Assembly (NCBI RefSeq): GCF_007747655.1
Contig: NZ_CP036274.1
Location: forward strand, 5,518,001-5,582,000
Direction of reading: 5' to 3'
DNA from: Anatilimnocola aggregata
GTDB taxonomy: Bacteria; Planctomycetota; Planctomycetia; Pirellulales; Pirellulaceae
Length of the DNA: 64,000 bases
Part shown: piece after piece, positions 1 to 64,000 of the stretch
How positions within the stretch are numbered: the first letter of the stretch is position 1
How the letters are laid out: each line of letters opens with the position of its first letter
The notes under the pieces: generated by a model
The model's input: the letters and a program-made list of their open reading frames with translations, nothing else
Told to the model about the DNA's origin: nothing
Database searches by the model: none
Made by a program: the position numbers and the translations under genes

Positions 1-1
1 G

Positions 2-121
2 CGCGGATACAAACTTTATCAATCGTACGACTGGACGAATTCGGTGTGGCCGTTGCTATGGCAATGGTGGTGGCCGCTCGTGATGCTGAACTATGTGATC
101 CACATTGCAATTTTTTTTTAA
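2..121 (+). CDS. C-terminal-looking fragment of a membrane protein, open at the left edge
   Basis: The second forward frame is open from the window edge to a TAA at 119-121. It encodes about 39 residues that are rich in Trp and hydrophobic residues (for example WPLLWQWWWPLVMLNY). This looks like real membrane-protein sequence. The frame stops directly after a run of nine T at 111-119, and the next frame (starting 105) carries on with more membrane-protein sequence. The simplest reading is that this is the N-terminal part of the same gene, separated by a one-base change in the T run. A separate upstream gene ending here is the alternative. Confidence 0.45.
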   Translation, partial: RGYKLYQSYDWTNSVWPLLWQWWWPLVMLNYVIHIAIFF

Positions 122-863
122 CTTGTCGCTCAATATCGACTTCGCGAACCACTTTGTGTCTGCGCAAATCGTGATTGCCAGTTTTGCGTTGGTGTTCAGC
201 GGCGAGCCGTTTGGCCGTAGGTTACTCGCTCACTGGAGCTTGTTGCTCCTGTGCGCTGCGGCCTCGCAGGCAGGCAGGTTTACATTTGAAGACGGTTCGT
301 ACTACGGTGGCAGTCACTTTTTGCTGTGGCTTCCGCTTTACTCGCTGGCCGCTCAATTGCCATTCTGGATCGCGCGAATGGGATTTGGCTGGCGCCTTGT
401 TCGACTACACGCCAAACCGCCGCTCGAAGCTAAATTGCGCATTGCCGATCTGATGTTGGGGACGGCAATCATCGCGCTGGTGCTGGTATTTGTGAAGCCG
501 TACTTGTCGAGGTTCGACATGATTCTTGGCTACAGCGCGATTTACGTATTCTGTTCTCTGGTAATCGCTTCTCCCCTGGCGCAGCTGTATCTCCGAGAAA
601 GTCGTCACCACCAATGGGCGTGGGCGGCCGTAATCGCCTATCCGGTGATCGGTATAACACTGGTATTGGTGATCTCTGTGATAAGTGCTGTTTCGAATGG
701 TATTGTGCAGCAGGTCTTGTCCTTTGTGGTGTTAGTGATTGTCATTCTCTGCCCGACAGTGGTGATGGCATTCACGTTTTCCCAGCTACGCACTGCAGGT
801 TGGAGATTGGAGCGTGTTGAACGTGGAGAGCGACTTAGTTACACCGGAGCCCACGAAGCCTGA
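105..863 (+). CDS. Hypothetical polytopic membrane protein (possibly the 3' part of a frameshifted gene)
   Basis: The frame encodes 252 residues if the TTG at 105 is the start. A stop lies just upstream at 96-98 and there is no ATG or ribosome site to support an independent start. About seven hydrophobic segments are visible, near residues 15-30, 40-55, 70-92, 115-135, 140-165, 172-198 and 203-225, and the C-terminus is short and charged (RLERVERGERLSY). I recognise no family. Sequence in the overlapping frame at 2-121 has the same membrane character, so the true protein may begin left of the window and cross the nine-T run at 111-119 by a frameshift, slippage or sequencing error. The function is unknown; the protein should sit in the cytoplasmic membrane. 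Confidence 0.6.
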   Translation: MQFFFNLSLNIDFANHFVSAQIVIASFALVFSGEPFGRRLLAHWSLLLLCAAASQAGRFTFEDGSYYGGSHFLLWLPLYSLAAQLPFWIARMGFGWRLVRLHAKPPLEAKLRIADLMLGTAIIALVLVFVKPYLSRFDMILGYSAIYVFCSLVIASPLAQLYLRESRHHQWAWAAVIAYPVIGITLVLVISVISAVSNGIVQQVLSFVVLVIVILCPTVVMAFTFSQLRTAGWRLERVERGERLSYTGAHEA

Positions 864-1006
864 GCAGGCGGGCTCTGCTCCAGCGATGAGCATCGTGTTG
901 TCGCGAATCGAGCGGTCTGGAGTTGCAGTTACTGAGCTTCCATGAACAGAACGCTGCGACCGCGTACTGAGCGCCCCGAACAAGCTCCGGTGGGCGCAAT
1001 CGCCCG

Positions 1007-2518
1007 CTAATACGACTTCGCAATGATCGCCCGCTTGCTGGTGGGCTGGCCGGTGAAGATGCACTTGCCGGGAACATCTTCGAGACCGAGAGGCATGTTG
1101 CGGATCGTCAGCTTGTGCTGCTTGAGGAGCGCGTCGACTTCTTTGTTCTCGGTGAAGTGGCAGAGGGCGTAGCCGCCGTGAATCTCGGGATCTTTTTCGT
1201 TCTTGGGTGTGAACCAGGCAAGTAGTTCGTCGAGATTATCGATGGTGCGCGTGTTTTCTTCGCGCATCTTCAAGGCCTTTTGAAACAGGTTGTCTTGAAT
1301 GGCTTGCAGGCGGGCGGCGATGGTGGCGACCAGTTCGCTCCGTTCGACGCCGGCCTTTTCGCCCGTATCGCGGCGGGCGAGAAAGACGCCGTTCTTGGCT
1401 ATGTCTTTGGGGCCGATCTCGGCTCGCAATGGCACACCGCGCTTGATGTGATACCAGACTTTATCGCCGCCGCGGATGTCGCGGTCGTCGATATGCACCC
1501 GAATCTTTGTCTCCGCGAACAGCTGCGCTTCGAGTTCTTTCTTCAAGCTTTGCACGTACGGCAGTACCGCAGCTTTTTCTTCGTCGTTGCGATAGATGGG
1601 GAGCAGCACGATGTGCTTGGGGGCGAGCTTCGGCGGCAGCACCAGGCCATCGTCGTCACTGTGAGTCATGATCAGCCCGCCGATGAGCCGGGTCGATACA
1701 CCCCACGAAGTGGTCCAGGCCAGTTGCTCGGTGCCGTTCTGATCCTGAAACTTGATCCCCTGAGCCTTCGAAAAGTTCTGACCCAGGAAGTGGCTGGTGC
1801 CGGCTTGCAGGGCTTTGCGATCCTGCATCATCGCTTCGATCGAATACGTCGCGACGGCACCGGGGAAGCGTTCGCCAGCAGTCTTCTCGCCTTTGATGAC
1901 GGGCATCGCCATGTAGTTCTCGGCGAAGTCGGCATAAACGTCGAGCATCTTCATCGTCTCTTCGCGCGCTTCGGCCTCAGTGGCGTGGGCGGTGTGACCT
2001 TCCTGCCAGAGGAACTCGGTGGTGCGCAGGAAGAGGCGAGTGCGCATTTCCCAGCGAACCACGTTGGCCCATTGATTAATCAGAATTGGCAAGTCGCGAT
2101 ACGACTGCACCCATTTGGCGTACATGGCACCGATGATCGTCTCGCTGGTGGGCCGAACGATGAGCGGTTCTTCGAGCGGGCTGGCCGGTTGCAACTTGCC
2201 GTTGGCGTCGGGCTGCAAGCGGTGGTGCGTGACGACTGCGCATTCCTTGGCAAAGCCTTCGACGTGGTCGGCCTCTTTTTGCAAGAAGCTGAGGGGAATG
2301 AACAGCGGGAAATAGGCGTTTTCGTGGCCGGTGTCTTTGAACATGCCGTCGAGGACGCGCTGGATGTTCTCCCAAATGCCCCAGCCCCAGGGCTTGATGA
2401 CCATGCAGCCGCGGACATCGCTGTTTTCGGCGAGGTCAGCCGCCTTGATGACCTGCTGATACCACTCGGGATAATCGTCGGCACGGGTCGGTGTAATCGC
2501 GGTCTTGGCCATGGCCAT
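1007..2518 (-). CDS. proS: Proline--tRNA ligase (archaeal/eukaryotic-type ProRS)
   Basis: This class II aminoacyl-tRNA synthetase charges tRNA-Pro with proline in the cytoplasm. The N-terminus (DDYPEWYQQVIKAADLAE) and the length of about 503 residues fit the short archaeal/eukaryotic-type ProRS, which lacks the editing insertion of the E. coli type. Motif 2 is visible in RWEMRTRLFLRTTEFLWQEG and motif 3 in GVSTRLIGGLIMTHSDD. The protein ends in Tyr, as is usual for this ProRS type. The frame is open further upstream to 2566. I chose the ATG at 2518 (MAMAKTAITP) because the family begins here and an AAGGA-like site lies just upstream; the ATG at 2512 is an equally good choice. The gene stands alone, with a long repeat-bearing intergenic region on its 5' side. 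Confidence 0.95.
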   Translation of the reverse strand: MAMAKTAITPTRADDYPEWYQQVIKAADLAENSDVRGCMVIKPWGWGIWENIQRVLDGMFKDTGHENAYFPLFIPLSFLQKEADHVEGFAKECAVVTHHRLQPDANGKLQPASPLEEPLIVRPTSETIIGAMYAKWVQSYRDLPILINQWANVVRWEMRTRLFLRTTEFLWQEGHTAHATEAEAREETMKMLDVYADFAENYMAMPVIKGEKTAGERFPGAVATYSIEAMMQDRKALQAGTSHFLGQNFSKAQGIKFQDQNGTEQLAWTTSWGVSTRLIGGLIMTHSDDDGLVLPPKLAPKHIVLLPIYRNDEEKAAVLPYVQSLKKELEAQLFAETKIRVHIDDRDIRGGDKVWYHIKRGVPLRAEIGPKDIAKNGVFLARRDTGEKAGVERSELVATIAARLQAIQDNLFQKALKMREENTRTIDNLDELLAWFTPKNEKDPEIHGGYALCHFTENKEVDALLKQHKLTIRNMPLGLEDVPGKCIFTGQPTSKRAIIAKSY

Positions 2519-2740
2519 CCTTGCTTTCGTAACGGGCAAAAGTGATTGGCCCGATTGTAGATGCAAGGGTGAAAACGAGGGAGAGGGGAAGGTGGCGGCG
2601 ATTGTCGGTTTCGTCCGTCTTCAAAGCCAGGCCCTGCGCCCAGTCGCTTGCTGCTGGTCATGTTTTTTTGCGAGGAGCGATTTGGTATGCGTTCATGCCA
2701 GTGTGACCGGGGTACTGACACGCAATTTTGCCCCCTTTCA

Positions 2741-2914
2741 GGAAACCCGAAGCGTGAGCGAGGCGCGTGCTGATCGCGGTTAAGAGCCGTCGCGGCCGCT
2801 AGACCATTCGCTCTTACCCGCGCTTTGGCACCGCCCGAGTCATCCCAACGCATTTCGCGAGTCTTGCACTTCCGTACCTCGCGCTCGCTTTCCTCGCTGA
2901 CGCTTCGGGTCTCC
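2741..2914. repeat. Inverted pair of a CCCGAAGCGTnAGCGAGG repeat in intergenic DNA
   Basis: A copy of ACCCGAAGCGTGAGCGAGG lies at about 2745-2763. A longer copy on the opposite strand lies at 2880-2914 and reads ACCCGAAGCGTCAGCGAGG on the minus strand, continuing into AAAGCGAGCGCG. The two face each other across about 115 bases of non-coding DNA. From memory, CCCGAAGCGT-type words are common intergenic repeats in planctomycetes; that part is recall, not a search. The pair could fold into a long stem or mark a small non-autonomous element. Nothing coding is seen between them. Confidence 0.6.
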
Positions 2915-3175
2915 TAAAGAGGTGCCAGCATGGATGGATACAGCGATTTGCGTGCCGTGACCGGACTAGTCAACGGTCTGGTGTCTAATGGTTGCGGGCT
3001 GCTCTTTGTAAGTTTGGTGGCAAGTGTGTTCGATAGGCGCAGACACTCGTGCGCATATCGCACGTATGTATTAATTTAAAACATATTATTAATGGCGTAG
3101 ATGTTCACCTAGCCAGCACGCTTGTTGGCGGGTAATCGATGGCTGCAGCGTGGCGAGGCTGGGCAAACGCGATTT

Positions 3176-3494
3176 GGAAATTATGGAAATTGAATTTTCA
3201 GGTTTCCGAGCCTTGGTAAGGACTTATGACGAGGCGCATTACGGCAAGTGGTTATGGGGCAGCAGGTTCGGCAACGTTCTGAAAGCGCGCAAGAAATGAA
3301 AATAACGGAAAGTTCCTGTTTCCGGCGGCTCGGTTTGAAGACAACTTCTGCTCTCTCAAACCGGAAATTGATTTTGGAAACTTTTCGGTCGTGGTAAAGA
3401 CTTACGACGAGCGATTGGGTGGCAAGTCGCTGCCAGATTGTGACTTGCGGGCGATGCGAGCTTTGCGCGCAAGTTGCGAATAACGGAAATTTCC
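3176..3494. repeat. Two diverged tandem copies of a ~135-140 bp intergenic repeat
   Basis: Copy A (about 3176-3316) and copy B (about 3361-3494) share their landmarks in the same order: GGAAATTnATTTT-like start, TGGTAAnGACTTAnGACGAG, GGCAAGTnG, GCGCGCAAG, and the closing AATAACGGAAAnTTCCT. The matches are spread over the whole unit with many substitutions, so these are old copies. No open frame of interest runs through both. The second copy ends directly downstream of the minus-strand permease gene (stop at 3505). Together with the inverted repeat at 2741-2914 this accounts for most of the 1 kb gap after proS. Confidence 0.6.
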
Positions 3495-3504
3495 TCGGCC
3501 GGCC

Positions 3505-5760
3505 TTAAGTCGGCACGGGCACCGATTGTCGCGCGAGGGCTTGCTGCAGGCGCTCTTCGGCACACGGGTGATAAGGGAGCCGTTTGATCCATAGCAGAAT
3601 CAGCACGCCAAGGAGGGCAGCGATGACGGTGGCGGTCCAGCGGTACTCGATGCCCCCTTCGTTGGAGATCGATACGACGGCGTCGAGGACGTACCAGCGG
3701 TCGAGCAGTTCCGGCGTGATGCGGCTGTGTAGGACGCCCAGTCCATTGTGGACAAAGTGATAGGCCATGGCAGGCAGCAAGCTATTGGTCTTCACCGCGA
3801 TGTAGCCAATCACCATGCCCACCACGGCTGCGGCGAGCGACTGTTGGAGCAAACCGTGGGCGACGCCGAACAGCACACTGCAGATGGCGATGGCCGTCCA
3901 CTTGTGACCGAGACGGCGAAGGCCAGACAGGATGAATCCGCGGAAAGCGAGTTCTTCGCAAATGGCCGGAACCACGGCGACAAGGAGCAGCAGTTCGGGA
4001 AGTGTAGCGTGGGAGAGTAACGATTCGAGCGGTGCCAAGGCACGGAGTGTTTCTTCGCTAAGTGGATAGACTTCGCGAATGCCCGCACCGAGCAACATGA
4101 GGGCGGGGTGCAGCAGCATTGCCAGGAGCATCGCGGCGGGCACGGTGGACCAGAACGAAGGAGCTTGGAGCAGCAGCGTTTGCCGCGGCTTGCGCGTGAG
4201 CATGATGGCCATTAAGCAGGCGGGAGTCGCAATGAGAGCGACCTGCACGACGAGCGTCGTCACGGCGAACTGCGTCCAGTCGCTGGGCATGGGAATCGTA
4301 AAGCTGGCAATAAAGCGAATGAAGAGCAAGAGAATGCCGCAGGCAATGGCTTCGGCCGGCGACGGAGTATCTTGCCGGTCGCGGACCAAGTGTCGCAGCC
4401 AAAGACCGAGTCCAAAGCGTTCGCTTTCGCGGAACAAGACGGCTTCGCTATTGAATTGTCGAATGGCCCAGCGGATCGACAGCCAGCAACAGAGCGCGGT
4501 GATGCCGATGACGAACGGGCTATAACGGAGCGCTTCGAGGTATTGCCCTTCCATGAGGGCCCGCAGGAGCAACATCACACCGGTGACGGGAATCAAGCTG
4601 AAGCCAAGATCGAGGCGAACTTGCGGTAGCAGTGGCAGGACCATCAGTGGCAAACTGACTAGCAGCAGCGGCATCAAATAGTACTGGCCTTCTTTCGTGC
4701 TACGAGCGAAGGCGGCAATCGCCAAGGCGAGAGCGCTGAACAAGGCGGAGATGGGGGCAAGTGCCAGCGCGAGCCAGCAGAGCGATGACAAAGGGGGCGG
4801 GCCCAAGTCCATCATCATGGGCGATGCCATGTTAGAGGCCATCTGCATGAAGAACAACGAACCGGTCAGTCCCATGCAAACCAGATTGAGCAACGACGTC
4901 GCCATGCTGAAGGTGGTAACGCAGAGGAGTTTGCCCCACACGATCTCATCGCGCTGAGCGGGACTCACAAGGAGCGTTTCCAACGTGCCGCGTTCTTTCT
5001 CGCCCGCGCACAAATCGACGGCGGGATAGAACGCGCCGGTTAACGCCCAGATCAACAAGACAAACGGCAACACCTTCGACCAGATCGCAGCGCGACGACG
5101 AAACGTTTCGGCAACATCGGTGTTAACTAGTTCGAACGGCCGAGCCGCTCCCAGAGGAACATCGCTTTGAATCAAATTGTCGTGCACCATCACTTCGCGC
5201 CAGCGGCGCAGCACAAGGTCTACTCGATTGAGTGCGACGCGCGAGGCATCACTGGCAGAGTCGGCAAAGATCTCGGGCTGAGGAATGGCATCCAGATCGG
5301 TGACTTGCAATTGATCGGCAGCTGTTTCTTCTTTGCCGCGGCGCAAGCGGTCGATATTCTTGCCGAACTCGGGCGGGAAGTAAACGACGGCATCGTAGAG
5401 CCCCGACTTGATGTCGCGCTCGGCCGCTTCACGCAGGTCGTCGATGGTGAGTGGTTCGCTTGGGACGGCGGCATTGTCATCAATTTGCAAGGTGAGCAGT
5501 CGCCGCTCGTTGTCGCTGCAGAGAGCAAGTGGGAACTCGCCGTTTTCCAGCAGAGTTGGCTGTTGCGGCAAATTGACGACACCGACGATGCGGACCTTCG
5601 AAGGTTGTTCCTTCAAGAACTGTTGCATCTGGCACCAGACCATCGCCAGCAGCGGATACATCAGCAGCGGCAAGATGACGATGGTGAACAACGTGCGGCG
5701 ATCGCGCAGCTGGTCGCGCAGTTCGCGCAGATAGATCAGCCTGATGTTGGTCCAGCTCAT
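3505..5760 (-). CDS. NatB-type ABC-2 permease fused to a CPBP intramembrane protease domain
   Basis: The protein has 751 residues. The N-terminal ~450 form an ABC-2/NatB-type permease: an N-terminal membrane anchor ([19 protein letters not shown]), a large extracytoplasmic segment, then a cluster of membrane spans with the family-typical [23 protein letters not shown]. The C-terminal ~270 residues are a CPBP (Abi/CAAX-protease-like) domain with the motif [17 protein letters not shown] followed by GVAHGLLQ and HFVHNGLG, so the Glu-Glu and His residues expected for catalysis are present. The start codon overlaps the stop of the ATPase gene by four bases, so translation is probably coupled. The pair resembles Na+ or drug exporters of the NatAB type, but the substrate is not known. 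Permease-CPBP fusions are known in planctomycetes; the role of the protease half is unclear. Confidence 0.85.
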
Positions 5761-6572
5761 ACGGGACTCGATGGTGACGTGGTGAGGGGGGCAGTAGCAA
5801 CAGGGCTGCTGAGAAGGCTGGTCGTCAGTGGCACGTCACTCTGAGATTGAATCAGGCGGAAGAAGAGCTCTTCGAGATCGCGCTCGCCATGGATTGCAGC
5901 GAGTTCTTTGAGAGTCCCTTCGGCGAGAAACCGACCGCGGTGCATGATGGCAATGCGATCGCACAGTCGCTCGACTTCACGCATGATGTGCGTCGAGAAA
6001 ATGATGCACTTGCCCATGTCGCGCAGGTGAGCCACCGTCTTGAGGAGCGCGCGAGCCACGAGCACATCGAGGCCAGCCGTTGCTTCATCGAAAATGAGAA
6101 CCGGCGGATCGTGCACCAGAGCGCGGGCAATGGAGACCTTCTGCTTCATGCCGGTCGACATCTTCGCGCCGAGCACATCGCGAATCTCTTTCATCTGCAA
6201 TCGCTCGAACAGTTGATTCATCCGCTCGCGCAGTTCGTCGGCTGGCAGGCCATACAGGCGGCCGAAGTACTCGACCATTTCCCAGGCTGTCATGCGGTCA
6301 TAAACGGCCGTGTTGCAGGAGACGATGCCGATCTGCCGGCGCACGAGAGACGGCTGCGTGAGGACGTCGTTGCCATTCACGGTGGCCGAACCACCCGTGG
6401 GACGCAGCACCGTACTAAGGATGCGGAGCGCCGTTGTTTTGCCGGCGCCGTTGGGGCCAAGCAGGCCGTAGATCTCTCCGGCGCGCGCCTGAAAAGAAAT
6501 GCCGGCCAAGGCCACGCGCGGGCCTTGATGCAAATCGGCATACGACTTTTCGAGTCGGCTAACGTGAATCAT
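5757..6572 (-). CDS. ABC transporter ATP-binding protein, NatA type
   Basis: This is the cytoplasmic ATPase subunit that powers the permease encoded directly downstream. The 271 residues carry Walker A ([14 protein letters not shown], about 40-53), a Q-loop region ([18 protein letters not shown]), the ABC signature in the form [14 protein letters not shown], Walker B with the catalytic Glu ([12 protein letters not shown]), and the switch His in [12 protein letters not shown]. Its stop overlaps the permease start (5757-5760). The last ~25 residues are a Ser/Thr/Pro-rich tail outside the ABC fold. The gene is divergent from the AAA ATPase gene at 6853, with 280 bases between them that must hold both promoters. 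I could not assign promoter boxes. Confidence 0.92.
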
Positions 6573-6852
6573 GCGCCGCTGTTTTCAAAGGTGAGAGGAG
6601 ATGAGTCGCTGTGGGGGCATCCTTATTCAACATACGTCACGCGACTGCTCACGCAGGCCGAAGATGCGGGACGAATTGTCTTTCGAGTGAAATGTCGATT
6701 GATAGGGACGTAGCGATTGCAACGGAGCAACGTATGTTACGGTTGCGAATGATTGGGTCTGTCACTCGTGATGTCAGTCCGAATTGCCGCGCATGAGCTA
6801 CGTTCCAATAGCGATCTCTGCGCCTCTCCATCCTTTGTAGCCGGAACCAATC

Positions 6853-8241
6853 ATGTCGATTTCTGCCGAGAATTCGCCGGGCGTCAGCGAAATGCCAGCG
6901 TCTGCAGCGACCCTGCCGGTTCCGGGCAAGTCCACGTTTCCGGCCGATCGTTTCTTGCCTGCCGAGCCAACCACGCTCGAAGAAACAGGCCTCACCCTGC
7001 CCGAGATTGAGTCGCTCATTCTCAAGCAACTGCTCACGACAGGCTCGTGCGTAGGTCGCCGGATTGCAGATCAAATCAAGCTGCCGTTCGGCATCTTGCA
7101 AGAGGCGCTTCGCAGCTTGAAGAGCCAGATGTTGCTGAATTACAAAGGGCAAGCAACCGTTGGTGACTTTGAATACGACCTGACCGACGAAGGCGAGAAG
7201 CGAGCCCGCTTCTACTTGGAACGCTGCACTTACTGCGGTGCTGCGCCGGTTCCGCTGAAGGACTACGTCAACAGTATCGAACAGCAGTCGGTCCGCAAGT
7301 CGAAGCCGAAACTTCCCGACTTGTGCGCGGCCTTCAGCGACCTGTTGCTACCGCCGGCAATGATCAGTCAGATTGGCCAGGCCATTCACGCCAGTAAGGC
7401 GATGTTCCTGTTCGGCAAGCCCGGCAACGGAAAAACCAGCATCGCCGAACGCGTCATTCGTTCGGTCGGTCAGTATGTGTGGATCCCACGCACGGTAACT
7501 ATCACTGGCGAGATCATTCGCCTGTTCGATCCAGCCAATCACGAAGAGGCTCCTCCAGTCGTGAATGGCGCATTGCTCGACTTGATGCACTACGACCGTC
7601 GGTGGGTGCGGATTAAGCGGCCGTCGATCATCGTTGGTGGTGAACTCCGCATGGAGCAGCTGGAAGTCGTCTTTAATCCAGCAACCGGAATTCTCGAATC
7701 CCCCGTGCAATTGAAGGCCAATTGCGGCGCGCTGGTGGTGGACGACTTCGGCCGCCAACGGATGAGCACGGCGGACCTGCTGAATCGCTGGATTGTCCCG
7801 CTCGAAAAGGGTTATGACTATCTGTCGCTCCCTTCTGGCCGGCAGGTGCAAGTCCCGTTTGACCAACTGTTGGTATTCTCCACCAATTTGCCACCGGGAA
7901 AACTCGTCGACGAAGCGTTTCTGCGGCGGATTCCCTACAAGATTGAAGTCAGCGATCCGCAGCCGCGCGACTTTCGCGATCTGATGAAAAGCTGCTGCCA
8001 GAAAGCAGGGATTGAATTTCGAGACGATGCGTTCGAAGCATTGCTCGCGAAGCACTACATCGAAGTGGGTAGGCCGCTGCGGTTCTGCCATCCGCGCGAT
8101 CTGGTGCAACAAGTGCGCACGTTCTGCGAGTTTCACGACTTGCCACTCGTGCTCAGCACGAAGGCCTTGGATGTGGCCGTGAAGAACTACTTTGCTGGAC
8201 TAAGCGAGCTAAATCCTGCCGCGAAGCAGTCGGCTAGTTAG
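6853..8241 (+). CDS. AAA-family ATPase with N-terminal winged-helix-like and Cys-pair region
   Basis: The protein has 462 residues. After a Pro/Ala-rich leader it has a winged-helix-like segment (ESLILKQLLTTGSCVGRRIA, IKLPFGILQEALRSL) around residues 50-100. A short CTYCGA motif follows at about 126. The AAA core has the P-loop GKPGNGKTS at 188-196, a Walker B-like ALVVDDFGRQRM at about 295, and an Arg-rich sensor segment (DEAFLRRIPYKIEV). Similar planctomycete ATPases are often found near pilus or secretion genes, but no such genes are close here. The start ATG has only a weak GGAA site. The gene converges on glnD and the two stop codons overlap (TAA/TAG at 8238-8241). It is soluble and probably cytoplasmic; the substrate is unknown. 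Confidence 0.75.
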   Translation: MSISAENSPGVSEMPASAATLPVPGKSTFPADRFLPAEPTTLEETGLTLPEIESLILKQLLTTGSCVGRRIADQIKLPFGILQEALRSLKSQMLLNYKGQATVGDFEYDLTDEGEKRARFYLERCTYCGAAPVPLKDYVNSIEQQSVRKSKPKLPDLCAAFSDLLLPPAMISQIGQAIHASKAMFLFGKPGNGKTSIAERVIRSVGQYVWIPRTVTITGEIIRLFDPANHEEAPPVVNGALLDLMHYDRRWVRIKRPSIIVGGELRMEQLEVVFNPATGILESPVQLKANCGALVVDDFGRQRMSTADLLNRWIVPLEKGYDYLSLPSGRQVQVPFDQLLVFSTNLPPGKLVDEAFLRRIPYKIEVSDPQPRDFRDLMKSCCQKAGIEFRDDAFEALLAKHYIEVGRPLRFCHPRDLVQQVRTFCEFHDLPLVLSTKALDVAVKNYFAGLSELNPAAKQSAS

Positions 8242-10904
8242 GGCGCACCCTGTTCGAGGTTTTCAATCTCGGCTAGCAGGCGCTCGTGGATGTGCGCGAG
8301 ATAGCCGGGATCGGTGATTTTGCCGCCGCGCTCACGGTCGGTCACATAAAACACGTCCACAACCTGGTCCAAGTGTGTGCCAATCCGCGAAATACTGACC
8401 GACAGATTCACGTCGAACAGCGTACGCGTGATGGTGTAGAGCAGGCCCATGCGGTCGTAGGCGAACACGGCGAGAATCGTCGAATTTTCGGCAGTCGTGT
8501 TGTCGAACGTTACTCGTGTCGGCAAATGTTTAACGACTGCCTGCTGTTCTTGCTTTCGTTCGTGCCACAGCTTGCGAAAAACCGGCGGTTTGTCGCTGGG
8601 GTTCTTCAATGCTGATTCTAAGGCCTGGCTTACTTCATCCATCCGCTGCGTCGATGGTGCGCCGGTCGCATCCTGATCTTGCACATAGAAGCGATCAAGG
8701 ACGAGACCGCGGCGCAGCGTGTTGATCTCGGCCGAAAGGATCTGCTGCCGCAGGCTGGTGAGCGTGCCTGTCAGCCGATGAAAGATCCCCGGGGTGATTT
8801 CTTCGTAGGTACCCACGGTGTATTCAACCACATCGCGCTGGGGAATGTATCGCCCCCAGGCCATCGCTTGATGGTGCGGCAAATTACGAAGTCGATCGAG
8901 TTCACCAATCACTTGCTCCGACGGGCCAGCAAACAGGCAGCAGGAAGGGAGATTGGCAATTTGCTCCTGCCACCATGGCTGATCGGGATATCGTTCGGCG
9001 AGAAGCAACAACTCTTCGCGCTGGGCCTTTTGTCGCTGTTTGGCCTGAGCGGCAGGGGATTCGCTTGAGATGAGGGTGAGCGTATGTTCGTACAAATCGG
9101 TAAGAAGTTGCTGCTTCCAATCGTTCAACACACCAGGGCCGACCGCAGTCAGATCGGCCAGTGTGAGGATGTACAACATTTTGAGCATTTCGGGAGAACC
9201 CACCTCAGCGGCGAATGGCACGATGACTTGCGCGTTGTTGATATCGTGCTGCTGCGCCAAATGAGACATTCGCAAGTGCTTGAGAACCAACAAGCTGAGT
9301 TGTTCGGTCTCAAACAAGGGCAACCGAAGTCGCTTGCCGAGTTGAATCGCTTGCCGCGAACCAAGCTCGCTATGATCTTCGACATATCCTTTGCCAAGAT
9401 CGTGGATCAAGGCGGCCAGGTGCAAAATGCGTTTGTCGTGCAAGCTGCGATAAACCTGGCCAGGCGTCCCCGGATGCTGTTGAAACGATGCGACTGCCTC
9501 TACGGTTCGTAGAGAATGCTCGTCGACCGTATAGCGATGGTACGCATTAAATTGCAATAAACCTCGCGCGTGACTCATCGCAGGAATGATGCGATCGAGG
9601 ACGCGCAACTCGTGCAAGCGGCGCAAGGAAGCGCCCAATTGCCCTGGTGTCGATAGGAGCGATAGGAACCGCTTGGCGACGTCATCTGGGACGGGTTCGG
9701 TGGCATCGACAGGTGGTTGTGTGGCCATCGATAAGCGAATGGCTTGCCAGGTTTTTTGATCGACCCGCTTGTTGTAGAGGTTTGCCACGTCGAGCAGACG
9801 AAGCACTTGCGAAGTATCACCGCGCAACTTTTTCAGGCCGCGGCCCGTGGCATAAATGGTGTTCGGACCAATTCGATAGTCACCTTCGAACTGGTGGCTG
9901 AAGAGAGGATCGGTAAGAATTCGCCACCATTGGCGCGGTGCAGCATTGGCACAGACATTACCAGCAATCTCGCGAACTGCGCTAGTGTGCGTGAAGTATT
10001 CTCGCATGAACTGCTCGACCGGCAACAAACCTTCCTGCTTTGGGTATTTGCGGCGTTCGGCGACTCGAAGTTGTTCGTGACGTTCCAGCAGATCGTTCGC
10101 TTTGTCTGCCTGAAAATGCAAGTCGTTCCGTAGCCAAAGCAGGAAATCGCGAGCGTTGCGCAGTCGCTTGAACTCTTCTTTGGTCAGCACTCCAGCGCGC
10201 ATTAGCGCCTCGGGATCGCTTTCGCCATAACGCGTGAAACCGACCCACCGGATGAGTTGAATATCGCGCAGCGCGCCGCGCGACCGCTTGATGTTGGGCT
10301 CGAGCAAAAAGACAGTTTCACCGAACTTCGATCGCTCTTCTTTGCGAGCTGTTTCAAGCGTATGAAGCAACGCTGGCCAATGCCAGCGCGCCTGACGGCT
10401 GTACTTCTGGCGAAAGTCTTCAAAGAGTTCGGTGTTGCCGGTGACTAATCTGGCTTCGGAAAGCGCTGTGAAAATGGTGGCATCTTGCCGGGCGAGTTGA
10501 AGTGCTTGTTTGGGATGACGGGCCGCAAAGCCCACTTCCATTCCCGTATCGTACAGATGCTGAGAAAAGCGTCGCACGAGCGGTGCCAATCGCTCTTCAT
10601 CTGCCGCCCGATGGAGAAACATCACATCGATGTCGGAGAACGGGGCCATTTCGCGGCGGCCAAAACCGCTGTGGGCCACAACGCAACTTTCGGCAACAGC
10701 CAACTGCCTTAGTGGCTCATCGAGATCGGCCACGGCGGCGTGAAACAGATCGAGCACGACTTCGTCGAGTGACTCGGCAAAGTGAGTACAGACTTGCACT
10801 CCGAGTGAGCCACTTTCGTGCTGACTGCGCAGCTTGCTGCGCACCTCGGTAAGGCGTTCTTTGGCTGCAATGACGGCAGGATGCAAACGTAGTCCACTAG
10901 ACAT
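8238..10904 (-). CDS. glnD: Bifunctional [protein-PII] uridylyltransferase/uridylyl-removing enzyme
   Basis: GlnD adds UMP to PII (GlnB) when glutamine is low and removes it when glutamine is high. The 888 residues show the full domain order. A nucleotidyltransferase domain carries a GFGRREMAPFSDIDVMFLH motif at 80-98, where the DID aspartates are the metal ligands. An HD hydrolase domain (HLAALIHDLGKGYVEDH, about 495-510) follows, then two C-terminal ACT domains for glutamine sensing (ILAVFAYDRMGLLYTITRTL near 800). It lies 119 bases downstream of glnB on the same strand, with amt upstream of that, so substrate and transporter partner are encoded together. No Shine-Dalgarno is visible before the ATG at 10904. 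Confidence 0.95.
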   Translation of the reverse strand: MSSGLRLHPAVIAAKERLTEVRSKLRSQHESGSLGVQVCTHFAESLDEVVLDLFHAAVADLDEPLRQLAVAESCVVAHSGFGRREMAPFSDIDVMFLHRAADEERLAPLVRRFSQHLYDTGMEVGFAARHPKQALQLARQDATIFTALSEARLVTGNTELFEDFRQKYSRQARWHWPALLHTLETARKEERSKFGETVFLLEPNIKRSRGALRDIQLIRWVGFTRYGESDPEALMRAGVLTKEEFKRLRNARDFLLWLRNDLHFQADKANDLLERHEQLRVAERRKYPKQEGLLPVEQFMREYFTHTSAVREIAGNVCANAAPRQWWRILTDPLFSHQFEGDYRIGPNTIYATGRGLKKLRGDTSQVLRLLDVANLYNKRVDQKTWQAIRLSMATQPPVDATEPVPDDVAKRFLSLLSTPGQLGASLRRLHELRVLDRIIPAMSHARGLLQFNAYHRYTVDEHSLRTVEAVASFQQHPGTPGQVYRSLHDKRILHLAALIHDLGKGYVEDHSELGSRQAIQLGKRLRLPLFETEQLSLLVLKHLRMSHLAQQHDINNAQVIVPFAAEVGSPEMLKMLYILTLADLTAVGPGVLNDWKQQLLTDLYEHTLTLISSESPAAQAKQRQKAQREELLLLAERYPDQPWWQEQIANLPSCCLFAGPSEQVIGELDRLRNLPHHQAMAWGRYIPQRDVVEYTVGTYEEITPGIFHRLTGTLTSLRQQILSAEINTLRRGLVLDRFYVQDQDATGAPSTQRMDEVSQALESALKNPSDKPPVFRKLWHERKQEQQAVVKHLPTRVTFDNTTAENSTILAVFAYDRMGLLYTITRTLFDVNLSVSISRIGTHLDQVVDVFYVTDRERGGKITDPGYLAHIHERLLAEIENLEQGAP

Positions 10905-11023
10905 GCGCAGGGCAAGCTTTCGACTGCGGCACTAAGGCGAGAGATCCGCATGGGAAGTGATTCGCCGGCAGTCTCGCCAAAGTGGTTGACTGCCGAAAAT
11001 GTCTCATCCCCATGCAACTCGCA

Positions 11024-11452
<429 letters not shown>

Positions 11453-11490
11453 TCAAACCTTATCGGCGCAAAGCCAACAGAGGTCTGAGC

Positions 11491-11524
11491 AAAAGGGTGA
11501 ACCAACCAGACGAGTCTGGCTGGT
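11491..11524 (-). terminator. Probable intrinsic terminator after amt
   Basis: Read on the minus strand, an 11-bp stem with one G-U pair (ACCAGCCAGAC / GTCTGGTTGGT, two-base gap) lies about 40 bases past the amt stop. It is followed by TCACCCTTTTGC. The T tract is short, so termination may be partial and some transcripts could continue into glnB. Confidence 0.5.
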
Positions 11525-11564
11525 CTACCCGAATTGTTCTACTTACTCTTAGTCTAACCAGCGG

Positions 11565-13070
11565 TTAGAGCGAGATGTAGCCCTCTTCGCCGTGCTGGCT
11601 GAGGTCCAGACCTTCGATTTCCTCGTCCTTGCTGACGCGGAGGCCCATTGTGACGTCGAGGATCTTTAACAAGATAAACGTCACTACCGCAGCGAAAACC
11701 CAAGTTACCGCGGTGGCAGCAATTTGCCCCACCAATACCCGCGGGGCACCTTCGAGCAGGCCCATTGGATTGGTCCCATCGATATTCCAGCAGGCCTTTG
11801 TGGCGAATACGCCAGTCAAGATGGCACCGAGAGTGCCGCCTACGCCGTGCACACCGAATGCGTCCAGCGAATCGTCGTAACCCAGGGCCGTTTTTAGTTT
11901 GGTGCAAGCAAAAAAGCACAGAACGCCGCCCGCTGCGCCCATGATCAGGGCAGGCATCGGCTGAACGAAACCAGCAGCTGGCGTGATAACCACCAGACCA
12001 GCTACAGCACCTGAGCAGGCACCGAGCACGCTCGGCTTGCCGCGAGTGATCCACTCCATCAGCGCCCAGGCCAAAGTGCCAGCAGCGGCCGAGAAGTGAG
12101 TGACGGCAAACGCGCTCGAAGTGAGTTCATCGCTGGCGAGTTCGCTGCCGGCGTTAAAGCCAAACCACCCTACCCACAACATGGCAGCGCCCAGTGTGGT
12201 GTAGGTCAGGTTGTGTGGCGGCATCGGTTCGGTGCCAAAACCCAACCGCTTACCAATCACCAATGCACAAATGAGTGCCGACACACCTGAAGAGATGTGT
12301 ACGACCGCACCACCGGCAAAGTCGAGAGCTCCGCCCATCAAGCTTTGAGAAACGTCAGCTGTTGGCTTGAAGGCTAAAAACCCCCCACCCCAAACCCAGT
12401 GGCAGAGCGGGCAGTAGACAAGCGTGCCCCAAAGAATGCTGAAGACCACCATCGTGCTGAACTTCATCCGTTCAGCAAAGGCACCGCAGATGAGGGCGGG
12501 AGTGATGATAAAGAACATGCCTTGAAACAGCATGTGCGTCAGACGTGGAATGGCAGCGGGAGTTCCTTCCGCGAACATGGGTGTAACCGGCGCGCCGGCC
12601 TTCTCATCCCAATATCGTTGCACACCATTCATAAACAAATAGTCACCGTTGCCGATGTACCGGTTGGTTCCACCGAACGAAAGCGAGTAACCGTAGAGTG
12701 CCCACAGGACTGTCATCAAACCCATTAGAAAGACGCACTGCATCATCACGCCGAGGACGTTCTTTTTGCGGACGAGACCGCTGTAAAACATGGCCAAGCC
12801 AGGTGCGGTCATGAACAACACCAGCGCTGACGATGTCAGCATCCATCCGTTGTGGCCAGCAATCAGCGCCAAGTTGGCCTTTGCATCAACGGACTCGACG
12901 GTAGGTGCCGGAGCAGCAGGAGTTGCTGCTGTTTCGGCTGGGACTGCCGCGGGAGTGTCCGCACCTGGATTTGCCGGAGCAGGCGTCTCTTGCGCGCCAA
13001 CCAGGCAACAGGAGAGGGCGAGAACTACTAGCGCGCATCCCTCGCTCAGCCATGAAAAGCGGGTCGTCAT
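11565..13070 (-). CDS. amt: Ammonium transporter, Amt family
   Basis: This inner-membrane channel protein of about 501 residues moves ammonium/ammonia. It has a cleavable-looking signal segment (ALVVLALSCCLVGAQ), then an Ala/Pro-rich periplasmic linker, then the eleven-helix Amt core. The core shows LTSSALVLFMTAPGLAMFYS and both pore histidines in DFAGGAVVHISSG and DAFGVHGVGGTLGAILTGVF. The C-terminal tail (LRVSKDEEIEGLDLSQHGEE) is the region PII binds. I chose the ATG at 13070, with AGAGGA nine bases upstream, rather than the upstream frame opening at 13094. glnB and glnD lie downstream. The ~580 bases upstream contain strong hairpins but no clear sigma-54 box that I could find. Confidence 0.95.
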   Translation of the reverse strand: MTTRFSWLSEGCALVVLALSCCLVGAQETPAPANPGADTPAAVPAETAATPAAPAPTVESVDAKANLALIAGHNGWMLTSSALVLFMTAPGLAMFYSGLVRKKNVLGVMMQCVFLMGLMTVLWALYGYSLSFGGTNRYIGNGDYLFMNGVQRYWDEKAGAPVTPMFAEGTPAAIPRLTHMLFQGMFFIITPALICGAFAERMKFSTMVVFSILWGTLVYCPLCHWVWGGGFLAFKPTADVSQSLMGGALDFAGGAVVHISSGVSALICALVIGKRLGFGTEPMPPHNLTYTTLGAAMLWVGWFGFNAGSELASDELTSSAFAVTHFSAAAGTLAWALMEWITRGKPSVLGACSGAVAGLVVITPAAGFVQPMPALIMGAAGGVLCFFACTKLKTALGYDDSLDAFGVHGVGGTLGAILTGVFATKACWNIDGTNPMGLLEGAPRVLVGQIAATAVTWVFAAVVTFILLKILDVTMGLRVSKDEEIEGLDLSQHGEEGYISL

Positions 13071-13651
13071 CGTAAAAATTCCTCTAGGTGACAAAAGTCA
13101 CGAGAACTCAAGACATCATGTCGCCTGTCGGCTACCACCGACACATGTGTCTTTCGGCCCGTCGCCAAATCACACGTCGCCCGAGAGTTCAGCGTGAGTT
13201 GTTGCCTGGTGCAACGGGTCGAATTCAAGCTGAACAGATTAAGACCCATCGACTAACGCGTAAACCCCTTTGCTGACTTAAATCAGATCAGCCGATAGTC
13301 GACAGCAGGAACTGCAGGTTTCTTAATAGTCGAATTCTCACCAAGGGCGCATTCTGCGCCCTTAGTCGGGTCCATTTGGCTCACCCGACTCCCTTTCCGA
13401 TGAGTTTCGCTGAATAACATTCCTGTAATAAGCCTGACGCCGGCTGGTGGTGCAATCGTCAGGATCGCTCTCTTCGCGTTCAACTGGGGTGCTTTTGGCT
13501 GCGAAATCAGTTCACTCGCCTGTTTCGTTTGCTCCCTTCCCTTACGCGCCCTACCTTTCGATAGACATCACTCCAAGTCCCGGCACCGGCGTGCTTGTTT
13601 GGCAACTGCCAGACTCCGTTCACCTGCATACCTAGAAACTCGCCCTGCTCC
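13071..13651. promoter_or_regulatory. Divergent intergenic region with paired hairpins upstream of amt
   Basis: The 581 bases separate amt (minus) from the HD-GYP gene (plus) and hold no convincing gene. Two adjacent perfect stems stand out: AAGGGCGCA/TGCGCCCTT with a three-base loop (13343-13363), and AGTCGGGT/ACCCGACT with an 11-base loop (13364-13390). A GTTGC-N5-GCAAC palindrome lies near 13199-13213. If transcribed toward amt, the hairpins would sit in a long leader. No T run follows either stem, so they are not simple terminators. Confidence 0.45.
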
Positions 13652-15889
13652 ATGGAAAAGGCTTACCCAACTAGCGCTTCGCACTCGTCCGCGAGCCCTG
13701 CTTCGCGCGATGCCGATGCACGATTGGAGGCAGTCTCCAGCCTGATCGACCAACTGGAACCAGATCACTCGGAGGCCGATTCGGTTGAACAGGCCTTCGA
13801 AAACCAGTTGGTCCAGGTGCGCCTGGGCCTGGGTAGCAGCTTGTTCTCTGCGCTGCGAGCTAAGCATGCTCCGACGGCTGCACACTCCCTACGCGTGGCG
13901 ATGGGTTGTTCATCCTGGGCCTCGCTGCTGCAATTGCCCGATCAATTGCGAGATGAGATCGAACTAGCGGCATTGCTGCACGATATCGGCAAGATCGGTG
14001 TCCCCGACCGCATTCTGCTCAAGCCCGGCAAGTTGACTCGCGATGAGTTCTTGGTCGTCGAAGGACATCGCCGGATGGGCGTTGAGATCCTTCGTTCTTG
14101 TGCTGCGTCGCCGCCGATGCTCAACATCGTGCATTACGCGGGCGCATGGTATGACGGCAGTCGCGAGGGCTACGATCTTCGCAGTGAACAACTTCCACTT
14201 GGGGCACGCATTCTGTCGATTGTCGATGCCTTCGATGCGATGACCAGTGACCAGGTATATCGCCGGGCCTTGTCGCGCGAACGGGCAGTAGCCGAACTCT
14301 TTGAGTTCGCCGGAGTACAGTTCGATCCCCAACTGGTCCGCGAGTTCTGCAGCTACTTGAGTGCCGACCTGGTCCGCCTGCACGGCGGTGCCGCTCGACG
14401 CTGGTTGAAGCAATTGCATCCCGATCACGTCAATACGTTCTGGCAACTATCCCAATCGACGGGAGGAGCCGCCTCATCTGCCGACCACGTTTTCCAGCAA
14501 CGCCTGCTCGAAAACATGCATGACGCGGTGATCTTCGTAGATAGTACTCTTCGCATCGTGCTTTGGAATCGGGCAGCCGAGCGCCTTACCGGCATTGCCG
14601 CCTCGAGCATCGAACACAAACATTGGTCCCCCTCGCTCCTGAGCTTACGTGACGACCGTCACAAACTGGTGGACGAAGACGATTGCCCCGTCATTCAGGC
14701 GATTCGGCAGAGTGGTCAAACGCTCAAGCGCCTATCGATCACCGGGCGTAATCAGCAGGTGGTCGAGGTCGACGCGCATGTGGTGCCGGTACACGGTAAG
14801 AATGGAATTACCTTCGGCGCTGCAGTGCTATTGCACGACGCTTCGTCTCAGATCACGCTCGAACAACGGGTGCAGTGCCTGCACGAGCGGGCCACTCGCG
14901 ATCCTTTGACGCAGGTGGCTAATCGCGCTGAGTTTGATCGCTTCTTCACGATGACCGTCAGCGATCACATGAAGCGTCAGTTACCGTGCAGCTTGATCAT
15001 TTGCGATATCGATCACTTCAAGAAGGTCAACGACACTTTCGGCCATCAAGCGGGCGATGAAGTACTTGTGAACTTTGCTGCGTTGCTACGTCGAAACTGC
15101 CGCGCGGGTGACCTTGTCGCCAGGTACGGCGGCGAAGAATTTGTGATGCTGTGCTCGGACTGCGACAACAGCAGTGCGACGCGAAAGGCCGACGAAATTC
15201 GCGCCGAACTTGCCGAACTGCCATTGCCGGCTTTGAATGGCCGCAGTGTTACCGCCAGCTTTGGCGTGACCGAACTACAAAGTGGCGATACTACCGACAC
15301 GATGCTCCGGCGGTCGGATCGTGGCTTGTATCAGGCCAAAGAAAATGGCCGCAACTGCGTCGTGCAGCTTGGTTCGGGCTTTACTGGCACCGAAGAACCC
15401 GCGGCGAAGGCCTGGAGTTGGTTCAGTTGGTTCCGCGGCGAAACAGCCGATCAATTGCTCGAACGGACGCTTGCCACGGCGGTGCCGCTGAACGTTGTCG
15501 TCGAGAAAATGCGTGGCTTCGTTTCCGACTACCATGCCGAAGTCGAGAAAATCGAAGAAGGGCATCTCTTGCTGCGAATTAACGGCGAGAACTCGCCGCA
15601 CATGCGCCGCAATTCCGATCGGCCCGTCGCCTTCCTGATTGAGATGTGGTTCGAAGAAGGCAAACTGAATCTCGGTGGTCGCACCGGCATCGCCGACCGG
15701 ACCATCGTGCGAGTATCGGTTCGCCCCGTTCGCAGCCGCGATCGCCGCCAGTCCGACGTGCTCGAGCGCGCCCGCAAGATGTTGGCCAATCTCAAGTCTT
15801 ACCTGGTTGCACTGGAAATCGACCGCAAACAGGTTTTGCCCCCAAATGCCACGGCGGAAAGCGCCGCTGCCCAAGTTGTCGATTCGTAG
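13652..15889 (+). CDS. HD-GYP / PAS / GGDEF cyclic-di-GMP protein
   Basis: The protein has about 745 residues from the ATG at 13652. An HD-GYP-type domain comes first (HDIGKIGVPDRILLKPGKL, then PLGARILSIVDAFDAMTSD). Its second half is degenerate: the usual HHE..DGSGYP stretch reads HYAGAWYDGSREGY. A PAS domain follows (DAVIFVDSTLRIVLWNRAAE). Then comes a GGDEF domain with an intact active site (YGGEEFVML) and an RxxD inhibitory site five residues before it (RAGDLVARYGGEEF), so diguanylate cyclase activity under product inhibition is likely. A C-terminal region of ~150 residues (VVEKMRGFVSDYHAEVEKIE) matches nothing I know. No membrane segment is seen. The frame opens upstream at a TTG (13595) but the ATG fits better. 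The gene stands alone, divergent from amt. Confidence 0.9.
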   Translation: MEKAYPTSASHSSASPASRDADARLEAVSSLIDQLEPDHSEADSVEQAFENQLVQVRLGLGSSLFSALRAKHAPTAAHSLRVAMGCSSWASLLQLPDQLRDEIELAALLHDIGKIGVPDRILLKPGKLTRDEFLVVEGHRRMGVEILRSCAASPPMLNIVHYAGAWYDGSREGYDLRSEQLPLGARILSIVDAFDAMTSDQVYRRALSRERAVAELFEFAGVQFDPQLVREFCSYLSADLVRLHGGAARRWLKQLHPDHVNTFWQLSQSTGGAASSADHVFQQRLLENMHDAVIFVDSTLRIVLWNRAAERLTGIAASSIEHKHWSPSLLSLRDDRHKLVDEDDCPVIQAIRQSGQTLKRLSITGRNQQVVEVDAHVVPVHGKNGITFGAAVLLHDASSQITLEQRVQCLHERATRDPLTQVANRAEFDRFFTMTVSDHMKRQLPCSLIICDIDHFKKVNDTFGHQAGDEVLVNFAALLRRNCRAGDLVARYGGEEFVMLCSDCDNSSATRKADEIRAELAELPLPALNGRSVTASFGVTELQSGDTTDTMLRRSDRGLYQAKENGRNCVVQLGSGFTGTEEPAAKAWSWFSWFRGETADQLLERTLATAVPLNVVVEKMRGFVSDYHAEVEKIEEGHLLLRINGENSPHMRRNSDRPVAFLIEMWFEEGKLNLGGRTGIADRTIVRVSVRPVRSRDRRQSDVLERARKMLANLKSYLVALEIDRKQVLPPNATAESAAAQVVDS

Positions 15890-15922
15890 TCGCGTTAGTG
15901 CTGTTGTTTAACTGCAATGCAA

Positions 15923-16711
15923 CTACCAGCGTCCGCCACGCCCGCCTTGGCCGAAAATCTGCATGTACATAAAGTAGTTCGAGACGCCGAGCGATCCGAA
16001 CAGCAGCATCAGATACCAACCATCTCCACCCATGGTAACCAGTGCGAAGAGCACCACGCTAACGGCCACTGCGATGCTTAGCTGAAGTGCTCGCACCATC
16101 CCTCCCTCAGAATCTCGCAACATGAATAATTGCATGGCGATCTGCCCGCCGTCCAATGGATAGACCGGCAGCAGATTCATCAGCGCCCAGCCCACATTCA
16201 CTTGCAGGGCAATAAAGAGAAAGCTGGCCAACTCGGCGCTTATTTGGGCTGAGGGAAGTACTACAAAATTCGGCACCACCTTGTGCTGCATCACTACGAC
16301 AGTCTCACCGCCAAGCAGTTTGACAAGGGCTAACATCGCGCCCGCCAAAAGCAACTGAGCCACTGGGCCCGCCAACGAAATGTAGATTTGCTCTTGCGCA
16401 GTCCGGCGTTCACCACGTGGATGATAGTAGCCGGAATACTCGTTATTCGAACCTTCAATTGCCAGGCCGCCCATGCCGTACAACACGATATGAGCCTCGC
16501 GACCATAGCGCCGCATCATGAACGTATGGCCAAGCTCGTGAATCAGGATTGAACCGAAAAAGATGGCGGTTACCATCAAGATGTGCGTTGCATCGTTAGC
16601 TCCACCCAGCATCAGGCACATCAGCCAAAAAAATGGATGCACGCGCACGGAAAACCCAAGCACAGAAAAGTTCAGATCCCACGCGGTGCGTGGCGGCTCG
16701 GCTAAAAACAC
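15923..16711 (-). CDS. Site-2 protease family (M50) membrane metalloprotease
   Basis: The 262-residue integral membrane protein has the zinc-binding motif HELGHTFMMRRYG within a membrane span, and a second conserved site, LLPVYPLDGGQIAMQL (NPDG-type Asp ligand). These are the two hallmarks of M50/site-2 proteases, which cut membrane-bound substrates inside the bilayer. The start is GTG at 16711, with GGAG 11 bases upstream. The C-terminal tail is Gly/Arg-rich (GQGGRGGRW). The gene lies 72 bases downstream of the DUF58 gene on the same strand, so it may be the last gene of the cluster that runs down from 24.5 kb. Its substrate is unknown. Confidence 0.85.
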   Translation of the reverse strand: MFLAEPPRTAWDLNFSVLGFSVRVHPFFWLMCLMLGGANDATHILMVTAIFFGSILIHELGHTFMMRRYGREAHIVLYGMGGLAIEGSNNEYSGYYHPRGERRTAQEQIYISLAGPVAQLLLAGAMLALVKLLGGETVVVMQHKVVPNFVVLPSAQISAELASFLFIALQVNVGWALMNLLPVYPLDGGQIAMQLFMLRDSEGGMVRALQLSIAVAVSVVLFALVTMGGDGWYLMLLFGSLGVSNYFMYMQIFGQGGRGGRW

Positions 16712-16783
16712 GGCGCTAGGTTCTCCGGCGAGTAATCGATGGCAGCAACGAGATGTCCTGTTATATCGCTAGCCGCGATCGTG

Positions 16784-18208
16784 CTACAGGAGGTGCCGGG
16801 CTTTGATGTTCAAGTACTGGTTCACGAGGGGCGCGGTCATATCCTCGGGAAATACGTCGAGGCTCAACACGCCAGTGTGCTCCAAATCGCGCAGCACCTG
16901 ATGCCGCCACGAGAGAATCTCCGCCGCGGCGGCCCCTCGGAATAACTCTTCCTCGGAACGTGGGTCGCGATCGGCCGCATCGAACAAATGGTGATCCCGC
17001 AGCAGCACTCCGAGGGGCAGATGTTGCCCCACAACGTTACCGAGATAGCTTTGAATCTGGTGCGAATTGACTTCGTCGATCACGTTCGTAATCAGAACTA
17101 CCAGCGACCGCTTCTTGCAGTGTGTGTGAAGGTAGAGAAAAGCATCGTCGTAACGCGATTCAACCAGTTCGGGAAAGCGATCGAACGATGAATGCAGCAG
17201 TTGATTCATCTGGTTCATGCCGCCGCGCGGTGGGACGAACGAGAGCACCTTATCGGCAAAGCAGATCATGCCGACCGAATCTCCCTGCCGCAGAGCGACA
17301 TAGCTGAGCATGAGCACCGCGTTGAGCGCGTGATCGAGCAGGCTAATGCCGGCGGCCTGGTTGGTCATTAGGCGTCCGCAATCGACCAGAAATATCAGCC
17401 GTTGGCTTTGGCTGGTTTGAAAATCCTTCACTGTCAGCTTGTTGCGGCGGGCGCTCGCGCGCCAATCAATGAACTTGTAGTTGTCATCGAGCGTATAGTC
17501 GCGCAATCGTTCAAAATCGTTCTCGGTACCGACCTTGCGAGTACGGCGAACGCCCATAAGGCTCAAACGGTTCGTGCGCGCCAGAATGGCAAATTCGGCC
17601 AGCTGCTTCATATCTGGATAGACGTGAATCGCGCTCGGAGCATCGTATTGATAGAACCGCTTCCACAAACCCAACCAACTGCGGACGCGGACGTGAACGC
17701 AGTGCATTGCATAAGCGCCGCGACGGCTTGCTGTCAGCTCGTAGTGCACAGTCGTCCGGCTCTGCGCGCCCAGCTTGAGCACAAACTCCTTCGGATCTGC
17801 CGTGAATTCTTGCGGAATATCGTCGCGTACCCAGGCGGTGAACGGACGCGAGCCGATGTTAGAAATCTGCAGCGTCACTCGATGTGGTTTTTGCAGTGAG
17901 GCAATTTTAAGTGCCTGTCGCTCGACCTTCAGCTGCTTTTGACGGGGAATCGTAAATAAATCGACCAGAGCGATCAGTGGAATCAGCAAATCGATAATTA
18001 ATACCAGCGCAAGCAGGCGCTTATCGATCAGCAGCGTCAACGTGAGGATCACCGGAATGCTGAAGAGGGCGATCTGCGTCACATGCGGATAGATTTTCCG
18101 GCTAAAGCCAAGTAATGCGAGCGGCGCTACCGCGAGCGCCACAATCAGCACGGCGTACTGATTGAGAAAATCGGCGTTCTGCGTCAGGAGCTGATTCAAG
18201 CGATCCAT
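16784..18208 (-). CDS. DUF58 domain-containing protein
   Basis: The 474 residues begin with two hydrophobic segments (LIVALAVAPLALLGF, LALVLIIDLLIPLIALVDLF). An immunoglobulin-like region follows, and then the DUF58 core with the family signature DYTLDDNYKFIDWRASARR and a von Willebrand-like segment (LIFLVDCGRLM). DUF58 proteins are regularly encoded next to MoxR ATPases and are thought to be their partners in assembling or activating other complexes. Here the MoxR gene ends 13 bases upstream of this start. The gene belongs to the DUF4129/DUF4350/MoxR/DUF58 cluster and is probably co-transcribed with it. The exact biochemical role is not established. Confidence 0.9.
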   Translation of the reverse strand: MDRLNQLLTQNADFLNQYAVLIVALAVAPLALLGFSRKIYPHVTQIALFSIPVILTLTLLIDKRLLALVLIIDLLIPLIALVDLFTIPRQKQLKVERQALKIASLQKPHRVTLQISNIGSRPFTAWVRDDIPQEFTADPKEFVLKLGAQSRTTVHYELTASRRGAYAMHCVHVRVRSWLGLWKRFYQYDAPSAIHVYPDMKQLAEFAILARTNRLSLMGVRRTRKVGTENDFERLRDYTLDDNYKFIDWRASARRNKLTVKDFQTSQSQRLIFLVDCGRLMTNQAAGISLLDHALNAVLMLSYVALRQGDSVGMICFADKVLSFVPPRGGMNQMNQLLHSSFDRFPELVESRYDDAFLYLHTHCKKRSLVVLITNVIDEVNSHQIQSYLGNVVGQHLPLGVLLRDHHLFDAADRDPRSEEELFRGAAAAEILSWRHQVLRDLEHTGVLSLDVFPEDMTAPLVNQYLNIKARHLL

Positions 18209-18221
18209 GAGTTCGATCCGG

Positions 18222-19556
18222 TTAGATCCGGGGGACCTCCACCGAGCGAATCAGTTCCGTTAGCAGATCATCGATCTTCTGTCCTTCCACTTCTGCTTCG
18301 GCAGTCAGCACCACGCGATGCCGCAGTGCGGGAAGTGCGATTTGTACGACATCATCCGGCACCGCGTAATCTCGACCGGCAAATGCAGCCAAAGTGCGGG
18401 CAGCTTGAACTAACGACAATCCAGCCCGTGGCGATGCGCCCATGTGGAACTGAGGCCATTCGCGCGTTCGCCGTACGATCTTATTGATGTAGTCGATCAG
18501 CCGGGGGTCAATGCGAACCTTGGCATTATCCTGAATAGTCTGCAGGATCTCAGGTGGCGAAGTGATCGTCTGTAAATCATTCTTCAGGCGATCATTCAAG
18601 TCCAACTGCTGGCTGTGCATTTGCAGAATCTGAGCTTCCTGCTGTTCGAGCGGGTAGTCGACCACTAATTTGAACATGAAGCGATCGAGCTGAGCTTCGG
18701 GCAAATTGTAAGTTCCTTCGGATTCAATCGGATTCTGGGTGGCGAGCACCAAAAACGGTCGCTCGATTACGTGACTCGTACCATCGATGGTGACGCGATA
18801 CTCCTGCATGATTTCGAGCAAGGCCGCGTGGGTCTTGGCTGGAGCACGATTGATTTCGTCTGCCAGCAGGAACTGGGTAAAGACGGGCCCGGGACGAAAG
18901 CGGAACTCCTGAATCTTCATATCGAAAATTGGCGCGCCAGTGATATCCGAGGGCATCAAGTCCGCAGTGAATTGAATCCGCCCAAACTGGCAACCGAGTA
19001 CTTTCCCAAGCGTCCGCACAAACAGCGTCTTACCCAGTCCAGGCACGCTCTCGATCAAGACGTGCCCGCTCGAAAAGAGCGCGACCAAGGCTCCCAGGAC
19101 TAGTTCATCCTGTCCGACATACAACTTGCCAATTTCCTGCGTAATGCGGTCGAACAGCTTCTTGGTGGGGGTTTCTCTCCCTGGTTCTGCGCGCGGAGAC
19201 ATGTGAATGCCTGCCGCCGGTGCAGTATGCGGAGGCGTTGGTTGAGCGAATGGAGTGAGCGCTGGTGCCCCGCTGGCAGGAGGGGAAAATGTCGACAGCG
19301 GCGTGGCAGGGGGCGCATTCCAGGCAGCGGGTTGCATGGCGGGCGGTTGTGGCGCAAACGGAGTGACTGGCGGTGATGTGGGCTGCGCCGCAACCGTACT
19401 CGCCTCAGGAACCTGCACAACGCCATAGCATTGCGGGCAGGATGCTTTGCGCCCAGCCGCAGAGGCAGGAACTTTAAGCGAGCGGCCGCAGCCGCTGCAC
19501 GTGAATTCGATGGTACCAGCAGCGTTGGGATCGGATCCGGGTGGTAAAGAGCTCAT
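18222..19556 (-). CDS. MoxR-family AAA+ ATPase with N-terminal zinc ribbon
   Basis: The 444-residue protein starts with a four-Cys zinc ribbon (FTCSGCGRSLKVPASA, then CPQCYGVVQVPE). A Pro/Ala-rich linker of ~90 residues follows, then the MoxR AAA+ domain. The P-loop region is ESVPGLGKTLFVRTLG, Walker B is FLLADEINRAPAKTHAALLE, and the sensor segment is LATQNPIESEGTYNLPEAQ, all typical of MoxR. MoxR ATPases act with DUF58 and VWA proteins as chaperone-like remodelers. The zinc ribbon plus linker is an extension seen in planctomycete versions. The DUF58 gene follows after 13 bases. The upstream gap of 161 bases to the DUF4350 gene contains a GTGCCAGGCAC palindrome near 19672 and no gene. Confidence 0.93.
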   Translation of the reverse strand: MSSLPPGSDPNAAGTIEFTCSGCGRSLKVPASAAGRKASCPQCYGVVQVPEASTVAAQPTSPPVTPFAPQPPAMQPAAWNAPPATPLSTFSPPASGAPALTPFAQPTPPHTAPAAGIHMSPRAEPGRETPTKKLFDRITQEIGKLYVGQDELVLGALVALFSSGHVLIESVPGLGKTLFVRTLGKVLGCQFGRIQFTADLMPSDITGAPIFDMKIQEFRFRPGPVFTQFLLADEINRAPAKTHAALLEIMQEYRVTIDGTSHVIERPFLVLATQNPIESEGTYNLPEAQLDRFMFKLVVDYPLEQQEAQILQMHSQQLDLNDRLKNDLQTITSPPEILQTIQDNAKVRIDPRLIDYINKIVRRTREWPQFHMGASPRAGLSLVQAARTLAAFAGRDYAVPDDVVQIALPALRHRVVLTAEAEVEGQKIDDLLTELIRSVEVPRI

Positions 19557-19717
19557 GCGGTAATCAAGGATTGCGAAAGGAAGAAGTAGATCTACGAGGA
19601 GGTGTTCGCTGGCGGCTTCACGTGCTTGCCAAGCTTGCCGGAGTGGCTGAGCATGACTTTAGTCCAGCGAAGTGCCAGGCACCATGCACATGAGAAAGTT
19701 CCGCTGGTTTAATACCG

Positions 19718-20917
19718 TCACTTCTTATGAGCCTTTCCCGAGTCTCGTTTGCCATGTTGACGATATTGCTGCAGCCGGGCATAAGCATACGACTGGTCTT
19801 TGGTGCGCTGCATCAGTTTGCCGAGGGCCGTAATATGTTTGCCGAAGTCGGTGGGTGTATCGCCGATTAAACGGCGGGCGCGCCCAAAGATAGCCGATCT
19901 AGCCAGGCAATAGACCATGGCTAACATGACCAGATGAAACACAATGGCGTTCATCGGAAATGGCCACTCGGAATTCACTTTCGCCAAGTGGCGATGTTCG
20001 ACGCGCGGGCCACCCTCGCCACTTTCCAAAAAGGCGACATCACCAAGTGGATCACTTTCGGCAATTAGTCGACCCGCGAGCTTGCGGTGCTCATGGTTGA
20101 TCAGCGGATAATTCAAGAGCGTGCTGCCATTGGCAACGACGATAATCTGACCGCCGCCGAAAGCGTTGCCAGAAACGCGGGCGATAATGACATCCCCGTC
20201 GCTCTCCAACAGCGGCTCGAACGTTTCAGGGGGAGTGCCCTGATTGCTGGTGACATCTTTTTCGGTTGGTTCAACCAGTTGGCTGGCGATACGGATGTCG
20301 GCCTTCAAAGGATCAATTCCCTCGGCCCACTCACCCTGTAAGGCGGTGACTTTTCGCGGCGGACCATCTCGCAAAACAAACCAGCCCCCAAACTTGTCCT
20401 TGGGCAACATTGCCCGCTGGGTTGCAAAACGAGATTTGGCATCGGCCAATTTGCGCCGGATTTCGACAGCCTGATCGGCTGGAGCTTGAGGCTGAATCTG
20501 CGACCAATAGGCGGTTGCGGCATCGTAGTCCCGCCCCACATAGATGAGCGTGCGGCCACTCGACTCAGCCAGCCAGTTCTCGATGAATTGCCGCTGCTCG
20601 AGCGTGGGAACGCCAAAGTCGTCGGGAAACCAGACAATGGTCTGATACTTCCTTAATCTGGGAGAAAGCTTGTCGAGCGAAGTTACCGAGTGGCCTGCGT
20701 TGCGAAACATTTCTGAAAACGCCAAGGTCCCATTAACGCTGGCCCGGTTCTCGTTGCCCAATCGCTGTCCATAGCCAGTTTGCAATTGTTCGGACCCGCG
20801 CATGAGCCAAACGACCAAGAACACCAGGAGCACGAGACCGCCGAGAATTGCTGGCAGCGTGTACGGACTCCCCTCAGGTTTTTCGGTCGCGGAGCGATAG
20901 GTGCGCGCGGTGCTCAT
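19718..20917 (-). CDS. DUF4350 domain-containing membrane protein
   Basis: The 399 residues include an N-terminal membrane anchor (LGGLVLLVFLVVWLM, about 28-42) and a soluble domain with the DUF4350 pattern (LAFSEMFRNAGHSVTSLDKL, TIVWFPDDFGVPTLEQRQFI, LIYVGRDYD). A second membrane span lies near the C-terminus (NAIVFHLVMLAMVYCLARSA), followed by a basic cytoplasmic tail. DUF4350 proteins occur almost only in this kind of cluster and have no proven function. The start overlaps the DUF4129 stop by four bases (20914-20917), pointing to coupled translation and a shared complex in the membrane. Confidence 0.85.
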   Translation of the reverse strand: MSTARTYRSATEKPEGSPYTLPAILGGLVLLVFLVVWLMRGSEQLQTGYGQRLGNENRASVNGTLAFSEMFRNAGHSVTSLDKLSPRLRKYQTIVWFPDDFGVPTLEQRQFIENWLAESSGRTLIYVGRDYDAATAYWSQIQPQAPADQAVEIRRKLADAKSRFATQRAMLPKDKFGGWFVLRDGPPRKVTALQGEWAEGIDPLKADIRIASQLVEPTEKDVTSNQGTPPETFEPLLESDGDVIIARVSGNAFGGGQIIVVANGSTLLNYPLINHEHRKLAGRLIAESDPLGDVAFLESGEGGPRVEHRHLAKVNSEWPFPMNAIVFHLVMLAMVYCLARSAIFGRARRLIGDTPTDFGKHITALGKLMQRTKDQSYAYARLQQYRQHGKRDSGKAHKK

Positions 20918-21717
20918 GCGGCGGCTAGCTCCACTTGTTCAAGTTGGTGGTGGAAGTTGTCTAGTTGAAACCAGCTTTCTTCAAACCCCGCGCGGCTTAA
21001 TTCATGGTGTCCAAAAAACACATCTTCGAACGAAATCATCGTCCCCTGCAGAATCTGCTTAAGCCCCTCACGTGAACGCGCTTCACGCAGATATTGGCGA
21101 TTCGTTTTTCCCTTTGCCAGGCGAATGAAGTGGCGCTTATCGAGTGCCACGAGCTCGTAGCTGAACAAGTAGATGATTGCTTCTGAATATTGCCCCGCTT
21201 CATACAATCGCCGAGCTTCGGAAAGGAAATCTCCGGTGGGGCGCTTAAGCTGAAAGGGCAGGTCTTCAACTCGGTCGACGTCGCTCGAAGTATCGACAAA
21301 TTTGGCGCCCTGCGTTTGTGTTTGCTCGCCTTGCAAGAACGTTTTCGTCAGCAGAATCGCCACAGCTACGATCAACAACGTGAGGACGGTCAGGCCTGCC
21401 ACTTGAAAGAATGAAGCAAACGAACTGCTCCTGCCGCCACCACCTCGCACTGGCGCAGTCGTGCCGGTTGTGGACGCCCATTTTGAATCGTTGTCTGCGT
21501 CTGCCGCGGTCTTCTTCTCCTGCACATCAATCCGCCGAACTTCATCCTTTTTCGCATCATAAAACGGAAAGTATGTCCTGCCGTTCAAGGCATCCCGACC
21601 GCTCTCAATTGCCTCGACATCGCTGGGGGCAATTTGTTCGTCGGCGCAGGCCGGCCACCGACTGCTTGTCGTGAGCAGGAGAAATCCAAACGTCAGGTAG
21701 CAAAACGCTCTCGTCAC
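20914..21717 (-). CDS. DUF4129 domain-containing protein
   Basis: The 267-residue protein has a signal segment (FCYLTFGFLLLTTSSRW), an extracytoplasmic stretch of about 80 residues, one membrane span (VAGLTVLTLLIVAVAILLTK), and a cytoplasmic domain. The cytoplasmic domain carries the DUF4129 pattern (EARRLYEAGQYSEAIIYLFS, FVFFGHHELSRAGFE). DUF4129 proteins are partners in MoxR/DUF58 clusters. The gene is coupled to DUF4350 by a four-base overlap and sits 20 bases downstream of the next membrane-protein gene. The whole block therefore looks like one transcription unit. Confidence 0.85.
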   Translation of the reverse strand: MTRAFCYLTFGFLLLTTSSRWPACADEQIAPSDVEAIESGRDALNGRTYFPFYDAKKDEVRRIDVQEKKTAADADNDSKWASTTGTTAPVRGGGGRSSSFASFFQVAGLTVLTLLIVAVAILLTKTFLQGEQTQTQGAKFVDTSSDVDRVEDLPFQLKRPTGDFLSEARRLYEAGQYSEAIIYLFSYELVALDKRHFIRLAKGKTNRQYLREARSREGLKQILQGTMISFEDVFFGHHELSRAGFEESWFQLDNFHHQLEQVELAAA

Positions 21718-21737
21718 CGCGAATCAGTCCAATCGTG

Positions 21738-22628
21738 TTATAGCGGGTTTGGTTTCAAGCGCAGGGCTTCTGCCTTCATCAACAACTCCACTTCCCACCC
21801 TTCGTGCCGAATGCGCAAGTCGAGGTAATCCAGAAAGCGGACCAGTGAAATCAAGCTGACGACCGTCCAGAGGACAGCAGGATACCAAATGTAAACCAGG
21901 AGCCAGTTCAGCTCCGAATTCGAGAATAGAACCGACTGAAGAGTCAGCGTGCTGACGCCGATCATGGCAACCAAAGCCAGCGAGATCAACAGGGTGCCGA
22001 GCCAGCGAACGAACAGGTCGCTGCCATACGGGCCATGCAGGTGCGCACTTCGTTTGCCAATCGTCAGCACTTGAGGATTGTTGGAGCGGAGCGGGTTCTT
22101 TTCGAGCAGGATAATCTCGTTGATGTAAGGGCGAAAAGCGCGCACGGCAGTCGCCAACGGTAGCAGCAAGAACGGAATCACAAACGCCTCGATGGGCCAA
22201 TTCGGTTCGATCCGATCCATCATGGCCGCTAGTAGCCAGACAGGCAACACGCACCTGAGCAGGCACTGCGCTATGAAGAGCGACGGGAATTGTCGCAGCG
22301 TATCCCAGAAGACTTGCTTAATGGTCGGCTTTTCCATGAAGACCGCCGGCCCCATGTAGCCGACGACAAATATCGAAGCCAGTGGTGCTTCGAAATAGAT
22401 GAACACAGCCATTGTCCAGAAATAGCGAGCCGGCCATTCCTCGACGAAATCCATATCGGCAGCCATCCAGCCAAGCAGCAACGCGTTGAGGATTGCCAGC
22501 GGGACTATCGCCAAGAGCGAGCAAATGAGCCACGGCTTCCAAAATTCGCGCAAGACGCGAAAGGACAAGTCGACGGTCTCCAGCAGATTCCGCTCGCGGA
22601 TCGAAATGCGGGTGTTATCGAGTTGCAC
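21738..22628 (-). CDS. Hypothetical polytopic membrane protein of the MoxR/DUF58 cluster
   Basis: About 296 residues with five or six membrane spans (for example WLICSLLAIVPLAILNALLL, YFWTMAVFIYFEAPLASIFV, LLISLALVAMIGVSTLTLQS). I recognise no named domain, but a protein of this shape sits at this place in planctomycete copies of the cluster. The frame is open to an ATG at 22682, which would overlap the SpoIIM gene by 68 bases. I prefer the GTG at 22628, which has GGAG nine bases upstream and only a 14-base overlap. It is probably part of the same membrane complex as DUF4129/DUF4350; no activity can be assigned. Confidence 0.7.
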   Translation of the reverse strand: MQLDNTRISIRERNLLETVDLSFRVLREFWKPWLICSLLAIVPLAILNALLLGWMAADMDFVEEWPARYFWTMAVFIYFEAPLASIFVVGYMGPAVFMEKPTIKQVFWDTLRQFPSLFIAQCLLRCVLPVWLLAAMMDRIEPNWPIEAFVIPFLLLPLATAVRAFRPYINEIILLEKNPLRSNNPQVLTIGKRSAHLHGPYGSDLFVRWLGTLLISLALVAMIGVSTLTLQSVLFSNSELNWLLVYIWYPAVLWTVVSLISLVRFLDYLDLRIRHEGWEVELLMKAEALRLKPNPL

Positions 22629-23598
22629 CGAGCAGGCTCCGCGGAAATCCAAGCACGATGAAGTAAAACGCGAGGGCCGCACTCGAAATGATCGCTACTG
22701 CCGCCTTGATCCAATAAGGGGCGGCCGAGGGAGATAAGAATCCCTCGATAAACGCAGCCAGGCCAAACATAATCATCGCCGCACACATGACGGGCATCAT
22801 TTCGGTTCCCGTCTGCTGCAACGAAGCACCACGTGTCAACTGTCCGGGCATGATCCAAGCCAATCCCAGCCGCAGTCCGGCACCGGCGGATAGGACGATG
22901 GCAGTCAGTTCGAACGGGCCGTGAGCAGTCACGAAATGAAAGAAGTTCGCCCCTTCGGGCACATCGGGACGAGCCATGTAGCCGAAAGCGGCGCCGAGCA
23001 AGAGTGCATTTCTGATCGTGACGTATAAACCGGGAACCACCAACAGGCCCCAGACAAAACACTGCAGGCCAATTCCCGTATTATGCCGAATGTAAAAGGC
23101 CGCCATAATCAGATTCATATCCCCGTCGCGGCCTGAACCATCAATGGGGTTTTTGAAGCTGCTTTCCATTTGCTCGATCATCTCGGCCTTCATCATCTGC
23201 TCGGCATAGTCGGGCCAGGTTGTTTTGGAATAGGCCAGCCAGGCACTGAGAATGAAGAAGCCCCAGAAGAGACAAAACATCAACTGCACGCAGCGATCGT
23301 TGAAGATGCGTTGAGGCACATCTTCGAGCAGCATTTTGCTCCAGGCAGCAAAGTCGAGCCGCTTGCTGCGATATAGTTGATTGTGAGCTCGACCCACAAT
23401 ATTGTGCAGGTACTGCACGGTGTTTTCGGGTAGTTGATAGGAATTCGAAAGTGCCAGGTCAGCACAGGCAGCGCGATAAAGGGCCGAAAATCGCGACAGT
23501 TCCGAGGTATTGAGCGAACCCAAGCTGCTTCGCGCGCAGTAGCGTTCCAGCTCCTGCCAGTTCTTGCGGCGGCGCTCGAGTAGTTCAACGACTTTCAT
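22615..23598 (-). CDS. Stage II sporulation protein M (SpoIIM/DUF95) family membrane protein
   Basis: The 327 residues start with a soluble helical part (LERRRKNWQELERYCARSSL) that fits the SpoIIM/DUF95 family. Several membrane spans follow, with the conserved pattern NTGIGLQCFVWGLLVVPGLY and ARPDVPEGANFFHFVTAHGPFE-type loops. In sporulating bacteria SpoIIM works in engulfment; planctomycetes do not sporulate that way, and here the family is a fixed partner of RDD, DUF4129 and MoxR genes. The start is 45 bases downstream of the RDD stop. The role in this context is unknown. Confidence 0.85.
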   Translation of the reverse strand: MKVVELLERRRKNWQELERYCARSSLGSLNTSELSRFSALYRAACADLALSNSYQLPENTVQYLHNIVGRAHNQLYRSKRLDFAAWSKMLLEDVPQRIFNDRCVQLMFCLFWGFFILSAWLAYSKTTWPDYAEQMMKAEMIEQMESSFKNPIDGSGRDGDMNLIMAAFYIRHNTGIGLQCFVWGLLVVPGLYVTIRNALLLGAAFGYMARPDVPEGANFFHFVTAHGPFELTAIVLSAGAGLRLGLAWIMPGQLTRGASLQQTGTEMMPVMCAAMIMFGLAAFIEGFLSPSAAPYWIKAAVAIISSAALAFYFIVLGFPRSLLGATR

Positions 23599-23643
23599 GC
23601 CAGAGGCTTTCGTACGGGGGCGAGTGTTCGGCTACTCTCAAAA

Positions 23644-24564
23644 TTACATCTTCAGCTTCGCCACTTCATCGACTGGAATGCCTACCATTTGCTCTTGCGG
23701 CAGCGGCGGCATCTTTACTTGGATCTGGAATAGATTGTTACCGACTTGCTGAAACGGATTGTTTTGAACGGCAGCCGCTTTCGCTTCGGCCAGGCGCTGT
23801 TCGTCTTGATGCCGATCGGCAATGAACGTGCGGTAATAGAGCGAGCAGAGGAGCAGGTCGTAGCTGGTATCTGCCGGCAGGCCAAATTGCTGCAACAGGG
23901 GTTCGCCCAAGTGCTTGGCCACTTCCCGTCGCCGCAGGGGAGAGAAGAAGCGACGCCGCTCAACATAGGTCGCCAATGCTCGCGCAAGTTGACGAGAAAC
24001 TACGAAGTTGGGCGGCAAATAGCCGGCTAGTTGAATCGCGCGGTGGTCTTCCAACTTCGCAACCCCCGTAAGCCAGGAATTCTGTTCGACGACGACGATG
24101 GTTCCCGCCACCAGGTCCCCTAGCCGCTGGCTTCGGTCGTTGAGTGTCATCACGACAGGGCCGATCAGAGGCATCATCGGAAACAAATCGGCACCGCGGA
24201 ACAAGTTCCGCATGATCGATTGCATGCCATTGATGGGCTGACCTTCGGTCGTCAGCACGCGAAGTCCGGTCAACCGTTTTCCGGGTGTCTGGCCATTCAT
24301 GTAGACCTCGAAGAGGCCCATGTAGAACCATTGCACCACAAACGACATGATGAGAAAGATGGCGATCGTCAGCCCGAAGCTAACAATGGCGAGCGTCATC
24401 ATCAGCACGATCATAAAGACGATCAGACCGGTGCCCATAATCGCAAAGTCGACGAGCAAGGCAGGCAGACGGCGGAATGGTCCCGCCAGACGATACTCGA
24501 ACGCAATATTCTCCGGTGTGACCACCCGGATGATGGAATCGATCTGCTCGCGACGCTGTGCCAT
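23644..24564 (-). CDS. RDD-family membrane protein
   Basis: The 306-residue protein opens with the RDD pattern (AFEYRLAGPFRRLPALLVDF, where R and D are the signature residues). Three hydrophobic segments follow (MGTGLIVFMIVLMMTLAIV, FLIMSFVVQWFYMGLFEV), then QTPGKRLTGLRVLTTEGQPI, the most conserved RDD stretch. The C-terminal ~130 residues are soluble and charged. RDD proteins may act in transport, but their activity is not settled. This is the first gene of the cluster that runs down to DUF58, and dxs lies just upstream on the same strand (52-base gap). Confidence 0.85.
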   Translation of the reverse strand: MAQRREQIDSIIRVVTPENIAFEYRLAGPFRRLPALLVDFAIMGTGLIVFMIVLMMTLAIVSFGLTIAIFLIMSFVVQWFYMGLFEVYMNGQTPGKRLTGLRVLTTEGQPINGMQSIMRNLFRGADLFPMMPLIGPVVMTLNDRSQRLGDLVAGTIVVVEQNSWLTGVAKLEDHRAIQLAGYLPPNFVVSRQLARALATYVERRRFFSPLRRREVAKHLGEPLLQQFGLPADTSYDLLLCSLYYRTFIADRHQDEQRLAEAKAAAVQNNPFQQVGNNLFQIQVKMPPLPQEQMVGIPVDEVAKLKM

Positions 24565-24616
24565 AGAGCCTGTATTATTCGCTTGCGAGCGGTCAGCCGC
24601 AAGTTGGCCGCGTCGA

Positions 24617-26527
24617 TTAGGAATTCGCCTGCATGCTGGAAGAGGATTGGCAACGCTCGGTCATGGCACGGCACGCACTGATGATACCCAACTGGTCGAG
24701 TCCTAAATCGGCGAGCAACTCCGCGCGCTCGGCATGCTCGACGAACCGATCGGGAATGCCAAGCCGCTTGATGCGGCTGCAATCGAGGCCGAGGTCGGAG
24801 GCAGCTTCGAGCACCGCGCTGCCGAAGCCACCCATCAAGCAGCCTTCTTCGACGGTGATGAGGAAGGGGCATTCGCGGAGAGCCCGTTCGAGCAGTTCTC
24901 GATCCATGGGCTTGATGAAGCGGGCATTCACGACGCCGATATCCAGGCCATCTTGCCGCATTCGATCCGCAGCCCGCACGCACTCGGTGACCAGGGTGCC
25001 GCAGGCGAGAATCAAACCATCGCGGCCCCAGCGCAGGACTTCACTGCGGCCGAGTTCGATGGGGGAGCGCTCGCCGGGCAATGTTTCGGCGTTGGCCTTG
25101 GGATAGCGAACGGAAGTAGGAGCGTCGAGCGACAACGCAAAGTCGATCATCCGCTGGGCGTCGTACGTATCGCCCGGGGCCATGCAAACGATGTTCGGGA
25201 ACACGCGCATGTAAGCGATGTCGTAGGAACCGTGATGCGTCGGGCCATCGGGCCCCGTAAGCCCCGCACGGTCGAGCGTGAACATGACCGGCAAGTTCTG
25301 CAGGGCCACTTCTTGAAAGATCTGGTCGTAGCTGCGTTGCAGGAACGTGCTGTAGATATCGACGATTGGCCGCATTCCAGTCTTGGCTTGTCCGCCGGCG
25401 AAGGCGACCGCATGCGATTCGCAAATGCCGGTATCGAAGAAGCGCGTGGGGAACTCTTCGCGCACTTTTTCGAGCTTGTTTCCCTGGCACATGGCGGCTG
25501 TGAGCACCGTGACGCGACTGTCCCGCCGCATGGCGTTGCCGATCGCTTCGCTAATGAGATTGGTATAAGCGGGTGAGCCACCCGACTTCTTCGGCACCGC
25601 GCAGCCGTGATCGTCTTCGAACGCTGGCGGTGTGTGAAAGAATACAGGATCGGCCGCTGCAGGCTGATAGCCGTGGCCTTTCTCGGTGACAACGTGCAGC
25701 AAGATCGGACCCTTCAGATCCTTGACCATCTGCAGATATTTCTTGAGGACCACAATGTTGTGGCCGTCGATCGGGCCGAGATAGCGGAAGCCGAGATCCT
25801 CGAACATCATGCCGCCGTGCAGGCCAGCCTTCACAGCTTCTTTCATCTGCGCGAGGAAGCGTTCGACCGGATCGCCCAGCAACGGAACCTTGTTCAGTGC
25901 CTTCACCACTTCGGACTTGAGTCCGGCATAGAAGGGCGTCGTGCGGAGGCGGTCCATGTAGCTGGCCATGCCACCGACACGCGGACAGATCGACATTTTG
26001 TTGTCGTTGAGGATGACGAGCGTGTCGCTCTTCAGCCCACCCGCATTATTGAGCGCTTCGAAAACGATGCCCGAAGGAAACGCGCCGTCGCCAATCACCG
26101 CCACCGCGCGACGATCGCCTTCACCGCGCAGATCGTCACCACTCTTCAAGCCGACAACTGTCGATACGCTAGAGCCGGCATGGCCGGTCATGAACAGGTC
26201 GTAGTCACTTTCGTGCGGGTTGGGATAACCCATCAGCCCCCCCTTGGTGCGGATGGTGCTGAATTCGTGATAGCGGCCGGTCACGAGCTTGTGCGGATAG
26301 ATTTGATGCCCAGTGTCCCAGATGAGCCGATCGCGGCGGAAGTCGAAAACGCTATGCAGGGCCAGGGTCAGTTCGACCACGCCCAGGTTCGAGGCGAAAT
26401 GCGCCGTCCGCGTGCTGAGCAAGTTGCAAAGGACGTCTCGAATCTCGGCTGCGAGCGTAGTGAGCTCCCCGACCGACATTTTGTGTAGGTCATGAGCCGA
26501 CTCAATCTTAGAAAGCAACTGATGCAT
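24617..26527 (-). CDS. dxs: 1-deoxy-D-xylulose-5-phosphate synthase
   Basis: This thiamine-diphosphate enzyme condenses pyruvate and glyceraldehyde 3-phosphate into DXP, the first step of the MEP isoprenoid pathway. The 636 residues are a normal length. The TPP-binding GDGAFPSGIVFEALNNAG motif (about 145-162), the catalytic region DGPTHHGSYDIAYMRVFPN, and the C-terminal transketolase domain (EEGCLMGGFGSAVLEAASD) are all present. The gene follows ispA by only six bases, so the two isoprenoid genes are co-transcribed. No Shine-Dalgarno stands before the ATG, which suggests coupling to ispA. Confidence 0.96.
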   Translation of the reverse strand: MHQLLSKIESAHDLHKMSVGELTTLAAEIRDVLCNLLSTRTAHFASNLGVVELTLALHSVFDFRRDRLIWDTGHQIYPHKLVTGRYHEFSTIRTKGGLMGYPNPHESDYDLFMTGHAGSSVSTVVGLKSGDDLRGEGDRRAVAVIGDGAFPSGIVFEALNNAGGLKSDTLVILNDNKMSICPRVGGMASYMDRLRTTPFYAGLKSEVVKALNKVPLLGDPVERFLAQMKEAVKAGLHGGMMFEDLGFRYLGPIDGHNIVVLKKYLQMVKDLKGPILLHVVTEKGHGYQPAAADPVFFHTPPAFEDDHGCAVPKKSGGSPAYTNLISEAIGNAMRRDSRVTVLTAAMCQGNKLEKVREEFPTRFFDTGICESHAVAFAGGQAKTGMRPIVDIYSTFLQRSYDQIFQEVALQNLPVMFTLDRAGLTGPDGPTHHGSYDIAYMRVFPNIVCMAPGDTYDAQRMIDFALSLDAPTSVRYPKANAETLPGERSPIELGRSEVLRWGRDGLILACGTLVTECVRAADRMRQDGLDIGVVNARFIKPMDRELLERALRECPFLITVEEGCLMGGFGSAVLEAASDLGLDCSRIKRLGIPDRFVEHAERAELLADLGLDQLGIISACRAMTERCQSSSSMQANS

Positions 26528-26533
26528 GGCTGA

Positions 26534-27433
26534 TTAATGATTCCTTTCTAACACGTAGCGGGCCAGCGCTTCCAGGTGCGCCGCTCGCGGAGCGAAGACC
26601 GCCACTGCCTGCCGAGCCTGAGCAATCAAGCTTGTCGCTCGCTCCCGGCTAGCATCCTCGCCGATCAATCCGGGATAGGTCAACTTCCCGGCGTCTGAAT
26701 CTTTGCGAGTCTTCTTACCCATCTTGCTCTCATCCCCTTGCAAGTCCAAGAGGTCATCCACAATTTGAAACGCTAATCCCAGGCATTGCCCGTACTTATC
26801 CAGGCTCTGTAATTGTTCGGTATTCACGCCGGCAATCAAGCCGCCCAGCCGCAGCGAGACCTCAATCATGGCTCCCGTTTTGCGCCGATGGATCCGCTCC
26901 AATCCCGCCAAATTCTGGGCCAGATGCTCGGGATGCAGGTCATCCTGCTGTCCGCCGACCAGGTTTCCCGCTCCCGCGGCCACCGCCAATTCCAAAACGC
27001 AACGGGCGGCAACTGCCGGAGGCTGAATGTCCTTCGCGATCAGTTCAAACGCCTGGGCGAGCAACGCGTCGCCAGCCAAAATGGCCGTCGCCTCCCCATA
27101 CGCCACGTGACAGGTCGGCAGACCGCGACGAAGCTCGTCGTTGTCCATCGCCGGCAAGTCGTCATGAATCAGGGAATAGGTGTGAATGAACTCAACCGCA
27201 CAAGCGGCGGGCAGAGCCGCCTCAGCATCATAACCGCAAGCCTCGCAAGCCATTAACACCAATAGTGGGCGCAATCGTTTGGCCGGAGCGAGCAGGCTAT
27301 GGCGAATGGCCGCCGCCAAGTGAGACGGGCAATCGTCACCGTAAGTCGTGTAGTCACTTAACTTCTGCTCGACGCGCTGCCGCCAAACTTGGCAATAGGC
27401 AGCGAACTCGTCGGCAGATCCAGCAGCGGACAT
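26534..27433 (-). CDS. ispA: Polyprenyl synthetase (farnesyl/geranylgeranyl diphosphate synthase type)
   Basis: This cytoplasmic enzyme chains isopentenyl diphosphate units into a C15-C20 prenyl diphosphate. The 299 residues contain the first Asp-rich motif (SLIHDDLPAMDNDELRRG) and the second (FQIVDDLLDLQGDESKMGKK), with the GKKTRKDSDAGKLTYPGLIG segment typical of the IspA group. Upstream residues LRPLLVLMACEACG fit the family's substrate-binding helix. It is the first gene of the ispA-dxs pair. Product length cannot be set firmly from sequence, so ispA is the family-level name. Confidence 0.9.
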   Translation of the reverse strand: MSAAGSADEFAAYCQVWRQRVEQKLSDYTTYGDDCPSHLAAAIRHSLLAPAKRLRPLLVLMACEACGYDAEAALPAACAVEFIHTYSLIHDDLPAMDNDELRRGLPTCHVAYGEATAILAGDALLAQAFELIAKDIQPPAVAARCVLELAVAAGAGNLVGGQQDDLHPEHLAQNLAGLERIHRRKTGAMIEVSLRLGGLIAGVNTEQLQSLDKYGQCLGLAFQIVDDLLDLQGDESKMGKKTRKDSDAGKLTYPGLIGEDASRERATSLIAQARQAVAVFAPRAAHLEALARYVLERNH

Positions 27434-27542
27434 AGCGGGCGGGTTAATTCAGGGGTGAGGTAGTGGTGGGTTTATCTTAACCGAAATGTTACGAGTTGTG
27501 GCTGGGGTCGGGCGCGACAGCGGCTGCTACAAAACGGGATGC

Positions 27543-28883
27543 CTATCTGTAGGGCTGACGAATCACCGGGGCGTCGGGATTACGCGGGGGATTCAGCCGC
27601 GTCGGGACGTGCGACCGCGAGATGGTGGCCCCGTTTTGCAACTCGGGAAGAGGCAGGAACCTCGCCAGTGCCTGGGCAGGACGAGCGGCAGGAACCTGCC
27701 ATTCGCTTTCGGGAACGAGCATGCGCACGAAGCCCAAGGACGTAGCCTGATGCCGGGGTGGAGTTTCCAGGATCGAGCCGGAGCCAGTCGCCAGCAGCAC
27801 TCCCGCACGAAGCGGATCGGCGCTACCCGATAGTTGCAGGCCGCCGTCGCGCAGATCAAAGCCGAGCGATAACTGGCGATACGAAACGGGGGCTCCGCTG
27901 GCGGGCAATGTTTCAGCGACCGGGCAGTGCAGTTGCAAGTGTTCGGTCGCGGCTTGAAGTAGCGACCGGCTGATCCAACCATCGCGGGCTTGGACAGTGC
28001 CGCGGATCATTGTCAGCCGATTCTGCTCAAGCGTGGCGTCTTCAATCTTGCAAATTGCCAGTCCGCTCAATTGATGGGCAAATTGCTCGCTGATGAGGGC
28101 ATCGAGATCGACATGCTCGAACGTGCCGCGCAGCCGGCCCGACGATTGCTCCCCGGCATCGACCAGTTCCAACTGCCCGAGAAAGGTCGCCCCAATGCCC
28201 AAGTGCCGCAGGTCTCGCCAACCGGGCGCGGCCAGCGAACAAGGGAGCGGCAACGCGCCGGATTCAAATTGCCAGCGTGTACTCGGCGGCGATGTTTGCC
28301 GGTTCCGTTGCACGACGATTCGTCCGCGCGGGGCATTTGGCTCTGCTTCGGGTAACCGGAATTGCAATCCGCCGAGCGGTCCATCCTTGGTCGATTGCCA
28401 GGTGCCGTTCAAATCGACGAGCGTCAAGCTTCGCTCGGCATCGCGGAGGGTGATTTCCCGCAGCCAGATTGCGCAAGGCAAGGCATCGGTCGCTGACATC
28501 TTCAGCAGGCGTTGCTGCAGCACTTGCATCACTTGCGGCAACTGGGCGGATTCAACCACTGCCTGCCAGCCAATCAATTTCCATTGCTTCTCTTCGCGAA
28601 TCACTTCGAGCAGGGCGAGCGTGGCAATTGGCACCCCGGTCTCGGGATCGAAGAGAGCAACGTTTTTTAGCTCTGCAGCATTGGGCTGAGAATAATCGAG
28701 CGCTTCGCAAGTGACGCGCAATCCCAAACGCTGGCTGAGGACGTGCTCCCACTCCTGCTTTTGAGAAAGCACGACGCCGGCGAAGGAACGATAAGCAATC
28801 CACCCGCCGGTCACGCAAGTTGGCAATAGGCAGCACAGCACGAAGCCGAGGCGGCAAACGAATTGTGCTGTGTTACGGTGCAT
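27543..28883 (-). CDS. Hypothetical membrane-anchored/exported protein
   Basis: The 446-residue protein begins with a signal anchor (FVLCCLLPTCVTGGWIAY), so most of it should lie outside the cytoplasm. The body is beta-rich and repeats patterns such as EITLRDAERSLTLVDLNGTW and LSLGFDLRDGGLQLSGSADP, which recall AsmA-like proteins of the envelope. I cannot confirm that family from sequence alone. The C-terminus is Pro/Arg-rich (RLNPPRNPDAPVIRQPYR). It stands between aroC and ispA on the same strand, with gaps of 88 and 109 bases; a shared transcript with either is possible but not shown. Confidence 0.6.
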   Translation of the reverse strand: MHRNTAQFVCRLGFVLCCLLPTCVTGGWIAYRSFAGVVLSQKQEWEHVLSQRLGLRVTCEALDYSQPNAAELKNVALFDPETGVPIATLALLEVIREEKQWKLIGWQAVVESAQLPQVMQVLQQRLLKMSATDALPCAIWLREITLRDAERSLTLVDLNGTWQSTKDGPLGGLQFRLPEAEPNAPRGRIVVQRNRQTSPPSTRWQFESGALPLPCSLAAPGWRDLRHLGIGATFLGQLELVDAGEQSSGRLRGTFEHVDLDALISEQFAHQLSGLAICKIEDATLEQNRLTMIRGTVQARDGWISRSLLQAATEHLQLHCPVAETLPASGAPVSYRQLSLGFDLRDGGLQLSGSADPLRAGVLLATGSGSILETPPRHQATSLGFVRMLVPESEWQVPAARPAQALARFLPLPELQNGATISRSHVPTRLNPPRNPDAPVIRQPYR

Positions 28884-28940
28884 GACGAACGTCCTTGTTC
28901 GGTCACTGACTTGAACTGCTTAAAAACGTGGCGGAATCCT

Positions 28941-28960
28941 CTGAACTCCGGTGAGTTCAG
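28941..28960 (-). terminator. Hairpin just past aroC
   Basis: A perfect 8-bp stem with a four-base loop (CTGAACTC / GAGTTCAG) lies 12 bases beyond the aroC stop. On the minus strand a TTTTT occurs only about 15 bases later, so this is a weak or processing-type terminator at best. Confidence 0.4.
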
Positions 28961-28971
28961 CTACTTTTCAG

Positions 28972-30114
28972 TTATCTCTCTCGGGCCATCTTGTTGAACA
29001 ATTCCAAACGAGCCTGCATCTCCACCAGGCTGTCGTTGCCAAACTTCTCGACGAGTGCGCGGGCGATTTCAAAGGCCACGACGTTCTCGACAATCACGCT
29101 CGCAGCCGATACCGCGCAAACATCGCTCCGTTCGTATTGAGCACTTTCCGGCTCTTTGGTTTCGAGGTTCACCGAATCCAAAGGCTTGGCCAACGTGCTG
29201 ATCGGCTTCTTCGCCGCGCGGACTACCAAAGGCTGGCCATTGGTCATGCCCGCTTCGAGTCCGCCGGCATTGTTCGTGGGTCGGCTGTAGCCCAGCGTGG
29301 CGGTGTCGCGCGTGGCAGGATCGAAATGAATTGGATCGTGAACTTGCGAGCCGCGCCGGCGGGCCGCTTCAAACCCCAGGCCGATCTCGACACCCTTGAT
29401 CGCCTGCACGGCCATCACGGCCTGAGCAATCCGGCCATCGAGTTTCAAGTCCCACTGGGCATGCGTTCCCAGGCCGAAGGGCAAACCTTCGACTCGGACC
29501 TCGACAATGCCCCCCAGCGTATCGCCGGCCTTGCCAGTCTCGTCGATGAGTGCCTTAACTTCGTCGTCTTTCTCGGGGACCAGCGAATAAACCTCACTTG
29601 ATTCGCGCCGCTCCAGTCGCTCCGCCAGCGGGGCATCGACCGGATCCAGCTTGATGCCGCCAAGTTCCACGACGTAACCAATCACATCGATCTGAAAGGC
29701 AGACAAGAGTTGCCGGGCAAGGGCACCGGCTGCAACTCGGACGGTGGTCTCTCGGGCACTGGCCCGTTCGAGAATTCCCCGGATCGAACCCATGTATTTG
29801 ATCGCGCCGGTCAGGTCGCCGTGACCTGGCCTTGGCCGCGTTAAGTCGCTGAGACGCTCCAACTTGTAATCTTTATTGACGACCTGCAGAGCGATTGGGC
29901 TGCCGAGCGTTTCGCCCTTCCAGATGCCGGATAACACATCGACGGTGTCGGTTTCGATTCGCTGCCGCCCGCCACGTCCATAGCCACCTTGCCGCCGACG
30001 CAGTTCCTGGTCGATCACCGCCGTATCGAGTTTCACCCCCGCCGGAAACCCATCGACCAAAGCCACCAAAGCCTTGCCGTGCGATTCACCTGCGGTCCAA
30101 TAGCGTAAAGTCAT
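28972..30114 (-). CDS. aroC: Chorismate synthase
   Basis: AroC makes chorismate from EPSP, the last shared step of aromatic amino acid synthesis, using reduced flavin. From the ATG at 30114 the protein has 380 residues, a normal length. The three family signatures are visible: GESHGKALVALVDGFPAG near the N-terminus, GSIRGILERASARETTVRVA in the middle, and a C-terminal SDVCAVSAASVIVENVVAFE region. RPGHGDLTGAIKYM also fits the active site. The frame is open upstream to 30246 but the extra 44 residues have no family match. The gene is divergent from the DUF4254 gene, with about 365 bases between the chosen starts and no other gene in them. Confidence 0.95.
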   Translation of the reverse strand: MTLRYWTAGESHGKALVALVDGFPAGVKLDTAVIDQELRRRQGGYGRGGRQRIETDTVDVLSGIWKGETLGSPIALQVVNKDYKLERLSDLTRPRPGHGDLTGAIKYMGSIRGILERASARETTVRVAAGALARQLLSAFQIDVIGYVVELGGIKLDPVDAPLAERLERRESSEVYSLVPEKDDEVKALIDETGKAGDTLGGIVEVRVEGLPFGLGTHAQWDLKLDGRIAQAVMAVQAIKGVEIGLGFEAARRRGSQVHDPIHFDPATRDTATLGYSRPTNNAGGLEAGMTNGQPLVVRAAKKPISTLAKPLDSVNLETKEPESAQYERSDVCAVSAASVIVENVVAFEIARALVEKFGNDSLVEMQARLELFNKMARER

Positions 30115-30479
30115 GACATCCAAACAGTTGCGAAAGATCGATCCGTCACTCAGCGTCTGCGCAGACCTTCCCCGCGCACAATAAACCGTGACGTGAATTC
30201 TAGTTACGCTTCGCAGACACGAACAGGGCGGTTTTCGAGCCCGCAAGCCCGAACCTCGTGGAATATGCCACTTGTTAACTTGTGTTTTTGGTTGCGTAAC
30301 CGACTAAACGACTGTCTCCCGCCCCTGCGGCAGGATTCAAATTTGGAAAGTGCGACCAAACGCGTAGACAGGCGTTCAGTCGTTTGAGCCATTTCAATTC
30401 ACGTTGCCAGAATTGGCCTGAATTCTTAGAATCCCGCGCAGAACTAGGATGTTTGCCAGCAACGGAAGTCGAGGCATGG

Positions 30480-31073
30480 ATGCAGAGGATAACGGAAATA
30501 ACGAAGCTTCATCGGGAAATGATCGTGCGCTGGCACACGAAACCGATCGAAAATCACTACACCGGCTTTCTCGGGCTCGTTTGCCAGCAGCTTACTTATA
30601 ACTTTCAGCTATGGCACGAAGAAGATATTGCCCGCAGTAAGGACGTGCCCGATTCAACCATTGCGCAGGTCAAGCGCGCCATCGATCGCTACAACCAGCA
30701 GCGGAACGATTACATCGAGAAGCTCGACGATTGGATCACTGATCGACTCGAACAACTGCAAGTCACACCCGCGCCTAACGCCACTCAAAATACGGAAACG
30801 GCGGGCAGTTCAATCGACCGGCTCGCGATTCTGGCGCTGCGGATTTATCACTTGCAGGAACAGGCCGAGCGTACCGATGCCACTCCCGAGCATCGAGCCA
30901 GCGTGGCCGGCAAACTGGGGATTGCTGTCATGCAGCAGCAGGACCTGTCGCGATCTGCGCAGGAATTGATCGACGATATCTTCGCCGGGCGCAAAAAGCA
31001 CAAGACTTATCGCCAGATGAAGATGTACAACGACCCGACGCTCAATCCGTACTTGTACAAAGCGGCCGGTTAA
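30480..31073 (+). CDS. DUF4254 domain-containing protein
   Basis: About 197 residues with the DUF4254 pattern: HREMIVRWHTKPIENHYTGF, LVCQQLTYNFQLWHEEDIAR, and KRAIDRYNQQRNDYIEKLDD. The family is small, soluble and helical and has no assigned activity. I chose the ATG at 30480, with GAGG five bases upstream, because the family usually starts just before this HxxxxxRWH segment. The frame also runs back to a TTG at 30384, which would add 32 residues. The stop overlaps the stop of the convergent Nudix-like gene by three bases (31070-31073). Confidence 0.8.
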   Translation: MQRITEITKLHREMIVRWHTKPIENHYTGFLGLVCQQLTYNFQLWHEEDIARSKDVPDSTIAQVKRAIDRYNQQRNDYIEKLDDWITDRLEQLQVTPAPNATQNTETAGSSIDRLAILALRIYHLQEQAERTDATPEHRASVAGKLGIAVMQQQDLSRSAQELIDDIFAGRKKHKTYRQMKMYNDPTLNPYLYKAAG

Positions 31074-31693
31074 GACCTGCTCTTGCCAAACAGTGCTTGC
31101 AGGCAGATCTGCGACCAGGTTTCAAACCGCGAGGTATCGGCCAGAATCTCGCTCACGGGGACGAAGCCCGTTTCGCAAATATCATCTTCGCGCGGACTAA
31201 CGCGCGGCTCAGCTACATCGAAGATGTGGACGAGCCCTAAGTGGACCTTTCCCACTTCGGTCAGGTCGTCGTTAATCAAACCAACGAGTTTGGCCTCGTA
31301 TTGCGTATCGATCTGCACTTCCTCGAGCAGTTCGCGGCGCATGCCCTCTTCGTAGGGGTTCTGGCAGGCGGCGTCGTCCGACGAAATATGCCCGCCGATA
31401 CCAACGCTGCGCTTGGCATGCAGCCGGCTTTCGCCTTGGCCCTTGCCGCGGGTGTAGCAAAAGAGCGAGACGCTGCCGTCCGTCGCGCGATGGCGGAAGA
31501 TGACGTACGGAATCAACTGCTTGAAGCTGGGATCCTTCTCCATCTCGGGTCGAGGGCGGTAACTAACGTGCTCTGGCTGAAGAAGCTGCGGCAGATAACG
31601 GCTGATGTCGCTCGAAAACCCCTGAAAGTATCCCAACTCATGAAAGACAGCGGTCGGGACAACCAGAATGTGTTCGACAGCAACCAGCGACAT
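31070..31693 (-). CDS. Nudix-like phosphohydrolase domain protein
   Basis: The 207-residue protein has a relaxed Nudix box: a Gly/His start (VGIGGHISSDD) followed by the helix EEGMRRELLEEVQI, which carries the REL..EE metal-binding residues. The first ~60 residues (VEHILVVPTAVFHELGYFQG) are not part of the Nudix core. The spacing between the Gly and the helix is longer than in the classical 23-residue box, so the enzyme may be an atypical member or have lost activity. It lies downstream of the carbonic-anhydrase-like gene on the same strand and converges on DUF4254. Substrate unknown. Confidence 0.7.
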   Translation of the reverse strand: MSLVAVEHILVVPTAVFHELGYFQGFSSDISRYLPQLLQPEHVSYRPRPEMEKDPSFKQLIPYVIFRHRATDGSVSLFCYTRGKGQGESRLHAKRSVGIGGHISSDDAACQNPYEEGMRRELLEEVQIDTQYEAKLVGLINDDLTEVGKVHLGLVHIFDVAEPRVSPREDDICETGFVPVSEILADTSRFETWSQICLQALFGKSRS

Positions 31694-31777
31694 CGCAGAC
31701 TCCTCGCGCGAGCAGAAAACGTTCCTAAAATCTCAGCTAGCAATCATCGTGCAAAAGCTGCAGCGCCGGTAGAGGGG

Positions 31778-32296
31778 CTAGGCTTCAAGCGGACTGACGT
31801 TCCCATCCAGGCCCATGATGAACGACTTCACAATGAGTATTTCTTCATTCGGGCCTTTGTTCGCACTGCTCCATGCTTCGATCACCGCGCGCAAGCGTCG
31901 CGCAAAGAAAGTGTGGCACCAAACTTCGGATTGCGCTTCGCTGGGGTCGAATGCCCCTTCAGCACCCAAGAACTCTTTGTAAGCCCCGCAGTCGCGATGC
32001 TCCAGCACATAGACTTGCTTGATGTGATGTAACTTATGAGCGAGTTCAAGATGCTTAAGAAATGTTTTATGCCAGCTCTCAAAACCAGTCGCGGGACTAA
32101 TTGGCCCTTCGGGCCCACCCAACGCGCCGAGCGACGCGCCTGCCATGATGGCGTGATCGTAGGCGTTGGTGAGTTTTTGCAACTCCATCCAGCGTACGGT
32201 TTCATCCAGTAGTCGAAGATCCATACAAGTCAACAAGAGCACTGAGCCATCAGCGGCCGTAGCAGCTTTTGCTGGATCTTTTTTTGCGCGCGCCAT
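31778..32296 (-). CDS. Beta-carbonic-anhydrase-like protein
   Basis: About 172 residues from the ATG at 32296, which has GAGG five bases upstream; the open frame further up to 32374 looks non-coding. The zinc-site residues of beta-carbonic anhydrases are present: CxDxR in LTCMDLRLLDE and HxxC in VLEHRDCGAYKEF. The Gly-rich AGASLGALGGPEGP corresponds to the family's loop between them. Beta-CAs interconvert CO2 and bicarbonate. This protein is short and its C-terminal half differs from typical enzymes, so it may be a non-enzymatic or divergent member. It sits between the phosphohexomutase and Nudix-like genes, all on the minus strand. Confidence 0.7.
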   Translation of the reverse strand: MARAKKDPAKAATAADGSVLLLTCMDLRLLDETVRWMELQKLTNAYDHAIMAGASLGALGGPEGPISPATGFESWHKTFLKHLELAHKLHHIKQVYVLEHRDCGAYKEFLGAEGAFDPSEAQSEVWCHTFFARRLRAVIEAWSSANKGPNEEILIVKSFIMGLDGNVSPLEA

Positions 32297-32416
32297 TTGA
32301 GCCTCAATTGCAATCGGGGTGCATGTCAATAATTGAGTCGCATGATAACAATCGTAACGAGCGCCGCAAATCAAATATTGGCGGTGGTTGTTATAAGCGT
32401 GCTGCAGGATAGCGAC

Positions 32417-34249
32417 TTACGCTTTCGCCGCAAAGGCTTTGAGGTCAACTTCAAAGGCTTGCATGCGGGCAGCCATTTCTTCCTTGGTGCGGTCAAGGTC
32501 AGCAAGCTGTTCGGCGGGGGTGTAGGTGAACATGTAGAACTTCACCTTGGGCTCGGTTCCGCTGGGGCGAACGGCCACGTAGTTTCCTTCTTCGGCCAGG
32601 TCGAGAATCACCATGTCTGCTGGTGGAGCGTCGAGCTTTTCGGGCTGGCCGCCGGTGACTGTGCGGGTAAGAGCTTTGTAGTCGCGGACGGCTGCGACCT
32701 TGATGCCGCCGAGCGCGGTGGGCGGTGCTGAGCGGAAGTTGCCCATCAGCGATTGCATCTTCGCCATACCCGCCGAACCCGGCATGGTGACGTTGAGCAC
32801 GCGTTCGCCGTGGTAGCCATGCTGCCAATAGAGCGAGTCGAGCTTTTCGTGGACCGTCTTTTTCTGCTCCTTGCACACGGCAGCCAGTTCGGCCATCAGC
32901 ATGCAGGCCGCAGCGCCGTCCTTATCGCGGACGTATTGGCCGATAAGAAAGCCGTGCGACTCTTCGGTGCCGAAGAGGAACTTGTCGGGGCCGGAAGCGT
33001 CGATTTGCTGGGCAATCCATTTGAAACCGACATGCAGGTTGTTGTAAGTCGTCACACCATAAGAGTCACCAATTCGGCGAATCATCTGCGTGGTGACGAG
33101 CGTCGAAACGAGGAAGTTCTCCTTCGTGAGCCCGCCAGTTTTCCTGCGCGATTCGCAAACATAGTCGGCGAGCAACACGCCCAGTTGATTGCCGGTGAAC
33201 GTAGCCCAAGGAACTTGCTTCAAGTCACCCTTGAGACTTTTCTTCACGGGTGCGGCACAGCCCATGCGATCGCAGTCGGGGTCGGTGGCGAGAATCAGTT
33301 CGCCGCCAGATGCGTATGCCCGGGAAATGATCGCGTCGAACACTTCGACATTCTCGGGGTTCGAAACATGGCCGGGAACGTTCGGGAAATCGCCGCTTTG
33401 CTCGCGATGGGGGCCATAGACTTCGACGTCTTGAAACCCGTCTCCTTGCAGTACGGGAACAACAGCGGACTCGCCCACGCCATGCAACGGCGAGTAGATG
33501 ATTTTCAAGTTCCGCGGGCCGGGCGTGCGCTGGGTGAGAACATTAGTCCAGAATGCCTGGTCGACTTCGTCTTTGCAGAAGATCACCTGCCCAGCTTCGA
33601 CCGCGGCGTTGAAGTCGGTCGTCTTGATTTCGCCGGTGCTCATCACGCGATCGACGATGGCCTTGTCGTGCGGTGGAATCACTTGCGCGCCGCTCGACCA
33701 ATAGACCTTCACCGCGTTGTCGCTGGGCGGGTTATGGCTGGCGGTGACCATGATGCCGCAGGAGCACTTTTTATAGCGGACCAGAAACGAAAGCTCCGGA
33801 GTGCTGCGATAGTCTTCGAGAAAGTAAACCTTGAAGCCGTTGGCGACCATAATGCTGGCGCACAGTTCGGCAAACCGACGGCTGTTGTGCCGCGTGTCGT
33901 AAGCGATCGCGCATGAAAGCGAACCAGCGGGCAACTTTTGCTCCAGAACGTAGGTCGCCAGCCCTTGAGCGCTTTCGCCGATCGTCCGGTCGTTGATCAC
34001 ATTGCAGCCGATGGGGTACATCTTGCCGCGACGGCCACCGGTGCCGAAGGGAATGACGGTCCAGAAGGCGTCGTCGAGTTCTTTCCACTTCCCTTCGGTT
34101 ACATGGCGGGCCGTTTCGGCGGCATATTCCCGATAGCGCGGTTCGGTCAACCAAGTGCGAATATTGGCCGCGGCCGCTGGGGTGACTTTGGCAGCAGCGG
34201 CAGCAGCATCGAGTTGAGCGAGAGTAGCGGACAGATCTGGCGCAGCCAT
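32417..34249 (-). CDS. Phospho-sugar mutase (phosphoglucomutase/phosphomannomutase family)
   Basis: This cytoplasmic enzyme moves phosphate between C1 and C6 of hexose phosphates. All four family loops can be seen in its 610 residues: the catalytic Ser loop (VTASHNPPSDNAVKVYW), the metal-binding loop (LATDPDCDRMG), the sugar-binding loop (FGTEESHGFLIGQYV), and the phosphate-binding loop (VRPSGTEPKVKFYM). Its length and the PIGCNVIND segment fit the long PGM2/phosphopentomutase-like subgroup, so the exact sugar is uncertain. The gene lies 120 bases upstream of the carbonic-anhydrase-like gene on the same strand. Confidence 0.92.
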   Translation of the reverse strand: MAAPDLSATLAQLDAAAAAAKVTPAAAANIRTWLTEPRYREYAAETARHVTEGKWKELDDAFWTVIPFGTGGRRGKMYPIGCNVINDRTIGESAQGLATYVLEQKLPAGSLSCAIAYDTRHNSRRFAELCASIMVANGFKVYFLEDYRSTPELSFLVRYKKCSCGIMVTASHNPPSDNAVKVYWSSGAQVIPPHDKAIVDRVMSTGEIKTTDFNAAVEAGQVIFCKDEVDQAFWTNVLTQRTPGPRNLKIIYSPLHGVGESAVVPVLQGDGFQDVEVYGPHREQSGDFPNVPGHVSNPENVEVFDAIISRAYASGGELILATDPDCDRMGCAAPVKKSLKGDLKQVPWATFTGNQLGVLLADYVCESRRKTGGLTKENFLVSTLVTTQMIRRIGDSYGVTTYNNLHVGFKWIAQQIDASGPDKFLFGTEESHGFLIGQYVRDKDGAAACMLMAELAAVCKEQKKTVHEKLDSLYWQHGYHGERVLNVTMPGSAGMAKMQSLMGNFRSAPPTALGGIKVAAVRDYKALTRTVTGGQPEKLDAPPADMVILDLAEEGNYVAVRPSGTEPKVKFYMFTYTPAEQLADLDRTKEEMAARMQAFEVDLKAFAAKA

Positions 34250-34387
34250 GAGCGTGAATCTCTTTTCGCGTGGAGAAACGTGAGGTTGCTCACAGTTTAG
34301 AGAGGCAAGCCGCGGGTGGCGAGGGGCGGGTAAAGGCAGAACTGAGAACGCAGAATGCAGAAGGAAAAAGCAATCAAGCCAGTCGAT

Positions 34388-34786
34388 TTATTGCAAATCA
34401 AAATCGATGGTCTGCGGCTCGTTGGCTTCGACGGTTCGTTTTTCCTGGCTGGCCGTGTTGAATTTGGCGGGAAGGTCGACAAGTTCCGGAATCTTGGCTC
34501 CCATGCCACCTTCGGTGAATTTGCCGGTCTCGCGCGGCGCTGAAATGCGGACGGTCTTTTCACCCGCGGTCAGCTTGACGCTGTACTTGCCATTCTCAAT
34601 CGGGCAAACGCCAACGTCGCCAGGATTGTCTGCTTCGAATTGAATTTGCCCTTTGGCGATGGGTTCCCCCTGGTGCTTTACCGTGCCAGTCACTTGGTAG
34701 AGGCGCGGCCCAAGTGAGCAGCCGGCTGTTGCGACCGCGAAGAGCAAACTGATGAACAGAAAAGATAGCGAGCTACGGATTTCCAT
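34388..34786 (-). CDS. Small lipoprotein paired with a DUF1559 protein
   Basis: About 132 residues with a lipoprotein signal peptide (FLFISLLFAVATAGC; the Cys is the lipidation site). The mature part is one beta-sandwich-like domain with VTGTVKHQGEPIAKGQIQFE, the pattern of the carboxypeptidase-regulatory-like proteins common in planctomycetes. Small lipoproteins of this type very often follow DUF1559 genes, as here. I chose the ATG at 34786, which overlaps the DUF1559 gene by 14 bases; a GTG at 34801 is the alternative. It is expected to be anchored in the envelope. The function is unknown. Confidence 0.8.
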   Translation of the reverse strand: MEIRSSLSFLFISLLFAVATAGCSLGPRLYQVTGTVKHQGEPIAKGQIQFEADNPGDVGVCPIENGKYSVKLTAGEKTVRISAPRETGKFTEGGMGAKIPELVDLPAKFNTASQEKRTVEANEPQTIDFDLQ

Positions 34787-35732
34787 CCTGCGAGGCTCCA
34801 CGATTGCGCCAGGTTGTCAGATCAATGGTGTTGGTGACGAACTGCACCGAGCCATCGCAGTTCGCTGTCATCACTCCGCCGGGATGCGTGCTGCGGGCGG
34901 AAAGATTTTTCGGTGTCGAGCCCGTGTCTTTGCCCGATTCCGTCTGGCAGGGCATGCCAATGGAGGCCGCACCCGTGGGATCGGGACACCAATTCACCTG
35001 CACATAGTCGGGGACTTTGGTATTCGGGGCGTTGTGAGTGGTGATGCCGGTGTGGTGGCCATACCATTGCAGGCCGCGCAAATCGGTTTGATTTCCCGAT
35101 GCGGGCTTCTGTCCCTGCCGCACTTCGGCGAGCATCAGCGTGTTGCTCGTGCCGTCAGTGATGCCGGCCAACGAGAACGTAATCATGGAGGGAGAAATTT
35201 GTGCTTCTTCGTAACGAAAAGGCGCTTCGTTGTAGGTGACGCCGTTGAACGGCGAGACGCGAAACACCGTCGTATTGCCGAGATTCACCGCGTAGTTCAT
35301 GTTGGCCATTCGCTGGCCGCCGCTGTTCCAAGTGGAGAACGTGGGGTTATCGCTGGGGCACATGTGCGCCTTGATTCGTATCCGGCAAAGATCGAGATTG
35401 GGCTGCGAAGAATAGACCAAACCTTCGGTCCATTTTTCCCACAGCGCGCGTTGCTCGATGAACGGCAGTGTCATCTTGAGCCAACCGCCATGCCCCCAGT
35501 GCGAAGCAGCATACGGCAGCTTGCCATGAGTATCGTGATAATTGTGCAGCCCGATCGCGTGCTGCTTGAGGTTGTTGCTGCAAGACATGCGGCGAGCAGC
35601 TTCGCGCGCCGCTTGCACGGCCGGCAACAGCAGGGCCACCAATACGCCGATAATGGCAATCACCACGAGTAGTTCAACGAGGGTGAAGCCTCGCGCGCGG
35701 GAAGATCGAGAGGGCGAATCATGGGAGAGCAT
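34773..35732 (-). CDS. DUF1559 domain-containing prepilin-like protein
   Basis: The 319-residue protein has a type IV pilin-like N-terminus: a short basic leader, then the processing site in RGFTLVELLVVIAIIGVLVA, where the Glu after cleavage is conserved, then PAVQAAREAARRMSCSNNLK, the DUF1559 signature. The rest ends in the family's C-terminal motif (HPGGVMTANCDGSVQFV). DUF1559 proteins are greatly expanded in planctomycetes and are thought to be secreted pseudopilins; no specific role is known. The lipoprotein gene overlaps its 3' end. It is divergent from hemL, with 207 bases between. Confidence 0.93.
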   Translation of the reverse strand: MLSHDSPSRSSRARGFTLVELLVVIAIIGVLVALLLPAVQAAREAARRMSCSNNLKQHAIGLHNYHDTHGKLPYAASHWGHGGWLKMTLPFIEQRALWEKWTEGLVYSSQPNLDLCRIRIKAHMCPSDNPTFSTWNSGGQRMANMNYAVNLGNTTVFRVSPFNGVTYNEAPFRYEEAQISPSMITFSLAGITDGTSNTLMLAEVRQGQKPASGNQTDLRGLQWYGHHTGITTHNAPNTKVPDYVQVNWCPDPTGAASIGMPCQTESGKDTGSTPKNLSARSTHPGGVMTANCDGSVQFVTNTIDLTTWRNRGASQDGNP

Positions 35733-35939
35733 GATTGGCAGCTTTCTTGGATTGTAGTTGTCTGGGCTGGAGCAGCGCTCGGAACGCTGCCCCTTCCCCT
35801 TGCCGAGTCACCGCTTCCGTTACAGACTTGACTCATCGGTTCCGTTTTATTCACTGCGAAGGCCGCAAGCTACACCTGTACGGGTGGGGCAAGGCTTTTT
35901 GTTTCCCAAGTTTGTTTTAAGCCTCTCCGGAACAATGCC

Positions 35940-37232
35940 ATGCAACGTCCCAACAGCCACGCCATCTTCACCCGTGCGAAAGAGATCATGCCCGGGGGCG
36001 TGAATAGTCCTGCGCGAGCCTTTGGAGCAGTTGGCGGTGAGCCCGTGGTGATGGATCGGGCGAGTGGGGCTTATTTGTTCGATGTCGATGGGAATCAGTA
36101 CATCGACTACATCGGCTCCTGGGGGCCGATGATTCTCGGTCATCAACATCCGGCCGTGGTCGTGGCGGTACGCGCCGCGGTCGAGAAGGCCTTCAGTTTT
36201 GGTGCGCCCTCGCCTGGCGAAAACGAACTGTGCGAGTTGATTATCGAGCTCGTGCCGTCGATCGAGATGGTTCGGCTGGTGAGCAGCGGTACCGAAGCCA
36301 CCATGAGTGCCATTCGGTTGGCGCGGGGTTATACCGGCCGCGATCGAATTATCAAGTTCGCCGGGAACTATCACGGGCACGTCGATAGCCTACTGGTAGC
36401 GGCGGGAAGTTCGGCGGCCACGCTGGGGGTGCCGAATTCGCCCGGCGTGACGGCGGGGACAACGCAGGACACGATCATCTGCCGCTACAACGATCCAGCG
36501 AATCTGGAAGAGATTTTTGCCGAGCATGGTTCGACAATTGCCGGCGTGATCTTCGAGCCGATCGTCGGCAACATGGGAACCGTCATTCCAACTGCCGAGT
36601 TTTTGCAGACGATGCGCGAACTCACCTGGAAACACGGCGCACTGATGATTTGCGACGAGGTGATGACGGGCTTTCGCGTTGCAGTCGGCGGTGCGCAGCA
36701 ACTGCTCGACTTCACTCCCGACCTGACCACGCTGGGGAAGATTGTTGGCGGTGGCATGCCGATTGGTGCGTACGGAGGCCGCAAGGAGGTCATGCAGCAT
36801 GTGCTGCCGGCCGGAAAAGTGTTTCAAGCGGGAACGTTGAGCGGCAATCCCCTGGCAACAGCAGCGGGGATCGCAACGCTCAAGCAGTTGCGCGATCAGC
36901 CGCCGTACGAGAAACTGGAACAATTGGGCGCGCAATTGGGCGATGGCTTACTAGCTGCAGCGCAAGCGGCGAAGATTCCTGCCTCGCTGACTCGCGTGGG
37001 CAGCATGCTCACGCTGTTCTTCAATCCCATGCAGCCGACCGATTGGGATACTGCGAGCCAGAGCGATACCACTCGCTTTGCCCGCTACTTCTGGGGCCTG
37101 CTGAATCGCGGCGTCTACATGCCCTGCAGCCAGTACGAAGCCCTCTTCATTTCCGCTGCCCATTCTCCGGCCGATATCCAGGCCACCATCGCCGCCGCCC
37201 AGGAAGTATTGGCGGGGTTCGGGGAGAAGTAG
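35940..37232 (+). CDS. hemL: Glutamate-1-semialdehyde 2,1-aminomutase
   Basis: HemL converts glutamate-1-semialdehyde into 5-aminolevulinate for tetrapyrrole synthesis, using pyridoxal phosphate. The 430 residues are a normal length. Family landmarks are the start IMPGGVNSPARAFGAVGGEP, VSSGTEATMSAIRLARGYTG, KFAGNYHGHVDSLLVAAGS, the Asp region LMICDEVMTGFRV, and the PLP Lys in TTLGKIVGGGMPIGAYGGR. This implies that the organism uses the C5 pathway. The gene is single and divergent from the DUF1559 gene. No other heme gene lies in the window. Confidence 0.96.
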   Translation: MQRPNSHAIFTRAKEIMPGGVNSPARAFGAVGGEPVVMDRASGAYLFDVDGNQYIDYIGSWGPMILGHQHPAVVVAVRAAVEKAFSFGAPSPGENELCELIIELVPSIEMVRLVSSGTEATMSAIRLARGYTGRDRIIKFAGNYHGHVDSLLVAAGSSAATLGVPNSPGVTAGTTQDTIICRYNDPANLEEIFAEHGSTIAGVIFEPIVGNMGTVIPTAEFLQTMRELTWKHGALMICDEVMTGFRVAVGGAQQLLDFTPDLTTLGKIVGGGMPIGAYGGRKEVMQHVLPAGKVFQAGTLSGNPLATAAGIATLKQLRDQPPYEKLEQLGAQLGDGLLAAAQAAKIPASLTRVGSMLTLFFNPMQPTDWDTASQSDTTRFARYFWGLLNRGVYMPCSQYEALFISAAHSPADIQATIAAAQEVLAGFGEK

Positions 37233-37247
37233 CGGCTCGGTTCATCG

Positions 37248-37270
37248 GTGCCAGAAGTAGAACCTGGCAC
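37248..37270 (+). terminator. GTGCCAG/CTGGCAC hairpin after hemL
   Basis: A 7-bp perfect stem with a nine-base loop begins 16 bases past the hemL stop. No T run follows. It may act as a 3'-end stabiliser or partial terminator. The same GTGCCAG word appears in a palindrome near 19672, between the MoxR and DUF4350 genes. Confidence 0.4.
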
Positions 37271-37291
37271 GCGAACCGCAAGCGGGGGGGG

Positions 37292-37396
37292 TGTTCAACA
37301 AACGGGCCGATTGTTGAACAGCGATGTTTTGTAAGTCTCTAAAAAACAAGGCCTTACGACGGCAGCGTGTTCAACAATGAGGCTGAATGTTGAACA
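37292..37396. repeat. Two identical palindromic sites, TGTTCAACA-N11-TGTTGAACA
   Basis: The sites lie at 37292-37320 and 37368-37396. Both have exactly the same 9-base arms and the same 11-base spacing, but different spacer sequences. Their starts are 76 bases apart. They lie in the 338-base gap between hemL and the DUF1592 gene, about 175-280 bases upstream of the latter. Equal arms with variable spacers suggest either protein-binding sites or paired RNA hairpins. The gap holds no gene that I can see. Confidence 0.6.
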
Positions 37397-37570
37397 TGTT
37401 GGTAAAACCTGATGCTGCGATTTCGCTTCGCAGGGCGAGGAGATTGGAATGACGTGCCTGCGTTTGCGGCTTGTTCGCGCTTTCCTGCGGACGAGGGCAA
37501 GGTTATGATCGAGACTCCTCCCGCCTGCAACCTTCCTTGGTCGCCCCGCCTTTCGTGAGCAGAGTTCGCT

Positions 37571-39988
37571 ATGCGTCTTGGTTTCTTGATTGCGCTCCTC
37601 TCACTATCGGGATTTTCCATTGCAACAGCGCAAGAGTCAGGAAACAGTAGTGCCAAGCCTGATCTAACCAAGGATCTGTTCGCTTACGTCAATAAGAACT
37701 GCCTGCACTGCCACGGCGAGAAAGAAGGGAAGGCTGACGTCCGCCTGCACTCGTATAAGGACGAGCTATCGATCGTGAAGGGGCGGAAAGTCTGGGAGCA
37801 TGTAGTCGACATGGTCGAAGCGGGCGAAATGCCCCCCAAAGACAAGCCTCAGCCGATGGCCAGCGACACGACCGCCTTCCTCGCTGCCGTGAAAGGCGTT
37901 TTCTTGCGGGCTGATCAGAATGCCAAGCCCGATCCAGGGCGGGTGACTGTTCGCCGCCTCAACCGGACCGAATACAACAACACGATTCGCGATTTGGTAG
38001 GCGTTGATTTTAACGCGGCCGAAGATTTTCCCTCGGACGACGTCGGCCACGGCTTCGATAACATTGGCGACGTGCTCACACTGTCGCCGGTGCTGATGGA
38101 ACGTTACCTGGCCGCGGCTGAAGGCATTATGAAGCGGGCCATCGTGGTGGAAGTGCCCAAGTCGCCCACGCGCTGGCAAGGCGGCCAGTACTTGGAACCT
38201 GCTGGTGGCAACGTACCCAAGCAAAAATGGCGCCCCATCAGTGCCAAGGACGAGACGGCACAGTTCACTGGTCCTCTGCATACCCAATATCAAAACCTGC
38301 CGCCCGGCGAGTATCAGTTCCGCGTCCGCACCTATGCCACCACGGAAGGCAAAGAGCCGGTGAAGGTTGTCGTCCTCGCCGTCGGTAAAGAATTGGCGGA
38401 ACCCGATCCTGTGGACCGCGGTGCGAATATTGTCGGCGGCACCAAGGCCTTCCGCTCCTTCAAGATTCTGAAGGAGTTCACCGTCGATGCCCGTGAGGAC
38501 AAGAAGGCTCAGAACCTGGAACTCGATTTCACGATGCCCCAGGGAATGGACCGGATGGCTGTCGGCTTGCTGAAGGCGGCCGATGGCGAACCGTTGCAAA
38601 CCCTGCATGTCGAGAATTTCGCACTGACGGGTCCGAAAGATATGCGTCCAGCGACGCAACTAAAATTGCTTCGTTGCAGCCCTGAGAAGCCGCAGGCCGA
38701 ACAGACTCGCGAAGTCCTGCTGCGGTTTGCTTCCCGCGCGTATCGCCGACCAGCTACAACGGCGGAAGTGGATCGGCTCTGCCAACTGGCAGAGGCAGCC
38801 CTGGCGAGCGGCGAAAAATGGGAAGGAGCCATGCAGTTCGCGATGCAGGCTGTGTTGGTCTCGCCCAAGTTTCTCTTTCGCCTGGAACTCGACGATCGGC
38901 CCCAGGCGGCCGAGTCGCGGGCGCTGGATGAATTTCAACTCGCTTCACGCTTGTCGTATTTCATTTGGAGTTCCATGCCCGACGACGAACTCTTTCGCCT
39001 CGCGCTCAAGGGGCAATTGTCGGCGAATCTCGAACCCCAAGTTCGCCGCATGCTGAAGGATCCGCGCTCGGTCGCCCTTTACAAGAATTTCGCCGTCCAA
39101 TGGCTGCAACTCGGGCGGCTGCAAATGCATTCGCCGGATAAAACGCTGTTCAAGGACTTCAACGACAGCCTGCGGCAAGACATGCTGCGCGAGACGGAGT
39201 TGTTCTTCCTGGCCATTGTGCAAGAGGACCGCAGCATTCTCGATCTGATAAATGCGGATTTCACTTACCTGAATGAACGCCTCGGCAACCACTACGGCAT
39301 TCTCGATGACACCGGCACCACTTGGGCAACGAAGAAGAACCGCCCCAATCGTCCAAAGCTACCGCGGGAAGAGTTCGTCCGCGTCCAACTGGCCGACGAT
39401 CAACGGGGCGGCCTCCTTACGATGGCCAGTGTACTGACGGTTACCTCCAATCCCACTCGAACGTCGCCGGTCAAACGTGGCAGGTGGGTGCTGGAACAGA
39501 TTCTTGGTACTCCGCCGCCGCCACCGCCACCCGATGTGCCAGAACTAAAGGAAAGTGCGGAACTGAAGGGGACGCTTCGCGAGCGAATGGCTCAGCACAT
39601 GGCGAATCCCGCCTGCGCCAACTGCCACGCGAAAATGGACCCGATCGGCTTTGCCTTTGAGAATTTCGACGCCGTGGGCAAGTACCGCTGGGAAGAGGAA
39701 AAGCAGAAGATTGATCCTGCCGGTACTTTGCCGGATGGTCAGTCATTTGCCGGGCCCGCCGAGTTAAAGAAGATCATTCAGTCGAAAAAAGAGTTGTTTG
39801 GCCGCAACCTGGCAGAGAAAATGCTGACATACGGCCTGGGTCGCGGCCTCGAATATTACGACCGTCCGACTATTCAGAAAATTGTCGGCGGCCTTGCTGC
39901 CGACGACTACAAGTTCTCCCGCCTGGTAATTGAGATCGCCAAGAGCGAGCCGTTTCGTAACCGCCGAGGAAAGGATCCTGCCAAATGA
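37571..39988 (+). CDS. DUF1592/DUF1587/DUF1588/DUF1585 planctomycete cytochrome-like protein
   Basis: The 805-residue exported protein has a signal peptide (LIALLSLSGFSIATAQ) and a heme-binding CLHCH motif near residue 40. The domain series follows: DUF1587 (VTVRRLNRTEYNNTIRDLVG), DUF1595 (LLRFASRAYRRPATTAEVDR), DUF1592 (SRLSYFIWSSMPDDELF), DUF1588 (RTSPVKRGRWVLEQILGTPP) and DUF1585 at the C-terminus (YGLGRGLEYYDRPTI). A second CxxCH (ACANCHAKMDPIGFAFEN) lies near 680. These proteins are typical of planctomycetes and are thought to act in redox steps of polysaccharide or other polymer breakdown; none has a proven reaction that I know of. The stop overlaps the start of the DUF1552 gene (ATGA), the usual pairing. 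Confidence 0.92.
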   Translation: MRLGFLIALLSLSGFSIATAQESGNSSAKPDLTKDLFAYVNKNCLHCHGEKEGKADVRLHSYKDELSIVKGRKVWEHVVDMVEAGEMPPKDKPQPMASDTTAFLAAVKGVFLRADQNAKPDPGRVTVRRLNRTEYNNTIRDLVGVDFNAAEDFPSDDVGHGFDNIGDVLTLSPVLMERYLAAAEGIMKRAIVVEVPKSPTRWQGGQYLEPAGGNVPKQKWRPISAKDETAQFTGPLHTQYQNLPPGEYQFRVRTYATTEGKEPVKVVVLAVGKELAEPDPVDRGANIVGGTKAFRSFKILKEFTVDAREDKKAQNLELDFTMPQGMDRMAVGLLKAADGEPLQTLHVENFALTGPKDMRPATQLKLLRCSPEKPQAEQTREVLLRFASRAYRRPATTAEVDRLCQLAEAALASGEKWEGAMQFAMQAVLVSPKFLFRLELDDRPQAAESRALDEFQLASRLSYFIWSSMPDDELFRLALKGQLSANLEPQVRRMLKDPRSVALYKNFAVQWLQLGRLQMHSPDKTLFKDFNDSLRQDMLRETELFFLAIVQEDRSILDLINADFTYLNERLGNHYGILDDTGTTWATKKNRPNRPKLPREEFVRVQLADDQRGGLLTMASVLTVTSNPTRTSPVKRGRWVLEQILGTPPPPPPPDVPELKESAELKGTLRERMAQHMANPACANCHAKMDPIGFAFENFDAVGKYRWEEEKQKIDPAGTLPDGQSFAGPAELKKIIQSKKELFGRNLAEKMLTYGLGRGLEYYDRPTIQKIVGGLAADDYKFSRLVIEIAKSEPFRNRRGKDPAK

Positions 39989-41328
39989 CGAGCCCCATTT
40001 CCCGCCGAACCGTGTTGCGTGGCCTTGGTGTTTCTCTCACGCTGCCGTGGCTCGAAGCCATGGGCTCGGTCTCTTCGTGGGCTGCTGATGCTGGCTCGCG
40101 CAAGTCGGCCACAGCGCCGGTGCGCATGGCTTTCCTCTATGTTCCCAACGGCAAGAACATGGCTGACTGGACGCCGACCGCTGAAGGCACCAACTACGAA
40201 CTGCCCCACATTCTCAAACCACTCGAAGAACTCCGGCACGACTTCAACGTCCTCACCGGGCTCACCGCCGACAAGGCTCGTCCCCATGGCGATGGTGGCG
40301 GCGATCATGCTCGCGCGCTCGGCGCGTTCTTGACCGGTGCTCAACCTCGCAAGACCGACGGCACCGACATTCGCAGCGGCATCTCGGTGGACCAGGTCGC
40401 TGCTTCGCGAATTGGCGATCAGACTCGTCTCGCCTCGCTGGAACTTGGTTGCGAAGCAGGCTCGATGGCCGGCAATTGCGACTCGGGTTATAGCTGCGTC
40501 TATTCCTCGACTATGTCCTGGCGCTCGGCCACTCAGCCCTTGCCCAAGGAAGTGAATCCCAAGCTGATCTTCGAGCGAATGTTCACCACCACTCCCGCCA
40601 AGGACCGCGTCGAACGCGATCAAAAGCGCAAGAGCGTGCTCGACTTTGTGCGTGAAGATGCGAAGGATCTCAGCGGCAAATTGAGCAGTAACGATGTCCG
40701 CAAGTTAGACGAATACTTCTCTGCTGTTCGCGATATCGAACAGCGGATCGATCGCGCCTCGCACTTGCCGGAAGTGAAGACTCCGGACTTCCCGGTTCCT
40801 GCCGGCGTTCCCAAGGACTATGCCGAGCACATTCGCCTGATGTGCGACCTGATGGTTCTTGCCTTCCAGACCGACGTCACTCGCGTGGCCACGTTCGTGC
40901 TTGCCAACGAAGGAAGCAACAAACCCTACTCATTCATCGGTGTGAACGAAGGGCATCACGACCTGTCGCATCACGGCAACGACGCGAAGAAGAAGGAAAA
41001 GATTCGCGACATCAATACCTTCCACACGTCACAATTCGCTTACCTGCTGAAGAAGCTGAAGTCGATTCCGGAAGGTGGTGGCACGCTGCTGGACAACTGC
41101 CAGATCGCTTATGGCAGCGGTAACTCGGATGGCAATGCTCACAACCACGACAACCTGCCAATCCTGCTCGCAGGCCGTGGTGGCGGCACCATCCAAACCG
41201 GCCGTCACATCAAGTATCAGAACGAAACGCCCCTCAACAACCTTTGGCTTTCGATGCTCGAGCGTGTAGATGTTCGCTTGCCGTTCCTCGGCGACAGCAC
41301 CGGCGCACTCAAGGGCTTGAACGGGTGA
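39985..41328 (+). CDS. DUF1552 domain-containing protein with Tat-like signal
   Basis: The 447 residues start with a twin-arginine-type leader (SRRTVLRGLGVSLTLPWLEA), so export in folded form is likely. The DUF1552 body includes RMAFLYVPNGKNMADWTPT, LTADKARPHGDGGGDHARAL and a His-rich segment (GVNEGHHDLSHHGND). It belongs to the alkaline-phosphatase-like group related to DUF1501. The gene is translationally coupled to the DUF1592 gene by a four-base overlap. The two proteins probably work as a pair in the periplasm or outer compartment. Confidence 0.92.
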   Translation: MTSPISRRTVLRGLGVSLTLPWLEAMGSVSSWAADAGSRKSATAPVRMAFLYVPNGKNMADWTPTAEGTNYELPHILKPLEELRHDFNVLTGLTADKARPHGDGGGDHARALGAFLTGAQPRKTDGTDIRSGISVDQVAASRIGDQTRLASLELGCEAGSMAGNCDSGYSCVYSSTMSWRSATQPLPKEVNPKLIFERMFTTTPAKDRVERDQKRKSVLDFVREDAKDLSGKLSSNDVRKLDEYFSAVRDIEQRIDRASHLPEVKTPDFPVPAGVPKDYAEHIRLMCDLMVLAFQTDVTRVATFVLANEGSNKPYSFIGVNEGHHDLSHHGNDAKKKEKIRDINTFHTSQFAYLLKKLKSIPEGGGTLLDNCQIAYGSGNSDGNAHNHDNLPILLAGRGGGTIQTGRHIKYQNETPLNNLWLSMLERVDVRLPFLGDSTGALKGLNG

Positions 41329-41332
41329 GCGT

Positions 41333-42826
41333 TTACTCGCTCAGCCCTGCTGGTCGCAAGCCCGCCCCTTTGACTTGTGAGAGTGAATCACCAAGCTCGG
41401 AGCGAAACTGGTCGCCAAGTTTGGATAGTTCAGTGACGATTGCTGCGTTGTCAGCAGCCACGTTTTTCATTTCCCCAGGGTCGGCCAGTAAATCGAACAA
41501 CGACTGTTCGATCTTCTCGACCCGATAGCCGTGCCGGCTGGCGATCCCGCGAATGCCCGATTGTTCGATGGAGTTCGGCTTCATGTTGGCAAAGTTGGCC
41601 GGCTTGCCACCAACTCCCGGCGGACCAGCGACCGTGAGATATTCGTGCGGAAAATGAAGCTTCCAGTTTCTTTTGCGAACGGCGTGCAACTCACTGGCCG
41701 AGTAGTAAGCAAACGAGTCTCGCCCTTGCGATTGCTCTTTACCTAGCAGCAGCGGAGATAGGTCGACACCATCGATTGCAAGCGTCGGCAACTTCGCCCC
41801 AGTGATAGTCGCCAAAGAAGGAAGCAGATCAAGCGCAGTGATCAGCTCGTTCCGCACCTGAGCAGCCGGAACCTTACTGGGCCAGCGGACGATGAAGGGC
41901 ATCCGGTGACCTCCTTCGAAAGTCGTAAGTTTGCCTTCGCGAAATGGTTCCGCGCGCCCCGCATGATCGCCATAGCTCAAAAAAGGCCCATTGTCTGAGA
42001 GGAAGATCACCAGCGTATTCTCGGCCAACTGCAAGTCGTCGAGAGCACGCATGAGTTCGCCAACGCCAGCATCGAGTTCTTCCACCACATCGCCATACAA
42101 CCCGCGCTTCGACTTTCCCTTGAACTCGGGCGACGCAAAGATAGGTACGTGTGGCATCACCTGCGGCAAATATAAAAAGAAGGGTTTGTCTTTGTTCGCC
42201 GTGACGAATTCGATCGACAACCTGGTGAACCGCTTGGTGAACTGCGATTGATCGGGATCGGTCTCAGTCACTTCATCGTTGCGATAAAACGGAAGAGCCG
42301 GTATGTCGCGCACCGTCGGGTGGAGTGGACCGTTATCATTTGAGTAGGGAAGACCCGCCCATTGATCGAAGCCGTTGCGAGTGGGAAAAAAGACCGGCTT
42401 GGTTCCCAAATGCCACTTCCCAAAGCAAGCTGTGGCATATCCCCGCTTATGCAACAATTCGGGCAGCAGCAGTTCATCGGCATGAATGCCGACTTTGCTT
42501 GTATGATTGAGCGCGCCCGCCATCCCGATGCGATGCGGATAGCAACCACTCATCAGTGCCGCCCGCGACGCAGTGCAAACAGACTGTGCGACGCAGAAAC
42601 TCGTATATCTCGTTCCTTCCTTCGCCAGTCGATCGATGTTTGGCGTGCGAATATCTCTGGCACCATAGCAACCAAGATCGGCATAGCCCAGGTCGTCGGC
42701 AAGTATTAGCACTATGTTAGGTACACGACTAGATGCTGCATTCTGCTCGGCAATTACCGGCCGAAACGAGATGCAAAACAGGCCGGCAGCAATGATTAGT
42801 GTAGCTAATCTGTGTAGCAAACGCAT
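41333..42826 (-). CDS. Sulfatase (type I, formylglycine-dependent)
   Basis: This exported hydrolase cleaves sulfate esters, probably from sulfated polysaccharides. From the ATG at 42826 it has about 497 residues with a signal peptide (ATLIIAAGLFCISFRPVIA). The N-terminal metal site is in NIVLILADDLGYADLGCYG. The formylglycine motif is SVCTASRAALMSG, with Cys as the residue to be oxidised. Further metal ligands are in VIFLSDNGP and NWKLHFPHE. The frame is open to 42928 but the family start is at 42826. It converges on DUF1552 with only four bases between stops. Its 5' end is 14 bases from the first tyrosine recombinase start. Confidence 0.93.
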   Translation of the reverse strand: MRLLHRLATLIIAAGLFCISFRPVIAEQNAASSRVPNIVLILADDLGYADLGCYGARDIRTPNIDRLAKEGTRYTSFCVAQSVCTASRAALMSGCYPHRIGMAGALNHTSKVGIHADELLLPELLHKRGYATACFGKWHLGTKPVFFPTRNGFDQWAGLPYSNDNGPLHPTVRDIPALPFYRNDEVTETDPDQSQFTKRFTRLSIEFVTANKDKPFFLYLPQVMPHVPIFASPEFKGKSKRGLYGDVVEELDAGVGELMRALDDLQLAENTLVIFLSDNGPFLSYGDHAGRAEPFREGKLTTFEGGHRMPFIVRWPSKVPAAQVRNELITALDLLPSLATITGAKLPTLAIDGVDLSPLLLGKEQSQGRDSFAYYSASELHAVRKRNWKLHFPHEYLTVAGPPGVGGKPANFANMKPNSIEQSGIRGIASRHGYRVEKIEQSLFDLLADPGEMKNVAADNAAIVTELSKLGDQFRSELGDSLSQVKGAGLRPAGLSE

Positions 42827-42840
42827 AAAATATCCGTGCG

Positions 42841-44139
42841 ATGGAGCGTGTGAACAAGCCGACCACGGGGGTTTCACCGAGGTTACGAGCAACGGTGACA
42901 GTATCGGGGCGCGAAAATAAGCGGTCAACCAAGCTGAAAGAGAACTGTTTCGTGGGTAGAAAACGGAAGGTGCGACGGCAACAGCACGGCTCGGTTTGGC
43001 ACTGGAAGCAGACCGACGCCTGGTACTACACGTTACCGGGCACGAAGAAGCGAATGCCCCTCTTCGACGAACAGGGTGAACGCATCAAGGGACTGGCAAG
43101 GCGAGACGAGGCCGAGCGCACCTTTGCCAAGATCAAGGTAACTCTGGCCGACAATGGCCCAGGCTACACCCCCGAGGGGGAGTGGATCGTGGCTCGCGTT
43201 TGCTCAGACTACCTTCAGTACTGCGAACGGGGCGTTTCGAAGGCGGCCACCAGTGCAGGGCATCACCGCAGCGCGAAGATGTGGCTTAATGACCTTTGTG
43301 CCTACTGTGGTGCCCTCCCTGTTTCGCAACTCAAGAAGGGGCACATCACGACCTGGATCGAAGCCCACTCGTCGTGGCGCAGCACCGAGACTCATCGCGG
43401 GGTTTTATCCGTCGTGCTGGCAGCCTTCAATCGAGCCGAAGAAATGTTCGGTGTGGCCAATCCGCTCAAAGGGCTTAAGAAGCCAACACCCAAGCCCCGC
43501 CTGCAGTCGATTACTCCGGACGATGAACAGGTGATTTACGACAACCTGGAACCGCAGTTCCGAAACTTTCTGTTTGCTGCTGTTCATACCGGACTGCGGC
43601 CCTTTTGTGAACTGGCGCAACTGAAGGCCGAACATATCGAACAGACGCCGCGCGGGATGATGTGGCGAGTCTATTCCAGCAAGACGAAGAAAACTCGCAA
43701 GATTCCCGTGCGTCCCGAAGTGGCCAAGCTTGTCACGCAACTTCTGAAGGACGCACCGCCCGGTTCTAACCTGCCGCTGTTCCGAAACACCAAGGGTGGG
43801 CAATGGAAGCGGATGACGGGCGTGGTGAGGTTTGGCAACCTGCGGAAGAAGTTGAAATGGGATCAGGACCCGGTTCGGAGCAAATACACCTGCTACACCT
43901 GCCGGCATACGTTTGTGCATCGGATGCTTTCGGGCTACTGGACGAGCGGCGTCGGCTGTTCGATCGAGACGGTTGCTGAACTGATTGGGGATACCCCGAA
44001 GGTTGCTTTCGACCACTACGGTCGCGAATGGGGGCAGCATTATCAGGCCCCACTTTGGGCCGCGATCGGCGAACAACCCAAGGCGCAGAACATCGCCCAG
44101 CCAAAGGGAACTAAGGCTGACAAGAAGGTGCGCGCATGA
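42841..44139 (+). CDS. Tyrosine recombinase (first of a tandem pair)
   Basis: The protein has up to 432 residues. The N-terminal part contains a DNA-binding-like region with QHGSVWHWKQTDAWYYTLPG. The catalytic domain has the box I Arg in HTGLRPFCEL (about 252), box II in CRHTFVHRML (about 357-366), and the Tyr nucleophile in FDHYGREWGQHY (about 394-405). All residues needed for strand exchange appear present. The first ~37 residues look unlike the paralogue, and the true start may be the GTG at 42952. The stop overlaps the next recombinase start by four bases (ATGA), so both are made together. This is the left end of the accessory island. Confidence 0.9.
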   Translation: MERVNKPTTGVSPRLRATVTVSGRENKRSTKLKENCFVGRKRKVRRQQHGSVWHWKQTDAWYYTLPGTKKRMPLFDEQGERIKGLARRDEAERTFAKIKVTLADNGPGYTPEGEWIVARVCSDYLQYCERGVSKAATSAGHHRSAKMWLNDLCAYCGALPVSQLKKGHITTWIEAHSSWRSTETHRGVLSVVLAAFNRAEEMFGVANPLKGLKKPTPKPRLQSITPDDEQVIYDNLEPQFRNFLFAAVHTGLRPFCELAQLKAEHIEQTPRGMMWRVYSSKTKKTRKIPVRPEVAKLVTQLLKDAPPGSNLPLFRNTKGGQWKRMTGVVRFGNLRKKLKWDQDPVRSKYTCYTCRHTFVHRMLSGYWTSGVGCSIETVAELIGDTPKVAFDHYGREWGQHYQAPLWAAIGEQPKAQNIAQPKGTKADKKVRA

Positions 44140-45287
44140 GCTCGAAAAAGTTGACTACAACCCATACGACTCAATCTCGGCGTCGGGCGCATGGATCTGC
44201 CTGGCATTGGCAGCAGACCGACGCGTGGTACTTTACGCCTCCGGGCACGAAACGCCGTGTGGCGCTGCTCGACTCCTCCGGCAAACGAATCAAGGGCAAA
44301 TCGAACAAGCAGGCCGCAGAATTGGCACTGGCTCGATTGAAATCGCGCGCGGATTGGAAACCATCACCCGAGGAACCGATCGCGCCGAAACCAGTCGTGC
44401 TCGTCGCCACGGTGTGTTCGGATTACGTCCAGCACTGCGAAACGAGAGTAAAGGGCAAGCATTTGGGAGCAGAAGGCGGCGACCACATTCGACGAACCCT
44501 GAACGATTTAGCGAGCTACTGCGGCGCTTTGCCGCTCGAGCAACTGCAAAAGGGGCATCTCGAACACTGGGTCGAAACTCATCCCAACTGGCGATCTCCA
44601 GTGACCAAGCGAAACGCACTTACGGCCGTATTGGCTGCGTTTGAATTCGCTAGCGAAAGTTATGGAGTGGTAAACCCGTTACGTGGGTTTCCGAAGCCGC
44701 CACCACGGCCGCGGCTCCAGTCCCTCAGTCCCGAAGATGAACAGGCCCTTTATGGTGCTGCTGACAAGCCATTTCGGGATTTTCTGTTCGCGGCGATTCA
44801 CACTGGCCTCAGGCCCTTCTGTGAACTCGCGAAGCTTCGTGTATGCGACGTGGAGTTGCAATCAGGCGGGATGCTTTGGCGAGTTTATTCAACCAAGACA
44901 AAGAAGTCCCGCAAGATTCCAGTCCGATCAGAAGTGGCGAAGTTGTTGATGCGGCGAGTAGGTACCGCCGCAAAGGATGCTCCTTTGTTCCCCAATCCGC
45001 AGGGAAGGCCGTGGAAAAAGGTTACTGGCAAAGCGAGGTTTTCGAAGATGAGGAAGGACTTAGGCTGGGATACCGATCCAATTCGCAAAGGCTATTCTTG
45101 TTACACATGCCGCCATACGTTTGCCCATCGCTTGCTCTCCGGTTATTGGAACAACGGCGCGGGTTGCACGATCGAGACATTGGCCGAGCTGATGGGCAAC
45201 ACGCCTCAAGTGGCATTTGCTCACTATGGCCGAGAGTGGGGCAAGCACTATCAGGACCCGCTGTGGGCAGCCATTGGAGTTAGCTGA
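44136..45287 (+). CDS. Tyrosine recombinase (second of a tandem pair)
   Basis: The 383-residue paralogue of the upstream recombinase shares the same landmarks in the same order: HGSAWHWQQTDAWYFTPPG, then HTGLRPFCELAKLRV with the first Arg, YTCRHTFAHRLLSGYW with box II His and Arg, and FAHYGREWGKHY with the Tyr. No key residue is missing. Coupled tandem tyrosine recombinases are known from mobile elements such as RIT elements (three in a row); here only two are present. A tRNA-Leu-like segment lies 53 bases past the stop. It probably acts with the first protein as a heteromeric integrase, which is inference. Confidence 0.9.
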   Translation: MSSKKLTTTHTTQSRRRAHGSAWHWQQTDAWYFTPPGTKRRVALLDSSGKRIKGKSNKQAAELALARLKSRADWKPSPEEPIAPKPVVLVATVCSDYVQHCETRVKGKHLGAEGGDHIRRTLNDLASYCGALPLEQLQKGHLEHWVETHPNWRSPVTKRNALTAVLAAFEFASESYGVVNPLRGFPKPPPRPRLQSLSPEDEQALYGAADKPFRDFLFAAIHTGLRPFCELAKLRVCDVELQSGGMLWRVYSTKTKKSRKIPVRSEVAKLLMRRVGTAAKDAPLFPNPQGRPWKKVTGKARFSKMRKDLGWDTDPIRKGYSCYTCRHTFAHRLLSGYWNNGAGCTIETLAELMGNTPQVAFAHYGREWGKHYQDPLWAAIGVS

Positions 45288-45339
45288 AAACAATTTGCAG
45301 TGCTAAGTACTCTAGTCTGCTGGTAAGTCAGAAACTAGG

Positions 45340-45369
45340 TTTTGAATCCAGCGCATCTGCCATTCCGCC
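45340..45369 (-). other. tRNA-Leu(CAA)-like 30-base segment, candidate attachment core
   Basis: On the minus strand this segment reads GGCGGAATGGCAGATGCGC, then continues as TGGATTCAAAA. This is the D-arm, the 5' anticodon stem and the CAA anticodon loop of a bacterial tRNA-Leu, by comparison with tRNA-Leu sequences I know. The match begins at the D-arm (no acceptor stem) and stops in the anticodon loop. It is therefore not a working tRNA but has the form of the shared core of a tRNA-targeted integration site. It lies next to the tandem tyrosine recombinases, as attachment sites usually do. No complete tRNA-Leu is in the window. Confidence 0.6.
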
Positions 45370-45498
45370 GTTCGCTGAACGACACTGCTGCAGCACCGAT
45401 GCTCACGCATCGTTCGAAATGTCGATCGTCTGCGCCGAAGCGCAGGCGACCGTTATGTTCAATTCGTCAGTAGTTGAAGTTCCTTGGAAACGAAAAAT

Positions 45499-45520
45499 GG
45501 CCCGCCTCAGCAGGCGGGCC
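45499..45520 (-). terminator. Intrinsic terminator for the minus-strand gene at 45657-45992
   Basis: A perfect 9-bp GC-rich stem (GGCCCGCCT / AGGCGGGCC, loop of four) is followed on the minus strand by ATTTTTCGTTTCC. It lies about 135 bases past the stop of the small minus-strand gene. The rest of the gap 45288-45656 holds the tRNA-like segment and no credible gene. Confidence 0.7.
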
Positions 45521-45656
45521 TGGGTGGAGTTTATCCCTGCTCCGGTCAAGATTCCAGTGCCTTCATTAGGCCGAAAATGCAATTGCATCAGCAGATCGCG
45601 GTCGACAACCAAGCGATGACTGCAGAGTGGCATCACTGATTTTCGACACCAATGAA

Positions 45657-45992
45657 TCAGCCGAGAATTTGCGCTAGGGCGCTGATCGCTGACTTGGCGG
45701 CGTCAATTCCACCCAGCTGATCCACGAGTTTTTTGGCCTTTACGAGTTGCTCGATGCTGCTTCCCCCGCTCGCGGTTGCCGGCACCTTGCCTGGCTTACG
45801 TCCCCGTTTACCAATCACTCCGCCTTTTCGTTTGGCGTTAGAGAGGACGGTACTCACAAATTGCGGAGTTACTTCCATTCCAGTCTTACTCAGAGCTTCA
45901 GCGATTTCCTTCGGAGATGCGGAGGGGTTGGTTACCTTGTAGTTGCGAATTGCAAGTGATTTGTTTGGGCCTGATTTGGCTTTCTTGGCCAT
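45657..45992 (-). CDS. Small basic conserved-looking protein of the island
   Basis: The 111 residues are Lys-rich. The middle part (NPSASPKEIAEALSKTGMEV, then TPQFVSTVLSNAKRKGG) looks like a helix-turn-helix, and a basic linker (VIGKRGRKPGKVP) and a C-terminal amphipathic helix follow. The protein may bind DNA. The start is well supported by AGGAG eight bases upstream. It points toward the recombinases and ends in its own terminator (45499-45520), so it is a single-gene unit. I know similar small proteins from planctomycete genomes but not a function. Confidence 0.65.
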   Translation of the reverse strand: MAKKAKSGPNKSLAIRNYKVTNPSASPKEIAEALSKTGMEVTPQFVSTVLSNAKRKGGVIGKRGRKPGKVPATASGGSSIEQLVKAKKLVDQLGGIDAAKSAISALAQILG

Positions 45993-46867
45993 CCGACGGA
46001 CTCCTGGCTGGCTTGTAAAGGAAATTCCTCAAGCAATTGAGCCTAGTTGCGGTCTCAGAATTCGTCAAATCATTGTCCAGGAGAGGTTTACCGATTTATG
46101 CAATGACAGGGGCTGACATACCCTGCGGGCAACAACCTCAGATCAAGATAGCTGGTCAGGATTGGAGTAGTGGTTCAGTTTGAAATCTGATTTTCCGAAA
46201 CGGCTCCACTGCGCGTTAGGCTAATCCTCACCCAACTGCCCAGACGTTGGAATTGTGCCGTCGCCGACCAAAGTTCTTGCGGAACGCCGGTACTTGAGTT
46301 GATTCACGTGACCCGATTGATCAACGAAATTGACAGGTCGGTTGCGAGGAACGAGGCAGCCTCCGATCATTGGCTAGGCCCATTCGAGGGATCGTAGCTT
46401 GATCAGCTCCAAAGAAAAAATAATAGCGAGCCTCTCAAGTCGATCGCGATGAGTTCGAAGTTGTTTTGCTGCCAATCCCGGCATCGCTAAGGTGAAGCGA
46501 ACCCTTGGCGAAGACAAACTGGCCGGCCGTCTACACGATCTCCTACCAAACTGGCGCTCAGCTAAATTTTCTCGTATTTTGCGTCATTATATAGTGAGAA
46601 CATAGTTAGATTTCAGCTTCGGTGATGCCGCCGACGTAGTAATCCGGCTGTGCCACCCGCCTGATACCTTCGCACCGTGTCGCCTCTCGTCGGCGCGAGC
46701 CACTCTGCAAATAGATGGCGCCATCTAGCCCCAGAATTCAGCGTTTCTCTTGCGGCGCGCACGAAAGAATCGGCTGTGGTAGGCTCGTTGAATCGCGCAT
46801 ACAGCCGAGGCAGTAGCCGCTGCTAAATTATCGACGAAATTGTGGCATAAGAAGATGAGAACGGAAA
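45993..46867. other. 875-base gap without an intact gene
   Basis: No start-to-stop frame of credible length is present. The region around 46400-46620 is more AT-rich than its surroundings, with words such as AAAAAATAATAG and TCATTATATAGTGAG. At 46613-46822 a minus-strand frame is open for 69 codons without a start and has protein-like composition (listed separately as a possible remnant). The gap may hold the promoter of the 45657-45992 gene and debris from past insertions. Confidence 0.4.
46613..46822 (-). pseudogene. Possible decayed gene fragment
   Basis: The frame is bounded by a stop at 46823-46825 and ends with TGA at 46613-46615, with no usable start. Its translation contains QRLLPRLYARFNEPTTADSF followed by a VRAARETLNSG stretch, which reads like real protein, while the last ~20 residues become Arg-rich and look out of frame. 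A neighbouring frame ends in YYVGGITEAEI, as if a frameshift divided the 3' end. The evidence is composition only; I recognise no family. Confidence 0.2.
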
Positions 46868-47176
46868 TTAGCTGTTGGTCGGCCTTCCTAGCGGAACCGT
46901 AATTCCAGGCAGCGCGTGGGAGGGCACTGGCAGTTGGCGCTGCGGCACACGTTTGGGCGTGACTCGCATGAGTTCCAACAAACGGTCGACCTCTTTCGCG
47001 GGGATTCTGATCCGCCCTTGTCCTTTCGCCCCTCCTTGCAGGTAGTTGATGTTGACCCTCTGACCGCGGATTTCCAGCAGCCCATAGTCTGACTGTCCGA
47101 GCCAGTCGTAGAGCGTCGCGACGGAAATCCCCAGCCTGTGGGCAGCTTCGGCTGGTTTGAAGAAGTTATCATCCAC
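46868..47176 (-). CDS. MerR/excisionase-like helix-turn-helix protein
   Basis: The 102-residue protein begins with an excisionase-type helix-turn-helix (FFKPAEAAHRLGISVATLYD, then WLGQSDYGLL). A wing follows in which GRIRIPAKEVDRLLELM is typical of DNA-binding proteins that place a helix after a RIP motif. The C-terminus is Pro-rich. Such proteins act as recombination directionality factors or small regulators; being in an island with recombinases fits either. The start codon has no clear Shine-Dalgarno. The gene lies 96 bases downstream of the 487-residue hypothetical gene on the same strand and may share its transcript. Confidence 0.75.
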   Translation of the reverse strand: MDDNFFKPAEAAHRLGISVATLYDWLGQSDYGLLEIRGQRVNINYLQGGAKGQGRIRIPAKEVDRLLELMRVTPKRVPQRQLPVPSHALPGITVPLGRPTNS

Positions 47177-47272
47177 GGTCGGATCGCCCCATTGGTGATG
47201 TAAGGTTTCACCAAGAGGGGAAATCCGGTCAACGTGACTTAGAGCTTCTGTTCGTAATATCCAGTTTTGCGG

Positions 47273-48736
47273 TTACCGTTCTTCGCCACGAAGAACCTTC
47301 GTCGCCTCGGCCCAAGCGATCTTTACCGTTCGTGACCTGCCAGGATGAGAGGGGCAAAGACCGCATGCTTCGAGCGGTTCGAACTGCTTAAACACATCGA
47401 GCTCGATGGTGAATTTCAACGGGTTCCCACAATAGCGGCAGTTGTAGTTCCGGCGAGTCGCGACTTGCTGGGCCAGCTCGGTCAGGCGGGCGAGCAGCTT
47501 GATCTTATCGTCAGCACTGAGCTGCGGTTTGGGGCTCGAATCAGCCGACTTTGGCTGCTGATAGACGGGCTTCCGGCGGATCCGCTTAGCGCTCTTGTCG
47601 AGGGTGCGGCGCGCGTTGACCATTTCGCCGTAAATGCAAAATAAACGATGAAGGGCGCCAATCAGTCGGCGGTCATTAGGCGCTTCCCACAGCCGAGGGA
47701 CCAGTGGTGCGATCAGTGGCGCACGATCCATGAGCATCAACAGAGGCAGACCACCGAACTCCGGTTGAGGAAGGTAGATCTTTTCGAAGTGTTCCTTCGC
47801 AACGGGAGTTAAATTTTCAGCCAAGCACCGTTGGACCCAACCCATACAGGCCTGAATGTAGGTCGCGACTGCGAAATGCCCGGCCCAGCCAAGCTCTACC
47901 AAACCGGCTTTCACGAGTTCAGGCGACATCCGTTTGGCAGTTCGTTTCAGCATCCCGGTCAGAGCCTTGATCACGTTGCTGTGTGGGCCCGAAAACCATG
48001 CGTCGAATGCCCCGCCGGAATCATCGCGGTGATTCGCCAGAGCCTCACACAAACAAGCGTCAAACTCAGCTTTGTCGCTCACTGGAAGACTAACGTCAAG
48101 CCGCTCGAACAGCGCTGCATGGACGAGCTCTCTAACCTGTTCGTCGGTGCAAGAAAGAGGATCCTGCAATGCCGCAGCGCACAAGCCATAGGCGATTGCG
48201 ACCTTGTTGCTTGGATGCTGGTCGCCATCATCCCGCGCAGCATCCGATCCGAGGGCAAGTAAACGTTTGATGGAGCCGACCTCATCGGGCAAGATTGTGC
48301 GACTGATACTACCCGCCAATACGCCCGGACGAATTGCTAGATCCGCTGCCGAAGAGAAACTGCGCCGTTGCCGCAGGCTGCGGCAACGATACCAGCGATA
48401 GCACAGAACGTGTACTTGATCGGCGAAGGACTGGTCGGCCGAAACAGGTTTGACGTTCGCGAGAATGGCCGGCCCGAACGCGCAACACTGGCTAATAAAA
48501 GCCTGCGCTTGAACCCGCGGCACCACTCGCAAATTGCCAGCCGAATCGCTGACTACGAGAAACTCTAGGGGGAGGTGGGCGGGATCATTGGTGGTGACAT
48601 CTGCGGGCAATGTCCACTGCATCACCTGCACGGGTTGCAATTTCGGCAACCGCGTTAACCGTTCCTCACCGACGGTTGACCACCGCACTTTGATTTCACC
48701 GTACGCCGAATTGCACTGGGAAATATCAACGCTCAT
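47273..48736 (-). CDS. Hypothetical 487-residue protein with C-terminal Cys pairs
   Basis: I recognise no family. From the ATG at 48736 (GAGG eight bases upstream) the protein is soluble and mixed helical. A region around residues 85-120 is basic with aromatic residues (VLCYRWYRCRSLRQRRSFSS). A C-terminal zinc-binding-like unit has two CxxC pairs (NCRYCGNPLKFTIE and ACGLCPSHPGRSR). The arrangement suggests a nucleic-acid-linked role, which is inference. The gene is divergent from the eleven-gene operon, so the 327-base gap at 48737-49063 should hold promoters for both. Confidence 0.6.
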   Translation of the reverse strand: MSVDISQCNSAYGEIKVRWSTVGEERLTRLPKLQPVQVMQWTLPADVTTNDPAHLPLEFLVVSDSAGNLRVVPRVQAQAFISQCCAFGPAILANVKPVSADQSFADQVHVLCYRWYRCRSLRQRRSFSSAADLAIRPGVLAGSISRTILPDEVGSIKRLLALGSDAARDDGDQHPSNKVAIAYGLCAAALQDPLSCTDEQVRELVHAALFERLDVSLPVSDKAEFDACLCEALANHRDDSGGAFDAWFSGPHSNVIKALTGMLKRTAKRMSPELVKAGLVELGWAGHFAVATYIQACMGWVQRCLAENLTPVAKEHFEKIYLPQPEFGGLPLLMLMDRAPLIAPLVPRLWEAPNDRRLIGALHRLFCIYGEMVNARRTLDKSAKRIRRKPVYQQPKSADSSPKPQLSADDKIKLLARLTELAQQVATRRNYNCRYCGNPLKFTIELDVFKQFEPLEACGLCPSHPGRSRTVKIAWAEATKVLRGEER

Positions 48737-49063
48737 CGGAAGACCTCTGAAATGGAGTAGCTGAAGGGCTGGCCGGTAAAGCGGTCGAGCCCAGGGGAAT
48801 CGCAAACGCTTCTGAAATCCTGTCCGGTTTGAGTATCTCCGAACAAGAGCGGAATTATTTTCTCTTCACGTTGCACTAAATCGCGGCAACACCGCACAGT
48901 TTCGGAACGCTCGCAAAGTACGGCCAGATAAAGAGATGCGTCGCCTTGGCGTCCTCGCTCGCGACGTTATCGATCATCAAAAACAACCTGTTTCAGAGCG
49001 ATCCGCAAATCAACGGACCACGGTGTCGTGGCCCCGGATCGACTGATCTTTCCAGGAGCAACC
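48737..49063. promoter_or_regulatory. Divergent intergenic region upstream of the island operon
   Basis: The region lies between the minus-strand 487-residue gene and the plus-strand operon. A small hairpin (CCACG-GTGT-CGTGG, 49018-49031) sits about 33 bases before the first operon ATG, inside its probable 5' leader. A Shine-Dalgarno AGGAG follows at about 49054. I could not assign -35/-10 boxes with confidence. Confidence 0.4.
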
Positions 49064-49258
49064 ATGTTTCGATCCGAAGTGCTGGGAGCCTTTGCGCTCC
49101 TCGCGCTGCTGCTCACGTTTGCGCTCGCCCGAGAAATTCGGCTGCGGCGAGCCTTGCAGCGATTACTTGTCCGAATGTTTAAGCCTAGGAGAACAAACCA
49201 TGAATCGACGACTGATCCCGCTCGGGATGAGTCTGCCGCTCTTGATGAGCGGCTGTAG
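49064..49258 (+). CDS. Small single-span membrane protein (first operon gene)
   Basis: The 64 residues have one hydrophobic span near the N-terminus (VLGAFALLALLLTFALA), then a strongly basic stretch (REIRLRRALQRLLVRMFKPR), then an acidic tail. The ATG at 49064 has AGGAG five bases upstream. Its last 59 bases overlap the start of the lipoprotein gene in another frame. The protein is likely inserted in the membrane with the basic part inside the cytoplasm. I know no family. It is the first gene of the operon that ends with the serine recombinase. Confidence 0.6.
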   Translation: MFRSEVLGAFALLALLLTFALAREIRLRRALQRLLVRMFKPRRTNHESTTDPARDESAALDERL

Positions 49259-49757
49259 TCCCCCTGGCGATCAGCGCCTCGCGCAGTTCGCCGAACTGAG
49301 CGTGCAACAACAAGCTCGGCAGAATGAGGCGATGGCCACCAACGTTCAAGAGTTGACGCGCGCCACCGATGACCTCGTCAAAGCAGACGCGGCAGCGCGA
49401 CAGGAGTTGCTCACTGCTAGTCGCGAGCAGCAGTCGGCCTTTCGTCAGGCCACCGCTCAAATCGATCAGTCCAGGCAACTTCTCGATCGAGAACGACAAG
49501 CTTTGGCAGAGGAACGGGCGCGTGAGACGCGGTCCGTGACCGTGCTCAGCGCTCTGCTGGTTCTGGCACCGGTACTGTTCCCTTTCGCGCTGATTGCCTA
49601 CCTGCTGTATTTAGCCCGCCAACCCGATCCCGACGATGCGACGCTGACCGAAGTCCTGCTCTCGGAATTGACCAGCGACGCACCGCGGCTGTTCACAGTG
49701 AGCACCGAACCGGCCCGGCTAGAACGAGACGATTTGACCGACAGTCCAGAGGAGTGA
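49200..49757 (+). CDS. Lipoprotein with coiled coil and a C-terminal membrane span
   Basis: From the ATG at 49200 (AGGAG eight bases upstream) the protein has 185 residues. The N-terminus is a lipoprotein signal (LGMSLPLLMSGC, Cys19). Residues ~25-110 are highly charged and Gln/Ala-rich and should form a long coiled coil (QELTRATDDLVKADAAARQE). A membrane span follows (VTVLSALLVLAPVLFPFALI, about 113-135) and then a ~48-residue acidic tail. Being anchored at both ends of the coiled coil is unusual. If both signals work, the tail is cytoplasmic and could touch the AAA ATPase. No family recognised. Confidence 0.65.
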   Translation: MNRRLIPLGMSLPLLMSGCSPPGDQRLAQFAELSVQQQARQNEAMATNVQELTRATDDLVKADAAARQELLTASREQQSAFRQATAQIDQSRQLLDRERQALAEERARETRSVTVLSALLVLAPVLFPFALIAYLLYLARQPDPDDATLTEVLLSELTSDAPRLFTVSTEPARLERDDLTDSPEE

Positions 49758-49814
49758 CCAAGCTAGTCCTGTAAACGTTAACACAACCGTTCATTTTTCA
49801 AGGAGCCTTATTTC

Positions 49815-50177
49815 ATGTCCCACATTGTGCAGATTCAGACTCAGGTGCGCGATCCAGTCGCGATCGCCAGTGCCTGCGAGCGGCTACGCTTGTCTCCACC
49901 GATCCACCGCACCGTGCAGCTCTTCAGCCGCCAGGAGACGGGCCTCGCCGTCGAACTCCCCGGATGGCGCTACCCGGTCGTCTGCCAACTCGCCTCAGGC
50001 GAAGTCCGGTACGACAACTACAACGGTCGCTGGGGCGCGCAAGCCGAACTCGACCGGCTGTTGCAAACTTACGCCATCGAAAAAACTAAACTCGAAGCGC
50101 GCCGCAAAGGACATCGCGTCACCGAGCAGTCGTTACAAGATGGTTCCGTCAAACTCGTTATTCATGTGGGAGCCTAA
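49815..50177 (+). CDS. DUF1257 (Ycf35-like) protein
   Basis: The 120 residues match the DUF1257/Ycf35 pattern: the start MSHIVQIQTQVRDPVAIASA, the central GVRYDN-type Gly turn (SGEVRYDNYNGRWGAQAE), the helix LLQTYAIEKTKLEARRKGH, and the C-terminal strand DGSVKLVIHVGA. Ycf35 is encoded in many plastid and cyanobacterial genomes and has no proven function. AAGGAG lies nine bases before the ATG. The next gene, DUF2997, starts four bases past the stop. DUF1257, DUF2997 and a Ycf46-type ATPase side by side are a recurrent set. Confidence 0.85.
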   Translation: MSHIVQIQTQVRDPVAIASACERLRLSPPIHRTVQLFSRQETGLAVELPGWRYPVVCQLASGEVRYDNYNGRWGAQAELDRLLQTYAIEKTKLEARRKGHRVTEQSLQDGSVKLVIHVGA

Positions 50178-50181
50178 GCCG

Positions 50182-50376
50182 ATGCCGATCATTGAAGTCA
50201 TCGTCTCTCCCCAGGGAGCCACGCAGGTCACCACCCGTGGTTTCGCGGGAAACAGCTGCCAGGCTGCCAGCCAGTCGCTCGAAGCGGCCCTCGGCCTCCG
50301 CCAAGCCGAACAGCTCACGCCGGAGTTTTATCAGCAGCAGGCTACCAACCTCGCGCAGTCTCAAGGGCAACGTTAG
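50182..50376 (+). CDS. DUF2997 protein
   Basis: The 64 residues fit the short DUF2997 family: a first strand (IIEVIVSPQGATQVTTRGF), a conserved GNSC turn, and a helix ending in LG (QSLEAALGLRQAE). GGAG lies nine bases upstream, inside the end of the DUF1257 gene, and the four-base gap suggests coupled translation. DUF2997 proteins accompany DUF1257 proteins in cyanobacteria and planctomycetes, and the two may form one complex. That is inference from neighbourhood. Confidence 0.8.
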   Translation: MPIIEVIVSPQGATQVTTRGFAGNSCQAASQSLEAALGLRQAEQLTPEFYQQQATNLAQSQGQR

Positions 50377-50397
50377 CCCTCTCCTGGCGGCCACGCA

Positions 50398-50418
50398 CAG
50401 ATGCGCTGAGCGCATCTG
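50398..50418 (+). terminator. Terminator-like hairpin between DUF2997 and the ATPase
   Basis: A perfect 9-bp stem (CAGATGCGC / GCGCATCTG, loop TGA) is followed by TTTCTAC. It lies 22 bases past the DUF2997 stop and 53 bases before the ATPase start. The T tract is weak, so attenuation or mRNA processing is more likely than full termination. Confidence 0.5.
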
Positions 50419-50470
50419 TTTCTACTCGCAGCCGTTTTTCTCAACAACCTACGTTAATAAGGAACCGACG

Positions 50471-51952
50471 ATGTCGCTTACCCAGCGATTGGAAGAACTC
50501 GTGCGCGCTTGCTTCACAGGAATCTGGATCGAGTCGCATGAACATGAAGAAGCCCTCCTGGAGATTGCCCAACTCTGCCACGCGCAGAGTTGGCGATTCG
50601 CTGTCTGGGATATCCAGCAAGGGTTGAAGCTCGCTGGCCTAGAGGCGGCACCGCTCGCCGCCGATCCCCTCGCGGCCATTCAAGTGGCCGGTACGCTGCC
50701 AGCATCCGACCAGCCCACGATTGTCGTGCTAGTCAACTTTCACCGGTTTCTCCAAGGAGCGGAGACGGTGCAAGCTTTGGCCCATCAGGTAGTGAGCGGT
50801 AAGCAGTCGCGCACTTCAATGGTCATCCTGGCGCATCAAGTAGCTCTGCCGCCCGAACTCGAAAAGCAGTTTGTCGTAGTGGAGCATGCCTTGCCGGGCC
50901 GTCGGCAACTGGCGGAGATCGCCCGCGGGATCGCCACGCAAGAGGATGAACTTCCACCCGAAATGGAATTCGAGCGGGTGCTCGACGCCGCGCTCGGTCT
51001 GACTCGTTACGAGGCCGAAGGTGCGTTTTCCCTGTCGCTCATTCGCCATGGTCGCTTGTCGGCCGAGGTGCTGTGGGAACAGAAAGCCCAGCTGCTCAAG
51101 AAGAGTGGTCTCCTCACCTTGCACCGGGGTGGGGAATCGTTCGCGCAGCTCGGCGGGCTGGAGTCCTTGAAAGCCTTTTGTCTGCGGGCCATGCGCCGGC
51201 AAGGGGAAGCTAATCCCCTGCTGCGGCCGCGGGGCGTGCTCTTGTTATCGCCACCTGGTTGCGGCAAAAGCCAGTTTGCCAAGGCCTTGGGCCGTGAGAC
51301 AGGCCGGCCAACGCTGGTCCTGGACTTGGGAGCCATGCTCGGCAGTCTGGTTGGCGAGTCGGAGCGCAATCTGCGGCAAGCCTTGCAGGTGGTCGATGCC
51401 ATGGCGCCCTGCGTCTTGTTTCTTGATGAATTAGAGAAAGGACTCGCGGGAGTCTCTGGCAGCGGCGACTCGGGAGTTTCGGCCAGGCTCTTTGGCCAGT
51501 TGTTGGTCTGGTTGAACGACCATACCAGCGACGTATTCTTCGTCGGGACCTGCAACGATGTCAGTCGGCTACCACCTGAGTTTGCGCGGGCCGAACGCTT
51601 TGATGGGCTGGTCTTCATCGACCTCCCCAATGCAACGCAGCGCCAGCAGATCTGGGAACTCTATCTGGCGACGTTCGGGCTCGATCCGCAGCAGGCTCGT
51701 CCCTGTGATGAGCAGTGGACGGGCGCAGAGGTCCGCGCTTGCTGCCGCTTGGCGGCCTTACTCGATGTTCCCCTGACTGTGGCTGCCCAGAACATTGCTC
51801 CGATCGCGGTCACCGCAGCGGAGTCGGTGGAACGGTTGCGGACGTGGGCCAGCGGCCGCTGCCTTGCCGCCGATCAACCAGGAATCTACGAGCACGGAGC
51901 CAGTCTTACTCCGGCGCGGCGTAAGGTCAGTCGGGCGGCCCAGCAGAACTAA
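50471..51952 (+). CDS. Ycf46-like AAA+ ATPase
   Basis: The 493-residue protein has a ~230-residue N-terminal domain (FTGIWIESHEHEEALLEIAQ) and a C-terminal AAA+ domain. Walker A is SPPGCGKS at 260-267. Walker B is CVLFLDELEKG, with Asp319-Glu320. Sensor 1 is VFFVGTCNDVSRLPPEFARA, and an Arg in the ERFDGLVFIDLP segment serves as finger. The N-terminal part and the MLGSLVGESERNLRQAL stretch match the plastid/cyanobacterial Ycf46 type. AAGGA lies eight bases upstream of the ATG. The enzyme should use ATP to remodel a protein partner, presumably among the other operon products; no target is known. Confidence 0.85.
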   Translation: MSLTQRLEELVRACFTGIWIESHEHEEALLEIAQLCHAQSWRFAVWDIQQGLKLAGLEAAPLAADPLAAIQVAGTLPASDQPTIVVLVNFHRFLQGAETVQALAHQVVSGKQSRTSMVILAHQVALPPELEKQFVVVEHALPGRRQLAEIARGIATQEDELPPEMEFERVLDAALGLTRYEAEGAFSLSLIRHGRLSAEVLWEQKAQLLKKSGLLTLHRGGESFAQLGGLESLKAFCLRAMRRQGEANPLLRPRGVLLLSPPGCGKSQFAKALGRETGRPTLVLDLGAMLGSLVGESERNLRQALQVVDAMAPCVLFLDELEKGLAGVSGSGDSGVSARLFGQLLVWLNDHTSDVFFVGTCNDVSRLPPEFARAERFDGLVFIDLPNATQRQQIWELYLATFGLDPQQARPCDEQWTGAEVRACCRLAALLDVPLTVAAQNIAPIAVTAAESVERLRTWASGRCLAADQPGIYEHGASLTPARRKVSRAAQQN

Positions 51953-51960
51953 TTTTATTT

Positions 51961-52000
51961 CGAGGCCAGTGCGACAGGTGCGCACGACCTCGTCGTTTTT
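51961..52000 (+). terminator. First of two hairpins after the ATPase gene
   Basis: A two-part stem (CGAGG with CCTCG outside, GTGCG with CGCAC inside) starts nine bases past the ATPase stop and is followed by TCGTTTTT. The form is that of an intrinsic terminator. Confidence 0.55.
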
Positions 52001-52009
52001 ACTCACGTT

Positions 52010-52046
52010 GCCGAGGGGCCAAACGACAGTCGTTTGGCCTCTCGGC
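52010..52046 (+). terminator. Second, stronger hairpin after the ATPase gene
   Basis: A 17-bp stem with one G-U pair (GCCGAGGGGCCAAACGA with TCGTTTGGCCTCTCGGC, loop CAG) is followed by CTTTCTTGTCC. It lies directly after the first hairpin and 43 bases before the next start codon. Together the two should stop or slow a large share of transcripts unless they are read through. Confidence 0.65.
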
Positions 52047-52088
52047 CTTTCTTGTCCTTCTCATTTTCGAAAGTTCCTTGGAGGTCCT

Positions 52089-53048
52089 ATGACCATGTCT
52101 GTTGCTGATCGAGTTTCAACTCCTCTGACCGGTAATCTGGTAGATCCCATGGCTGACCGCTTACGAGCGGCCATGGCCGCCGCCCGTGTCTCTTTTACCT
52201 GGTTCGGATCCCGCAAGTCGCTCACAGCCGAGCAACAGTCGCAGGCTGCCGATACCTTCGACGCCGAGAAAGAGTTTCTGTCGGCGCGCAAGAAGCTGAT
52301 CGATACCACCCATCCGGCCATGAAGGCGGTGACTGCCCTGCGCGGTCAGATTGTGCAGTACTGGCGCCGCGTTTCACTCCCCTTTCCGGAACCAGGTATC
52401 CGGTTGATTCGCCGCGCGGACATTGCGGCGTTCAATGTGCAGCTGACTTCGTTGAAAGGGGAATTGGGAGCGACTGTCGAACAGCTGGAAGAGAGCTATG
52501 CAGAACTCAAACGCTCGGCCCGTCAGCGGCTCGGTCGTCTCTTCAATGCCAGCGACTATCCGGTCACCTTGCGGGGCATGTTCGATGTGAACTGGGATTG
52601 GCCGTCGATTGATCCACCACAGTATCTGCAGCAACTGACTCCCGACCTGTTTCAACAGGAATGCACTCGGGTGCAGGCTCGTTTTACTGAAGCGATTCAA
52701 CTGGCGGAGCAAGCTTTCTTCGAAGAGTTTTCCAAGCTGCTGGAGCATTTAACCGAACGACTCACGGGAGACGTCGATGGCAAACCCAAAGTCTTCCGCG
52801 ACTCTGCAATCGAGAATCTGCGCGAGTTTTTCCAGCGATTCCAGTCGCTGAATGTCGGTTCGCACCAGCAATTGGAGGAACTGGTCTCGCAGGCGCAGCG
52901 GATCGTGCGCGGGGTCGGCCCGCAAAAGCTCCGCGACGATCGGGGTCTGCGTCAGGAAGTTGCCTCCCAACTTTCAGGTGTGCAGAGCGTGCTCGATGGC
53001 CTGATGGTCGATCGTCCTCGTCGCAATCTGGTCCGTCGGCCGCATTAG
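52089..53048 (+). CDS. Hypothetical 319-residue helical protein
   Basis: From the ATG at 52089 (GGAGG five bases upstream) the protein is almost all alpha-helical, with long charged segments such as FNVQLTSLKGELGATVEQLE and AIQLAEQAFFEEFSKLLEHL. It loosely resembles DUF3150-type proteins of phages and plasmids, which are also encoded next to AAA ATPases, but I cannot confirm this. No catalytic motif is visible. The C-terminus is basic (LMVDRPRRNLVRRPH). The next gene follows after 13 bases. It is a plausible substrate or adaptor for the Ycf46-like ATPase. Confidence 0.65.
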   Translation: MTMSVADRVSTPLTGNLVDPMADRLRAAMAAARVSFTWFGSRKSLTAEQQSQAADTFDAEKEFLSARKKLIDTTHPAMKAVTALRGQIVQYWRRVSLPFPEPGIRLIRRADIAAFNVQLTSLKGELGATVEQLEESYAELKRSARQRLGRLFNASDYPVTLRGMFDVNWDWPSIDPPQYLQQLTPDLFQQECTRVQARFTEAIQLAEQAFFEEFSKLLEHLTERLTGDVDGKPKVFRDSAIENLREFFQRFQSLNVGSHQQLEELVSQAQRIVRGVGPQKLRDDRGLRQEVASQLSGVQSVLDGLMVDRPRRNLVRRPH

Positions 53049-53061
53049 AAGGGAAGCACTG

Positions 53062-53307
53062 ATGCAACTCGTTATTCAAGTCGACGGCTCGATTCGTGGT
53101 CTCTATGACGAGACCATTGATCTAGCCACCTTGGGACAACTGGCCATCATGCGGGGCTCGCACGTCGAGCCGACTGATGATGGCCAGTGGCTGGCTGACC
53201 TGTCCCCGGTTCACGGTCCCCAGCTGGGACCGTTTGCCGCGCGTTCACTCGCCCTCAGCGCGGAACGCGAATGGTTAGAGCGGCACTGGCTCGAACCAGG
53301 CACCTAG
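53062..53307 (+). CDS. Small acidic protein of the island operon
   Basis: The 81 residues form a compact protein with IQVDGSIRGLYDETIDLATL, a Gly-His turn (IMRGSHVEPTDDGQWLADL) and a C-terminal helix rich in Trp and His (AEREWLERHWLEPG). AGGGA lies eight bases upstream. It starts 13 bases after the previous stop, so the two genes are a tight pair. I recall near-identical small proteins in planctomycete genomes in the same setting but no name or activity. No membrane segment. Confidence 0.65.
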   Translation: MQLVIQVDGSIRGLYDETIDLATLGQLAIMRGSHVEPTDDGQWLADLSPVHGPQLGPFAARSLALSAEREWLERHWLEPGT

Positions 53308-53318
53308 CCCGTCTTCTG

Positions 53319-53341
53319 CCCGGGGCAACGTTTGCCGCGGG
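53319..53341 (+). terminator. Short hairpin after the 81-residue gene
   Basis: CCCG-GG-GCAA pairs with TTGCC-GCGGG around a small loop (nine pairs, one mismatch). It is followed by ACTTCGTTCTCTGTTT, which is T-rich but broken. It is the weakest of the operon's hairpins. Confidence 0.4.
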
Positions 53342-53414
53342 ACTTCGTTCTCTGTTTCCAGTCCCGCGCTACCGCTGCGCGCATGCGCTCACCCATTTCC
53401 AGGAGATTCTGCTG

Positions 53415-53621
53415 ATGACTCAATGCGAACTCGAAACGGCTATTTCCCAAACTACCGGCGAAGACCTGCATGAAATCCGCCGCCGAGGATTTTCGATCGT
53501 GCCCGAGTTCGAAGTTGATTTCGACTCCGAACCGTCGTCCCCGCAGTTCGTCGACTGGGATGCCTTGGAGCGCGAGCGCCGGCATCCCGACTCGCTCCTC
53601 CCCAGCGGTTGGGGATTCTAG
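53415..53621 (+). CDS. Small acidic protein of the island operon
   Basis: The 68 residues start with a helix (CELETAISQTTGEDLHEIRR), continue with RRGFSIVPEFEVDFDSEP, and end in SLLPSGWGF. AGGAG lies nine bases before the ATG. The segment GEDLHEIRRRGFSI suggests a small fold with exposed hydrophobic surface, perhaps an adaptor. No family recognised. It sits between two terminator-like hairpins. Confidence 0.6.
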   Translation: MTQCELETAISQTTGEDLHEIRRRGFSIVPEFEVDFDSEPSSPQFVDWDALERERRHPDSLLPSGWGF

Positions 53622-53642
53622 TGCGTGGTTGTTTTCTTACTC

Positions 53643-53680
53643 GGGCGCCACTTCGCTCCGGCGAGGTGGCCCCTTTTCTT
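53643..53680 (+). terminator. Terminator-like hairpin before the clamp gene
   Basis: GCCACTTCGC pairs with GCGAGGTGGC (10 bp, loop TCCG), with three more G-C pairs outside a one-base bulge. It is followed by TTTTCTTTGTCTTG. This is a good intrinsic terminator, 21 bases past the preceding stop and about 34 bases before the clamp ATG. Confidence 0.65.
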
Positions 53681-53713
53681 TGTCTTGTTGTTTCTCACAA
53701 AGGAGAGTTAGCC

Positions 53714-54850
53714 ATGTTACGTTTACACCGTTCAGCCATTTATTACGTCCGCCCGCTGCTGCGGGCGGCACTGGAACTTACGCCCCATAAGAACCAAACC
53801 CCAGTGACATTCGTTGCGACCGCTGCTGGGCTGCTCGTACGCGCTCAGAACGAGAATGTTGCGTTTGAATTAGTGGTTGAGGGAGCAGGTAGCGGTGATC
53901 CCATTTCAGTGCCCTACGTTACCTTGGCTAAGGTCGAAGGCCGGCAGCACGAACCGTTGGAATTGGCGGCAACGCTAGAAGGCAATGTGTTTCGCTGGTC
54001 CGAGGCCGGGATCCCGCAAGTGTTGTCGGCACCAGCGCTGGCAACCGATGCCTGGCCGAGTCTGCCAGCTCAGGATTGCGCGAACGACGCTGAGTTGCTG
54101 ACGGCACTTCGGGAGGCGGCCAACACGACAGATACAGCGTCGTTGCGTTACTCGCTGGGCTGTATTCGTTTTCGGTGTGCCGACGGACAACTGGCCGCCA
54201 CCGATGGCCGCCAGGCCATCCTGCTTACCGGGTTTCGTTTCCCGTGGAGCGGAGATGTGCTGGCGCGTCGTTGCCCAGCATTCTCCAAACTACGACTCGC
54301 CGCGACCGACGAACTGCACGTGGGACGGACGGAGGATTGGCTAGTACTCCACGCTCCACGCTGGACGCTCTGGCTGAAGATTCAGCATGAAGCGCGCTTT
54401 CCGGATGTCGATTCGCAGATTCCGGCTCGCGAGCAGGCCGATACCACGTTGTCGCTGGCCGAAGGTGACGCCACATTCATCCTGCAAAAGCTCAAGCACT
54501 TGCCAGGCGGCTCTGATCAGAACGGACCGATCACCATTGACTTGAATGGCTCTGTCGCGGTCCGCGCGCAGGATGAATCAAGTTCAGTCACGGAACTGCT
54601 ACTGTCGCGCTCGGAGCGCAGCGGCGCGGAAGTCCGCTGCTGCAGCGATCGTCGCTATCTGCAACGCGCCGTGCAGCTCGGTTTTCGCGAGATCTTATTT
54701 CGTGGGGTGGCCGCGCCGCTGTTTTGCAGGGAATCGCGGCGAGCGTATGTCTGGGCGCTCCTCAGTGCTGAGCACTGCCTGAAGCACAACGAGCAGGCTA
54801 CTCGAATCGCCTCGCCTCGCGCGACAACCGCAGCTAGTTCAGCGGGCTAA
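53714..54850 (+). CDS. DnaN-like sliding-clamp-fold protein
   Basis: From the ATG at 53714 (AAAGGAG upstream) the protein has 378 residues, close to a bacterial beta clamp. Clamp-like features are the middle-domain pattern RYSLGCIRFRCADGQLAATD with GRQAILLTGF. There is also a C-terminal domain that starts with CCSDRRYLQRAVQLGFREIL and ends in AAPLFCRESRRAYVWALLS, where beta clamps have their final strands and MPMRL. It differs strongly from ordinary DnaN and lacks that C-terminal motif. It may form a ring or half ring that loads on DNA for the element. The assignment rests on pattern and length, not on a search. Confidence 0.6.
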   Translation: MLRLHRSAIYYVRPLLRAALELTPHKNQTPVTFVATAAGLLVRAQNENVAFELVVEGAGSGDPISVPYVTLAKVEGRQHEPLELAATLEGNVFRWSEAGIPQVLSAPALATDAWPSLPAQDCANDAELLTALREAANTTDTASLRYSLGCIRFRCADGQLAATDGRQAILLTGFRFPWSGDVLARRCPAFSKLRLAATDELHVGRTEDWLVLHAPRWTLWLKIQHEARFPDVDSQIPAREQADTTLSLAEGDATFILQKLKHLPGGSDQNGPITIDLNGSVAVRAQDESSSVTELLLSRSERSGAEVRCCSDRRYLQRAVQLGFREILFRGVAAPLFCRESRRAYVWALLSAEHCLKHNEQATRIASPRATTAASSAG

Positions 54851-54887
54851 CTCCTGAATCTGGCTCCGGCTCGTGACGCCTTTTTGG

Positions 54888-54918
54888 CTCGCAACGTCTG
54901 CGGATGCTAGCGAGTTTT
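54888..54918 (+). terminator. Terminator-like hairpin after the clamp gene
   Basis: CTCGC pairs with GCGAG, with an inner CGTC/GATG stem and a TGCG loop, followed directly by TTTTCCTCC. It lies 37 bases past the clamp stop. Confidence 0.55.
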
Positions 54919-54946
54919 CCTCCCTAACAAAACCAAGGAATGAATC

Positions 54947-55189
54947 ATGCCGCATCCACCACCTGGTTCGCCGGAACAATCCAGCGAGCCACCGACCAAT
55001 TCGCTGCGGGAGCGTCTCCTCGCAATCGCGACCGGAATTCCCTTACGCATCGAGAGCAATCAACAAAACCTGCTGGAACTCACGCGAGAGATCCAGGCGG
55101 CACGACGTAGGTCGCTGCTGGCGCACATCGCGGAGGTCATTGCTCGTTGCCATCTTCAATCGATAAAGAAAAGGGATCCCGAACAATGA
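54947..55189 (+). CDS. Small basic protein coupled to the serine recombinase
   Basis: The 80 residues have a Pro/Ser-rich start (PHPPPGSPEQSSEPPTN) and then one long basic amphipathic helix (LLELTREIQAARRRSLLAHI). AAGGA lies upstream of the ATG. The stop overlaps the recombinase start by four bases (ATGA at 55186-55189), so the two are made together. It could be an accessory or directionality factor for the recombinase, which is inference from position. No family recognised. Confidence 0.6.
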   Translation: MPHPPPGSPEQSSEPPTNSLRERLLAIATGIPLRIESNQQNLLELTREIQAARRRSLLAHIAEVIARCHLQSIKKRDPEQ

Positions 55190-57405
55190 ATCAGTCTTCT
55201 TATAACCCATTGAGGGCGTACCAGATTGCCATCTATGCCCGGATGTCATCGGCAGCTCAGAATGAACGTTCGCCGGAGTCGCAGATCATCGAAATCCAGG
55301 AAAGGCTGCGGCGCGCTAGCTACCCGTGGGTTGTCGTCGGCACGTATATCGACCGAGCAATCTCGGGCCGCTACGACGAAAAGCGCCCGGAATACCAACG
55401 GATGCTCCGCGATATTCGGTCGCGCGTGATTACGGTTGATCTCGTCGTGGTCGACACCTACGATCGCTTCTCGCGTTCGCGGCGTGGCGGCGAGTACCGG
55501 GCGAAGCTCGAGCGGCAGGGCGTGCTGGTCGTGACCGCCAACAATAACTTCGCCGACCCCACAACCGTCGCCGGTCAAGTCATGACGGCCTTAGACGAGG
55601 CTCGTTCGCGCGAAGAAGGCCGCGTGAAGGGGCATCAGGTGCGGCGCGGTAAAGCCGACGCCATTCGCCAGAAGCAGTGGGCCGGTGGTCCGGTCCCCCT
55701 GGGGATGCGGCTGCGGCCGGTCATGAAAAACGTCGCCGGGGTAGAAACCGTAGCGCACAACGTGCTCGAACCTGATCCGCGAACGCAGTGGGTCGTCGAG
55801 GAGATGTTTCGCCTTGCCGATGAACATGGCTTCGGTGCGACACGCGTGGCCGTCACGCTGAATGCCGACTCGCGCGTTACCGATCTGGTCGGCAAACTGT
55901 CGGGGGCGACCGTTGCAGAGATCCTGAAGCGGCGGATTTATGTGGGCGAGTTCATCTGGAACAAGCAGACGGGCGACATCGTCCAGGATGTGCGGGTGCT
56001 GCACGACGTCCCCGAATGCGACTGGCTGCGTGTGCCCGAGTATTGTGCTGCCATCGTCGACAAAGATCGCTGGGAGCGGGTCAACGACCTGCGCAAGGCA
56101 CGGAATCGTCGCAGGGTCGCTGCGGAGACCAGCAATTCTGGGATTGCGGGGCTGTGTGCTCCTGGCATTGCCCTCCGCTATCCGTTGTCAGGCTTGGTGC
56201 TCTGCGCCGAGTGTGGCCGCGCGATGACCGCTTCCTCCGGGATCCCCTACGTCGACAAGAACGGGAACAAACGGCGGTACGTCTATTACGGCTGCGCAGG
56301 GTACAAGCAGGGGAAAATCTGCGTGAATGATCGCTTCGTTCCGGAACAGTGGTTGCGCGAAGAAGCCTATGGCATCATTCGCGCGGGGTTGGGCTTGGCG
56401 GATTGCAGCACCGATTCTCCGGCGGTGCAGGAATTGGTGCAGCTCACCCAAGCGGCGTTCGCGCGGCAGCGGGCCGACCAGCCCAATCGGCTTCCGAGCC
56501 TCCAAGCAGCGCAGAAGGCTGTGGAGGAACAGTCGCAGGGTTGGGTGATGTCGCTCGGTAATCGCGATCTGTCGGCGGCCGTCCGCGACATGCTCGGAAA
56601 GCAGCTAAACGAAGCGCAAACGCAACTGAGTCGGTTGACCGCGGAAATCGATTCGCTGGCAGCCAGCGAGCGGATCGAAGCGGAGGTGTTGAATGCAGAA
56701 GTGATCGTGGATCGGCTGCAGCATCTCGCCGAGGCGATGCTGAGCGCGAATCCTTCGGCGACAAGTCTCGTGCTCGCGCAGCACATCGAGGGCATCCATT
56801 GCTTCCGGGATGGCCGGTGCGAAATCAAACTTTGCAAGCTCGGCGCCCTCGCGGGCGATCTGGACTTCATTCCATTGGAATGGACTGAGTCGGAATCGCA
56901 GAGAACGGCTGCCGATGGAAGTGCAAGCTTCGACCCTCGCCGCCGGACCAAGCGTGATGCTCGTGCGGTCATTCACGACGACGAGGTGCTCGATGCGGCC
57001 AACGCGTTCGCGGTGGACCCTCATCGGTTTGCCGGGTTGGGGCAGGAGTTGTTCGTGTCGCATGTGTTGACGATCCCCGCTCCCACGTCCTGGGCTCGGC
57101 GGAATGCGTCAGCGGTTGCCGCGCATCGGCAAGAGCATTACGCTTCAATGGCCGAGTTGGCCACCCACTTCAATGTGAGTATCCCCACAATTCGTCAAGC
57201 GCTGCGTGAAGCGGAGAAAACCGAGGGAGGCACTCTAACTGGCAAGCTGCCGGCAAGGCCCAATAAGCGCAACTGGGCTCGGCTTAACGCCGCACTGGTC
57301 GCTGAGTTCATGCAGTTGGAGGGCTCGACGGTCAAAACCGCGGCAGCGCACTTCAGCAAGTCCGAACCGACGATTCTGAAGGCCCTGCGGTACGCGAACG
57401 GCTAA
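55186..57405 (+). CDS. Large serine recombinase
   Basis: The 739-residue site-specific recombinase starts with the resolvase catalytic domain: Ser21 in IAIYARMSSAAQ, then the YDRFSRSRRGGEYRAKLERQ segment with catalytic Args. The recombinase domain (GPVPLGMRLRP, VAEILKRRIYVGEFIWNK) follows. Then come a zinc ribbon (VLCAECGRAMTASSG, YYGCAGYKQGKICVNDRF) and a coiled coil (LNEAQTQLSRLTAEIDSLAA). The last ~110 residues hold two helix-turn-helix-like repeats (ATHFNVSIPTIRQALREAEK and AAHFSKSEPTILKALRYANG), an extension beyond the usual protein. The start is fixed by the ATGA overlap. It is the last gene of the operon and should integrate or excise an element through short attachment sites that I could not locate. 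Confidence 0.93.
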   Translation: MNQSSYNPLRAYQIAIYARMSSAAQNERSPESQIIEIQERLRRASYPWVVVGTYIDRAISGRYDEKRPEYQRMLRDIRSRVITVDLVVVDTYDRFSRSRRGGEYRAKLERQGVLVVTANNNFADPTTVAGQVMTALDEARSREEGRVKGHQVRRGKADAIRQKQWAGGPVPLGMRLRPVMKNVAGVETVAHNVLEPDPRTQWVVEEMFRLADEHGFGATRVAVTLNADSRVTDLVGKLSGATVAEILKRRIYVGEFIWNKQTGDIVQDVRVLHDVPECDWLRVPEYCAAIVDKDRWERVNDLRKARNRRRVAAETSNSGIAGLCAPGIALRYPLSGLVLCAECGRAMTASSGIPYVDKNGNKRRYVYYGCAGYKQGKICVNDRFVPEQWLREEAYGIIRAGLGLADCSTDSPAVQELVQLTQAAFARQRADQPNRLPSLQAAQKAVEEQSQGWVMSLGNRDLSAAVRDMLGKQLNEAQTQLSRLTAEIDSLAASERIEAEVLNAEVIVDRLQHLAEAMLSANPSATSLVLAQHIEGIHCFRDGRCEIKLCKLGALAGDLDFIPLEWTESESQRTAADGSASFDPRRRTKRDARAVIHDDEVLDAANAFAVDPHRFAGLGQELFVSHVLTIPAPTSWARRNASAVAAHRQEHYASMAELATHFNVSIPTIRQALREAEKTEGGTLTGKLPARPNKRNWARLNAALVAEFMQLEGSTVKTAAAHFSKSEPTILKALRYANG

Positions 57406-57432
57406 GCAATCATCAGTTGCAGGAGATTCGCA

Positions 57433-57470
57433 AAGCCGGCCGCCTGCGGGCGGCCGGCTTCCTTCTTTTT
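57433..57470 (+). terminator. Strong intrinsic terminator closing the island operon
   Basis: A perfect 12-bp stem (AAGCCGGCCGCC / GGCGGCCGGCTT, loop TGCG) is followed by CCTTCTTTTT. It lies 27 bases past the recombinase stop. It is the cleanest terminator in the window and marks the operon's end. The following bases to 57701 contain no gene that I can see. Confidence 0.9.
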
Positions 57471-57701
57471 AGCTATTGAGATCCGCAGCTGAGTCAACAG
57501 CGAGGAAACAAATGTCTCACGAGCCGTTCCCGAGCGTGGAAAATCCGAGAGGCCTCGGAAGTAGCCAGCCTGCCTAATGGGAGAGTCACGGACAAGCTCT
57601 AGTCATTCGCCGATCTGGACAACGAAGGGATCGAGTGCGGTTTACTAGCTACGGCTCCATGACTCTGGCAGGGCTCTTTCGTTCGCGTGTAGAATAGAAC
57701 G

Positions 57702-58097
57702 ATGACGCCAATCTTGCGGTTCAAACTCTCGAAGCTTCTGGCGGTCACAACTTTTATGCCAGTGATCATCGCGGCAGCGTTCTACCTTGGCGGGTGCAAT
57801 CAGGTAGTGCACAGCGGCCAGAGCGATCAATTGATTCGTCGCAGACTGCTAACTGGAACTCCGCGGGGAACCAGTGCAAAAGATGTGTTGGCGTTTATCG
57901 CGAAGAATTTCAACGATGGGGCTGGATCGCAAGTACTTCCTTCATTGGCACCCAATGAGCAAAGAACCATTGAAGCCGTCGTGGCGCGCGGATCGGCGGG
58001 CTACATGCTCGCTGAACTTGTGACAGCCACTTGGCATTTCGACGATCAAGATCGTGTTACGTATATCCTGATTTCCAGGAGCCATTACGGTCCTTAG
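57702..58097 (+). CDS. Hypothetical lipoprotein-like protein
   Basis: The 131-residue protein has a hydrophobic leader ending in a lipobox-like sequence (VIIAAAFYLGGCNQVVHSGQ), so it may be lipid-anchored. The mature part has two recognisable blocks, GTSAKDVLAFIAKNFNDGAG and the C-terminal HFDDQDRVTYILISRSHYG, which look like a small alpha/beta domain. No family recognised. The next tiny gene starts 11 bases after the stop. The gene lies outside the operon terminator, so it belongs to the flanking region. Confidence 0.6.
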   Translation: MTPILRFKLSKLLAVTTFMPVIIAAAFYLGGCNQVVHSGQSDQLIRRRLLTGTPRGTSAKDVLAFIAKNFNDGAGSQVLPSLAPNEQRTIEAVVARGSAGYMLAELVTATWHFDDQDRVTYILISRSHYGP

Positions 58098-58108
58098 AAC
58101 TGCCAGCG

Positions 58109-58255
58109 ATGACCACTCGCGTTCCCCTTGTCTTCGCCAGCGTCTTGCTGCTGCTGCCTTTGCCGTACCCCGGAAGCTATTTGGCCCTGGTCATCTTCTA
58201 TCCGCTGGAAGAATTCGACCGAAGATTGAGACCACAGGTGTGGACCAGCGAATGA
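58109..58255 (+). CDS. Possible 48-residue membrane protein
   Basis: From the ATG at 58109 the peptide has one hydrophobic segment (LVFASVLLLLPLPYPGSYLA) and an acidic/basic tail (LEEFDRRLRPQVWTSE). It starts 11 bases after the preceding gene and ends before the convergent phosphatase fragment. There is no good Shine-Dalgarno. It could be a real small partner of the upstream lipoprotein-like protein or a chance frame. Confidence 0.4.
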   Translation: MTTRVPLVFASVLLLLPLPYPGSYLALVIFYPLEEFDRRLRPQVWTSE

Positions 58256-58311
58256 CCTAGCCATGCGGCCAGTCATTGATAGGTTGCGGAGCCGAAGCCG
58301 TCGAAGGATGG

Positions 58312-59094
58312 CTAACGGCCAGGCAGCAAAACTTGTTTCAGAACGGCTCCCGCATGCGGCACGGCCGCCTGGTAGTTTTCGCCGAGGAGGGCGGCGAGGG
58401 TGGCTGCGATTTGACTCTGGGTCACGCGTTCGCAGTTTGTTCGTTCGCCCAGAGCAGCTGTATCCGGTCCCAGAAATGCCATCCACATGTCTTCGGCCCC
58501 TTCGATCTTTTGGCCATGATTTTTCCAATCGATTAGTCCCGAGCCGCGACCGTGATCGGTCGAGATGATGAACGTGGTCTTGCCTCGATACTGTTCCAGT
58601 GACTGCATCGTCTCCCAAAGTCGCTGGATGTACTGATCGACGGCATGGGCCGACGTTAATAAGCTGTCGTAGCGGCCGGCATGCCCCCAGGCATCCGTTT
58701 CGAGAAAGCCAATGAACATCACGCGTGGCTGATGTCGCAACAGATGCTCGCGCGCTGCCTGATAGAGAAACGAATCGATGACTTCCGCCGAATTGGGTCG
58801 AGTGGTATCTGCGATCAATTCGTCGAGCAGTTGCTGCTTGGGGTTCGGCTCTGGCTCTGGCAGGGACTCCCAGCCTCCCATGACCGGAAAGCCGCATCGT
58901 TCGCAGTTAATGATGTAGGGAGTGAAATGCCAAGCGCTAAAGGCGGCAACCTTGCCAGCAAAGGCGGGCTTGCGATGAAGCCAAACAGACTGCCCATCAG
59001 GCGATAGCCACGCTAATAATGCACCCATTTCTTGAGCAGATGCTACAATAGATGCTTCCCCTGATCGCTTCGAATTTTCCGCCTGATGAGGCAT
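58312..59094 (-). pseudogene. 5'-truncated alkaline-phosphatase-superfamily gene
   Basis: The C-terminal two thirds of this family are well preserved: KPAFAGKVAAFSAWHFTPYI, the metal ligands in DAWGHAGRYD and ISTDHGRGSGLIDWKNHG, and the end VTQSQIAATLAALLGENYQA. The N-terminal part, which should hold the first metal-binding Asp and the Thr/Ser nucleophile, is absent. Upstream of about 58990 the reading frame no longer looks like the family, and beyond 59094 it runs antisense to the neighbouring cytochrome gene. The protein could start at the ATG at 59094 (260 residues) but would lack its catalytic residue. A deletion or insertion at this point is the likely cause. Confidence 0.65.
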
Positions 59095-59097
59095 AGG

Positions 59098-62000
59098 ATG
59101 CAATCTCTCCGTTACGGTTCTGTCGTTGCTATGATCCTCGCGATTGCTGCTGCGACTTGGGCCGACGAGCCTAGAATTAAATTCAACCGGGATATCCGGC
59201 CGATCCTGTCGGATACTTGTTTTACGTGCCATGGTCCCGACAGCGGCAAAGTCGAAGCGGGATTGAGGCTGGATTTATTCGCGTCAGCGACTGCGAAACT
59301 TGATTCGGGCGAGACCGCAATCGTTCCCGGCAAGCCGGACGCCAGCGAACTGATTCGGCGCATCGTTTCGACGGACGCCGATCTGCACATGCCGCCGGCG
59401 AAGTCCGGAAAAGTTCTCACGCCGGCCCAGATCGCAACGCTGAAGCAATGGGTCGCCGAAGGTGCCAAATACGAAGGGCACTGGGCGTTCATCGCACCCG
59501 TGCGCCCCGAAGTTCCCGCTACTGCACCAACAATCACCAATCTCATCGACAAGTTCATCCGCGCCCGCCTGGCAACTTCGGGAATGCATCCCGCGCCGCA
59601 GGCTGACAAGGCCACGCTCCTGCGCCGTGCAACACTCGATCTCACCGGCTTGCCGCCGACGATCGCGGAGATGGATGCGTTTCTCGCGGACAATTCGCCA
59701 CAGGCTTATGAAAGAGTCGTCGACCGCCTGTTGATGTCACCCGCCTATGGCGAACGAATGGCCCTGCCCTGGCTCGACTACGCTCGCTATGCCGACAGCA
59801 ACGGCTTTCAAAGCGACGGCAGCCGCGACATCTGGGGCTGGCGTGACTGGGTGATCAACGCCTTCAATCGCAATCAGCCCTTCGATCAATTCACGATCGA
59901 ACAACTGGCTGGCGACATGTTGCCGAATGCGACCAGCGAACAAATCATCGCGACGGGTTTCAACCGCAACCACCGCTTGAATGGCGAAGGAGGCCGCATC
60001 GTCGAAGAGTGGTTTGTCGAAACCGTGATCGATCGTGTCGAGACGACTGGCCTCACCTGGCTCGGCCTCACCGTCAATTGCTGCCGCTGCCACGATCACA
60101 AGTACGATCCAATCTCGCAAAAGGAGTTTTTTCAGCTCTTCGCGTATTTCAATTCGGTGGACGAATCAGGCGTTCTCTCGCCGGCGGGAAAGAACGGAGA
60201 GAACACGCCGCCGCTGTTCACGATGAAAACGCCAGCCGACGATGCGAAGTTGGCAGAGTTAGCAGCCATCACGCTCGAGAAGGAAGACTCGCTCGCGGCT
60301 GCGAAAAAGGATCTCACCAGTTTGCAGGCAGCGTGGGAGACCAAGCTGCGTGAATCGCTCACCAATGCACCGCTGACCTGGCAAGTGATGGCGAAAGTCG
60401 AAGTAAAGTCGCTCGCCGGCGGAGCAACGTTCCAGCAACTCGACGACAGCAGTTGGCTGCCGGGCGGGAAGAATCCTGCGAATGACGTGTATGAGTTTAA
60501 GGCCGCCGTTGCCAAGGGCTCGACACTGAGTGGCATTCTGGTCGAAACGATCCCGGATGCTTCGATGCCCAATCAAAGCCTCGGGCGGGCCTCGAATGGC
60601 AACTACGTTTTAACAGGCGTCGCGGCGGAGATTGTGCCTGCAACCGGAGCCGCGCAATCTGTGGAATTCGCCCGCATTGCTGCGGATTACGAACAACCCA
60701 ATTGGCCGGCGGCGGCGATCTTGAACAATCGCGACAAAAGCGGCAAAGGCGATCTGACCGGCTGGGCCGTCAACGGCAACGATCCCGACAAGCGACTCAC
60801 GCGGAAGTTGCTCCTAGTAGCTAAGGAGCCGCTGAAGATCGCCGAAGACGCCACGCTGAAGATTGTCTTCCGCCATGAGTCGATGCATGCGCAACACAAC
60901 ATCGGCCGCTTCCGCGTGTCGACTTCGAGCGCGCCGACGGAAACACTCGGACTGGAAGGGAATGCGATTCCGCAGGGAGTGCATGATGCACTGCTCGTCG
61001 ACACCCGCAAGCGAACCGCCGCTCAGAAGAAGCTGATCGAAAAATACTTCCTCGACAACTCTTCTGGCGGATTAAAGGCAGCGCAAGATGCCGTCGCCAA
61101 AGCGAAGCTTGCAGAAAAGAATTATCGTGAAGATCTGCCGACCACGATGGTGATGAAAGAAATCGCGCCGCGGCAAGCCTTCTTGTTGAAACGCGGCGAA
61201 TACGACCAGCCCGGCGAAAAGGTTTCGCGCGGATTGCCTGCATTTCTGCCACCACTCCCCGCCGGCGTTGCGAACGATCGTCTGGGCTTTGCCAAGTGGA
61301 TCGTGCACGACTCGAATCCACTCACTGCTCGCGTGTGGGTGAATCGCCAATGGGAAAAGTTCTTCGGCACCGGGCTCGTCAAAACCGCCGAGAATTTCGG
61401 TTCGCAAGCGGAGTTCCCCAGCCATCCCGATTTGCTCGACTGGCTCGCCTGCGAATTCATGCAACCGACAGTCAGCCCAGCCGTGAACGGCGTGCCTGCT
61501 CAGCGGTGGGATATGAAAGCGCTGCAGAAGCTGATCGTGATGAGTGAAACCTATCAGCAGTCGTCGCATGTCACCGCGGCCACGATCGCCCGTGACCCCG
61601 ACAATCGCCTGTTGTCGCATGGCCCGCGCTTTCGCTTGACAGGCGAGTTGATCCGCGATCAGGCGCTGGCGGTGAGCGGCTTGCTGGTCGACAAGATTGG
61701 CGGCCCCAGTGTGCGGCCCTACATGCCGCCAAACGTGTGGGACGAAACCAGCAAGTACGGCAACCTCCGCGGTTACAAGAATGACAAAGGCGAAGGACTC
61801 TACCGTCGCACGATGTACACGATTTGGAAGCGAACGGCCGCCCCACCGACGATGCTCCTCTTCGACGCGCCCAATCGTGAGATTTGCACGATCAAGCGCT
61901 CGAAGACCAATACGCCGCTGCAGGCCTTGTCGCTCCTTAACGAAGTCACCTTCGTCGAAGCGGCTCGCAAACTGGGCGAGCGAATGCTGAAGGAAGGTGG

Positions 62001-62259
62001 CGCTTCGCCGGAACAGCGGATCGAGTATGGCTTTCGGCTGGCAGTAGGTCGCCGCCCCACTGCGACGGAGTTGAAAGTGCTGGCCGATGGCCTCACGGAA
62101 GATCTGAAGCGGTTTACTGCAGATGAAGCGGCCGCTAAGAAACTGGCCAACGTCGGCGAAGCGAAGGCCAATGCGGCGCTGCCGCCCGCGGAACTGGCCG
62201 CATATGCGCTGACGGCGAATGTCCTGCTGAATCTCGATGAGTTTGTGACGAAGGAATAG
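59098..62259 (+). CDS. PSCyt1/DUF1549/DUF1553 planctomycete cytochrome c protein
   Basis: This large exported protein of about 1,053 residues has a signal peptide (VVAMILAIAAATWADEP). A planctomycete cytochrome c domain follows (PILSDTCFTCHGPDSGKVEA; heme CxxCH), then DUF1549 (YERVVDRLLMSPAYGERMAL, WLDYARYADSNGFQSDG) and C-terminal DUF1553 (DSNPLTARVWVNRQWEKFFG, TNTPLQALSLLNEVTFVEAA). I chose the ATG at 59098, with GAGG six bases upstream; an ATG at 59086 is also in frame. The DUF1501 gene follows after five bases, the usual pairing. The protein probably takes part in oxidative breakdown of complex polymers outside the cytoplasm; no specific reaction is proven. Confidence 0.93.
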   Translation: MQSLRYGSVVAMILAIAAATWADEPRIKFNRDIRPILSDTCFTCHGPDSGKVEAGLRLDLFASATAKLDSGETAIVPGKPDASELIRRIVSTDADLHMPPAKSGKVLTPAQIATLKQWVAEGAKYEGHWAFIAPVRPEVPATAPTITNLIDKFIRARLATSGMHPAPQADKATLLRRATLDLTGLPPTIAEMDAFLADNSPQAYERVVDRLLMSPAYGERMALPWLDYARYADSNGFQSDGSRDIWGWRDWVINAFNRNQPFDQFTIEQLAGDMLPNATSEQIIATGFNRNHRLNGEGGRIVEEWFVETVIDRVETTGLTWLGLTVNCCRCHDHKYDPISQKEFFQLFAYFNSVDESGVLSPAGKNGENTPPLFTMKTPADDAKLAELAAITLEKEDSLAAAKKDLTSLQAAWETKLRESLTNAPLTWQVMAKVEVKSLAGGATFQQLDDSSWLPGGKNPANDVYEFKAAVAKGSTLSGILVETIPDASMPNQSLGRASNGNYVLTGVAAEIVPATGAAQSVEFARIAADYEQPNWPAAAILNNRDKSGKGDLTGWAVNGNDPDKRLTRKLLLVAKEPLKIAEDATLKIVFRHESMHAQHNIGRFRVSTSSAPTETLGLEGNAIPQGVHDALLVDTRKRTAAQKKLIEKYFLDNSSGGLKAAQDAVAKAKLAEKNYREDLPTTMVMKEIAPRQAFLLKRGEYDQPGEKVSRGLPAFLPPLPAGVANDRLGFAKWIVHDSNPLTARVWVNRQWEKFFGTGLVKTAENFGSQAEFPSHPDLLDWLACEFMQPTVSPAVNGVPAQRWDMKALQKLIVMSETYQQSSHVTAATIARDPDNRLLSHGPRFRLTGELIRDQALAVSGLLVDKIGGPSVRPYMPPNVWDETSKYGNLRGYKNDKGEGLYRRTMYTIWKRTAAPPTMLLFDAPNREICTIKRSKTNTPLQALSLLNEVTFVEAARKLGERMLKEGGASPEQRIEYGFRLAVGRRPTATELKVLADGLTEDLKRFTADEAAAKKLANVGEAKANAALPPAELAAYALTANVLLNLDEFVTKE

Positions 62260-62264
62260 AGAAC

Positions 62265-63734
62265 ATGACCAATCCATTTAATAATCCTCAATTCGCCGAC
62301 TCACTCAATCGCCGCATCTTCTTGCAGGGGAGCACGGCGGTCGGCTTGTCAGCACTTACTGGCTTACTGCAGCCATCGGCCGCCGCTGCGCCGAGCGCTG
62401 CAGCCACTCCGCATCCAGCGCTCGCTGGTCTGCCGCACTTTGCACCCAAGGCAAAACGGATCATTTACCTGTTCCAGTCCGGCGCGCCGTCGCAGATGGA
62501 TCTCTTCGATCCTAAGCCGGAAATGGAGAAGCATCGCGGCGAAGATTTGCCCGCGTCGATCCGGAAGGGGCAGCGCTTGACGACGATGACGTCCGGACAA
62601 AAGACGTTTCCCGTCGCCCCTTCGATGTTCAAGTTCGCCCAGCATGGCAACGGCGGCATGTGGTTCAGCGAACTCACGCCCGCGATGGCCAAGCTGGCCG
62701 ACAAGTTCTGCATGATTCGCTCGATGTACACCGAGGCGATCAACCACGACCCGGCCATCACGTTCTGCCAGACCGGACATCAACTGGCTGGCCGACCGAG
62801 CATCGGCTCTTGGGTCACTTATGGCCTGGGCAGTGTCTGCGAGAATCTGCCAGCCTACGTCGTGCTAACTTCGTTCGGCAGCGGCCGGCCCGATGATCAA
62901 CCTCTCTACGATCGTTTGTGGGGTTCGGGCTTTTTGCCGTCGCAACATCAGGGCGTGAAGTTTCGCAATTCGGGCGATGCTGTGCTGTATCTTTCGAACC
63001 CGCCCGGCGTCACTGCCGAGGCCCGCCGCGGCACGCTCGATCGCCTGGCCGCGCTCAACGGCCAACATGGCGCAGTGGTCGGCGATCCGGAAATCCAAAC
63101 CCGCATCGCGCAATACGAAATGGCCTTTCGCATGCAGACCAGCGTGCCGGATCTGCTCAACATTTCGAAAGAGTCGCAGGAAACACTCGATCTTTACGGG
63201 AAGGACGTGAAGCGTCCCGGCAGTTATGCGGCCAATTGTCTGCTCGCGCGTCGGCTCGCCGAGCGCGACGTCCGTTGCGTGCAGTTGTTCCACATGGGTT
63301 GGGATCATCACGGCAGCTTGCCGGCCGCGATCAAGGGCCAATGCAAGGACACCGACCAGGCGACGGCCGCCCTCATCACTGATCTCGAACAGCGCGGACT
63401 GCTGGACGAGACGCTCATCGTGTGGGGCGGCGAATTTGGCCGCACCATCTACTCGCAAGGCGGATTAACAGCGACAAACTACGGCCGCGACCATCACCCG
63501 CGCTGCTTCACGGTGCTGCTCGCCGGCGCCGGCATCAAAGGTGGCCTCACCTACGGCGCGACCGACGACTATTGTTACAACATCACCGAGAGCCCTGTCC
63601 ACGTGCATGATCTTAACGCCACACTCCTGCACCTGTTGGGCGTTGATCACGAACGGCTTACATTCAAGTATCAGGGCCGTGACTTCCGACTGACGGACAT
63701 TCACGGGCACGTTGTGAAGGGCGTTTTAAGTTAG
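62265..63734 (+). CDS. DUF1501 domain-containing protein
   Basis: The 489 residues have a twin-arginine-like leader (NRRIFLQGSTAVGLSALTGL), so folded export is likely. The DUF1501 core has KRIIYLFQSGAPSQMDLFDP, LVWGGEFGRTIY-type and HHPRCFTVLLAGAGIKGGLT patterns and belongs to the alkaline-phosphatase-like fold, with possible metal ligands in MGWDHHGSL and NYGRDHHPR. It is the standard partner of DUF1549/DUF1553 proteins and begins five bases after that gene, so the two are one unit. Confidence 0.93.
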   Translation: MTNPFNNPQFADSLNRRIFLQGSTAVGLSALTGLLQPSAAAAPSAAATPHPALAGLPHFAPKAKRIIYLFQSGAPSQMDLFDPKPEMEKHRGEDLPASIRKGQRLTTMTSGQKTFPVAPSMFKFAQHGNGGMWFSELTPAMAKLADKFCMIRSMYTEAINHDPAITFCQTGHQLAGRPSIGSWVTYGLGSVCENLPAYVVLTSFGSGRPDDQPLYDRLWGSGFLPSQHQGVKFRNSGDAVLYLSNPPGVTAEARRGTLDRLAALNGQHGAVVGDPEIQTRIAQYEMAFRMQTSVPDLLNISKESQETLDLYGKDVKRPGSYAANCLLARRLAERDVRCVQLFHMGWDHHGSLPAAIKGQCKDTDQATAALITDLEQRGLLDETLIVWGGEFGRTIYSQGGLTATNYGRDHHPRCFTVLLAGAGIKGGLTYGATDDYCYNITESPVHVHDLNATLLHLLGVDHERLTFKYQGRDFRLTDIHGHVVKGVLS

Positions 63735-63818
63735 TGGGTTACGGCGATTCAGCTCGGGGTCCATAAGGACCGGGCGTGTAAGTGCTGCAGAAGAAGCAGG
63801 TTACGAATCATAAGGCAC

Positions 63819-63866
63819 TTCCGTATTCCGGCGTGTACATGGTCATGTACCCGGTGGAAGACGGAA
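63819..63866. repeat. Long inverted repeat/hairpin past the DUF1501 gene
   Basis: A perfect GTACATG-GT-CATGTAC core (63835-63850) is flanked by further pairing (TTCCGG with CCGG and GGAA; TTCCGT with ACGGAA), giving a stem across about 48 bases. It lies 85 bases after the DUF1501 stop. No T run follows, so it is not a plain intrinsic terminator. It may be a bidirectional terminator, a protein site or part of a repeat. Confidence 0.5.
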
Positions 63867-63876
63867 CTGCTTCACA

Positions 63877-64000
63877 ATGAACTTTCGAGAACTAAATCAA
63901 GCACCTGTTGACCGCCGGGTCGTCGGTTCGAGTGCTACGGAAGGGAAGCCGAAGTCCGAACCGACACCCGAGCAAAGCCACCTTTGCAACACCCGCCCGA
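63877..64000 (+). CDS. Possible start of a gene running off the right edge
   Basis: An ATG at 63877 opens a frame that stays open for 41 codons to the window end (start MNFRELNQAPVDRRVVG). The composition is polar and could be a real N-terminus, but there is no clear Shine-Dalgarno and no recognisable motif. Confidence 0.25.
   Translation, partial: MNFRELNQAPVDRRVVGSSATEGKPKSEPTPEQSHLCNTRP

What the first reader, a model, noticed from the sequence alone, without database searches (positions are those of the whole stretch)
49064..57405. Candidate undescribed system: recombinase-linked Ycf35/DUF2997/Ycf46/clamp operon
Eleven genes in one direction join a membrane pair, a DUF1257-DUF2997-AAA module, a helical protein that may be its partner, two small proteins, a DnaN-like clamp and a serine recombinase. 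Every member has a strong ribosome site, two junctions are ATGA-coupled or nearly so, and a single strong terminator closes the set. It could be a mobile unit that carries its own DNA-clamping and protein-remodelling machinery, perhaps for replication, defence or element control.
Basis: partly seen in the sequence, partly recalled or inferred. Interest (0 to 1): 0.85.

Follow-up and report, generated by a model that had tools for sequence, protein, structure and literature searches.

The report
Mobile AAA-ATPase module in Planctomycetes
A small set of genes built around a protein-remodelling motor travels as a unit on integrating elements of planctomycete bacteria, on large phages and on a plasmid, and the parts attached to it can differ; what it does is unknown, but its company suggests that it looks after the DNA of the mobile element that carries it.

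Summary
The element also has two tyrosine recombinases and a variable region. Its heart is a module: DUF1257-like, DUF2997, Ycf46-type AAA, a DUF3150-fold protein and a small protein, kept in order in most planctomycete regions examined. The same five genes occur together in tailed-phage contigs (ten of 197-205 kb) and, AAA first, on a Nitrospirota plasmid. What surrounds the module varies: the mobility genes, and the downstream arm, which is either the DnaN-like clamp (as here; 16 of 49) or a JAB gene, nearly always with an E1 gene (20 of 49); none of 49 has both, 13 have neither. So this is a mobile-element-borne AAA+ module with alternative arms. Most likely it serves the element's own DNA (inferred, not shown); defence is the main rival. 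The open-access searches run showed no description of it.

The parts
42677..57483 (.). integrated element as defined by homology to the second copy (edges approximate; no attachment repeats found)
   Evidence: blastn to the copy at G000:C1:2,933,504-2,953,841 (coordinates converted by me) at 89-92%; no direct repeat above chance
41333..42928 (-). sulfatase frame whose 5' part (from 42,677 up) is shared with copy 2 and whose 3' part is not
   Evidence: first 109 residues of the frame 70% identical beside copy 2 (the real start is probably residue 35), residues 1-424 44%
42841..44139 (+). tyrosine recombinase 1
   Evidence: PF00589 E 2.7e-7; 96% in copy 2
44136..45287 (+). tyrosine recombinase 2
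   Evidence: PF00589 E 2.3e-11; 92% in copy 2
45288..49053 (.). variable region: DNA differs from copy 2 except the excisionase-like gene; the 510-aa gene recurs there at 27% protein identity
46868..47176 (-). excisionase/MerR-like HTH protein
   Evidence: HTH_17 E 5e-7; found in 7 fetched regions, the window included
47273..48805 (-). 510-aa protein of no recognised family, also in copies C2, R1, R2
   Evidence: no match in NCBIfam, PHROGs, Pfam or PADLOC
49064..49258 (+). small membrane protein m1
49200..49757 (+). lipoprotein/coiled-coil/TM protein
49815..50177 (+). DUF1257 (Ycf35)-like protein, core
   Evidence: sub-threshold Pfam match; aligned with 25 phage relatives at 48-58%
50182..50376 (+). 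DUF2997 protein, core
   Evidence: PF11211 E 5.3e-16
50471..51952 (+). Ycf46-type AAA ATPase, core
52010..52046 (+). strong terminator-like hairpin inside the set
52089..53048 (+). helical protein with DUF3150 fold, core
   Evidence: Foldseek to a phage DUF3150 protein E 1.4e-14, TM 0.75; 33% identical to Manganitrophus plasmid proteins, one of which passes PF11348
53062..53307 (+). small protein s2, core
   Evidence: 51% identical homologue follows DUF3150 on a Nitrospirota plasmid; 42-51% in 15 phage relatives
53415..53621 (+). small protein s3 (core in bacteria; 0 of 51 phage loci)
53647..53670 (+). terminator-like hairpin before the clamp
53714..54850 (+). DnaN-like sliding-clamp protein (alternative arm)
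54947..55189 (+). small protein s4, ATGA-overlapping the recombinase
55186..57405 (+). large serine recombinase with HTH-like C-terminal extension
   Evidence: PF00239, PF07508, PF13408; 91% in copy 2
57433..57460 (+). terminator-like hairpin, 23 nt before the right edge

Best explanation
The locus is an integrated mobile element whose core is a transferable AAA+ module that serves mobile elements. Proposed working: the Ycf46-type ATPase forms a ring that unfolds or pulls apart a nucleoprotein or replication target; the DUF3150-fold helical protein is its dedicated partner or adaptor; the DUF1257-like, DUF2997 and s2 proteins are subunits of the same machine. An alternative arm chooses the target: in this copy a DnaN-like clamp that would bring the machine to replicating DNA or act as the element's own processivity factor, in other copies an E1/JAB set with an E2/RING-looking protein that would tag proteins. 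The benefit is to the element: establishment, copying or persistence of its DNA, or takeover of host replication proteins. Shown: mobility, co-occurrence of the core, exclusion and change of arms, relatives on phages and plasmids. Inferred: every biochemical step and the benefit.
For: Second copy at 89-92% identity. Close AAA relatives (above about 430 bits, my count of the listing) in 27 of 98 genomes, the window's own included, often several per genome. Core kept together: DUF1257-like in 64 of 69 and DUF2997 in 64 of 69 regions with over 1.5 kb upstream, DUF3150-fold protein in 47 of 54, s2 in 47 of 54, s3 in 43 of 54 with over 9 kb downstream. Phages: of 51 loci (42 clusters once near-duplicates are merged) DUF1257-like and DUF2997 in 50 each, AAA in 51, DUF3150-fold protein of 290 aa or more in 40, s2 in 36, a terminase-family frame in 46, confirmed as GpA type for the one scanned. 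Starting from the terminase: of 79 loci, 41 have 7 kb or more upstream; 22 of these carry DUF1257-like, DUF2997, AAA and DUF3150-fold genes together, 19 have none of them in that stretch (many are the same contigs as). Nitrospirota plasmid: JAB, unnamed gene, AAA, DUF1257, DUF2997, DUF3150, s2 homologue, later ParB. On 4 of 4 proteobacterial plasmids opened, a homologue of the helical protein is directly followed by a VWA-like gene, with an ATPase gene directly before it in 3 and 3.6 kb upstream in 1; T4SS genes follow in 2, PRTRC genes precede in 1, ParB lies near in 1 (homology). Arms: 16 clamp, 20 JAB, 0 both, 13 neither of 49, with at least 6 changes between clamp and JAB on the AAA tree.
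Against: No function was measured. E1 and JAB genes, an E2/RING-looking protein, a PD-(D/E)XK nuclease and a weakly GajA-like protein near some copies also suit a conflict system. In 38 of 65 regions with over 4 kb upstream I saw no serine recombinase, TniB or TniQ within 9.5 kb, most having only about 5 kb to look at. The module is not seen upstream of the terminase in 19 of 41 phage loci. The proteobacterial cases have another ATPase type and a VWA partner, so shared function is assumed. The phages' hosts are unknown; their terminase was not found in 98 relatives.
Confidence: 0.45

Rival explanations
1. It is an anti-phage or anti-plasmid defence system carried as cargo, with alternative sensing or effector arms; phages carry it to keep out competitors.
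For: E1 (ThiF, 83.9 bits, cut-off 28.1) and JAB-like genes (Prok-JAB 24.5 bits, just under its cut-off of 25; JAMM pattern in 15 of 16) in some copies; nuclease and weakly GajA-like neighbours; several copies per genome; one relative element (R2) carries a separate CBASS cyclase and SAVED-HNH effector. PADLOC lists the excisionase-like gene as weakly mad1-like (1.7e-5) and Cas6-like (3.5e-4).
Against: Of the core, PADLOC matches only the generic AAA domain (IetA, E 4.9e-19) and gives three weak matches for the helical protein (best E 0.006); DUF1257-like, DUF2997, s2 and s3 match nothing. In 22 phage loci the module lies at one place near the terminase, on plasmids relatives lie with ParB, PRTRC or T4SS genes. 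No nuclease or toxin-like effector was recognised in this copy.
Confidence: 0.25
2. It is an addiction or incompatibility module in which the AAA protein is an antitoxin-like factor, as in the IetAS / SgiAT pairs of plasmids and SGI1.
For: The AAA domain matches IetA models; a paper describes the SGI1 antitoxin as an AAA+ ATPase related to the SpoVK/Ycf46/Vps4 superfamily (PMC10954446, passages).
Against: Only residues 254-426 match; no subtilisin-like protease was recognised among the operon's proteins.
Confidence: 0.12
3. It is a counter-defence or host-takeover module that strips host proteins from incoming element DNA.
For: Shared by phages and integrating elements; a clamp arm could reach replication forks.
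Against: No anti-defence family was named in the scans; not separable from the best explanation without experiments.
Confidence: 0.13
4. The genes are unrelated neighbours gathered by chance in a recombination hotspot.
For: Mobility genes and arms do vary.
Against: The core recurs together in planctomycetes, phages and on a Nitrospirota plasmid.
Confidence: 0.03

Closest known systems
Module of ~200 kb tailed phages in IMG/VR (unnamed)
   Same: DUF1257-like, DUF2997, AAA, DUF3150-fold protein, s2 in one order, proteins about 40-64% identical
   Different: a beta-solenoid-like gene (YdcK repeat, below cut-off) lies before s2; no clamp, serine or tyrosine recombinase of this kind in the fetched flanks
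ATPase / DUF3150-like / VWA gene set of large plasmids
   Same: ATPase gene close to a homologue of the helical protein on mobile DNA
   Different: VWA/metallopeptidase (DUF2201) partner and another AAA type; no DUF1257 or DUF2997 listed beside it
PRTRC plasmid cassette
   Same: E1, JAB and Prok_Ub genes near such genes on plasmids; relatives of this element carry E1 and JAB
   Different: this copy has none of them; a relative's E1 scores 36.3 bits against the PRTRC_ThiF cut-off of 144.75
vWA-MoxR FtsH ternary conflict systems
   Same: AAA proteins with JAB, E1, RING and Ubl/E2 genes, also in planctomycetes (PMC7159879, passages)
   Different: no FtsH, VWA or caspase-like effector recognised here; the paper's text has no Ycf46 or DUF3150
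IetAS / SgiAT stability modules
   Same: Ycf46/SpoVK-group AAA on mobile elements
   Different: a subtilisin-like protease partner there, a DUF3150-fold protein here

Membership tests
DnaN sliding clamp superfamily | profile similarity to beta clamps | tested here: met
   24 best of 27 PDB matches of profile A1 are beta clamps, best E 5e-6; weak and remote
DnaN sliding clamp superfamily | ring-shaped dimer that slides on DNA | not testable with these tools
   no structure of the clamp was predicted
DUF3150 (PF11348) | Pfam match of the window protein itself | tested here: not met
   not among its matches at E up to 1
DUF3150 (PF11348) | same fold, homology through an intermediate | tested here: met
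DUF1257 (Ycf35) | Pfam gathering score | tested here: not met
   19.7 against 22.2 bits
DUF2997 | Pfam gathering score | tested here: met
   58.7 against 24.1 bits
PRTRC system | PRTRC-model proteins in the operon | tested here: not met
   none among ten window proteins scanned with NCBIfam; m1, s3, s4 and the tyrosine recombinases were not in that scan
Known anti-phage defence system | PADLOC models beyond generic domains, matched by the core | tested here: not met
   15 window proteins scanned: IetA for the AAA domain, weak matches for the helical and HTH proteins, none that makes a system
Integrative element | site-specific recombinase and more than one genomic copy | tested here: met
Integrative element | attachment-site repeats and an empty site | tested here: inconclusive
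   no repeat above chance; flanks not resolved in the one congener
Prophage of the ~200 kb phages | the phages' terminase in the host genome | tested here: not met
   0 of 98 genomes; the same query finds the gene in 3 of 3 phage records
Bacterial ubiquitin-like conjugation (in JAB-arm relatives) | E1, E2 and JAB by curated models | tested here: inconclusive
   E1 passes Pfam ThiF, JAB just misses; no E2 model matches any of 15 members, only an HPHV..CEG motif in 15 of 15

The most novel reading that the evidence does not exclude
A previously undescribed class of mobile-element machine: one AAA+/DUF3150 remodelling core, shared by integrating elements, large phages and plasmids, that takes either a DNA sliding clamp or a ubiquitin-like conjugation set as alternative targeting arm, so that mobile DNA uses a Cdc48-like motor aimed by clamp or by tag.
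Probability: 0.3. Interest if true: 0.88.

Novelty: new variant of a known kind. Interest (0 to 1): 0.68.

Why it matters
DUF1257, DUF2997 and DUF3150 have no known function in Pfam; this ties them to one AAA motor on three kinds of mobile DNA and gives an ordered gene set to test. The exclusive clamp and E1/JAB arms suggest two ways of aiming one machine. What was searched in open-access papers: DUF1257/DUF2997 occur in 3 papers, whose titles are about other things (one opened at one passage, a ferredoxin gene cluster); DUF3150 in none; Ycf46 with AAA in 10, of which I saw the titles and passages of one; in the wider searches only the listed titles were seen (15 of 729; 15 of 78; 8 of 8; 15 of 21; 12 of 180; 0 papers).

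Tried and rejected
Prophage reading: the phages' terminase is not found in 98 relatives; as control the query rings in 3 of 3 phage records. A PF06868 search of the own genome found nothing although DUF1257-like genes are there, because this branch lies below the threshold. Attachment repeats: longest shared strings of 8-10 nt, as in shuffles. Empty site: left and right flank match different places in the congener, and the gene right of the element (58,312-59,232) is itself short against a 437-aa relative. Fold searches of the DUF3150-fold and DUF1257-like models in PDB gave nothing at E 0.001 or better; a profile search of the former in PDB likewise (best 0.13). Mycobacteriophage Dylan: Foldseek lists a Dylan protein at 2.5e-3, but gp94, next to Dylan's AAA gene, gets 0.2% in hhalign; whether these are the same protein was not checked, and the link was dropped. 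The StbC match of the lipoprotein (17.6 of 100 bits) is not taken. The E2 reading of the F16 family rests on a motif in 15 of 15 members that I recognised from memory; no Pfam model for E2 matched any of 15, NCBIfam matched nothing in the one scanned; its cysteine-rich tail matches a RING domain weakly (E 0.004, next 0.07). The JAMM pattern (15 of 16) is recalled too. The chance value for 0 both (2e-5) assumes independent copies, which they are not. Dropped before the counts: four duplicate contigs (L180, L182, L186, L202) and 12 regions without an AAA frame of at least 330 aa and 150 bits, among them R1, which has the module with a cut AAA gene, and L213, which has a JAB/E1 arm; 75 of 91 regions kept. 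The tree is a quick search, 23 of its 68 inner branches open.


Full report
Observation. The eleven genes exist at 49,064-57,405 as described. Family scans identify DUF2997, an AAA ATPase and a large serine recombinase securely, DUF1257 only below its cut-off, and the clamp only by remote similarity. Two further strong terminator-like hairpins lie inside the set, so 'a single terminator' is wrong.

Boundaries. The genome is one 9.0 Mb contig. A second copy, at 2,933,504-2,953,841 by my conversion, matches the window at 42,677-45,277, 49,054-51,514 and 51,515-57,483 with 89-92% identity. Between 45.3 and 49.0 kb the DNA differs, except for an excisionase-like gene (70%); the 510-aa gene recurs there at 27% protein identity. 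The element thus starts with two tandem tyrosine recombinases beside the 5' part of a sulfatase gene and ends 78 nt after the serine recombinase. The tyrosine pair lies beside a sulfatase gene in 6 of 6 fetched loci (W, C2, R1, R2, R3, R6); a partial seventh match in G001 was not fetched. In four of the six (W, C2, R1, R2) the module lies downstream and the serine recombinase at the right; in R6 the serine recombinase precedes the module; in R3 no module was found in the stretch fetched. No attachment repeat stood out.

The core. In 75 planctomycete regions the genes around the AAA gene are mostly present: DUF1257-like 64 of 69, DUF2997 64 of 69, DUF3150-fold 47 of 54, s2 47 of 54, s3 43 of 54 (denominators: regions with enough DNA on that side); the order can be read. 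Close AAA relatives occur in 27 of 98 related genomes by my count, the own genome included. Over 246 genomes drawn from the phylum, 12 match the profile of the DUF3150-fold protein, one of them only in part, in three families. The model of the helical protein (mean pLDDT 78) matches phage DUF3150 proteins; Manganitrophus plasmid homologues (about 33%) reach the Pfam family. The DUF1257-like protein was modelled well (pLDDT 88) but has no solved relative at E 0.001.

Phages and plasmids. The AAA query found 51 IMG/VR loci, ten on contigs of 197-205 kb, with the same gene order; 46 hold a terminase-family frame. They fall into 42 clusters when near-duplicates are merged; none holds the clamp, s3 or the recombinases. 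From the terminase (best 80 of 82 relatives kept, 79 loci), 41 loci reach 7 kb or more upstream: 22 with the four genes together, 19 with none; of the other 38, six show the AAA gene. The eight phage AAA rows put into the tree form one clade apart from the bacterial ones (100). On a Candidatus Manganitrophus plasmid the order is JAB, unnamed gene, AAA, DUF1257, DUF2997, DUF3150, s2 homologue, later ParB; on another such plasmid a PRTRC protein C with Prok_Ub domain lies further on. Of 38 plasmid records with a homologue of the helical protein I opened six, two of them Manganitrophus; on the four proteobacterial ones a VWA-like gene follows directly, and an ATPase gene precedes directly in three and 3.6 kb upstream in one.

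Parts that vary. Of 49 copies with s2 and over 7 kb downstream, 16 have the clamp, 20 a JAB gene, none both, 13 neither. Of the 20 JAB copies, 19 also have E1 and the E2/RING-looking gene, G007_C1 lacks both; one clamp copy, G020_5442, has an E1-like frame. The JAB profile's best PDB match is an Rpn11-like proteasome subunit (E 3.2e-4). On the AAA tree clamp and JAB change at least 6 times; a clamp copy and a JAB copy, both with TniB/TniQ, are sisters (R11 and G071_C5, 99). Of 65 regions with over 4 kb upstream, 18 have a serine recombinase upstream, 5 TniB/TniQ upstream, 4 a serine recombinase downstream only, and 38 none of these.

Mechanism. I take the core to be one AAA+ remodelling machine with the DUF3150-fold protein as partner, aimed by an arm and serving the element. 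Co-occurrence, mobile settings and change of arms are shown; the machine, its target and its benefit are inferred. Defence is the chief rival. PADLOC, run on 15 window proteins, matches the generic AAA domain and gives weak matches to the helical protein, the excisionase-like gene (mad1 1.7e-5, Cas6 3.5e-4) and the recombinase's HTH part, nothing that makes a system; one relative element carries a separate CBASS. Introns of two kinds interrupt AAA genes (group II in bacterial copies, group I in phages), which fits a conserved gene but proves nothing.

Novelty. Parts and single associations are in databases; the ordered module, its sharing among three kinds of mobile DNA and the alternative arms did not show up in the open-access searches run (mostly titles seen). 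Papers seen in passages: PMC1779556, PMC7159879, PMC4284462, PMC10954446. Work on prokaryotic RING/E2 systems by Burroughs and colleagues is recalled and was not held. Subscription literature could not be searched.

Noticed in passing
G000:C1 about 2,939,455-2,941,867 (L047, copy 2): The second copy's AAA gene is interrupted by a 2,420-nt group II intron with a reverse-transcriptase frame (Rfam RF00029). L051 has a group II intron at the same codon; L052 begins with the same intron sequence there, and no second half of its AAA gene was found.
   Followed up: partly
L129, L130, L134; similar breaks in L131, L133, L135, L137: In phage contigs the AAA gene is interrupted right after the Walker B aspartate by a group I intron (Rfam RF00028 in the three scanned), another site and kind than in the bacterial copies.
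   Followed up: partly
42,663-42,928 and six tyrosine-recombinase loci: The tandem tyrosine recombinases sit beside the 5' end of a sulfatase gene in 6 of 6 fetched loci; the element seems to bring its own sulfatase start, and the genome offers many targets (117 match segments).
   Followed up: partly
58,312-59,232: The gene right of the element looks N-terminally shortened against a 437-aa relative in a congener (L078).
   Followed up: partly
G001:C1 element R2, composite 38,159-41,263 and 28,145-29,050: Cargo with a CBASS cyclase and SAVED-HNH effector, an adjacent E2-like frame and an ArdC-like frame (both by eye).
   Followed up: partly
G000:C1:1,590-15,126 (L050): A copy of the module with TniB/TniQ lies about 3 kb from a gene that matches the clamp profile strongly and looks like the host dnaN.
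   Followed up: no
45,657-45,992: A profile started from this small HTH-looking protein of the variable region matches frames in 49 of 51 phage loci after iteration; drift of the profile was not excluded.
   Followed up: no
L117:12,816-13,835: The phage module has a beta-solenoid-like gene (YdcK repeat, below cut-off) between the DUF3150-fold gene and s2, absent from the window copy.
   Followed up: no
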